The notes under the pieces are model-generated. The model saw only the letters and a list, made by a program, of their open reading frames with translations. It did no database searches and had not been told where the DNA came from. Shown piece by piece: positions 1 through 34,671 of a stretch of DNA of 34,671 bases. Position 1 is the stretch's first letter. Each line of letters begins with the position of its first letter. The stretch is from Burkholderiaceae bacterium. Its GTDB lineage: Bacteria > Pseudomonadota > Gammaproteobacteria > Burkholderiales > Burkholderiaceae_B. The stretch covers positions 1-34,671 of the forward strand of contig JAGOAJ010000030.1 of the NCBI GenBank assembly GCA_017983955.1. Reading direction: 5' to 3'. The position numbers and the translations under genes were made by a program.

Positions 1-33
1 GGTTACGATACTGAACCTACTTCCACCCCCTAA
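1..33 (+). CDS. 3' end of an upstream gene (partial)
   Basis: Frame 1 reads [10 protein letters not shown] and then a TAA stop, so the window opens inside the last ten codons of a + strand gene. Its stop lies 14 bases before the ribH start, which implies co-transcription with ribH. In related betaproteobacteria the gene before ribH is usually ribBA (dihydroxybutanone phosphate synthase with a GTP cyclohydrolase II-like domain). Ten residues are too few to prove that identity, so the assignment rests on gene order only. Confidence 0.5.
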
Positions 34-47
34 CAGGACTATTGATT

Positions 48-572
48 ATGAACCCTTTTACTTTGGCTCCCGACATGAACGGGGAAGGCCTGCATATCGG
101 CATCGTACGGGCTCGTTTCAACGAACAAATCGGCCTGACGGAACTGGAAGCCTGCCTGGCTGAATTGGCTGAGCTGGGCGTAGACGAACGCGACGTAATG
201 GTCGTGTCCGTGCCTGGCGCGCTGGAATTCGGCATTACCCTGGCTCAAATGGCAGAAACCTTCGAATTCGACGCACTGATCGCTTTGGGTGCAGTAATTC
301 GTGGTGAAACTTACCACTTTGAAATCGTCAGCAACGAAAGCGCCTCGGCCATTAGCCGCGTAGCGTTGGAAACTGGTATTCCCGTCGCCAATGGTGTGCT
401 CACCACGGAAACCGAAGAACAGGCCCAAGAACGCGCTGCTGAAAAAGGTCGCGATTGCGCCCGTGCGGCCGTTGAACTGGCCAACCTGGTTGCCGCTCTG
501 GAACCTGAACTTGAAGACGACGGTGAGGACGATGACGAGGACGATGAGGACGACGACTTCGATGACGAATAA
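48..572 (+). CDS. ribH: 6,7-dimethyl-8-ribityllumazine synthase
   Basis: Lumazine synthase makes the penultimate riboflavin intermediate in the cytoplasm from 5-amino-6-ribitylaminouracil and dihydroxybutanone phosphate. The 174-residue product has the family landmarks: VPGALEFG (about 55-62), the catalytic-His segment [10 protein letters not shown] with His90, and [14 protein letters not shown] with the phosphate-binding Arg near 129. The ATG at 48 is preferred over the TTG at 42 because AGGA at 35-38 sits nine bases upstream of it. The last 23 residues are almost all Asp/Glu, an acidic tail not needed for the lumazine synthase fold. The gene overlaps nusB by 11 bases. Confidence 0.95.
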
Positions 573-1059
573 CACGCCAGCAGCGCCTACGGGCGCCTCA
601 CCTCGCGTTAATGCCCGCAGCGCTCGACGTAGGGCGCGTGAATTCGCCCTACAGGGCGTTTACGCATGGCTGCTGCGCGGCGACACAGCAGACAGGGAAA
701 CGGGTGCTATCGACGCTCATATCCGGGGTGACGAAGACTTCAAAGAGGCCGATGCGACTTGGTTTAAAACCTTGTTGCATGGGGTGTTTCGCGAAGCACC
801 CGGCCTGCGCGAACGCTTTGTGCCTTACATAGACCGTCCTTTGGCTGAACTGTCACCCATAGAGCACGGCATTTTGCTGATAGGTAGTTACGAACTGGTG
901 CACCACCAGGAAGTTCCCTACAAGGTCGCCATCAACGAGGCCGTAGAACTGGCCAAGTCGTTTGGTGGTACCGATGGCTTCAAATTCGTCAACGGCGTAC
1001 TGGACAAAATGGCCCTGGACGTCAGGGCCGACGAGGTCAAAGCGGCGCCACGTCGCTAG
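562..1059 (+). CDS. nusB: Transcription antitermination factor NusB
   Basis: NusB binds boxA RNA with ribosomal protein S10 and supports antitermination of rRNA operons. The 165-residue protein begins [11 protein letters not shown] and then enters the family signature [16 protein letters not shown] (about 23-38). Its C-terminal half carries [14 protein letters not shown] and [34 protein letters not shown], which is typical NusB. I chose the ATG at 562 inside the last ribH codons, an 11-base overlap that implies translational coupling. A longer open frame back to 391 only reads through ribH in another frame. The Ala/Arg-rich N-terminal extension of about 20 residues is common in betaproteobacteria. 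Confidence 0.95.
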
Positions 1060-1074
1060 ACCGCGCCAGTTCTT

Positions 1075-2034
1075 TTGGATAGCGAGTTCGATCTTATCGG
1101 CCGGTATTTCAATCGGCCTGCTCCCGCTGGAATGCTGGGGGTAGGCGACGATTGCGCCTTATTCTCTGTCACGGCCGGCATGCAGTTGGCCACCAGCATG
1201 GATTTATTCATCGAGGGCAGGCACTTCCTGCCCGGCGCTGATGCGGTCGCTGTTGGTCATAAAGCCTTGGCCGTCAATCTGTCCGATCTGGCCGCCATGG
1301 GGGCTAGACCCTTGGCGTGTTTGCTGGGGCTGTCATTACCGAATGTGGACCATAACTGGCTGGCTGGATTTTCCAGCGGCTTTCACGCGTTGGCCCAGGC
1401 CGCTGGCTGCCCCTTGCTGGGCGGCGACACCACGCGCAGTGCAGATGGCATAGTCATCAGCGTTACCGTCATGGGCGAGGTGGCCTCTGGTCTGGCCTTG
1501 CGGCGTTCCGCTGCCCAGCCCGAAGATGACATCTGGTTGACTGGTACCTTGGGTGCCCCCGATATTGCACTGCGTTTGCTGCAGGGACGCTTGCCGGATA
1601 ATCCTGCTTTGCTGGCAGCAAGCCGTGCAGCGCTGGAAACACCGTTGCCGCCCTGGCAGTTTGCGCAGTCGCTGGTGGGGGTGGCTCACGCCGCCCTGGA
1701 TATATCCGATGGCCTGGCACAGGACTTGGGGCATATACTGCTTGCAAGCCAGTGTGGCGCGGAACTTGATTACGCCAGTCTGCCGATAGACCCTTGTTTA
1801 AGCGCGTTGGATCTTGCCCTGCAACAACAGGCTGTTTTGACTGGCGGCGACGTGTATCAGCTGTGCTTTACCGCCAGTCCCCAGCAACGTCAGGACATTG
1901 TCCGGCTTGCCGATCAGGCTGGCATCCTAGCCACCAGGGTAGGGCGTATCACCACACAAACCGGGTTGCGTATCCTGGACCAGCATGGTCAGTTAGTCGA
2001 GCTTGTCTCCGGCGGCTACGATCATTTCTCTTAA
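1075..2034 (+). CDS. thiL: Thiamine-monophosphate kinase
   Basis: ThiL phosphorylates thiamine monophosphate to the active cofactor thiamine diphosphate. The 319-residue protein has the AIRS/PurM-like fold markers in order: EFDLIGRYF at the start, GVGDDCAL (about 22-29), ALAVNLSDLAAMGARP, GGDTTRS and LDISDGLAQDLGHI. The start is TTG: it is the only start-like codon between an in-frame stop at 1057-1059 and the conserved N-terminus. No strong ribosome-binding site is seen, so translation may be coupled to nusB, which ends 15 bases upstream. The ribH-nusB-thiL-pgpA order matches related genomes. Confidence 0.94.
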   Translation: MDSEFDLIGRYFNRPAPAGMLGVGDDCALFSVTAGMQLATSMDLFIEGRHFLPGADAVAVGHKALAVNLSDLAAMGARPLACLLGLSLPNVDHNWLAGFSSGFHALAQAAGCPLLGGDTTRSADGIVISVTVMGEVASGLALRRSAAQPEDDIWLTGTLGAPDIALRLLQGRLPDNPALLAASRAALETPLPPWQFAQSLVGVAHAALDISDGLAQDLGHILLASQCGAELDYASLPIDPCLSALDLALQQQAVLTGGDVYQLCFTASPQQRQDIVRLADQAGILATRVGRITTQTGLRILDQHGQLVELVSGGYDHFS

Positions 2035-2065
2035 ATACCGTCTTCGCGTTTCGGACCTACTAAAC

Positions 2066-2590
2066 ATGTCAGACTTACTATCCGTCGATGCGGTCCAGCC
2101 GCCCATTCAGCCAACAGCCGCCTGGGTTTTTCAGTCCCTGCCGCGCACACTGGCGTTTGGTTTTGGTAGTGGCTTGATCCGTCCAGGACCTGGGACTTGG
2201 GGCACCTTGATGGCCTGGCCCTTGTGGGTAGTGGGTATTTCGCGCTTGTCAGATATCTACGTGGCCGGATTCTTGCTGCTGGCTTTTATCTTGGGCTGCT
2301 GGGTGTGTGGGCGCACCGGTCGTGAGATGGGCAAGCCAGATCACGGCGGCATGGTCTGGGACGAAATGGTCGCTTTCTGGCTGGTGTTGTGGCTAACACC
2401 AGCAGGGTGGCAGGCGCAGCTAATAGCCTTTGTTCTATTCCGTTTTTTTGATATCCTGAAACCACCACCCATACGGTTTTTCGACCGCCGGCTTAAAAAC
2501 GGCTTTGGCGTCATGTGGGATGACCTTCTGGCAGCAGGCTATAGCTTGCTGATAATCGCAATACTGGTCCGACTAAAGGTGCTACTGTGA
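2066..2590 (+). CDS. pgpA: Phosphatidylglycerophosphatase A
   Basis: PgpA is an inner-membrane phosphatase converting phosphatidylglycerophosphate to phosphatidylglycerol. The 174-residue product contains RPGPGTWGTL near residue 35, the acidic metal-binding motif DHGGMVWDEMVAFW (about 92-105), and RFFDILKPPPIRFFDRR with a terminal GFGVMWDDLLAAGY. All are characteristic of PgpA, and there are three to four hydrophobic segments. The ATG at 2066 (MSDLLSVDA) was chosen. The frame is open further upstream to 2003, but that extension overlaps thiL and is not family-like. Its TGA stop overlaps the pncC GTG start in a GTGA arrangement. Confidence 0.93.
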   Translation: MSDLLSVDAVQPPIQPTAAWVFQSLPRTLAFGFGSGLIRPGPGTWGTLMAWPLWVVGISRLSDIYVAGFLLLAFILGCWVCGRTGREMGKPDHGGMVWDEMVAFWLVLWLTPAGWQAQLIAFVLFRFFDILKPPPIRFFDRRLKNGFGVMWDDLLAAGYSLLIIAILVRLKVLL

Positions 2591-3087
2591 ATAATCATGA
2601 ACTGATACGTGATGTTGCTGCACTGGGCCAACTATTGGTCGATAGGGGTTGGACCTTCGCCTGCGCCGAATCCTGCACTGGCGGCCTGTTGGCAGCAGCC
2701 ATGACCAGCCTGCCTGGTTCCAGCGCCTGGTTTGATCGTGGCTTTGTCACTTATTCAAACTCAGCCAAAATCCAATTGCTGCGCGTCAATGCTGAAACAC
2801 TCGAGCGTTTTGGTGCTGTCAGCGAAGAAACCGCCATGGAAATGGCTGCAGGGGTATTGGACGCGGCACCCGGTGCCTTTCTAAGCATATCCACCACTGG
2901 TATCGCCGGACCTGATGGCGCCACCCCAGGTAAACCTGTCGGCATGGTGTGCTTTGGGTTTTCCCAACGTGCGGGCCAAGGCGTGGTCACACGCGCTGTG
3001 ACCAAGGTGTTCGAAGGCGATCGTACTCAAATTCGTTCAGCGTCCGTGGCCTTTGCTTTGCAGACTGCGGCGGCCCAGCTTAGCTGA
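2587..3087 (+). CDS. pncC: Nicotinamide-nucleotide amidohydrolase (CinA C-terminal type)
   Basis: PncC deamidates nicotinamide mononucleotide to nicotinic acid mononucleotide, recycling NMN from NAD turnover such as DNA ligase activity. The 166-residue protein is the stand-alone CinA C-terminal domain. It shows AESCTGGLLAAAMT with the nucleophile Ser29, VTYSNSAKIQLL with Tyr56 and Lys61, the segment GAVSEETAMEMA, and STTGIAGPDGATPGKPVG. The GTG start overlaps the pgpA stop by four bases, so translation is probably coupled. It is the last gene of this + strand operon and converges with the DNA glycosylase gene. Confidence 0.94.
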   Translation: MNNHELIRDVAALGQLLVDRGWTFACAESCTGGLLAAAMTSLPGSSAWFDRGFVTYSNSAKIQLLRVNAETLERFGAVSEETAMEMAAGVLDAAPGAFLSISTTGIAGPDGATPGKPVGMVCFGFSQRAGQGVVTRAVTKVFEGDRTQIRSASVAFALQTAAAQLS

Positions 3088-3116
3088 CAGTCTAAGCGCT
3101 GTTCAGTCTATGCCGG

Positions 3117-3743
3117 TCATCGTGTAGGCATACGCCACAGATACCACGCGGCAAGCGTGCGGTAAGGGCTCCAATCCAGACCAATATCGCGCATCTTGCT
3201 GGCGGTCGGTGCCAGTTCCAGCCCTTTAAGGCGGCGATAACCCTCGCGTACCGCAAAATCATCCACCGGCAAAATGTCCATACGTTCCAGCGTATAAATC
3301 AGGAACATCTCTACCGTCCATCGACCCACGCCCCGTAATGACGTCAGGCGTGTAATCAGTTCACCATCCGTCATGCCCAGCGCTGCCGCACGCGTGGGCA
3401 CTACCCCATCCAGCGTGGCCTGCGCTATGCCGCGTATCGCAACCAGCTTGGCCGCAGACAACCCGCAGCCACGTTGCAGATCGGCGTCCGTCGCCAATAA
3501 TTGAGCAGGGTCAGGAAAGCCTGTATTGGGATACAAGGCCAGCAGCCGACCCAGTATCGCTTCGGCCGCCTTGGCGTGCAATTGCTGATAGGCCACCGCC
3601 CGTACCAGCGCTTCATAGGGTTCACGTGCAGGATGTGCCTGGTGCAAACAAGGGCCAGTGGCCGCAATGTGACGCGCCCAATCCTTGTCCAGACCAGATA
3701 AATAAGCGGCCGCGGCGTCATAGCAGTCAGGTAAGGACGTCAT
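3117..3743 (-). CDS. DNA-3-methyladenine glycosylase (HhH-GPD, AlkA-like)
   Basis: A helix-hairpin-helix GPD superfamily base-excision repair glycosylase, probably removing alkylated purines from DNA. The 208-residue protein shows the substrate-pocket segment LVRAVAYQQLHAKAA (about 47-60), the hairpin LRGVGRWTVEMFLI (about 136-149) and the catalytic aspartate in ILPVDDFAVREGYRR (Asp162 expected). There is no iron-sulfur cluster Cys set of the Nth/MutY type, which supports the AlkA/Mag branch. It lacks the long N-terminal domain of E. coli AlkA and resembles the short Mag-like form. It is monocistronic, convergent with pncC and divergent from the Hsp15-like gene. Confidence 0.9.
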   Translation of the reverse strand: MTSLPDCYDAAAAYLSGLDKDWARHIAATGPCLHQAHPAREPYEALVRAVAYQQLHAKAAEAILGRLLALYPNTGFPDPAQLLATDADLQRGCGLSAAKLVAIRGIAQATLDGVVPTRAAALGMTDGELITRLTSLRGVGRWTVEMFLIYTLERMDILPVDDFAVREGYRRLKGLELAPTASKMRDIGLDWSPYRTLAAWYLWRMPTR

Positions 3744-3790
3744 GCTGGTTATTATGTATATTCAAAGAGTGAAAACAATAGGGCACTTGC

Positions 3791-4174
3791 ATGGCAGACA
3801 AAATTCGGCTGGACAAATGGCTATGGGCCGCCAGGTTTTACAAAACACGCAGCCTGGCAGCCAGCGAAGTCGGCAAAGGCCGCGTCCTGGTCAATGGCCA
3901 GCCTGCCAAGCCCGCCCGCGACATTGCTGTCGACGACTTGATCAGTATACGTAAAGACGACCCCACCACGCACGTTCGCGTGTGCGCCATCAGCAGCGTC
4001 CGAGGTCCAGCTCCCGTGGCACGCCTGCTGTACGAGGAAACTCCCGAAAGCCTGGCCGCGCGTGAAGACGCTGCTGAACTTCGGCGTTTAGCACCAGAGC
4101 CTGCCCACGACTTTACTGATGGCCGCCCCACCAAAAAGGATAGGCGACAAATGGCCATGGTGCGGGGGAAGTAG
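3791..4174 (+). CDS. hslR: S4-domain RNA-binding protein, Hsp15 family
   Basis: Hsp15 binds stalled 50S subunits that carry peptidyl-tRNA and helps recycle them after heat stress. The 127-residue protein opens with the S4 domain (about 5-65): RLDKWLWAARFYKTRSLA, then VGKGRVLVNGQPAKPAR. A basic C-terminal tail ends in RPTKKDRRQMAMVRGK. Length and layout match HslR. The start at 3791 is placed just before the conserved IRLDKWLW. The upstream Shine-Dalgarno match is only weak. No dedicated heat-shock promoter is obvious in the short gap after the divergent glycosylase gene. Confidence 0.9.
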   Translation: MADKIRLDKWLWAARFYKTRSLAASEVGKGRVLVNGQPAKPARDIAVDDLISIRKDDPTTHVRVCAISSVRGPAPVARLLYEETPESLAAREDAAELRRLAPEPAHDFTDGRPTKKDRRQMAMVRGK

Positions 4175-4284
4175 TAGCCATTGCCGACCTATGCTCTGAA
4201 TCCCTTGGCACGCAAGTTGCCGATATGATTTAAGGCCCTGTGAGGCTTGAGTACGCCTGTTTACCTCGCTTCAGGAGAATCAAG

Positions 4285-4764
4285 ATGGTCAGCAAAAACA
4301 CAATTTGCCTCTGGTACGACGGTACCGCGTTGGATGCCGCGAAGTTCTACGCCCAGACGTTTCCTGGCAGCGAAGTGAAAGCTGTTCATCACGCACCTGG
4401 CGATTATCCCTCGGGCATGCAGGGTGATGTCTTGACGGTCGAGTTCACGGTGATGGGCATCCCTTGCCTGGGCCTGAATGGAGGACCGGCGTTTACGCAC
4501 ACTGAGGCCTTCTCGTTCCAGGTTGCGACTGATGACCAAGCAGAAACGGATCGCTTATGGAGCGCGATTGTTGAAAATGGCGGCCAGGAAAGCGCATGCG
4601 GCTGGTGCAAGGACAAGTGGGGACTGTCGTGGCAGATCACTCCACGAGTCCTGATAGCGGCGATTACCGATCCTGACCAAGCAGCAGCAAAACGCGCGTT
4701 TGAAGCCATGATGGGGATGGGAAAGATCGACATCGCAGCGATCGAAGCAGCTAGGCGCGGCTAG
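4285..4764 (+). CDS. VOC-superfamily protein, PhnB-like
   Basis: A 159-residue vicinal-oxygen-chelate protein of the PhnB (3-demethylubiquinone-9 3-methyltransferase-domain) group, a family with no general defined reaction. Typical segments are ICLWYDGTALDAAKFYAQTFPGSEV at the N-terminus, LGLNGGPAFTHTEAFSFQV in the middle, and the CGWCKDKWGLSWQITPRVL motif. The ATG at 4285 is preferred because AGGAG at 4273-4277 sits seven bases upstream. A longer open frame to 4240 lacks support. It converges with the dpaL-like gene, 14 bases away. The family call is firm; the substrate is unknown. Confidence 0.85.
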   Translation: MVSKNTICLWYDGTALDAAKFYAQTFPGSEVKAVHHAPGDYPSGMQGDVLTVEFTVMGIPCLGLNGGPAFTHTEAFSFQVATDDQAETDRLWSAIVENGGQESACGWCKDKWGLSWQITPRVLIAAITDPDQAAAKRAFEAMMGMGKIDIAAIEAARRG

Positions 4765-4778
4765 GGCCCGTCCTTTTA

Positions 4779-5918
4779 TTATTTCCCAGCAATAATCTCT
4801 TTATACGCCTGTGGGTCTGTGTCTTTCTCGGTGTTGATCAGCAAAACCCGACTGTTAGCGTTTAAGTCCAATGCATCCCGTAGCGTAGAGCTGTTCAGCG
4901 CTACCATTAGGGCTGCGAGCCCCGCAGATCCCGACGCGCCAGAGACGATAGCAGGGTCGGTAGCTATGGGTGCTGCATACAGACGCATTGCTGCTTTGAT
5001 GGCTTCGTCATCAATGGCCATAAGCAGGTCTGCACCTAGGTAGATGACGTCCAAGATAGCGGCGGAAGGTTCACCACATGCTAGACCAGCCAAAATAGTA
5101 TTGAATGGCCCAGTGATGGGGGTGTACACCCCTCCGGCTTGGGAGCTGGCTAATAAGCATGCCGCATCGCGAGGCTCTACGATAATGAACTTGAGTTCAG
5201 CTTCGGGCCAATTGCGGGTTAGGCCTGCAATCATGGCGGCAGCCATGCCTCCTACGCCACCTTGCAAAAATATGTGTGTCGGAGCGGCGGTCAAGACTTG
5301 TTTGATTTCAGTGCTGATTACGCTGTAGCCAGCCATGACTAGCTTGGGGATTTCCTGATAGCCTTCCCATGTAGTGTCGGAGACAATTTGCCAGTTATTT
5401 TCGGCTGAAACGCGGGCGCATTCACGTACTGCGTCATCATAGTTACCCGGTACGCGTATGATTTTTGCGTTGTACTGGGCAATAGCAGCTTCACGTGCGG
5501 CACTGACTCCTTCATGGAGGAAAATCATACATAACGCGCCTGCGCGTTGTGCTCCCCAGGCAACTGATCGCCCATGATTACCTTCGGTGGCGCAAGCGAC
5601 GATCAAGTCTTCAGTGGTACTGGCCGCGATTTCAGCAACGGCATAGGCGCCGCCTAGTGCTTTGAAACTGCCCAATCCAAAGCGAGGGCCCTCGTCTTTA
5701 CAGTACAAGGCAGCCAAATTCCACTGCTGTGCCAAATCTGGCAAGCTGATTAACGGAGTGGCGGCATATTGATCCCACTGCATGATACGTTGTTGTGCTG
5801 TTTCGCATAGTTGGACGGGTAGTCGCTGGTCTATGGCTGTTTTTAGTTTTGCGCCATCACGATTCGTTTGCCAGCTGGCATTTAGGTAATGGTGATGCTG
5901 GAAAAGGCTTTCGTTCAT
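4779..5918 (-). CDS. dpaL: Diaminopropionate ammonia-lyase-like PLP enzyme
   Basis: A fold-type II PLP enzyme of the diaminopropionate ammonia-lyase (YgeX) family, which cleaves 2,3-diaminopropionate to pyruvate and ammonia. In the 379-residue protein the cofactor lysine is Lys86 in GLGSFKALGGAYA. The glycine loop for PLP phosphate is QGGVGGMAAA (about 219-228), and SDTTWEGYQEIPKLVMAGY (about 180-198) is the family hallmark containing Asp181. The residue corresponding to the second catalytic aspartate of the E. coli enzyme (TDGNHG, from memory) is Glu112 here (TEGNHG). It is the last gene of the tct operon, and its ATG overlaps the pxpA stop by four bases. The substrate may differ from free diaminopropionate. 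Confidence 0.85.
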   Translation of the reverse strand: MNESLFQHHHYLNASWQTNRDGAKLKTAIDQRLPVQLCETAQQRIMQWDQYAATPLISLPDLAQQWNLAALYCKDEGPRFGLGSFKALGGAYAVAEIAASTTEDLIVACATEGNHGRSVAWGAQRAGALCMIFLHEGVSAAREAAIAQYNAKIIRVPGNYDDAVRECARVSAENNWQIVSDTTWEGYQEIPKLVMAGYSVISTEIKQVLTAAPTHIFLQGGVGGMAAAMIAGLTRNWPEAELKFIIVEPRDAACLLASSQAGGVYTPITGPFNTILAGLACGEPSAAILDVIYLGADLLMAIDDEAIKAAMRLYAAPIATDPAIVSGASGSAGLAALMVALNSSTLRDALDLNANSRVLLINTEKDTDPQAYKEIIAGK

Positions 5919-6682
5919 TTCATCAGCTCTGGTAGGGTAAGGACTTGAATGCCAGCTTGGGCCAATGCCTCACGTAAGGCTTTGGCAACAGGTACTGCTG
6001 TGGGCTCATCACCGTGTATGCAAAAACTGTGTACTTCACATGGAATACGTTTTCCGGAAATCGACGTAATCATTTTGTCTTCGAGTATGCGCATCACATG
6101 TTCTACAGCCGCAATGGGGTCTTTAATTACAGCATCGTCGCGCTCTCTGGATAGCATCTTACCGTTGTCATCGTAGCGGCGATCTACATAGGACTCATTG
6201 GCTACTCGTAGCCCTAGCCTGGCGCCGGCCAAGGTCATTTGTGAGCCAGCATTAGCCACGAAAATTAAGTCTCGGTCTGCTGCCTTTATGCCTCGTCCTA
6301 TAGCCATTGCGTAATCTTCGCTGTCGTGAGCCATATTATTTAGCGCACCGTGTGGTTTTACGTGTGTTACTACAGCACTTTGAGCTTGGGCGATGGCTTG
6401 CAATGCACCTATCTGATAGGTAATCAGGTACTCCAGGTCAATCGGACTCATTTTGATTTGTCGACGGCCAAAGCCCCATATATCGTTAAACCCGGGATGG
6501 GCACCAATCGAAACCCCTTGATTCAACGCCATATTGACCGTCTTGACCATGATCGTTGGATCACCTGCATGCATGCCGCAGGCAATGTTGGCGGAGCCGA
6601 TTAGGGACATCAGCTCAGAGTCAGACCCAATGGTATATTTCCCATAGCTTTCGCCTATGTCGGCATTAAGATTTATATGCAT
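5915..6682 (-). CDS. pxpA: LamB/YcsF family protein (5-oxoprolinase subunit A homologue)
   Basis: PxpA is normally one subunit of the ATP-dependent PxpABC 5-oxoprolinase, which opens pyroglutamate to glutamate. The 255-residue product carries the family blocks MHINLNADIGESYG at the N-terminus, SANIACGMHAGDPTIM (about 30-45), GVSIGAHPGFNDIWGFGRR, THVKPHGALNNMA and EVHSFCIHGDEPTAV. No PxpB or PxpC homologue is present in the window. It sits instead between tctA and the dpaL-like gene, overlapping the latter by four bases. It may therefore act on another lactam or imide, or depend on partners encoded elsewhere. Confidence 0.92.
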   Translation of the reverse strand: MHINLNADIGESYGKYTIGSDSELMSLIGSANIACGMHAGDPTIMVKTVNMALNQGVSIGAHPGFNDIWGFGRRQIKMSPIDLEYLITYQIGALQAIAQAQSAVVTHVKPHGALNNMAHDSEDYAMAIGRGIKAADRDLIFVANAGSQMTLAGARLGLRVANESYVDRRYDDNGKMLSRERDDAVIKDPIAAVEHVMRILEDKMITSISGKRIPCEVHSFCIHGDEPTAVPVAKALREALAQAGIQVLTLPELMK

Positions 6683-6708
6683 AATTACTGTCTCTTGAAA
6701 GTGACTGC

Positions 6709-8187
6709 TTAAGATGGTTTGCGCAGGAATGAGATTAGTGCCAGTAAGGAAAACAGCACAATAGTCACTGCCACGGGGTGGTTAAGTAGAGCTTGGGGTT
6801 GGCCTTGTGTAATGATGATGGATTGTCGTAGTGACAGTTCAAACAAAGGACCGACTACAAAGCCGATTAGAAAGGTGATGCGAGAGTAGTCATAGCGATG
6901 CATCAGATAGCCCAGTACGGCAAAGCCGAACATTAGCTGCACGGAAAACATTGAGCGGGTTTCTAAATAGGAACCCACCATGCAAAGCACGACGACGACC
7001 GGAATAATCAAGGTGACCGGCACTTTGGTTAGCTTGGCGAATGCCACCAGTCCTAGGCGGCCCACAACAAGCATTAATACACTTGCCACTAGCATGGAGC
7101 CGTAGATGCCATAAATCAGCTGGCCGTGCTCTTCAAACATGCGGGGACCAGGCACTACACCGTGAATCATGAACGCAGCGATCAAAACAGCAGCCGATAC
7201 ACTGCCAGGAATTCCCAGTGCAAAAAGTGGAATTAGGCTTGCCGGTGTTACTACGTTGTCCGCGGTTTCAGCGGCCGCTACACCTTTGATTTCGCCCTTG
7301 CCGTAACAATCGCCAGGTTTGGCTGTGCGCTTGGCTAGGCCATAGGCCATAAACGAGGCAACGGTAGGGCCCAGGCCGGGAATAATGCCTACAACGACTC
7401 CAACACCACTAGACTGTACGATGGTAGGCAACACATGCTTGAACTCGGCCCAGCTCAAGCCGCGGTCGCGCTTGGATGGTTGTTCGGTCAAGGCAATTTG
7501 ATCGCCGCGTCCGGTGATAAGCTGATCGGCTTGTATCAGCATTTCGGTTAAGGCCAGCATACCCACGGTTACTGCTAACAAAGGAACGCCATCCATCAAT
7601 TCCACTTGGTCGAAAATCATGCGGGGCAGGGCAGTTTCTGCATCCATCCCTACGCATGCTAAAAAGACACCAAAAATACCAGCAATCAATCCTCGTATCA
7701 CGGATGTGCCTGACAAGGCGGCGATAAAGGTGAGTGCCAAAAACATAATGGCAGTCATTTCTACTGGACCGACTTTGAGTGCAAACTTCGCCAGCGGTAA
7801 TGCAATGGCAATCAGTAATAATGTACCGACGATGTCGCCTATAACAGAACCGTACAGCGCCACTTTCAGGGCTTTTTCTCCTTTACCAGCTTTGGTTAAG
7901 GGGTAGCCATCAAGACAAGTGGGTACAGAGCTGGGTTCGCCCGGAGTGTTAAGAAGAATTGCTGTTGTTGCACCACCCGCACCGCTGGCTTTAGCAATTC
8001 CAATCAGAAAGCCTATTGCTGCTAGTGGGCTCATGTAATAACTTAGGGGGACTGCCACAGCTAGTGCTGCTGGACGGTTAAGGCCGGGCAGTACACCTAC
8101 GATATAGCCCAGTAAAATCCCAAGAAAAACAAAAAATATGATCTGCGGCTGAAGCGCGTCGAGCACGCCACTAAGTACTATTTCCAT
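6709..8187 (-). CDS. tctA: Tripartite tricarboxylate transporter, large membrane subunit
   Basis: TctA is the large multi-pass channel subunit of TTT-family, ion-gradient-driven importers. The 492-residue protein is highly hydrophobic, with about a dozen predicted membrane segments. It bears the diagnostic repeats GVLPGLNRPAALAVAVPLSY near residue 32 and IAKASGAGGATTAILLNTPGEP followed by DGYPLTKAGKGEKAL. A second internal repeat includes GIIPGLGPTVASFMAYGLAKR. It lies 18 bases downstream of tctB and 26 bases upstream of pxpA in the same operon. The substrate cannot be read from TctA; the neighbouring enzymes suggest a small amino-acid-like or lactam compound rather than citrate. Confidence 0.94.
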   Translation of the reverse strand: MEIVLSGVLDALQPQIIFFVFLGILLGYIVGVLPGLNRPAALAVAVPLSYYMSPLAAIGFLIGIAKASGAGGATTAILLNTPGEPSSVPTCLDGYPLTKAGKGEKALKVALYGSVIGDIVGTLLLIAIALPLAKFALKVGPVEMTAIMFLALTFIAALSGTSVIRGLIAGIFGVFLACVGMDAETALPRMIFDQVELMDGVPLLAVTVGMLALTEMLIQADQLITGRGDQIALTEQPSKRDRGLSWAEFKHVLPTIVQSSGVGVVVGIIPGLGPTVASFMAYGLAKRTAKPGDCYGKGEIKGVAAAETADNVVTPASLIPLFALGIPGSVSAAVLIAAFMIHGVVPGPRMFEEHGQLIYGIYGSMLVASVLMLVVGRLGLVAFAKLTKVPVTLIIPVVVVLCMVGSYLETRSMFSVQLMFGFAVLGYLMHRYDYSRITFLIGFVVGPLFELSLRQSIIITQGQPQALLNHPVAVTIVLFSLLALISFLRKPS

Positions 8188-8205
8188 GATGTCTGTACCT
8201 TTAAC

Positions 8206-8649
8206 TCAACGTATAAACGTGTAGAGCAGTGCGGCGGCAATCAACGCCGTAGGCGCAATACGTAGTAGGCGATGTTCTCCCAAACGCCACATCAGTACGG
8301 GAACTAGGTACAGCGTAGACAAAGTTAGCCCACCGTAACTGACAATAACCACACCCAAGGTGCATAAGCCTATAAAGCCCAAAATGGGCATCCAAGGGCC
8401 TTGGTTCTCCTCCCCCGGGGTTGTCCCTTTTATGCAAGACAGTACGAAGCCCAAGAGTGATAGCGCCGCAATGCTTAGGGCTGACACGGTAGGAAGCAGT
8501 TCGGGCGCTAGGCCAAGGGCTTGGGAGGCGGGGATTTGGCGAGGAACTAACCAGTACGCAATAAACAGTGCGACGGCTGAGACCACCATTAAATCCCAGG
8601 CAGGCGATTTGTTGTCAGCCTGCACTGTAGCTGCGATAGCTGGCATCAT
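8206..8649 (-). CDS. tctB: Tripartite tricarboxylate transporter, small membrane subunit
   Basis: A 147-residue integral membrane protein with about four hydrophobic segments, the expected size and topology for TctB, the poorly conserved small subunit paired with TctA. Assignment rests mainly on its position between tctC and tctA, since TctB sequences diverge widely. Two consecutive ATG codons (8649 and 8646) are possible starts. The first forms a TGATG junction with the tctC stop, which points to translational coupling. A soluble N-terminal stretch of about 15 residues precedes the first membrane segment. Confidence 0.85.
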   Translation of the reverse strand: MMPAIAATVQADNKSPAWDLMVVSAVALFIAYWLVPRQIPASQALGLAPELLPTVSALSIAALSLLGFVLSCIKGTTPGEENQGPWMPILGFIGLCTLGVVIVSYGGLTLSTLYLVPVLMWRLGEHRLLRIAPTALIAAALLYTFIR

Positions 8650-9587
8650 CAGCCCCCAGTCGCGTCGATTAAACGTTGATAGCCAGCGATGTGGTTATTA
8701 ACCGTTTGCTGTAACAGTGGCCCGTTCAGTGTGATCGCGTCGACGCTACGACGTTTCAGCAGTTCCAGGACGTGAGGATCTTTACCTGCTGCGTCGAAAG
8801 CCTCTGTCAGACGTTGGTTGATGTCGGCTGGTAGGTCTTTGGGGGCCACGAATAGCACCAGATTGACGCTTGAAATGTCATAACCTTGCTCTTTCAGTGT
8901 AGGTACTTCAGGTAGTCCACTGATGCGGCTGTCAGCTAGTGCGCCTAAAACTACCAAGTCACCATTTTCTGCTTGGGGATAGTAAGCGCCGGAGCTGTAG
9001 CCTATGCCTACATGTCCACCCATGACCTGTGTGACCACCTCAGCCCCGCTACGCGTAGGAACTGGCAATAGCTTGACGCCATCCTGCTTGGCAATAAATG
9101 CAGTCAACATTTTGTCGAGAGCCGTGTTAGATGCTACGGTCAGCTGACCGTCCTTTTTGGCCGCTGCGGTGGCATCTTTGATGCTTTTCCAGCCTTTGTT
9201 AGGAAGTGCCACATAGGCTTCGGGGAATTGTCCTATAGCCGCTACATAGGTGAAGTCGTCCGCTTTGTAGCTGAGTTTAGTTAACAGAGGGTCGAGAGTC
9301 AGGGTAGTTGAGGTGGTTGCAACGATGTTGTAGCCGTCGGCTTTTTGACGAGATAGCGCGGTCGCCGCAACAGCTCCACCGGCTCCAGGTTTGTTTTCGA
9401 TAATTACTGGTTGGCCTAGATTACGACTAACAGCCTCACCTACGGCGCGAGCGACCACATCTGTAGTGCCGCCTGCGCCGAAGCCAACTGAAATAATAAT
9501 GGGTTTATTGGGCCATGATGATGCATGTGCATTCATGCTCCATGCTAAAGCGACGATTGCCGCAGATTGGAGTGCGATTTTTTTCAT
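8649..9587 (-). CDS. tctC: Bug-family periplasmic binding protein of TTT transporter
   Basis: The extracytoplasmic solute receptor that feeds the TctBA channel, of the Bug family greatly expanded in Alcaligenaceae. The ATG at 9587 gives 312 residues with a clear signal peptide, MKKIALQSAAIVALAW, and a cleavage site after AHA. It is preceded by GGGAGAA at good spacing. A longer frame to 9674 would bury the signal peptide. The mature protein starts with WPNKPIIISVGFGAGGTTDVVAR and contains IIENKPGAGGAVAATALS, both Bug hallmarks. It is the first gene of the operon and divergent from the LysR gene. Confidence 0.94.
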   Translation of the reverse strand: MKKIALQSAAIVALAWSMNAHASSWPNKPIIISVGFGAGGTTDVVARAVGEAVSRNLGQPVIIENKPGAGGAVAATALSRQKADGYNIVATTSTTLTLDPLLTKLSYKADDFTYVAAIGQFPEAYVALPNKGWKSIKDATAAAKKDGQLTVASNTALDKMLTAFIAKQDGVKLLPVPTRSGAEVVTQVMGGHVGIGYSSGAYYPQAENGDLVVLGALADSRISGLPEVPTLKEQGYDISSVNLVLFVAPKDLPADINQRLTEAFDAAGKDPHVLELLKRRSVDAITLNGPLLQQTVNNHIAGYQRLIDATGG

Positions 9588-9611
9588 ACTTTTCTCCCTT
9601 TTGTCTCCTGG

Positions 9612-9633
9612 ACATCCGGGATAGTCCGGATGT
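9612..9633. repeat. Perfect 8-bp inverted repeat in the tctC leader
   Basis: ACATCCGG at 9612-9619 and CCGGATGT at 9626-9633 flank a six-base spacer. The repeat lies between the proposed tctC promoter and its ribosome-binding site, so it would form a stem-loop at the very 5' end of the tct transcript or serve as a DNA operator. No T-run follows on the - strand, so it is not an ordinary terminator. Confidence 0.6.
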
Positions 9634-9639
9634 GTAAAG

Positions 9640-9669
9640 ACTATAGGCATGAGAGATTGTTGTGTCCAA
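9640..9669 (-). promoter_or_regulatory. Candidate sigma70 promoter of the tct operon
   Basis: On the - strand a -35 box TTGGAC (9669-9664) and a -10 box TATAGT (9645-9640) are separated by 18 bases. Transcription would begin near 9633, at the outer edge of the inverted repeat, giving a leader of about 45 bases before tctC. The site lies in the divergent gap shared with the LysR gene, as expected for LysR-controlled catabolic operons. Confidence 0.5.
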
Positions 9670-9691
9670 TGCAAATATCACTCGATTCCTT

Positions 9692-9706
9692 ATGCGTTTT
9701 GTGCAT
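9692..9706. promoter_or_regulatory. Candidate LysR-type operator (T-N11-A)
   Basis: ATGC-N7-GCAT is a perfect dyad in which the inner T and A are separated by 11 bases, the classical LysR-type recognition pattern. It lies 24 bases before the LysR start and touches its likely -10 (TATAAA, 9706-9711), a position fit for autorepression. It is about 22 bases upstream of the proposed -35 of the divergent tct promoter. Function is inferred from pattern and position. Confidence 0.5.
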
Positions 9707-9730
9707 ATAAAATAAACAGGTAGCCATCTA

Positions 9731-10660
9731 ATGTTGGATTTAAAAGCCTTGACGTTATTTGTCGCCGTCGCTGAGCGACTCAGTGTCTCTCGTGCGGCGG
9801 CAGCGATGCATATCAGCCAATCGGCTTTATCCCGCCAAATTCAAGGGCTGGAGCGTGACTTAGAGATACGTTTATTTGATCGTATCGGTAAGAAAATGGT
9901 GCTAACGGCAGAGGGTGAGGACCTGCTGCCCCGCGTTGGACCACTGTTGGAGCAGGCTCGCCGTCTCTCACATCGAGTTAAGGCTCTGCAGCGCGGTGAG
10001 GCAGGATTCCTTTGTTTAGGTGCTACCCCGCAAACCATAGAGGCAATTCTTTCCCATGTGTTGCGATCTTTACGAGAAAAAAATAGTGCAATTGAAACTC
10101 GGTTAATCGAGGGGCCAAACGATGAGTTGCTTGAATACGTAGAGACTGGGGCTGTGCACGCTGCGATAGCGTGGGCGCCCAATGAACAGAAATTTGAGCG
10201 GCTGGATTTGTTCAAGGCAAAGCTATATGCAGTGCTGCCGCCAGGGCATCCGGCCGAAGGTGCGTGCAGCCTTGATTTGAGTGAATTAGGGGACTGGCCT
10301 ATTTTGTCCCTAAAACGTGGCTTTATGACGCGTAGCGTTTTTGATCAAGGATGTGTGGACGCGGGCCTGCGTATTAGCCAACTAATTGAAAGCGATAGCA
10401 CACAAACCTTATGGGCATTAGCCAAGTCTGGTATGGGGGTGGCTATCGTTTCTTCGACAGCGGTGACACAGCTTCATAAGGACAAAGCTGTGCCTTTGAC
10501 CTTAGAGGGAAGGTCGCTGGAGCAGGTCGTTTCTGCTGTCTGGAATGCGCGACGCTATCAACCTGCATTATTACAAGCTTTCTTAATTGAGCTTAAGGCT
10601 TTTCTAAGTGTGGCTCCGGAAGGGGAGAAATTCAGGCAATTTACGGAATCTTTAGTGTAG
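9731..10660 (+). CDS. LysR-type transcriptional regulator
   Basis: A 309-residue LTTR. The N-terminal winged helix-turn-helix reads LTLFVAVAERLSVSRAAAAMHISQSALSRQIQGLERDLEIRLFDR in segments covering about residues 7-52. The C-terminal substrate-binding domain follows from about residue 90. It is transcribed divergently from tctC with a 143-base shared control region that carries a T-N11-A dyad. The usual inference is that it activates the tct-pxpA-dpaL operon in response to the imported compound and represses itself. The inducer cannot be read from the sequence. Confidence 0.93.
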   Translation: MLDLKALTLFVAVAERLSVSRAAAAMHISQSALSRQIQGLERDLEIRLFDRIGKKMVLTAEGEDLLPRVGPLLEQARRLSHRVKALQRGEAGFLCLGATPQTIEAILSHVLRSLREKNSAIETRLIEGPNDELLEYVETGAVHAAIAWAPNEQKFERLDLFKAKLYAVLPPGHPAEGACSLDLSELGDWPILSLKRGFMTRSVFDQGCVDAGLRISQLIESDSTQTLWALAKSGMGVAIVSSTAVTQLHKDKAVPLTLEGRSLEQVVSAVWNARRYQPALLQAFLIELKAFLSVAPEGEKFRQFTESLV

Positions 10661-10769
10661 CCATAACGACTCATAGAGCAGCCGTAAGACATCGCCTAAG
10701 AGCCTGGGTGTTTCACTGATTAATCCCTGGGATAGCAGTCTGAGCTGATTTCTAGCCTTATAACCCCTA

Positions 10770-10796
10770 GAGGTGTAACAAATCTGTTACGGCCTC
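10770..10796. repeat. Interrupted palindrome upstream of groES
   Basis: GAGG and GTAAC on the left mirror GTTAC and CCTC on the right around a six-base centre, with small unpaired spacers. It directly abuts the -35 box of the groES promoter. No T-run follows, so it does not look like a terminator for the preceding LysR gene. It could be an operator or a weak RNA hairpin. The remainder of 10661-10769 shows nothing I can assign. Confidence 0.4.
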
Positions 10797-10824
10797 TTGA
10801 AGTCCTGGCTTTCGTCCTTATAAT
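10797..10824 (+). promoter_or_regulatory. sigma70-type promoter of groESL
   Basis: TTGAAG (10797-10802) and a perfect TATAAT (10819-10824) are separated by 16 bases. The -10 shares its last base with the CIRCE operator, so bound HrcA would cover the transcription start. The CTTGAA at the -35 also resembles the sigma32 -35 consensus, but no CCCCAT-like -10 follows. Confidence 0.75.
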
Positions 10825-10850
10825 TAGCACTCGTAGGGGAAGAGTGCTAA
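10824..10850. promoter_or_regulatory. CIRCE operator (HrcA binding site)
   Basis: TTAGCACTC, nine spacer bases, then GAGTGCTAA: an exact match to the CIRCE inverted repeat bound by the heat-shock repressor HrcA. It overlaps the -10 of the groES promoter and lies 52 bases before the groES start. This directly indicates HrcA repression of groESL. Confidence 0.95.
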
Positions 10851-10902
10851 CAGCGCTTTCCCTTGACCCTTATTATAAATTAATTGAAACAGGAGTTCCT
10901 TC

Positions 10903-11190
10903 ATGGCACTGCGTCCTTTGCACGATCGCGTGATCGTCAAGCGTCTGGACAACGAGCGCACTACTGCCTCGGGTATCGTTATCCCTGAAAGCGCGGCTGA
11001 AAAGCCCGATCAGGGCGAAGTCGTGGCAGTCGGCCCAGGCAAAAGAACCGAAGATGGCAAAGTGCTTCCGGTTGACCTGAAAGTCGGCGACAAGGTTCTT
11101 TTCGGCAAATACGCCGGCCAGTCGGTCAAGGTTGATGGCGAAGAAGTTCTCGTCATCCGCGAGGACGAAATCCTCGCCGTGGTTCTGTAA
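10903..11190 (+). CDS. groES: Co-chaperonin GroES
   Basis: GroES caps the GroEL cylinder during ATP-driven protein folding. The 95-residue protein is full length. It starts [15 protein letters not shown], carries the mobile-loop region [23 protein letters not shown] in pieces from about 18 to 40, and ends [15 protein letters not shown] strong AGGAG lies eight bases before the ATG. Expression is controlled by the CIRCE operator upstream, and groEL follows after 29 bases. Confidence 0.98.
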
Positions 11191-11204
11191 TCACAACCCG
11201 TTAA

Positions 11205-12869
<1,665 letters not shown>

Positions 12870-12926
12870 GCCCCTACTGCAGGTTGGTCGGCCCTGGTGT
12901 CGATCAACCGCCATACACATAGAAAG

Positions 12927-12950
12927 TCCCGGCTTAGGCCGGGATTTTTT
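12927..12950 (+). terminator. Rho-independent terminator after groEL
   Basis: A perfect seven-base-pair stem TCCCGGC/GCCGGGA with a TTAG loop is followed by six T residues. It lies 57 bases after the groEL stop and closes the groESL transcript. Confidence 0.9.
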
Positions 12951-13058
12951 ATGGTCGGTACAAACGTAGAGTATGCGTGCAGCCCGATAGCGGGCATATC
13001 CTACAATGCGCATATTGCTTTGCATTATGCAAGCCTACTATTGCCTATCCCCCACACT

Positions 13059-13451
13059 ATGAGTCCCATCGAATCACCCTATAAAAGTAAAGGCGGCCTG
13101 GGCCGTTTGTTCAATGCCTTGCGCTATTCGCTGCAAGGCTTGCGAGCGGCCTTTCGTCACGAAGCGGCATTTCGCCAAGAACTACTGTTGACGGTGGTGC
13201 TGGTGCCGGTGGCGTTCTGGCTAAGTCGTAGTCTGGGTGAGTTGCTATTGCTGTTAGGCACACTGGTGTTTTTGTTAGTGGTGGAGCTTTTCAATTCCGC
13301 ACTTGAAGCATTGGCCGATGCAATCACTCTGGATCATCATCCATTGATAGGGCGGGCCAAAGACCTGGGTAGCGCAGCGGTGATGCTGGCCTTGGTGTTT
13401 GGCGCTGTGGTCTGGGCCAGTCTGCTTATTATGCGCTTTATGCCTGCCTGA
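13059..13451 (+). CDS. dgkA: Diacylglycerol kinase (prokaryotic DgkA)
   Basis: DgkA is a small inner-membrane kinase that converts diacylglycerol to phosphatidic acid, recycling lipid left from membrane-derived sugar synthesis. The 130-residue protein has an N-terminal amphipathic segment with HEAAFRQE and three membrane helices. The catalytic block is VELFNSALEALADAI then GRAKDLGSAAV, with Glu76, Asn79, Glu83 and Asp87 matching the E. coli active-site set at a constant offset. The ATG at 13059 was chosen. The open frame reaches back to 12897 but would start inside the groEL terminator region. Confidence 0.93.
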   Translation: MSPIESPYKSKGGLGRLFNALRYSLQGLRAAFRHEAAFRQELLLTVVLVPVAFWLSRSLGELLLLLGTLVFLLVVELFNSALEALADAITLDHHPLIGRAKDLGSAAVMLALVFGAVVWASLLIMRFMPA

Positions 13452-13542
13452 TAGGGCAGCGGCACCCGCCCGGTGGGGCGTGATGGCAGCCGCTTATAAT
13501 CACATCCCCATTCCTTTTATCGCCAAACGTGCTTGAGTTCTC

Positions 13543-14364
13543 ATGATATTTACCAAAAAACTTGAACAGGCCTGGACCACTTCTGGCTCCATGCTGATGC
13601 TGGGGCTGGACCCTGATCCGCAGCGTTTTCCTGCGGAACTTGAAGGTCAGCCGGATGCGATTTATGAATTCTGTCGCGCCATGGTAGACGCTACAGCGCC
13701 TTATGTTTGTGGGATCAAGCCGCAAATTGCGTATTTCGCGGCTCAAGGGGCAGAAGACCAGTTGCAGGATTTATGCCGTTACGTGCGTCAACAATACCCC
13801 GGTTTGCCCCTGGTGCTGGATGCCAAGCGTGGCGATATAGGGTCGACCGCAGAGCAGTATGCCCGCGAGGCGTTTGACCGTTATGGCGCGGATGCGGTCA
13901 CGGTCAATCCTTATATGGGCTTTGATTCGGTGGAGCCCTATCTGGCCAGGGCGGACAAGGGCGTCATTGTTTTATGCCGTACCTCCAACAAGGGTGGTTC
14001 TGATCTGCAGTTCTTGGAAACTGCAGATGGCACGCCTTTGTATTTGCACGTGGCAGGCTTGGTGGCTGATCACTGGAATCAAAATGGGCAGTGTGCTTTG
14101 GTGGTGGGCGCGACCTATCCCGAAGAAATTGCGCGAGTGCGTGCGCGTGTCGGTGATATGCCTTTATTGATCCCAGGTATAGGTGCTCAAGGCGGCGATA
14201 TTCCCGCTACGGTTAAGGCTGGCCGCAACAGCAAAGGGCTGGGCATGATGATCAATTCGTCGCGCTCCATACTGTATGCCAGCGAGGGCGAAGATTGGCG
14301 TGAGGCAGCGACTCAAGCAGCCCTTGATACCCGGGATGCCATTAGGGCTGCCTGCATTTCGTAG
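13543..14364 (+). CDS. pyrF: Orotidine 5'-phosphate decarboxylase (class 2)
   Basis: PyrF makes UMP in the last step of pyrimidine synthesis. The 273-residue length and the motif [18 protein letters not shown] identify the class 2 form, longer than the E. coli type. Asp93, Lys95 and Asp98 in that motif are the charged catalytic residues. Other family segments are [12 protein letters not shown] near residue 20, [10 protein letters not shown] near 56 and [12 protein letters not shown] near the C-terminus. It is flanked by dgkA upstream and the sox cluster downstream and appears to be transcribed alone. Confidence 0.95.
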
Positions 14365-14501
14365 CAATTAGATTTAATTTTGTAAGTTTTCCTGTTTTCG
14401 TGATCAAAATGCTCCTTACTAAGGGTTTACCCTAATCAGAACTTTTGGTTATTAGTTTATGATTCAAGCTTGTTAAAGACTGATTTTCAGGAGTTCAATA
14501 A

Positions 14502-15872
14502 GTGAGTACCCGCAAGTCCCTGCAGGCAGGGAGATTAAGGAAGGCGCCAGAAGGATTTTTACCGCCTGACCTGGTCCAAGGTATTACTGCCCACGGGCTC
14601 GATGACACGAGACGGGGCTTTTTAAAGAAAAGTTTTTTGACTGCCGCAGCGGCCATAGGTGGCGGCACGACGCTGTCAGCTATGGCGCAAAAACCAGCGG
14701 CTGGACAGGGCGACCCCATGATTTTGGAGCCGCGTCCCTGGAGCACATCGCTGGGGCAGCCTGTGGCGGCCAAAGCCTATGGCATGCCGTCCAAATACGA
14801 AGCTAATTTACAGCGTCGCCAGTCGCCCGGTCTGACTCAAACTGACCAGTCGTCGGTGTCGTTCGCTCCGTTGCAAGGTTTTTTTGGCATTATTACGCCT
14901 AGTGGCCTGCATTTCGAACGCCACCATCAGGGCTATGTCGATATAGACCCCGATCAGCATCGCTTTATGATCAACGGTATGGTCAAGCAGCCCAAGGTAT
15001 ACACCATGGACGACTTGATGCGCTTTCCTAGCGTGTCGCGTATGCACTTTATCGAGTGTGGCGCTAACACGGGCATGGAATGGGGTAATGTTGCCGTTCC
15101 TACCGTGCAATACACCCATGGCATGCTGTCGTGCTGTGAATTCACCGGCGTGCCTCTAAAGGTCTTGCTGGATGACTGTGGCGCCGACTTCAAAAACGCT
15201 AGGTTTGTTTTGGCCGAAGGCAATGATGGTTCCAGCATGACACGCACCATTTCCATGGAAGCGGCACTGGACGACGTGATTGTGGCTTGGGGCATGAACG
15301 GTGAAATGCTGCGTCCAGAAAACGGTTACCCCTTGCGCTTGGTTGTACCTGGCGTGCAGGGTGTGTCCTGGGTTAAATGGCTACGCCGCATAGAAGTTGG
15401 CGATAAGCCCTGGGATACCAAAGACGAAGCGGCTCACTATATGGACATGATGCCCGATGGCATGATGCGCCAGTACACCTCTATTCAAGAGTGCAAGTCC
15501 GTGATTACCACTCCGTCGGGCGGGCAAGCGCTGCTGGACAAAGGCTTTTATAACGTCAGCGGTCTAGCTTGGTCGGGACGCGGTCACATCAAGCAGGTGG
15601 ATGTGTCTTTTGACGGTGGCAAGAACTGGAAAACAGCCAGACTTGAATCACCGGTCCTGGACAAATGCCTAACCCGCTTCAATATAGACTGGGTCTGGGA
15701 TGGTTCGCCCGTTATTATGCAAAGCCGTGCTACTGACAGTACAGGTTTTGTACAGCCTATGTATCGACAATTGCGTGAAGTTCGTGGATCGCGCTCGGTT
15801 TATCACAACAATGCCATTCAGTCCTGGAAGATTGCTGAAAGCGGGGAGGTCTTTAATGTTCACTTGGACTAA
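14502..15872 (+). CDS. soxC: Sulfane dehydrogenase, molybdenum subunit SoxC
   Basis: SoxC with SoxD oxidises the sulfane sulfur on SoxY, giving full six-electron release during thiosulfate oxidation in the periplasm. The 456-residue protein is a sulfite-oxidase-family molybdenum enzyme. A twin-arginine leader, DTRRGFLKKSFL (about 35-46), precedes a hydrophobic stretch ending near AMAQ. The molybdenum-ligating cysteine is Cys186 in FIECGANTGMEWG, and the C-terminal dimerisation domain includes VSFDGGKNWKTA. The start is GTG with CAGGAG eight bases upstream. Its stop lies 17 bases inside soxD. Confidence 0.95.
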   Translation: MSTRKSLQAGRLRKAPEGFLPPDLVQGITAHGLDDTRRGFLKKSFLTAAAAIGGGTTLSAMAQKPAAGQGDPMILEPRPWSTSLGQPVAAKAYGMPSKYEANLQRRQSPGLTQTDQSSVSFAPLQGFFGIITPSGLHFERHHQGYVDIDPDQHRFMINGMVKQPKVYTMDDLMRFPSVSRMHFIECGANTGMEWGNVAVPTVQYTHGMLSCCEFTGVPLKVLLDDCGADFKNARFVLAEGNDGSSMTRTISMEAALDDVIVAWGMNGEMLRPENGYPLRLVVPGVQGVSWVKWLRRIEVGDKPWDTKDEAAHYMDMMPDGMMRQYTSIQECKSVITTPSGGQALLDKGFYNVSGLAWSGRGHIKQVDVSFDGGKNWKTARLESPVLDKCLTRFNIDWVWDGSPVIMQSRATDSTGFVQPMYRQLREVRGSRSVYHNNAIQSWKIAESGEVFNVHLD

Positions 15873-16992
15873 ACGCGCATTCATCGCTGGCGGTGTAGGT
15901 CTTGCCATGGGGCTGGCCGCGCCAGCCTGGGCGCAAGAAAACCATGGTCTGGGCCGTGCTGCAACACCGGCTGAATTACAAGCCTGGGACATTGATGTCC
16001 GAGCCGACTTCAAAGGGCTGCCTAAGGGCAGTGGCACGGTAGAGCAGGGTGAAGACCTTTGGGAAGCCGCCTGTGCCAGTTGTCATGGTTCGTTTGGCGA
16101 AAGCAACTCGTTTATTACGCCCCTGGTAGGCGGCACCACGGCAAAAGACATAGAAACTGGACGCGTCGCCTCCATGACCAGTCCTACTCAGTCCGTGCGT
16201 ACCATCATCATGAAGGTCAGTTCAGTGTCGACCTTGTGGGATTATATTCACCGCGCTATGCCTTGGACGGAACCCAAGTCGCTTAAACCCGACGAGGTCT
16301 ATGCTGTATTGGCCTATTTGCTAAACCTGGCGGAAATCGTGGACCACGATTTCACCTTGTCTGATAGCAATATTGCCGAAGTCCAAGAGCGCATGCCTAA
16401 CCGCAATGGCACCATGTTCTGGGAAGGTTTGTGGAAGGTTGATGGTAAGCCTGACACCAGCAATACCGCCTGCATGAAAGACTGTCTGAAAACCGTCGAA
16501 GTCAAGTCTGAATTGCCTGACTTTGCCCGTTCTGCCAATGGCGATCTGGCGGCTCAGATGCGTATTGTCGGCCCGGTGCGTGGGGTGAATACCCTGGATC
16601 CAGCCCTTACAGGTACGGTTGCAGAAACGGCCGGCTCAGTGCGTGAATACGCACGTGCCACCTTGGATGCAGCTAATGCCGCAGCAACAGCTGCACCGGC
16701 ATCAGCAGGCGCAGATGGTAAAGTAATAGACAGCCAGAAAGTCCAGGCTTTATTGACGCAAAATGCGTGTTTGGCTTGCCATGCGCGTGACGCCAAATTG
16801 GTGGGGCCGTCATTTACTGATATCAGTAAAAAATATCAGGGCCAAGACGACGCTTTGGACAAGCTGGCTGTAAAAATTCAAAAGGGCGGCAGTGGCGCCT
16901 GGGGAGCCATTCCCATGCCACCTCATCCCAACCTGTCAGATGCAGATGCGCAGCTGATGGTTGAATGGATGCTGGCCGGTTCACCGCAATAA
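15856..16992 (+). CDS. soxD: Sulfane dehydrogenase, diheme cytochrome c subunit SoxD
   Basis: SoxD accepts electrons from SoxC. The 378-residue protein has a signal peptide ending in APAWAQ (about residue 27) and two CxxCH heme sites. CASCH lies in the N-terminal domain (Cys73, Cys76, His77) and CLACH in the C-terminal domain (Cys305, Cys308, His309), linked by an Ala-rich hinge near 270-285. The ATG at 15856 has GGGGAGG upstream and overlaps soxC by 17 bases, so the two subunits are probably made in step. A longer frame back to 15700 lies entirely inside soxC and would bury the signal peptide. Confidence 0.94.
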   Translation: MFTWTKRAFIAGGVGLAMGLAAPAWAQENHGLGRAATPAELQAWDIDVRADFKGLPKGSGTVEQGEDLWEAACASCHGSFGESNSFITPLVGGTTAKDIETGRVASMTSPTQSVRTIIMKVSSVSTLWDYIHRAMPWTEPKSLKPDEVYAVLAYLLNLAEIVDHDFTLSDSNIAEVQERMPNRNGTMFWEGLWKVDGKPDTSNTACMKDCLKTVEVKSELPDFARSANGDLAAQMRIVGPVRGVNTLDPALTGTVAETAGSVREYARATLDAANAAATAAPASAGADGKVIDSQKVQALLTQNACLACHARDAKLVGPSFTDISKKYQGQDDALDKLAVKIQKGGSGAWGAIPMPPHPNLSDADAQLMVEWMLAGSPQ

Positions 16993-17040
16993 AATAATCG
17001 ATATTAATTATCCATTGATTCGCTCGAAGAGGAGTAACTC

Positions 17041-17508
17041 ATGAATCAACAACGCAGAAGCGTGCTCAAACTGGGCACTGTTTTAGGGCTGGCCGTATCG
17101 GCTGGCATCATGCTGCCCGAGCAAGCTTGGGCAGCTCAGCAGGAATGGGACAAAGGCTTGTTCAGCGCCACGGACGTCGACGGAGTCGTTAAGGCCCTGG
17201 GCGGTGCAAAGCCTGCCGACAGCGACAAGATTTCGTTGAACGCTCCTGATATCGCCGAGAACGGCGCTGTCGTGCCCGTGGGTGTCGTCAGCGACATCCC
17301 TGGCACAACACAGATTTCCATTCTGGTTCCTGCCAACCCGAACACCATGACAGCCATGTTCGAGATCTCTGCTGATGGCGTGGCCGATGTGGCTACCCGC
17401 ATCAAAATGGGTCAAACCTCGGACATCTACGCCTTGATCAAGGCCGATGGCAAATACTATATGGCGCACAAAGAAGTCAAGGTAACCCTTGGCGGTTGCG
17501 GCGGCTAA
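17041..17508 (+). CDS. soxY: Sulfur carrier protein SoxY
   Basis: SoxY carries the sulfur intermediate covalently on a C-terminal swinging arm. The 155-residue protein has a Tat-like leader starting NQQRRSVLKLG (Arg5-Arg6) and ending near AWAAQ. It finishes exactly with GGCGG, in which Cys153 is the attachment site. A strong GAGGAG precedes the ATG. It follows soxD after 48 bases and is followed by soxZ, its heterodimer partner. Confidence 0.96.
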   Translation: MNQQRRSVLKLGTVLGLAVSAGIMLPEQAWAAQQEWDKGLFSATDVDGVVKALGGAKPADSDKISLNAPDIAENGAVVPVGVVSDIPGTTQISILVPANPNTMTAMFEISADGVADVATRIKMGQTSDIYALIKADGKYYMAHKEVKVTLGGCGG

Positions 17509-17538
17509 GTCATACTGAATTAACGAAAGGAGCAAAAC

Positions 17539-17853
17539 ATGGCAACTAGGCCTATGCGCATTCGTGCTGTCGAAAAAGACGGCATCACCGAAGTCAAAGT
17601 CTTGATGAGTCACATCATGGAAACCGGTCAACGTAAAGACGGCGAAGGCAATGTTGTGCCTGCCCACTTTATTGATCTGGTCGAAGCCAAGTGCAACGAT
17701 AAAACCGTCATGAACGCTCAGTGGGGTCCTGCAGTTTCCCGCGATCCGTTTTTGGCGTTTAAGTTCAAAGGCGGTAACAAAGGGGATAAAGTTACTGTCT
17801 CCTGGCGCGACAACAAGGGCGAGACCCGCACTGATACAGCTGATATCCGTTAA
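17539..17853 (+). CDS. soxZ: SoxYZ complex subunit SoxZ
   Basis: SoxZ forms the soluble periplasmic heterodimer with SoxY and probably leaves the cell with it, because it has no signal peptide of its own. The 104-residue protein starts ATRPMRIRA, continues with EVKVLMSHIMETGQRKD, and ends with the immunoglobulin-like strand region KGDKVTVSWRDNKGETRTD, all typical of SoxZ. AAAGGAGC precedes the ATG. A strong stem-loop follows before soxA. Confidence 0.95.
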   Translation: MATRPMRIRAVEKDGITEVKVLMSHIMETGQRKDGEGNVVPAHFIDLVEAKCNDKTVMNAQWGPAVSRDPFLAFKFKGGNKGDKVTVSWRDNKGETRTDTADIR

Positions 17854-17873
17854 ATCACGGTTTTAGACGACGG

Positions 17874-17898
17874 CCTTATCGTTTTTTTAACGATAAGG
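17874..17898 (+). other. Stem-loop between soxZ and soxA
   Basis: CCTTATCGTT (17874-17883) pairs perfectly with AACGATAAGG (17889-17898) around a TTTTT loop, and outer CGG/CCG bases can extend it past a two-base bulge. No T-run follows the stem, so it is not a standard terminator. It sits 22 bases before soxA and may mark an mRNA processing or stability site that sets the ratio of SoxYZ to SoxAX. Confidence 0.7.
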
Positions 17899-17920
17899 TT
17901 CCGCCAAAGGGGACAACATA

Positions 17921-18742
17921 ATGAAAAACAGAATTCTAGGTATTTCTGTACTGATGCTGGGTGGCGCTATGGCGTCCCTAAGCGGCGCGTATGCCGCTGA
18001 AAGCACAGCCGATGGCATCGCCGCTTACCGCGAGATGCTGGGTGAAGGGGGCAACCCCGCTGAACTGACTGAAATGGCCGGTGAAGACCTTTGGACGCAA
18101 GCCATGGGTACAAAAAACGCCACTTTGGAACAGTGCGATCTGGGCATGGGTCCAGGGGTGATCAAAGACGCTTACGCACATCTGCCGCGCTACTTTGCTG
18201 ACACCGATCGCGTAATGGATCTGGAAACACGCTTGCTGCATTGCATGGACACCCTGCAAGGTGTCGATACAGCAGCTGTCGTTAAAAAAGCAGTGTCTGG
18301 CGCAGGTGACTACGCTTCCGACATGGAGTCCCTGGTCGCTTATGTGGTCGCTGCTTCACGCGGAACCACTATCGCCGTGCCCCAGGAACACCAGCAGGAA
18401 AAAGACGCGTACGCACGTGGCAAGCAGATTTTTTACTTCCGCGGCGGTCCTTACGACTTCTCCTGTGCGTCCTGTCACAGCGTAACGGGTCAGCGCATCC
18501 GTTTGCAAGATCTTCCTAACCTGAATGAACCGGAATTGGCTCAGCGTGCCTATTCGTCATGGCCTGCGTATCGTGTTTCCCAAGGTGCCCTGCGTACTAT
18601 GCAATGGCGTCTGGGTGACTGCTTCCGTCAGCAGCGCATGCCTGTTCTTAAGTATGGCTCGCAAGCTTCCATAGACCTTACGGTGTATCTGGCTGCCAAT
18701 GCCAACGGCGGCGCAATGGATGCCCCCGGTCTGAAACGGTAA
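17921..18742 (+). CDS. soxA: L-cysteine S-thiosulfotransferase subunit SoxA
   Basis: SoxA with SoxX couples thiosulfate oxidatively to the SoxY cysteine. The 273-residue protein has a signal peptide ending SGAYAAE. It has one CxxCH heme site, CASCH (Cys182, Cys185, His186), and the active cysteine Cys234 in LGDCFRQQRMP. The N-terminal cytochrome domain keeps only isolated cysteines (Cys72, Cys108) where diheme SoxA proteins have a second heme, so this is a single-heme type. GGGG lies before the ATG, and soxX follows after 13 bases. Confidence 0.94.
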   Translation: MKNRILGISVLMLGGAMASLSGAYAAESTADGIAAYREMLGEGGNPAELTEMAGEDLWTQAMGTKNATLEQCDLGMGPGVIKDAYAHLPRYFADTDRVMDLETRLLHCMDTLQGVDTAAVVKKAVSGAGDYASDMESLVAYVVAASRGTTIAVPQEHQQEKDAYARGKQIFYFRGGPYDFSCASCHSVTGQRIRLQDLPNLNEPELAQRAYSSWPAYRVSQGALRTMQWRLGDCFRQQRMPVLKYGSQASIDLTVYLAANANGGAMDAPGLKR

Positions 18743-18755
18743 ACGGAGACTTGCC

Positions 18756-19406
18756 ATGAAATTATTTACGTATATTCCCGCAGCAGCCATAGTGCTGATG
18801 GCAGCTACGCCTGTCGCAGCCGCTGATAAATGGGTAGCTGGCACAGATTACGACGCCGTCGTCACCGAGATGAAAGCATCGTTTTCGGAAAAGAATGGCG
18901 CAGGTCTGGATCGTATTGATCAGTCCGATATGCAGAAAATCTGTTCGGCGACTCAAATGGAAGGCAAAGCGCTGACCAAAGAGCAATTCCAGCAGATTGC
19001 CAGCACAGCCAAGGCCAGTATCAAGTTGCCAGCCGACGGTCAGTTTCTGGGCGATTGGAAAGCCGGCGAGAAAGTCGCACAAAGCGGCCGTGGTTTACAG
19101 ACCTCGGACAAGCCTGGTGCAGCAGCTGGCGGCAACTGTTATGCCTGCCACCAAATGACCAAGGCTGAAATTTCCTTTGGTAACATAGGCACGTCTTTGT
19201 TGCACTACGGAAAACTGCGCGGCAACTCCAAGGAAATCATGGAGTACACCTGGGGTCGTATCTACAACTCGCATGCTTACGTGCCTTGCACTGTAATGCC
19301 ACGTTTTGGGGACGCCGGTATTCTTACCGAAGCCCAGATGAAAGACGTGATGGCATTGTTGTTTGATCCAGCGTCACCAGTTAATGATGATACGGTCACG
19401 CCCTGA
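18756..19406 (+). CDS. soxX: L-cysteine S-thiosulfotransferase subunit SoxX
   Basis: SoxX is the electron-accepting cytochrome c partner of SoxA. The 216-residue protein has a signal peptide ending TPVAAADK. Its heme site is NCYACH (Cys128, Cys131, His132) and its likely methionine ligand is Met181 in VMPRFG. The stretch of about 100 residues before the heme domain makes it a long SoxX form. It is placed directly after soxA, and a terminator-like hairpin follows the stop. Confidence 0.92.
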   Translation: MKLFTYIPAAAIVLMAATPVAAADKWVAGTDYDAVVTEMKASFSEKNGAGLDRIDQSDMQKICSATQMEGKALTKEQFQQIASTAKASIKLPADGQFLGDWKAGEKVAQSGRGLQTSDKPGAAAGGNCYACHQMTKAEISFGNIGTSLLHYGKLRGNSKEIMEYTWGRIYNSHAYVPCTVMPRFGDAGILTEAQMKDVMALLFDPASPVNDDTVTP

Positions 19407-19427
19407 CCTAAGCATCGTGTAGTTACC

Positions 19428-19470
19428 CCGGCGCGCTAACCCTTACAGGTAGGTGCGCCGGAATTTTTTT
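19428..19470 (+). terminator. Terminator-like hairpin between soxX and the thioredoxin gene
   Basis: CCGGCGC (19428-19434) pairs with GCGCCGG (19455-19461) across a 20-base loop that can itself pair partly (ACC with GGT), followed by AATTTTTTT. It looks like a complete intrinsic terminator. Unusually, the ribosome-binding site of the next sox-associated gene begins immediately after the T-run, so partial read-through or a processed transcript is likely. Confidence 0.8.
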
Positions 19471-19480
19471 AAGGATGGGC

Positions 19481-20008
19481 ATGATGTGGCTGAATAAGCT
19501 AGCTGTGTGGGGTGTAGGTCTGGGACTGGCGGTAAGTCTTTCAGTCACCAGCGTCGCTGCAACCGAGGTCGCAACTGCGCCGGTTGCCGGTGATACCCTA
19601 GTCTTGCCGGAAATTACCTTGTTTGACGGTACCCGTTTGCCCGAAGGTTATTATCAGGGCAAGCCGCTAATCATAGTGTACTGGGCGTCTTGGTGTCCGT
19701 TCTGTGCACGCCAGAATCCGTATGTTGAACAGTTATACGATAAGGCTCGCACCCAAGGTCTGGAAGTGCTGACTATCAGCATAGATCGCAAAGAATCCGA
19801 AGCCAGGGACTACATGGCCAAAAATAAATACACCTTTCCCGCGGCGATGCAGACACCAGAAATTCTGGCTGTCATGGGCAAACGACGCGTGATACCCAAG
19901 GTGTTTGTGGTTGGGGCTGATGGCAAAGTGGTTGAAGTCATCCCCGGTGAAATGTTCGAGGAAGACGTGCTTGATTTGATCAAGTATGCACCTAAACAAT
20001 CCAACTAA
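19481..20008 (+). CDS. Periplasmic thioredoxin-like protein (TlpA/SoxW type)
   Basis: A 175-residue exported thiol-disulfide protein. After a signal peptide or anchor (about 1-28), the thioredoxin fold carries YWASWCPFCARQNP with redox cysteines Cys72 and Cys75, and the cis-proline loop is RVIPKVFVV. The motif is WCPFC rather than the common WCGPC. Sox clusters often contain a thioredoxin (SoxS/SoxW) that keeps the SoxY cysteine reduced and active, so that role is likely here. Tandem ATGs occur at 19475, 19481 and 19484; AAGGA at 19471-19475 favours one of the latter two. Confidence 0.88.
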   Translation: MMWLNKLAVWGVGLGLAVSLSVTSVAATEVATAPVAGDTLVLPEITLFDGTRLPEGYYQGKPLIIVYWASWCPFCARQNPYVEQLYDKARTQGLEVLTISIDRKESEARDYMAKNKYTFPAAMQTPEILAVMGKRRVIPKVFVVGADGKVVEVIPGEMFEEDVLDLIKYAPKQSN

Positions 20009-20044
20009 TGGACTCGTGTTCATTATTTTCAAAGTGTGTTTTTT

Positions 20045-21757
20045 ATGATTAATCGTCGTGAGTTTTTACAAGTTTTAGCTGTCGCCGCTGCTGGTGGCAT
20101 GGGTTTGTCGCATAGCGCCAGGGCCGCCGATAAAGCGGCACAGTCGTTCTACGACTTGCCTAGCTTTGGTAATGTGCATTTTCTGCACTTTACGGACTGC
20201 CATGCCCAATTGCTGCCCATATATTTTCGTGAGCCCAGCGTTAACCTGGGTGTTGCAGGGGCTTTGAACCAGCCGCCACACTTGGTGGGCGAGAACTTCC
20301 TGAAACACTACGGCATACGTCCTGGCACGCCTGAAGCCTATGCCTTTACCTGCCTGGACTTTGCCAGTGCGGCTCGTCAATACGGCAAGATAGGCGGTTT
20401 CGCTCACTTGTCTACCCTGGTCAAGCAAATGCGTGCCAGCCGTCCCGGCGCCTTGCTGCTGGATGGCGGTGATACTTGGCAGGGTTCAGCCACGTCGTTG
20501 TGGACTAACGGCCAGGATATGGTTGACGCGTGCAAGTTGCTGGGCGTGGATATCATGACCGGGCACTGGGAATTTACCTTGGGTGCGGAACGTGTCCAGG
20601 AAATCATCGAAAACGATTTCAAAGGCAAGCTGGACTTTGTTGCGCAGAACGTAGAGACTGCCGACTTTGGCGACCCTGTATTTGAACCCTACACCATACG
20701 TGAAATGAATGGTGTGCCGGTGGCTGTTATCGGTCAGGCCTTCCCCTACACGCCTATCGCCAACCCCCGCTACATGGTGGCTGACTGGACCTTTGGCATA
20801 CAAGAAGCCAACCTGCAGAAGATGGTGGACGAAGTACGCGGAAAGGGTGCACAGGCAGTGGTGCTGCTGTCGCATAACGGCATGGACGTGGACTTGAAGC
20901 TGGCGTCACGCGTTCGTGGCCTGGACGCCATTATGGGTGGTCATACCCACGATGGCATACCCGCACCTGTTGTGGTCAGCAATGGCGGTGGCAAGACTCT
21001 GGTCACTAACGCCGGTAGCAACAGTAAATTCTTGGGCGTGCTGGACTTTGATGTTCAGAACGGCAAAGTAGTTGATTTCCGCTACAAGCTGATGCCGGTC
21101 TTTGCTAACTACCTCGACGCCGATCCTGAAATGGACGCCTTGATCCAGAAAACGCGTGCGCCGTTTGCTGCAAAACTGGCAGAACCTTTGGCTGTTACAG
21201 ACGAAGTGCTGTACCGCCGTGGTAATTTTAATGGCACATTCGACCAGGTCATACTGGATGCGCTGATGGCTGAAAAAGAAGCACAGATCGCGTTCTCGCC
21301 AGGCTTCCGTTGGGGTACCAGCCTGTTGCCTGGCGATACCATTACTATGGATCACTTGATGGATCAGACCGCCATCACGTACCCAGCCACGACGTTGAAC
21401 GAAATGACGGGCGCACAGATCAAGGTCATCCTTGAAGACGTGGCCGATAACTTGTTCAATGCCGACCCTTATTACCAACAGGGCGGCGACATGGTCAGGG
21501 TGGGTGGCATGCAGTACAGCATAGACCCCTTGGGCGCAGCAGGTCAGCGCATCTACGACATGTCGCTGGGCGGCAAGTCCATAGACGCAGACAAGACTTA
21601 TAAAGTCGCTGGCTGGGCGCCGGTTGCTGAAGGTGTCGAAGGCGAGCCCATCTGGGACGTGGTTGGCCGCTATTTGCGCGACAAGAAGACCATTAGCGGT
21701 ATCGAGCTGAATCAACCCCATGTTAAGGGTGTTGAAGGCAATCAAGGACTAGTTTAA
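20045..21757 (+). CDS. soxB: S-sulfosulfanyl-L-cysteine sulfohydrolase SoxB
   Basis: SoxB is the dimanganese hydrolase that releases sulfate from the thiosulfonate on SoxY. The 570-residue protein begins with a twin-arginine leader, INRREFLQVLAVAAAGG. It shows the metallophosphatase motifs in order: HFTDCHAQ (Asp51, His53), LDGGDTWQGS (Asp143), GHWEFT (His174), LSHNGMDVD and GGHTHDG, followed by the 5'-nucleotidase C-terminal domain. ATG at 20045 is preferred over a GTG at 20036, since the Tat arginines then fall at residues 4-5. No strong Shine-Dalgarno sequence is visible. Confidence 0.95.
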   Translation: MINRREFLQVLAVAAAGGMGLSHSARAADKAAQSFYDLPSFGNVHFLHFTDCHAQLLPIYFREPSVNLGVAGALNQPPHLVGENFLKHYGIRPGTPEAYAFTCLDFASAARQYGKIGGFAHLSTLVKQMRASRPGALLLDGGDTWQGSATSLWTNGQDMVDACKLLGVDIMTGHWEFTLGAERVQEIIENDFKGKLDFVAQNVETADFGDPVFEPYTIREMNGVPVAVIGQAFPYTPIANPRYMVADWTFGIQEANLQKMVDEVRGKGAQAVVLLSHNGMDVDLKLASRVRGLDAIMGGHTHDGIPAPVVVSNGGGKTLVTNAGSNSKFLGVLDFDVQNGKVVDFRYKLMPVFANYLDADPEMDALIQKTRAPFAAKLAEPLAVTDEVLYRRGNFNGTFDQVILDALMAEKEAQIAFSPGFRWGTSLLPGDTITMDHLMDQTAITYPATTLNEMTGAQIKVILEDVADNLFNADPYYQQGGDMVRVGGMQYSIDPLGAAGQRIYDMSLGGKSIDADKTYKVAGWAPVAEGVEGEPIWDVVGRYLRDKKTISGIELNQPHVKGVEGNQGLV

Positions 21758-21776
21758 GCCCCTTACGGAGATAGTT

Positions 21777-22235
21777 ATGATCAAGATTCGACGCTTTATG
21801 TTTGCAACAGCGGCTGTGCTGTCTATGGTTGGCGCCAGCGCCCAGGTCGCGACAGCAGCGACCGAGACCACCGCCGTTGCGGCTCAGCGCGCCAAAGTGG
21901 TTTATCACATCAATGATGCTGCCAGCCAGGCGTTAGCAGGTTTGCGCAATATGCGTAATCACCTGGATACTGCGCCTGACACGGATATCAAAGTGGTAAT
22001 CCATGCCAACGGCGTAGAGTTCATGATGACCGACTACCCAGATGCCGCCACAGTGGCACCCTTGGTGTCTGCCTTGGCTTCACGTGGCGTGAGCTTTGAA
22101 GTGTGTGAAATCACCCTCAAGAACAAAAAGCTGTCCAAGGATCAATTCATCCTTGAAACAGACTTTGTTCCTTCGGGTGTGGTTCGCCTGACCGAGCTGC
22201 AAAACCAGCAGGGCTATGCCTACCTTAAGCCCTGA
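21777..22235 (+). CDS. Exported DsrE/DsrF-like protein
   Basis: A 152-residue protein with a signal peptide (MIKIRRFMFATAAVLSM to about AATA, residue 28) and a DsrE-fold domain: VVYHINDAASQALAGLRNMRNHLD, IKVVIHANGVEFMM, and FEVCEITLKNKKL. The only cysteine is Cys110 in the position where DsrE-type sulfur carriers bind sulfur. Its place 19 bases after soxB suggests a periplasmic sulfur-binding or trafficking role in the Sox system. That role is inference; no reaction can be assigned. Confidence 0.82.
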   Translation: MIKIRRFMFATAAVLSMVGASAQVATAATETTAVAAQRAKVVYHINDAASQALAGLRNMRNHLDTAPDTDIKVVIHANGVEFMMTDYPDAATVAPLVSALASRGVSFEVCEITLKNKKLSKDQFILETDFVPSGVVRLTELQNQQGYAYLKP

Positions 22236-22244
22236 TTTTTGGGT

Positions 22245-23450
22245 TTAGCTTAGCCAGTGTTGTAAATCGTAGTAGGGGACGACATCACCGTTCTTTACTA
22301 CGGTATTTACTGGTATACGGGCCAGTCCGTCGGCCCAAGGCAGCGAATTGATAATCGCTGATCCCTGCATGGGATGTGGTGCCAGCAATATGCCCTGATC
22401 TGGGCTAAAGCTGGCTTGCACCCTAAGGAATTCCTCGCGGGTCTCACAGAATTGCCTGTCTGTGGATAGCTTGCCGTAATGTATAGGCGGCATAATATCC
22501 GAGCGCCCCTGCATGGTGCGCATCAAGGGCGACACCAATAAACTAAACACCACAAAGGCCGACACCGGATTACCCGGTAGGCAAATAATGGGTTTGTTAC
22601 GCGCATAGGCCAGGGCCACGGGCTTGCCCGGCTTCATGCAGACTCGCCATAAATCCAGCACGCCACCCATTTCTTCTATGGTGGGCTTGACCAGGTCTTT
22701 TTCACCTACGGATACGCCACCCACGGTAAGGACCAGATCGCAATCGTTTAACGCGGTTTCAAAGGCCGTATGCAGCGATGCTGACGTATCCAAGGCGTGC
22801 AGCACATGAATAATCTGAGCACCCATAGCGCCGGCCAGTGCCGCCAGCATAGGACCATTGGAGTTGTATATTTGACCGGTAACCAACACCTGGCCAGGGT
22901 TGGCTAGTTCGTCGCCAGTGGTGATTATGCCTATTTTCAGCGGGGCATAGACAGGGATTTCAGGGTAACCCTGGGACGCCAGTAAGCTGATTTCAGCGCC
23001 GCTTAGCAAGGTGCCTTTGGTGAACAGCTGTTTGCCTTTGAGCACATCTTCGCCTTGCAGGCGCACATGATCGCCTAGCGTGGGTGGGACGCTGATTTCA
23101 AAGCCTTGGTCAGTTTCATTGCCGTTTTCCTGCATGACTATGGTGTCTGCGCCTGCAGGCATCAGGCTGCCGGTAAACACGCGTATAGTGTTGCCGGGTT
23201 GCAGGGCCTGGGGCGTATCGCCAGCAAAACAACGCTGTTGTACCGGCAGGCGTGCGCCGGGAGCGTAATCGGCATAACGTATGGCGTAGCCGTCCATGGC
23301 GCTGTTGTCGGCGGGCGGCAGGTCCAGAGTGGCGAACAGAGTCTGGGCCAGCACACGCCCGCGTGCTTGAGCCAAAGGACAAACTTCTGTTATGGCGGGT
23401 GGATGGCCCGCACTTGCCAGGCGAGCCTGAGCGACATCAAAATCTAGCAT
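22245..23450 (-). CDS. moeA: Molybdopterin molybdenumtransferase
   Basis: MoeA inserts molybdate into adenylylated molybdopterin, the final step to molybdenum cofactor. The 401-residue protein has the N-terminal block LPPADNSAMDGYAIR (about 44-58), IRVFTGSLMPAGADTIVMQE (about 88-107), the MoCF-domain motifs GIITTGDEL, TVGGVSVGEKD and MKPGKP, and the C-terminal beta-barrel domain IV. It is the last gene of moaC-moaD-moaE-moeA, four bases after moaE, and converges with the sox cluster whose SoxC needs this cofactor. Confidence 0.95.
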   Translation of the reverse strand: MLDFDVAQARLASAGHPPAITEVCPLAQARGRVLAQTLFATLDLPPADNSAMDGYAIRYADYAPGARLPVQQRCFAGDTPQALQPGNTIRVFTGSLMPAGADTIVMQENGNETDQGFEISVPPTLGDHVRLQGEDVLKGKQLFTKGTLLSGAEISLLASQGYPEIPVYAPLKIGIITTGDELANPGQVLVTGQIYNSNGPMLAALAGAMGAQIIHVLHALDTSASLHTAFETALNDCDLVLTVGGVSVGEKDLVKPTIEEMGGVLDLWRVCMKPGKPVALAYARNKPIICLPGNPVSAFVVFSLLVSPLMRTMQGRSDIMPPIHYGKLSTDRQFCETREEFLRVQASFSPDQGILLAPHPMQGSAIINSLPWADGLARIPVNTVVKNGDVVPYYDLQHWLS

Positions 23451-23454
23451 AGTG

Positions 23455-23943
23455 TTATTTCTCTGGGGTGGAGCCTAGTTCCCATTCGGCAGTTTTGCCG
23501 GCGTCGGCATCGCGTTGCTGTACCCAGAAACGTTTACCGCTGGCCAGGGTTTCGCGTTTCCAGAATGGGGCTCGTGTTTTTAAGGCGTCTATCAGGTATT
23601 CGCAAGCCTTGAAGGCATCGCCACGGTGGGTGCTGGCGACAGCGACGAAGACGATTTGTTCTTTGTGATGCAGTTCGCCGACGCGATGCACTACCAGGCA
23701 TTCCTGTATAGGCCAGCGTTCCAGGGCCGTATCGCACAAGGATTGAATTTCACGTTCGCACATCCCCGGGTAGTGTTCCAGAAATAGCGTGCGAGTTGCG
23801 TCGTCGTCGGTGTAGTCGCGCACATAACCCGTGAATGTGACCATGGCTCCGGCTTGCCCGGCGCTACGTTCGCGCAAGCCCGCGGTAAGGGCGGCGGCAT
23901 CGAAGTCGGCTTCTTGAACAATAACCATATCAGCAATAACCAT
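23455..23943 (-). CDS. moaE: Molybdopterin synthase catalytic subunit
   Basis: MoaE transfers sulfur from MoaD thiocarboxylate to precursor Z, making molybdopterin. The 162-residue frame contains GAMVTFTGYVRD, TLFLEHYPGMCEREI, VVHRVGELH, VAVASTHRGDAF and the active-site lysine block APFWKRE. The N-terminus is ambiguous: a 15-base tandem duplication creates two almost identical starts (ATG at 23943 and at 23928, residues MVIAD then MVIVQ). The second fits usual MoaE beginnings equally well. The first ATG lies one base after the moaD stop. Confidence 0.93.
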   Translation of the reverse strand: MVIADMVIVQEADFDAAALTAGLRERSAGQAGAMVTFTGYVRDYTDDDATRTLFLEHYPGMCEREIQSLCDTALERWPIQECLVVHRVGELHHKEQIVFVAVASTHRGDAFKACEYLIDALKTRAPFWKRETLASGKRFWVQQRDADAGKTAEWELGSTPEK

Positions 23944-23949
23944 ATCAGC
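23919..23949. repeat. 15-bp tandem duplication at the moaD-moaE junction
   Basis: The unit CAATAACCATATCAG occurs twice head to tail with no mismatch, covering the end of moaD and the start of moaE. It duplicates the moaE start codon, the two codons after it and the TGAT before it. It looks like a recent slippage event. Confidence 0.9.
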
Positions 23950-24199
23950 CGCCTGTGACCGGTTCGAATACGGCGAGCTCGTCGCCCGGACGTATCAGTT
24001 CATCATGCTTTACATGATACTGATTGATGGCCAGTTTTAAACGCGCAACTGGTGCCAGTTGGGGGTAGCGAGCTTCAAGCTCAATCAGCCATTCGGTGCC
24101 GCTGATGGCGTCTTCAAGGGGCCAGTTTTCTTCGCGTAATCCGGTCAGTTCGGCTATCTGCGCAAAATACAAAACCTTAATTGTTGTGCCAGTCGCCAC
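23945..24199 (-). CDS. moaD: Molybdopterin synthase sulfur carrier subunit
   Basis: MoaD is the ubiquitin-like sulfur donor of molybdopterin synthase. The protein ends in the required Gly-Gly (EPVTGG) and begins TIKVLYFAQIAELTG, as MoaD proteins do. I chose the GTG at 24199 (84 residues) because GGAGG lies five bases upstream. The next ATG in frame (24238) would add 13 residues that lie inside moaC and do not look like MoaD. The gene overlaps the end of moaC by 23 bases. The tandem duplication at its 3' end leaves the Gly-Gly terminus intact. Confidence 0.9.
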   Translation of the reverse strand: MATGTTIKVLYFAQIAELTGLREENWPLEDAISGTEWLIELEARYPQLAPVARLKLAINQYHVKHDELIRPGDELAVFEPVTGG

Positions 24200-24674
24200 T
24201 TTTTCCTCCGGATTTGAAATGCAGTCGTATGTCTTCAATGACTATGCCTTTGTCGGCGGCCTTGCACATATCGTAAATAGTCAGTGCTGCCACGCTGCAT
24301 GCTGTCATGGCCTCCATTTCGACGCCGGTTTTGTAGTCGGTGCGGCAGGTGGCCTGTATAGTGATGCTGTTGCTGGCTTCATCGGGCAGGAATTCTATGC
24401 CTATAAAGCTTAGCGGCAAGCTATGGCATAAGGGGATCAGGTCTGCGCAGCGTTTAGCGGCCAATACGCCAGCGACGCGGGCTGTGTTCAGCACTTCGCC
24501 TTTGGCGTTTTCAGCAGCAGATAGCAATTTCCAAGCTGTGCTGCCCATACGCACCCTAGCGTGCGCAACGGCGGTACGCTGGGTAGGGGCTTTGTTGCTG
24601 ACATCGACCATCTGGATTTTGCCGGACTCGTCAACGTGAGTCAGGCCGGATTCGGACGTAGTAGTAGTGCTCAT
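24177..24674 (-). CDS. moaC: Cyclic pyranopterin monophosphate synthase
   Basis: MoaC, with MoaA, converts GTP into precursor Z in the first stage of molybdenum cofactor synthesis. The 165-residue protein has MVDVSNKAPTQRTAVA (about 22-37), the KRCADLIPLCHSLPLS block (about 74-89), and the active-site segment YDMCKAADKG with Asp135 and Lys138. The N-terminus runs about 10 residues longer than E. coli MoaC. It is first in the mo operon; moaA and mobA are not in the window. The 93-base gap to the divergent peroxiredoxin gene must hold the promoter, but no clear -35/-10 pair stands out. Confidence 0.95.
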   Translation of the reverse strand: MSTTTTSESGLTHVDESGKIQMVDVSNKAPTQRTAVAHARVRMGSTAWKLLSAAENAKGEVLNTARVAGVLAAKRCADLIPLCHSLPLSFIGIEFLPDEASNSITIQATCRTDYKTGVEMEAMTACSVAALTIYDMCKAADKGIVIEDIRLHFKSGGKSGDWHNN

Positions 24675-24767
24675 TGTAGAAAAACCAGGTAATACAGTAG
24701 TACCCTATGATATACGCAAACCCTTAGGTGGTTTGTTCCGTATGTACTAACTTGCAAGGATGACATA

Positions 24768-25271
24768 ATGACGATAAAAATTGGTGACCGCGTGCCTGAT
24801 GGTGCGTTAGGCGAATACGTGGAAACGGCGACAGACAATTGCGCCATCGGTGCTAACTCCTTCCAGGTAGCAGATATGGTCAAGGGCAAGAAAATAGCGC
24901 TGTTTGCTGTGCCCGGAGCATTTACACCCACCTGCTCGGAACAACATTTACCTGGCTATTTGGAACAGCATGACCAGCTCAAGGCCAAAGGCATAGACGA
25001 GATCTGGTGCGTTTCGGTGAATGATCCCTTTGTCATGGGTGCTTGGGGGCGCGATCAAAAGGTAGATGGACGAGTCCGTATGCTGGCAGATGGCAGCGGC
25101 GCTTGGACCAGCCAGCTGGGCCTGTCGTTTGATCTGTCGGCACGGGGCCTGGGTGTGCGCTCACAACGTTATTCCGCCATTTTGGATGATGGTGTCGTGA
25201 AGCAACTTAATATAGAGCAAGGCGGCAAGCTGGAAGTCAGCGATGCGCAAAGCCTGCTAAAACAAGTTTAG
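24768..25271 (+). CDS. Peroxiredoxin, Prx5 type
   Basis: A 167-residue thiol peroxidase that reduces hydrogen peroxide and organic hydroperoxides. The Prx5 signature VPGAFTPTCSEQHLPGY contains the peroxidatic Cys56 with the expected Thr and Pro, and SVNDPFVMGAWG follows. No signal peptide is visible, so it is cytoplasmic. It has no C-terminal glutaredoxin domain. CAAGGATG lies before the ATG. It is transcribed alone, divergent from moaC. Confidence 0.93.
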   Translation: MTIKIGDRVPDGALGEYVETATDNCAIGANSFQVADMVKGKKIALFAVPGAFTPTCSEQHLPGYLEQHDQLKAKGIDEIWCVSVNDPFVMGAWGRDQKVDGRVRMLADGSGAWTSQLGLSFDLSARGLGVRSQRYSAILDDGVVKQLNIEQGGKLEVSDAQSLLKQV

Positions 25272-25370
25272 ACGTTAGTTAACCACAGTGGCGGCGGTTG
25301 CCGCTACGAAAGGCTGGTAAAGCCCGGCAGCGGCAGCGTAAACTGCTGGCTTACTCTCCTGTAATTTATT

Positions 25371-26744
25371 ATGGCCGTGCGCTGGTTGGCACGGCATCGT
25401 TTTTGGGGCCTTGCCGCTTTCATGGTAAGAACTATCGGTTCGTTTTTCTCGTTGTACCTGGCTTCGCTGGTGCTGTTGCTGGGTGCAGGGCTGTTCAACA
25501 CCTACATGGGCTTGCGCCTGACCCAACACTCAGTCTCCGAGGTCTGGGTAGGGGGCTTGATAGCCATCTACTATCTGGGGCTGGTGTTTGGCGCCCGCAT
25601 GGGCCACAAGCTTATACAGCAGGTAGGTCATATACGGGCCTATGCGTCCAGTGCTGCTTTTGTCACCGTTGCTGTGCTGGCCCAGGCCTTGATAGACAAT
25701 CTATGGATTTGGCTGGTATTGCGGTTTTTTGCAGGTATGGCCATGGTGACCCAATTTATGGTCATCGAAAGTTGGCTGAACGAACAGACGGAAAACGAGT
25801 CTCGCGGCCAAGTATTTGCCTTTTATATGCTGATCTCTGGTTTAGGCACAGTGCTGGGGCAGTTGGCGCTGACCTTGTTCCAACAGTTGAATTACCAGCC
25901 CCTGATCTTCGTGGCTATTTGTTTTATCATGAGTTTGGTGCCGGTAACACTGACACGACGCATACACCCGGCCTTGCAAGTGCCGGCGCCTATCGTGGTG
26001 CGTTATTACGTGTCGCGCGTGCCTATGTCCTTGATGGTGTTGTTTTTGGCTGGCCTGATTACCGGCGCTTTTTACGGCCTTGCGCCTGTCTATGCCATCA
26101 AGCACAGCATGAGCAGCGATCAGGTGGCTATCTGGTTGGCTGCCAGCGTGGCTGCCGGTCTGGTCTCGCAGTGGCCACTGGGTTGGTTGGCTGACCGTAT
26201 CAATCGCATCAGCATGATACGCGTCAATGCGCTGGTTCTGCTGGTATTGACGATGCCGTTATGGGGTTGGCTGGCTATGCCATTTTGGCTGCTGGTGGTG
26301 TTTTCTTGTGCCATAGGCGCCATGCAGTTCACCTTGTATCCGCTGGGTGCCGCCTTTGCCAATGACAATATCGATCCAGACCGTCGTGTTGGGCTTAGCG
26401 CTATTGTGTACATGGTCTATGGCCTGGGCGCGTGCTTGGGCCCGTTGCTGGTGGGCGTATTAATGGGCCAGTTCAGCAGCGATATGTATTATATTTTTGT
26501 ATCTGCATGTGCCCTAGTGCTGTTGCTGTTTGTCAGACCGACGAAAGTGACAGGTGCCCACTTAAGCGAAGATGCACCCACCCAGTTCGTGCCTATGTAC
26601 GACAGCTTGCAAAGCTCTAACGTAGTGGCCGCTCTTGACCCACGGGTAGACGTGGAAAGTGACGTGTCGCACGAACTGGTCGATGATGCACCCGAGCTGG
26701 CGGATGTGGTTGCAGAAGATAAGCAGATCGTGCCGGCTGAATAG
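25371..26744 (+). CDS. MFS transporter (YcaD-like)
   Basis: A 457-residue membrane protein with about 12 hydrophobic segments and the MFS loop motif GWLADRINRISMIR between helices 8 and 9. The N-terminal part, LLLGAGLFNTYMGLRL and FFAGMAMVTQFMVIESWLNEQ, resembles the YcaD/UMF family, whose substrates are mostly unknown. After the last helix (about residue 385) there is a hydrophilic, acidic tail of roughly 70 residues, unusual for the family. The start is uncertain; ATG at 25422 is an alternative that would remove 17 residues. It converges with the EamA gene. Confidence 0.85.
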   Translation: MAVRWLARHRFWGLAAFMVRTIGSFFSLYLASLVLLLGAGLFNTYMGLRLTQHSVSEVWVGGLIAIYYLGLVFGARMGHKLIQQVGHIRAYASSAAFVTVAVLAQALIDNLWIWLVLRFFAGMAMVTQFMVIESWLNEQTENESRGQVFAFYMLISGLGTVLGQLALTLFQQLNYQPLIFVAICFIMSLVPVTLTRRIHPALQVPAPIVVRYYVSRVPMSLMVLFLAGLITGAFYGLAPVYAIKHSMSSDQVAIWLAASVAAGLVSQWPLGWLADRINRISMIRVNALVLLVLTMPLWGWLAMPFWLLVVFSCAIGAMQFTLYPLGAAFANDNIDPDRRVGLSAIVYMVYGLGACLGPLLVGVLMGQFSSDMYYIFVSACALVLLLFVRPTKVTGAHLSEDAPTQFVPMYDSLQSSNVVAALDPRVDVESDVSHELVDDAPELADVVAEDKQIVPAE

Positions 26745-26747
26745 GTG

Positions 26748-27596
26748 TCAGCGTGGGATCAGAACCAGAATGGCGGCTATAGCCAAGGCCACGCCTAGGG
26801 CGTTAATCCAAGACAGCTTTTCTTTGAACAGCCCGGCGCCTATCAGGGTGCCTACTGAAATTACGCCTATGTTCATGGCGGAAAATACTAAGGTGGGGTT
26901 GTCGGAAAACACCTGGTGAGCGCGCACATAGAAATAGATATTGCCAAAGTTCAGCAGTCCTAGCAGCAGTCCTGCGGCTAGACTGCGCTGGTTCCAGGCC
27001 GTACGCTTCGCGATTAGATAGACCAGTATAAGCACGCCAGCCAGGCTAAAAGCCAACAACAAGCTGCTGGAAAATGCTGCGCCGCTTTTAGCCAGTTGCT
27101 TGAACAGTATGTCTATGGTGCCATAGCCTGCCCACACGCATAGCAGTAGCGCCAGGCCTTTGTAGCGATCAGCTTGCGGGCCTGCTACGCCGGGTCGCAA
27201 CAGTAGGCAAACCAGTGCTGTCATGCCTATGGCGATACCGGTCAGTTTGCTGGATGACATGGCTTCGCCAAACAGGACAAAGGCAGCGATTAGCGGGATA
27301 AACAGAGATAAGCGTTGAGCTGCATCGCTAAGTACTATGCCGGCATATCGTACGGCGCCCGCCATGGCTAGAAACACTGTGGGCAATAGCACCCCCAGAC
27401 TAAGCAATATCCACCAGGGCGTGGATGGTTTCAATAAGGTCTCGGGGTGAGGGCTAAGCAAAAACCAGCATAGTCCGGCAGCGACGACGTAATTCATGGT
27501 GATGGCTTGGGCGACATCGATCTGATGGCGGCGTGCCAGTTTAAGCAAGACGGACACAGCAACGCTGCAGCTGATACTGATAAGCAAGGTATACAC
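26748..27596 (-). CDS. EamA/DMT-family permease
   Basis: A 282-residue protein with about ten hydrophobic helices in two similar halves, the layout of drug/metabolite transporter (EamA) permeases. It starts MYTLLISISCSVAVSVLLKLARR, and each half ends with the typical VLFGEAMSSSKLTGIAIGMTAL and KEKLSWINALGVALAIAAILVLI segments. It lies five bases after bioB on the same strand and is probably co-transcribed with it. A role in biotin-related transport is possible but would be a guess. Confidence 0.85.
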   Translation of the reverse strand: MYTLLISISCSVAVSVLLKLARRHQIDVAQAITMNYVVAAGLCWFLLSPHPETLLKPSTPWWILLSLGVLLPTVFLAMAGAVRYAGIVLSDAAQRLSLFIPLIAAFVLFGEAMSSSKLTGIAIGMTALVCLLLRPGVAGPQADRYKGLALLLCVWAGYGTIDILFKQLAKSGAAFSSSLLLAFSLAGVLILVYLIAKRTAWNQRSLAAGLLLGLLNFGNIYFYVRAHQVFSDNPTLVFSAMNIGVISVGTLIGAGLFKEKLSWINALGVALAIAAILVLIPR

Positions 27597-27601
27597 GTTT
27601 A

Positions 27602-28591
27602 TTATTCCGCAGCAGTGGTTTGCAAGCTGATTCCCAGGCGTTGCAGCAAGGCCTGATCAGCCATGAATTGGGGGTTGCCTGTGGTCAGCAACATATCACC
27701 GTAAAAAATAGAGTTTGCTCCGGCCAGGAAGCATAAGGCTTGCAGGCTGTCATCCATGGTCTCGCGGCCAGCTGAAAGTCGCACCACGGCTTTAGGCATG
27801 GCTATTCTGGCAACGGCAACGGTGCGCACGAACTCGAACGGGTCCAGGTCCGGCGTGTCGCTAAGCGGCGTGCCAGCCACCTTGACCAGATTGTTGATGG
27901 GTACGGACTCGGGGTAGGGATCCAGGTTGGCCAGTTGGGCTATCAGGCCTGCGCGGTCGCTGCGTGATTCACCCAGACCCACTATGCCCCCGCTGCATAC
28001 ATTGATGCCCGCTTCGCGTACACGCTCCAGGGTGTCCAGCCTGTCCTGATAGGTACGGGTAGAAATAATGGCGCCATAGTGCTCGGGCGAGGTATCCAGG
28101 TTGTGGTTGTAATAGTCCAGTCCAGCCTGGCGCAGTCTGGTGGCTTGGCCATTTTTCAGCATCCCTAGCGTGACACAGGTTTCCAGACCCAGGCTTTTGA
28201 CGGCAGCCACCATTTCTATGACTTGATCGATTTGCTTTTCCGAAGGCGAGCGCCACGCCGCGCCCATGCAAAAGCGTTGTGCGCCACTATCCTTGGCTTG
28301 CTGAGCCGCTAGCAGCACCTGGTCCAGCGGCATCAAGGCCTGTGTTTCCAGATCCGTGTCGTAACGTGATGACTGTGGGCAATACGCGCAGTCCTCAGGG
28401 CAAGCGCCGGTTTTGATGGAGAGCAGGCTGGATAGCTGCATGCAGGCGGGATTATGATGCTGCCGATGCACTGTTTGGGCTTGAAATAGCAGATCAGCAA
28501 AGGGCAGTTCGTAAAGTGCTACCAGCTGGGCCACGGACCACCTGATGGTTGCGGGCGGTGGGTTAAGGAAAACGGTTTGGGTAGCGACCAT
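27602..28591 (-). CDS. bioB: Biotin synthase
   Basis: BioB is a radical SAM enzyme that inserts sulfur into dethiobiotin. The 329-residue protein carries the cluster motif [13 protein letters not shown] (Cys64, Cys68, Cys71). Downstream are the second-cluster region residues in [12 protein letters not shown] and the conserved [14 protein letters not shown] and [11 protein letters not shown]-like segment ([12 protein letters not shown]). The C-terminal RLSAGRETM is also typical. A good promoter lies upstream. No other biotin genes are in the window. Confidence 0.96.
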
Positions 28592-28624
28592 GATGCTGCT
28601 CGTGGGAAAGTGAAAACGACGCTT

Positions 28625-28653
28625 ATCGTAGGCTGGTGTAGATAGGATGACAA
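28625..28653 (-). promoter_or_regulatory. Candidate sigma70 promoter of bioB
   Basis: On the - strand TTGTCA (28653-28648) and TACGAT (28630-28625) are separated by 17 bases, giving a start near 28618 and a leader of about 27 bases before bioB. The rest of the AT-rich gap to the thioesterase gene (28654-28879) has no site I can assign, and no clear BirA-type operator. Confidence 0.5.
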
Positions 28654-28879
28654 CTTGATTTTTTGCTGAAGTTCGTCTTATTTACGCTAATGATTAACTA
28701 ACTTCTTCTAATTTCTGTTAATTATTTGATATTCACTATTTGTTGATAGGTAATTTTGGCAGGCAAAGAATGGTTACCAAATGAAACTACCGCAGGCGCG
28801 GATATCATATGGCCTTTAGCTAGCGCTGATTGGCAGTTTTCATAGCGTGGGCAGCGGAATTACTTTTGGAGCGGCAATC

Positions 28880-29284
28880 ATGAAGTTTGAACGCAAAACC
28901 ACAATAGAGTGGGGTGATTGCGACGATGCAGGGATAGTGTTTTATCCGAAGTTTTTTTATTGGTTTGATTGCACCTGGCAAGCCATGTTGCGGTCACATA
29001 GCCTTAGTCAACGCAAAATTCGAAGCCAATATGGCGCGGTAACGCCCTTGGTGGATGTGGGCGCTACCTTTCGTTCCCCAGCGACCTATGATGACATCAT
29101 CACCATACAGGCTGAAATTACAGAATGGGCCAGTCGTCGCCTGCGAATTGAATACGTCATTACCTGCGAAGACAGGCTAATTGCTACGGGATTCGAGGTG
29201 CGGGCCTGGGCTATGCCCTTGCCCGAGGGCGGGCTTAAAGGTGCGGCCATTCCAGAAGACTTCAGCGCCTTGTTTCAGGCCTGA
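28880..29284 (+). CDS. Hotdog-fold acyl-CoA thioesterase (4-HBT/YbgC type)
   Basis: A 134-residue hotdog protein. The N-terminal motif WGDCDDAGIVFYPKFFYWFD contains the catalytic aspartate (Asp15 by alignment to 4-hydroxybenzoyl-CoA thioesterase), followed by VDVGATFRSPATYDDIITIQAEI. It hydrolyses an acyl-CoA, possibly aromatic, but the substrate is not determined by the sequence. The ATG at 28880 has GGAGC eight bases upstream and is preferred to a start at 28847. It stands alone on the + strand between two - strand operons. Confidence 0.88.
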   Translation: MKFERKTTIEWGDCDDAGIVFYPKFFYWFDCTWQAMLRSHSLSQRKIRSQYGAVTPLVDVGATFRSPATYDDIITIQAEITEWASRRLRIEYVITCEDRLIATGFEVRAWAMPLPEGGLKGAAIPEDFSALFQA

Positions 29285-29312
29285 CGTGATAAGCCCGGCG
29301 CGGTCGTGGGGA

Positions 29313-30098
29313 TCACGCTGCGCTGGGGCTGCGGGTCCAATATTCATAGAGCTTTTGCGCTAAGCCGTCCAGCAAAAAACCTAGCGCGCCAATAACGACA
29401 ATAACCGCCATCAATTCTGAATAGGCCAGGCGGTCGCGGGTGTCCAGGATAAAGTAGCCTAGCCCAGAGCTAACCCCCAGCATTTCGCAGGGCACCAGCA
29501 CTATCCAGATGATGCCGATTGCCAGGCGCGCGCCCGTAAGTATGTGTCCCAGTATGCCCGGCAGCACAATAGTGAACAGTACCTCACGACGGGTGGCGCT
29601 AAGGCTTTTAGCCAATAATAGCCATTTAGGGTCCAGCTGCCGCACGCCTGCTGCCGTATTTAATATCACAGGCCAGATGGCGGCAAAGGTCAACAAAAAG
29701 TAGATGGGCGCATCGCCTATGCCAAATACCATGACCGCTATTGGCATCCACGACAACGGCGAAATCATACGCAGAAACTGGAAGGCGCTACCGGTACAGT
29801 TTTCCAGGAATTTTGATGATCCTATGGCTATGCCTATGGGTACACCCAGCAGTAGTGCCAGCGCCAGACCGACCAAGACCCGCTTCATGCTGGTCAAGGC
29901 ATGTACGGTTAGCTGGTTTTCCGCTAGCAGCTCGTACAGGCTTAGCAGGGTGGCGCCAGGACTAAGCAGGCTGGCCAGGCTGACCCGGTCTTGCAGGCTA
30001 TAGGTACCCAAGCCCCACAGCACTATCAGGGCAAGCAGGCCGCTTAGACTTAGGGCAATGCGTCTGTTGGACGATGATAGTGTCAGTCGTTTCGTCAT
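29313..30098 (-). CDS. ABC transporter permease (SsuC/NrtB type)
   Basis: A 261-residue inner-membrane permease of a nitrate/sulfonate/taurine-class importer, with about six helices. The cytoplasmic coupling loop is AAGVRQLDPKWLLLAKSLSATRREVLFTIVLPGILGHILTGARLAIG (read in pieces, about 148-193), containing the usual EAA-type pattern. I placed the start at the ATG at 30098, four bases after the solute-binding protein stop. A longer frame overlaps that gene. It is the last gene of the six-gene operon starting at 34094. Confidence 0.9.
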   Translation of the reverse strand: MTKRLTLSSSNRRIALSLSGLLALIVLWGLGTYSLQDRVSLASLLSPGATLLSLYELLAENQLTVHALTSMKRVLVGLALALLLGVPIGIAIGSSKFLENCTGSAFQFLRMISPLSWMPIAVMVFGIGDAPIYFLLTFAAIWPVILNTAAGVRQLDPKWLLLAKSLSATRREVLFTIVLPGILGHILTGARLAIGIIWIVLVPCEMLGVSSGLGYFILDTRDRLAYSELMAVIVVIGALGFLLDGLAQKLYEYWTRSPSAA

Positions 30099-30102
30099 GG
30101 CG

Positions 30103-31302
30103 CTAGGTAGTGATAGTTTCCTGGCGGCTGTAGGACTCTGGCAAGCCAAACACTGACATACCTCCCTGAGCAGCGATGGCTTTTTTCACGAAACGGTCAT
30201 CGACCAGATCTTGCGCGACAAATGCAGGGTCCAGGTCTTGCAGGAAGTCGTTTTTGCCGGACACTAAGGTGGTTTTCAGCTTTCTGACCAATTCTTCGGT
30301 GTAGCTGGGGAAGGGATAGGGTTGGAAGTCTATGCGTTTTTCTTGCCAGCTGGTGTTGACGATGGCCCCTGATGCCTGGTAGTGGGCTGCGTCCATAAGT
30401 TCAGGCACTAGAACCTGGGCCAAGGCTTCATAGGAATGCGGGGTGTAGCGCTGTGGGTTGTCCTTGGATAGTATCTGGGCGGTCTGGTCGCGGTTGTCTT
30501 GTATCCAGGCCTGGGCCTGCACTATGCCGTTAACCACTTTCTGCGTCCATTCCGGCCGTTGCTCCAGGTCTTGTTCGTGCATCAGGACAACGCAGCAGGC
30601 GTGATCCTTCCAGACGTCCCCGGTAAAACGCAGAATCTTGCCGATTTTCATGACTTCGGCCGAAGCGTTAAAGGGTTCAGCAACCGTGTAGCCAGCGATG
30701 TGTTTGCTGGCCAATGCCGGCAGCATGTCCGACGGCGCCATGACCACCAGCTTCACTTGCTTGGGTCCGGGCTCGCCATTGCTGATGGCTTGCAGGCCTT
30801 TGCTGGTCAATAAGTGCTGTAGCACCACATTATGCAGTGAATACCAGAATGGGATAGCGACGGTTTTACCGCCCAGGTCAGCGACATCATTGATTTCATG
30901 CTGCACGGTTAGGCCAGAACCCGACATATGGTTCCATGCCACGACTTTGGCGCGTGACTGGCTGCCGTAGCGTGCCCACACGGTCATAGGGGATAGCAGA
31001 TGGACCGCATTGACCTGTCCGGCCAGAAAGGCTTCCACCAACTGTGCCCAGCTACGAAACAAACGTGGTTTTTCGACCTGCAGGCCTTGCGCTTCAAACA
31101 GCTTATTGTGGTGGCCCACCAGCAAGGGTGTGGCGTCGGTAACGGGTAAATAGCCTATGCGCAATGGTGCATCAGGTTCTGCTGCCCTGGCCTGGGCGTG
31201 CATATTCAGCAGGGGCAGGGCACCCATGGCGGTGAATAAGCTGGATAGCTTGATGAATTGGCGGCGGGTCGCAATAGACTGGGCATTTAGTCGTTTTGTC
31301 AT
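30103..31302 (-). CDS. Solute-binding protein of ABC importer (NrtA/SsuA family)
   Basis: A 399-residue exported binding protein. A twin-arginine leader, IATRRQFIKLSSLF (about 10-23), ends near MHAQARAAE. The mature part begins LRIGYLPVTDATPLLVGHHN, followed by FLAGQVNAVHLLSPMTVWA and IPFWYSLHNVVLQHLL, the last resembling the SMHN segment of nitrate/bicarbonate binders. The leader suggests export in folded form. The ligand cannot be read: nitrate, sulfonates, cyanate-like or amine compounds are all handled by this superfamily. It lies between the ATPase and permease genes. Confidence 0.88.
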   Translation of the reverse strand: MTKRLNAQSIATRRQFIKLSSLFTAMGALPLLNMHAQARAAEPDAPLRIGYLPVTDATPLLVGHHNKLFEAQGLQVEKPRLFRSWAQLVEAFLAGQVNAVHLLSPMTVWARYGSQSRAKVVAWNHMSGSGLTVQHEINDVADLGGKTVAIPFWYSLHNVVLQHLLTSKGLQAISNGEPGPKQVKLVVMAPSDMLPALASKHIAGYTVAEPFNASAEVMKIGKILRFTGDVWKDHACCVVLMHEQDLEQRPEWTQKVVNGIVQAQAWIQDNRDQTAQILSKDNPQRYTPHSYEALAQVLVPELMDAAHYQASGAIVNTSWQEKRIDFQPYPFPSYTEELVRKLKTTLVSGKNDFLQDLDPAFVAQDLVDDRFVKKAIAAQGGMSVFGLPESYSRQETITT

Positions 31303-31344
31303 TGGTAGCTCTTATAGTCAGGACGGGGAAGCCTTGTAGCCACT

Positions 31345-32166
31345 TTAGGCAGCAAGGACGGCGCGCGGGGCTGTGATGCCTCGGGCGATACGTAACGATT
31401 GCATGATGTCGACTCTGATGCGTGTCAGTTCGGGGCTGATAATATCGTGAGGGCGGGATTGGGATATCGACCATTCGGCGATCAAACGACCTGGCGACTG
31501 TCCAATCAGCAAGATGCGGTCGGCCAGTATTAGCGCCTCATCAATATCATGGGTAACAAGTATGGCCGAGGCATGGCGCCGGGCGGTGATCTGCTGCAAT
31601 AGGGTTTGCATCTCCCCGCGAGTGATTTCGTCTAAAGCGCTGAATGGCTCATCCAGCAGCAATATGTCTGGTTGACGCGCCAGACTGCGGGCCAGGGCAG
31701 CGCGTTGCGCCATACCTCCCGATAGCTCCGCAGGGTAGCGCTGTTTGGCATTTTGCAGGTCAACTTCAGCGATGGCGTCGTGTACACGTGATTTTTTCTG
31801 GGCTTTGCTGATGTCGGGCTGATGGGTGAAATCCAGGCCGAATGCGACATTTTCTTCCAGGGTCAGCCACGGCAGTAAACAAGGGTCCTGGAAAACAAAG
31901 CCTAGTCTAGGATGCGGACCCAACAGTGGCTGGCCCTGGACCCGTACACTGCCCCGGTCAGGAGGCTGCAGGCCTGCCAGCACACGTAACAGCGATGATT
32001 TCCCTACCCCACTGGGACCCAGTACTGCCAGGATTTCGCCTTGTGTCAGATGCAAGGCGAAATCGCGCAACACAACGTGTGACTCCTGATTGGGCAGCTG
32101 ATAGCTAAGCTGTATATCGTCGGCGTCCAAGATAATCGACTGATGCGTAGCATGTGGGATGGCCAT
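31345..32166 (-). CDS. ABC transporter ATP-binding protein (SsuB/NrtD type)
   Basis: The 273-residue ATPase has Walker A GPSGVGKSS, Q-loop FVFQDPCLLPWLTLEENV, signature LSGGMAQRAALARSLA, Walker B ILLLDEPFSALD and the switch histidine VTHDIDEAL. The Q-loop with LLPW is typical of the sulfonate/taurine/nitrate importers. It starts ten bases after the rubredoxin stop and is followed by the binding protein after 42 bases, making one operon. Confidence 0.92.
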   Translation of the reverse strand: MAIPHATHQSIILDADDIQLSYQLPNQESHVVLRDFALHLTQGEILAVLGPSGVGKSSLLRVLAGLQPPDRGSVRVQGQPLLGPHPRLGFVFQDPCLLPWLTLEENVAFGLDFTHQPDISKAQKKSRVHDAIAEVDLQNAKQRYPAELSGGMAQRAALARSLARQPDILLLDEPFSALDEITRGEMQTLLQQITARRHASAILVTHDIDEALILADRILLIGQSPGRLIAEWSISQSRPHDIISPELTRIRVDIMQSLRIARGITAPRAVLAA

Positions 32167-32176
32167 AGTGTCTGTC

Positions 32177-32341
32177 CTAATCTGGAATTAGAAAGAAGTC
32201 GGCTTTGCTGACGCCGCAGTCGGGGCATACCCAGTCGTCGGGTATGTCTTCAAATCGCGTACCCGGGGCAATGCCGTCTTCGGGCATGCCCAGGGTCTCG
32301 TCGTAGACCAGGCCGCAGGGACTGCACATCCACTGTTTCAT
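32177..32341 (-). CDS. Rubredoxin
   Basis: A 54-residue iron protein with the two conserved knuckles [11 protein letters not shown] (Cys6, Cys9) and [13 protein letters not shown] (Cys39, Cys42) that bind one iron, and the usual [12 protein letters not shown] between them. Rubredoxins carry single electrons in the cytoplasm. The ATG overlaps the stop of the upstream flavoprotein gene by one base (TGATG), so the two are almost certainly translated together. This makes a specific electron-transfer partnership likely. No rubredoxin reductase is in the window. Confidence 0.95.
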
Positions 32342-33504
32342 CAGGCGGCCTGTATGGTGGCTGGTGTTGATGCGTGGGGAGTCGTTAGTAGCTGTTGTGC
32401 AGCTAATTCCAGGTCGTGGATTTCTTTGCGTAGGTGTTTCAGGGCGGGCGTAACAATGGCGACAAATACGGCTTCGCGTAAACGACGTTGTGCTGGGTGG
32501 CGCATTAGGTAGCCTTTGGCGCCTGCATGCAATACGGCGGAATTGGCGGCCTTTAAAACAAGCTCAGAGGCCTGGGCGCGTGCTTTTAGCACATCCAGCA
32601 TGGCAGGCTGCCCCGTATGCGTTTGACGGGCCAGCGCAGCTGTCTGGGCCTTTAACGTGTCAAGCTCAGCCGCCAGCTCGCCCTCCTGGTCATCCAGGAA
32701 GATATTGGTGTGTGAAGAACTGGCGTTGCTTTCACGCAAAGTTTTCAGGCTACTTGCGGTGATGCCAAAGGCCATGCCGGTCTGGCCCAGAATAAAGCCA
32801 GGCTTGATACGACTAATGTAGTGTTTAAATTCGGCTGGATGGGCCAGCGCATCATTTGTGGGAACCCTGACGTTTTTGAAGCGTAAATTCAATGTTTGCG
32901 TGCCTTCCAGGCCGGCAAACTCGGGGCAATTATGCATCGTCAGGCCATCAGTGGCGCAAAGTACCGGCAGCATGGCATAGCCTTCGCCTTCCACAGCGAC
33001 GGCTACTATGACCAAGTGGCCGTCCCCTACATTGGATACCCAGGGTAATGAGCCATTGATAACATAATCATCGCCATCACGGGTCGCGGACAAGTGGATC
33101 TTTTCTATGCCTGCCAGGTGCTTGATGGCGTTGGACATGCCTGTGCCTGCCAGCAATGCGCCACTGGCTACCTGTTGCAGATAACGTTCGCGCAAGCCTT
33201 GGTTGGCGGTATGCAGAAAATACCAGGCGCAACTGGCTTGGCACCACGCTAAAAAACTGGTGGAGCCACATTCAGCCGCAATGGCGGTGTTGATGTCTAT
33301 CTGGGTGGCCAAATCCAGTCCCTGGCCGCCATATTCTGTGGGTATGGCAGCGTTGAATCCGCCTAGGCGTCCCAGTTCCCGCAGGTAATCGGCTGGGTAT
33401 AAGCCTTCTGTGTCTATGGCGGAGCTTATGGGGGCTAAAGCAGTTTTGACGTGGTCAGAAATGGCGCTGACCAGAGCGGTGCTTGCGACAGGTGAACTCA
33501 CCAT
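32341..33504 (-). CDS. Acyl-CoA-dehydrogenase-fold flavoprotein
   Basis: A 387-residue member of the acyl-CoA dehydrogenase superfamily: [17 protein letters not shown] near residue 50, [10 protein letters not shown] and [14 protein letters not shown] in the middle domain, and the C-terminal helix region [22 protein letters not shown]. The usual YEGT-like motif carrying the catalytic glutamate is absent; the corresponding stretch reads [14 protein letters not shown]. That points to a flavin monooxygenase-like (DszC/SfnB-type) or otherwise altered chemistry rather than fatty-acid beta-oxidation. The ATG at 33504 has AAGGA six bases upstream. It is the second gene of the operon and directly coupled to rubredoxin. 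Confidence 0.85.
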
Positions 33505-33551
33505 GCTATTCCTTGCTAGATACTGGAGTAAAGCGTACTGGGGTGTAACAG

Positions 33552-34094
33552 TCAAGCGTAAGCTTGCAGTTCTGGGTTGATGGGATTTTGGGCTACATTG
33601 TTGGCGTAATTGCACAATGTGGCCAAACTGATGCCCAATACCACTTCCAGCACCTGGGCCTGGTTGTAACCAGCAGCCAGAAAGTCATGAAGCTGGGCGT
33701 CGGCAATCTGGCCTTTGCTTTCCATGACAGCCTGGGTGAACTGAGCCAAGGCGTTAAGCTTAGGATCGTTCAATGCCTGGGTGGTGCGCAGGGCTAGAAT
33801 CAGCTCTTCGGGCATGGCCAATTTTTTGCGAGCAATGGCGGTATGGCCTGCTACGCAAAATCCACAACCATTCAATACGGCTGCGGTAATTTGTATGACT
33901 TCGCGTTCGGCGGCGCTTAGGCTGGTGCGGGCATTGATGGCGCCCACGACTTGATAAGTTTCCAAGGCTGTAGGCGCATTGGCCAGAACACCGATCAGAT
34001 TGGGTAGGAAACCGTTATTTTTTTGGGCATTAAGAACGCGTTCTTTGGCGAGCTCTGGGGCGCTGTCGGCGGTTTGTATGGTCAAGCGACTCAT
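33552..34094 (-). CDS. AhpD/carboxymuconolactone decarboxylase-family protein
   Basis: A 180-residue all-helical protein with the AhpD-type active site LNGCGFCVAGH: Cys77, Cys80 and His84, with Glu65 twelve residues ahead as in AhpD. Such proteins act as disulfide reductants or peroxidases, or use the fold for other small-molecule chemistry. As first gene of the operon it may reduce a peroxide or disulfide formed by the neighbouring flavoprotein. It could instead be a catalytic partner; the sequence does not decide. It is followed by the flavoprotein gene after 47 bases. Confidence 0.9.
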   Translation of the reverse strand: MSRLTIQTADSAPELAKERVLNAQKNNGFLPNLIGVLANAPTALETYQVVGAINARTSLSAAEREVIQITAAVLNGCGFCVAGHTAIARKKLAMPEELILALRTTQALNDPKLNALAQFTQAVMESKGQIADAQLHDFLAAGYNQAQVLEVVLGISLATLCNYANNVAQNPINPELQAYA

Positions 34095-34148
34095 GGTGCA
34101 AATCTTTAGAAGAGTTAGTATTACCTTCTAGTCTAACCAGGGCATCGC

Positions 34149-34182
34149 TTATACCAAAAGATTATGAAGCAATTAGGTTATG
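34149..34182. promoter_or_regulatory. TTAT(G/A) repeats upstream of the AhpD-like operon
   Basis: TTATA at 34149 and TTATG at 34162 and 34178 recur at spacings of 13 and 16 bases, with a further TTATG at 34191 after another 13. They lie 55-100 bases before the first gene of the operon, where an activator would bind. Regularly spaced TTAT half-sites recall CysB-type regulators, but the pattern is weak and could be chance in AT-rich DNA. Confidence 0.25.
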
Positions 34183-34258
34183 CAAATTTGTTATGGGGTG
34201 CTGTGACAGGCAAAGTGTCATAGAGTGCGGCTACGCTAGTTGGTAGCGTAAAAATGAC

Positions 34259-34292
34259 AAAAGCCTGATAACTTATTAGCTATCAGGCTTTT
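34259..34292 (-). terminator. Terminator of the tRNA operon
   Basis: AAAAGCCTGATA (34259-34270) and TATCAGGCTTTT (34281-34292) form a perfect 12-base-pair stem with a ten-base loop. On the - strand it is placed just after tRNA-Asp and ends in a T-run. The symmetry would allow it to act in both directions. Confidence 0.85.
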
Positions 34293-34299
34293 TAATTTG

Positions 34300-34376
34300 T
34301 GGCGGAGCGGACGGGACTCGAACCCGCGACCCCCGGCGTGACAGGCCGGTATTCTAACCAACTGAACTACCGCTCC
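34300..34376 (-). tRNA. tRNA-Asp (anticodon GTC)
   Basis: The 77-base - strand sequence folds as tRNA-Asp: acceptor GGAGCGG pairing with CCGCTCC, D-arm AGTTCAGTTGG, anticodon loop CTGTCAC with GTC (plus positions 34340-34342), the T-arm GGTTCGAGTCC, discriminator G and an encoded CCA end. It is the last tRNA of the three-gene unit. Confidence 0.97.
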
Positions 34377-34405
34377 GCAGCGGTGTACTACTATGCCAAA
34401 AAAAC

Positions 34406-34481
34406 TGGCGTCCCCTAGGGGATTCGAACCCCTGTACCCACCGTGAAAGGGTGGTGTCCTAGGCCTCTAGACGAAGGGGAC
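34406..34481 (-). tRNA. tRNA-Glu (anticodon TTC)
   Basis: The 76-base - strand sequence starts GTCCCCTTCGTCTAGAGG, has anticodon TTC (plus positions 34445-34447) in a CTTTCAC loop, the T-arm GGTTCGAATCC, discriminator G and an encoded CCA. The acceptor stem GTCCCCT/AGGGGAC is fully paired. Confidence 0.97.
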
Positions 34482-34500
34482 CGGACAAAACTAGCCTTAG

Positions 34501-34506
34501 ATTATA
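34501..34506 (-). promoter_or_regulatory. Candidate -10 box of an internal tRNA-Glu promoter
   Basis: On the - strand a perfect TATAAT lies 19 bases before the 5' end of tRNA-Glu in the 69-base AT-rich spacer after tRNA-Ala. No convincing -35 hexamer is found 16-18 bases further upstream, so independent transcription of tRNA-Glu and tRNA-Asp is only possible, not shown. Confidence 0.3.
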
Positions 34507-34550
34507 ACATACAAATTTTATACGTTATGACCAAATACTTCGCTGATTAC

Positions 34551-34626
<76 letters not shown>

Positions 34627-34671
34627 GTAATCGGCTGTTTAGCGAAGAAGCAGAATTATGCACTGTATTTT

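Follow-up and report, generated by a model that had tools for sequence, protein, structure and literature searches.

A widely conserved importer, flavoenzyme and rubredoxin operon with a probable role in sulfur acquisition and thiocyanate as a candidate substrate

In the 34,671-nt stretch of DNA analyzed here (the window), ORF calls and Pfam matches place six head-to-tail genes on the minus strand between 29313 and 34094. The operon and the candidate site upstream of it comprise, in transcription order:

34150..34183, minus strand: AT-rich box 5' of the first gene, candidate promoter or regulator site (alignment of seven upstream regions)
33552-34094, minus strand: AhpD-like protein (carboxymuconolactone decarboxylase family) with the motif CGFC (Pfam CMD, 4e-14)
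32341-33504, minus strand, ATG start: ACAD-fold (acyl-CoA-dehydrogenase-fold) flavoenzyme (Pfam Acyl-CoA_dh_N, 2e-16)
32177-32341, minus strand: rubredoxin (Pfam Rubredoxin, 6e-22)
31345-32166, minus strand: ABC importer ATPase (Pfam ABC_tran, 6e-34)
30103-31302, minus strand: ABC importer binding protein (Pfam NMT1_2, 1e-45)
29313-30098, minus strand, ATG start: ABC importer permease (Pfam BPD_transp_1, 2e-23)

The successive intergenic gaps are 47, -1, 10, 42 and 4 bases, with the rubredoxin start overlapping the ACAD stop as TGATG; ORF positions and Pfam matches here agree with the initial sequence-only reading, which had described six ORFs with gaps from -1 to 47 and this overlap. Judging from spacing and conservation, the six genes likely form a single transcript. 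Alternative starts exist for two of them, a GTG that would extend the ACAD gene to 33615, into the preceding AhpD-like gene, and a TTG at 30149 for the permease. The AT-rich box is partly kept in relatives across the seven aligned upstream regions. At the stringency used, no further copies were found in three Pollutimonas genomes and, since the box was seen at the operon alone there, no regulon was inferred. A sox cluster also lies in the window.

The gene set recurs in proteobacteria, cyanobacteria, Deinococcus, Thermomicrobium and one actinobacterium, in the order thiol protein, ACAD, often rubredoxin, then ATPase, binding protein and permease. Because the identical order is found across several phyla, the arrangement goes beyond chance. 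This supports the earlier proposal of a conserved transport-plus-redox unit and disposes of the scenario that had been set against it, a gene set confined to this strain. Occurrences were counted over 80 related loci (L089 and L135 included) by tblastn, with no reliance on gene calling. The first slot is taken by a thiol protein, AhpD-like here and OsmC or DUF4242 in relatives; the closest solved structures to the AhpD-like protein are 3lvy and 6e8l (E about 1e-63), presumably streptococcal AhpD proteins. The binding protein is present at 69/80 loci, while in several loci of the Neisseria type AhpD, ACAD and rubredoxin are retained and no importer is in view. A literature search covering mainly open-access papers returned no description of the operon, which is widely conserved yet apparently uncharacterized.

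The predicted model of the flavoenzyme (pLDDT 95.4) matches human SCAD (2vig) with a TM score of 0.85 at 21% identity, and the ACAD fold is therefore present. By its sequence, the enzyme is a separate conserved family of this fold, with the motifs GTGxSNxxK and IVTPA. T352 occupies the EGT position in 53/53 aligned members, Glu is absent from 349-355, and the ER column holds F or M in the five rows displayed. We take the EGT and alternative ER positions to be the sites of the acyl-CoA dehydrogenase catalytic glutamate; each of the four ACADs of the same genome has a Glu at one or the other. The signature (T/S)E-x-x-(A/G)GSD is also replaced, with N125 and K128 in 53/53 members; all four own-genome ACADs have SE or TE, then GSD or AGSD. 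An ordinary fatty acyl-CoA dehydrogenase handing electrons to ETF, which the sequence-only reading had named as the outcome that would undo its proposal, was rejected on these grounds. Fold and Pfam family speak for such an enzyme, but the exchange of both motifs for other invariant residues, an identity of at most 28% to the genome's other ACAD matches and the conserved association with an importer make it scarcely credible. Scores also fell far below the cut-offs of the SfnB model (NCBIfam TIGR04022, 42.9 bits against 430.9) and the DszC model (35.4 bits against 850). The ACAD fold is that of group-D flavoprotein monooxygenases, according to the excerpted text of PMC13352529. An ACAD is likewise tied to rubredoxin in the Fusobacterium butyryl-CoA reductase, which is fused to EtfA and rubredoxin; as described in the excerpted text of PMC12288474, that is a true butyryl-CoA enzyme with electrons leaving via a flavodiiron protein, whereas the ACAD of the window lacks the acyl-CoA motifs.

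The rubredoxin of the operon is probably an electron carrier, and the flavin enzyme may be fed electrons by it. To our knowledge, the electron partners of ACAD-fold enzymes are ETF, oxygen or free flavin. No flavin reductase gene occurs among the six genes of the operon, where rubredoxin is found instead. The sequence-only reading had left electron flow open in both directions; because rubredoxin is fused to a pyridine-nucleotide reductase in 19/80 loci, the route from NADH via rubredoxin to the flavoprotein is the more likely one. In an alkane-hydroxylase-like chain, rubredoxin and its reductase would be encoded with the oxygenase; the operon in the window has the rubredoxin, and those 19 relatives have the fused reductase. 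The rubredoxin can be called neither private, given a second rubredoxin in the genome at G000:C2:48917-49072, nor a fixed part of the set, as it is in view, alone or fused to the reductase, at 46/80 loci. No rubredoxin was found in 3 of the 21 genomes searched, two of these three being MAGs. The genome of the window yielded no dedicated rubredoxin reductase; its sole reductase match has 30% identity and scores best, below the cut-off, as a dioxygenase ferredoxin reductase.

The binding protein starts with RRQFIK, a motif of the twin-arginine type that points to a Tat-type signal. Its predicted pocket carries the motif HACC (H234, C236, C237), and HxCC is found in 14/14 type-A and 11/11 CynA-type binding proteins versus 0/4 of the nitrate type. 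The two importer types among the loci are type A, that of the window, and type B, which is CynA-type; the binding protein of the window is about 24-32% identical to type-B proteins. Its structural model is nearer to NrtA and CmpA than to SsuA and TauA, and its best NCBIfam score, under the cut-off, is for the SsuA family. On the ACAD tree (85 rows, without L089 and L135) importer type changes five times. In Thioalkalivibrio L170, the flavoenzyme with its own type-A importer adjoins a complete cynABD-cynS, and a CynA-type binding protein lies about 4 kb away in 13 of 15 type-A Thioalkalivibrio genomes. A search of six Thioalkalivibrio stretches for a binding protein linked to thiocyanate dehydrogenase gave nitrate-type and plain cynABDS loci only.

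Genes of sulfur metabolism surround several relatives. Those on plasmid pANL of Synechococcus, a plasmid with many sulfur-related genes in the excerpted text of PMC8049743, adjoin cysteine synthase (cysK) among others. TauD, redoxin, carbonic anhydrase and sulfatase surround a cyanobacterial copy. Rhodanese is found at 6/80 loci and stands beside or near the type-A operons L073, L076, L211, L229 and L230. Cyanase lies near 21/80 relatives and follows importer type, at 19/26 type-B versus 1/43 type-A loci. Type-A importer and cyanase nevertheless occur together in L071, L156, L170 and L171. The tree scores L148, L155 and L157 as cyanase-less merely since those loci end short, and longer stretches of L155 and L157 (L170 and L171) do carry the gene. 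No cyanase (cynS) was found in the genome of the window or in 24 of the 25 AhpD-type genomes searched. Cyanase is an unreliable marker for a cyanate pathway according to the excerpted text of PMC6504805.

Taken with the sox cluster of the window, the pANL cysK and the TauD, sulfatase and rhodanese neighbors argue for an operon that probably serves sulfur acquisition. The earlier proposal of a nitrogen or sulfur compound is thereby narrowed to a sulfur source as most likely, with cyanate- or thiocyanate-like signs. Thiocyanate is a plausible imported anion, since it fits both the sulfur neighbors and the pseudohalide signs, namely the HxCC motif, the NrtA/CmpA-like model, cyanase at some loci and the Thioalkalivibrio arrangement. 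We propose that the importer, with its Tat-exported binding protein, would bring a small sulfur anion, most likely thiocyanate (SCN-), into the cell. A cytoplasmic ACAD-fold flavoenzyme, reduced from NADH through rubredoxin reductase and rubredoxin to the flavin, would react with oxygen as group-D monooxygenases do and cleave the C-S bond of thiocyanate, yielding cyanate and sulfur in an oxidized or zero-valent form. The AhpD-like protein (elsewhere OsmC or DUF4242) would handle a peroxide, sulfenyl or persulfide by-product; the sulfur would enter assimilation, and cyanate would be hydrolyzed where cyanase is present and otherwise lost. This scheme as a whole, with its assigned substrate, reaction, electron direction and role of the thiol protein, is tentative. 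The association of cyanase with type B and its absence from this genome and nearly all AhpD-type genomes count against thiocyanate; the importer-less Neisseria-type loci, the patchy occurrence of rubredoxin and the lack of a dedicated reductase in the genome count against the scheme.

The branch to which the window belongs could use another sulfur anion. There is a real possibility that the operon handles another small sulfur anion or organosulfur compound, such as a short sulfonate or sulfinate, and that the cyanase link is confined to the OsmC/type-B branch. The sulfur neighbors of type-A operons, the near absence of cyanase there, the weak likeness of the ACAD to SfnB and DszC and the SsuA-family score of the binding protein all favor such a compound; the HxCC motif common to CynA-type proteins, the fold closer to NrtA/CmpA, the four loci joining a type-A importer to cyanase and the five importer swaps on the ACAD tree argue against it. 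Cyanase and rhodanese at related loci would also fit an enzyme that forms cyanate by oxidizing cyanide or a nitrile-like compound, either to supply nitrogen or for detoxification. We consider this unlikely, as hydrogen cyanide needs no ABC importer and a binding protein is nonetheless present at most loci, next to sulfur genes and, in this genome, without cyanase.

Uptake of nitrate, nitrite or a nitro compound, coupled to a nitroalkane-oxidase-like ACAD-fold enzyme, would suit the NrtA/CmpA fold group of the binding protein. However, the HPEK pocket motif of NrtA is replaced by HACC or HPCC, and the neighbors relate to sulfur, making a nitrogen role quite improbable. Equally improbable is a defense of mucosal bacteria against oxidants such as hypothiocyanite, with AhpD and flavoenzyme as a reductase pair and the importer as an accessory: the importer-less Neisseria-type loci and the closeness of the AhpD-like protein to the streptococcal-type solved structures 3lvy and 6e8l fit it, but most other loci have an importer and the hosts include free-living and sulfur-oxidizing bacteria.

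Among known systems, the operon on the sulfur-regulated plasmid pANL of Synechococcus elongatus PCC 7942 shares flavoenzyme, ATPase, binding protein and permease with the window in conserved order. The binding proteins are 55% identical, and the flavoenzyme retains C79, W87, C88, S124, N125, K128, E134 and T352. It is, however, just 23% identical overall, DUF4242 replaces AhpD, and rubredoxin is missing from that operon. The ssu, msu and sfn operons for sulfur scavenging also set an importer of the SsuA-like superfamily next to a flavoenzyme such as a flavin monooxygenase or SfnB, but employ a flavin reductase where the window has rubredoxin, and differ further in the SfnB and DszC scores and the NrtA/CmpA-like binding protein. 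With cynABDS the window shares the HxCC pocket motif, and many ACAD relatives lie inside or adjoin such operons; the importer of the window is nonetheless type A, in a genome without cyanase. For thiocyanate dehydrogenase and hydrolase clusters the proposed substrate is alike, and a published hydrolase cluster includes genes for an importer of the NitT/TauT family and for cyanase (PMC5328954, excerpted text). The dehydrogenase is a periplasmic copper enzyme (PMC5744179, excerpted text), as opposed to the ACAD-fold flavoprotein of the window. The hydrolase differs from that flavoprotein as well, being a cobalt nitrile-hydratase relative.

It is conceivable, though somewhat doubtful, that the operon encodes a dedicated importer and a cytoplasmic ACAD-fold oxygenase that acts on thiocyanate and is reduced by rubredoxin. 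Thiocyanate breakdown would then have a third route next to those of the copper-dependent dehydrogenase and the cobalt-containing hydrolase, and this route would supply sulfur (and nitrogen where cyanase is present) in several phyla. If so, many bacteria, including free-living sulfur oxidizers and cyanobacteria, would have an unrecognized route for thiocyanate or a similar sulfur anion, and rubredoxin would feed an ACAD-fold enzyme directly, as a new electron partner of this fold. The association of this large family, for which one pattern scan gave at least 581 relatives, with importers, rubredoxin, cyanase and rhodanese would also be explained. In the annotated loci examined, its members are labeled acyl-CoA dehydrogenase.

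The sequence-only reading described six genes running head to tail, and this arrangement held: the operon consists of minus-strand ORFs at 29313-34094, with gaps of 47, -1, 10, 42 and 4 bases. Pfam assigned the products to CMD (AhpD-like, with a CGFC motif), acyl-CoA-dehydrogenase (ACAD) domains, rubredoxin, an ABC ATPase, an NMT1_2 binding protein and a permease. In the host genome (3.32 Mb, 62 contigs, 94.5% complete) the operon ACAD, hereafter the flavoenzyme, is single-copy, the nine further matches showing at most 28% identity, and a second rubredoxin gene lies elsewhere. Within the same taxonomic order, ACAD matches at E 1e-60 or better occurred in 33 of 399 genomes and 20 of 159 genera, the window's own counted, so its distribution is sporadic. 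Among the matches listed in the pattern scan, the named relatives that come closest belong to the Alcaligenaceae, Pollutimonas for instance. The operon is flanked in the window by the following features:

28847-29284, gene for a YbgC/FadM-like thioesterase, facing the operon end in convergent orientation
34150-34183, AT-rich box preceding the first gene, with similar sequence in six aligned relatives
34300-34626, minus strand, tRNA genes for Asp, Glu and Ala, a short way upstream of the operon

At the stringency used, no second copy of the AT-rich box was found in three Pollutimonas genomes.

The flavoenzyme reached no NCBIfam cut-off (top model acryloyl-CoA reductase, 91 of 640 bits). Its predicted structure (pLDDT 95.4) adopts the ACAD fold, matching human SCAD with a TM score of 0.85 at 21% identity, and FAD binding is assumed from this modelled fold. 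Across 53 aligned members, N125, K128, T352 and P353 are invariant and Glu at the EGT position is found in none within 349-355; the second base position is F or M in the five family sequences displayed. The (T/S)E...GSD signature, which all four host-genome ACADs compared carry, is replaced in the family, as is the EGT glutamate, and each of those four has Glu at one or other of the known base positions. Judged by sequence, the flavoenzyme belongs to a separate conserved ACAD-fold family, for which "acyl-CoA dehydrogenase" is an unfit name, because other invariant residues replace the signature and the EGT glutamate. Acyl-CoA dehydrogenase identity was itself tested and rejected, both the signature and the catalytic-Glu positions being substituted.

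A pattern scan with one genome per species recovered at least 581 ACAD relatives, of which we analysed the best 80, a set leaning towards the window's branch of the family; neighbour families were confirmed by Pfam on one or two representatives each.

Neighbours in the best 80 loci by tblastn (lower bounds, some loci ending at contig ends)
Importer: binding protein at least 69, permease at least 62, ATPase at least 64
Thiol-protein slot: AhpD 42, OsmC 31, neither 7, both 0
Rubredoxin: rubredoxin at least 35, reductase-fused rubredoxin at least 19, either at least 46
Other: sigma-54 regulator at least 24, cyanase at least 21, rhodanese at least 6, DUF302 at least 5

AhpD and OsmC occupy one common slot and never occur together in these 80 loci. 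In 8 of 11 cyanobacterial loci the slot holds DUF4242, which also takes it in Thermomicrobium and Pseudonocardia; the Bartonella locus has none. On the ACAD tree (85 rows), the AhpD/OsmC state changes at least twice; we counted five changes for importer type, nine for cyanase and fourteen for rubredoxin. A DUF302 protein, assigned by Pfam, sits directly downstream of the ACAD in some loci, L055 (7168-7560) among them.

Two importer types accompany the family. Type A, the window's kind (gene order ATPase, binding protein, permease; the binding protein shares at least 40% identity with the window's), was found in 43 of the best 80 loci, and the CynA/NrtA-like type B (order binding protein, permease, ATPase; identity about 25-31%) in 26; neither type was in view in 11. 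Type A also adjoins related flavoenzymes (22-29% identical to the window's) on plasmids of Agrobacterium, Roseomonas, Bartonella, Variovorax, Thermomicrobium, Deinococcus, Pseudonocardia and Synechococcus elongatus. S124, N125, K128, E134, R343, E344, T352 and P353 are kept in six of these eight flavoenzymes; the Thermomicrobium enzyme lacks S124, N125, K128 and E134, and that of Pseudonocardia lacks S124, N125, K128 and T352. Position C79 is Ser in five of the eight.

The binding-protein model is closest to 3un6, NrtA and CmpA (TM scores, normalised by query length, of 0.62-0.71), with SsuA and TauA lower (0.50-0.56). At the position of the NrtA motif HPEK, whose Lys binds nitrate in NrtA, HxCC occurs in all 14 type-A proteins, in all 11 CynA-type proteins (two of which come from cynABDS loci lacking an ACAD in view) and in none of four nitrate-type proteins, one of whose loci was checked by NCBIfam and contains NirB. 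The shared motif hints at a pseudohalide cargo. The Staphylococcus aureus protein 3un6, the nearest solved relative, retains the two Cys (AYCC), and zinc is named in its entry title; it may bind a similar kind of cargo.

Our leading proposal is thiocyanate import followed by rubredoxin-fed oxidation for sulfur. Of 30 genomes in the Thioalkalivibrio genus group, 15 encode a type-A protein, and 13 of these also a CynA-type protein about 4 kb away. Among three such loci inspected, L170 has the flavoenzyme and its own type-A importer adjoining a complete cynABD-cynS; L172 has cyanase with no cynABD between, and L171, with rougher gene calls, has cyanase and a type-B permease. Because the type-A importer stands beside a separate cynABD-cynS, its cargo is probably not cyanate but a compound whose breakdown needs cyanate handling, and thiocyanate is most simply the sulfur source that yields cyanate. 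In all three loci, the cyanase has as its neighbour a GGDEF-EAL protein that carries a domain resembling phosphonate-binding proteins (L170 12622-14850, L171 4077-6632, L172 4026-6614).

The distribution of cyanase counts against the thiocyanate proposal: the enzyme is scarce with type A (1 of 43 loci, versus 19 of 26 for type B; L071 and wider Thioalkalivibrio stretches add type-A cases beyond the tblastn count). No cyanase was found in the host genome or in 24 of 25 AhpD-type genomes searched (from 42 such loci), so any cyanate made there must be lost or otherwise handled. One report describes thiocyanate-oxidising Thioalkalivibrio without cyanase activity and calls cyanase no reliable marker (PMC6504805). 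Several Neisseria-type loci with no importer in view likewise count against the proposal. Another sulfur anion as the type-A cargo is a somewhat less likely alternative, against which stands the HxCC motif common to type-A and CynA-type binding proteins.

Sulfur genes recur around these loci and make a role in sulfur acquisition likely. On pANL, the Synechococcus elongatus PCC 7942 plasmid, the operon is preceded by carbonic anhydrase, catalase-family, MgtC-like, chromate transporter, cysK and gamma-glutamyltransferase genes. A published account states that pANL encodes many sulfur-related genes and that sulfur starvation induces srpI, a statement concerning srpI and not the ACAD-ABC genes (PMC8049743). 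The cyanobacterial locus L227 encodes, on one strand, TauD, redoxin, carbonic anhydrase, DUF4242, ACAD, ATPase, binding protein, permease and sulfatase, and rhodanese genes adjoin or neighbour type-A operons in five loci (L073, L076, L211, L229, L230). In the window, soxC, soxY, soxA, soxX and soxB scored above cut-offs; they lie roughly 7.5 to 15 kb away from the operon:

14502-22235, Sox cluster for thiosulfate oxidation: soxC, diheme cytochrome (soxD-like), soxY, soxA, soxX, redoxin, soxB, DsrE-like protein
22245-24674, molybdopterin genes moeA, moaE and moaC, adjoining the cluster (SoxC is a molybdoenzyme)

The ACAD-rubredoxin overlap, the presence of rubredoxin in at least 46 of the best 80 loci and the rubredoxin-reductase fusions suggest an electron route from NADH through rubredoxin to the flavoenzyme. 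The operon rubredoxin is absent from some family members; among 21 genomes searched, picked mostly for an operon with no visible rubredoxin, 18 encode one somewhere and none was found in three (two MAGs, one isolate). No close dedicated rubredoxin reductase was found in the host genome.

No description of the operon was found in searches of an open-access library, which leaves out most subscription papers. It would work in the manner of the ssu and sfn sulfur-scavenging operons; membership tests placed its proteins outside SfnB, NrtA and acyl-CoA dehydrogenase. Among the records collected, two from Neisseria gonorrhoeae (NZ_CP119140.1 and NZ_CP119142.1) are filed as plasmids yet chromosome-sized, at about 2.17 Mb.
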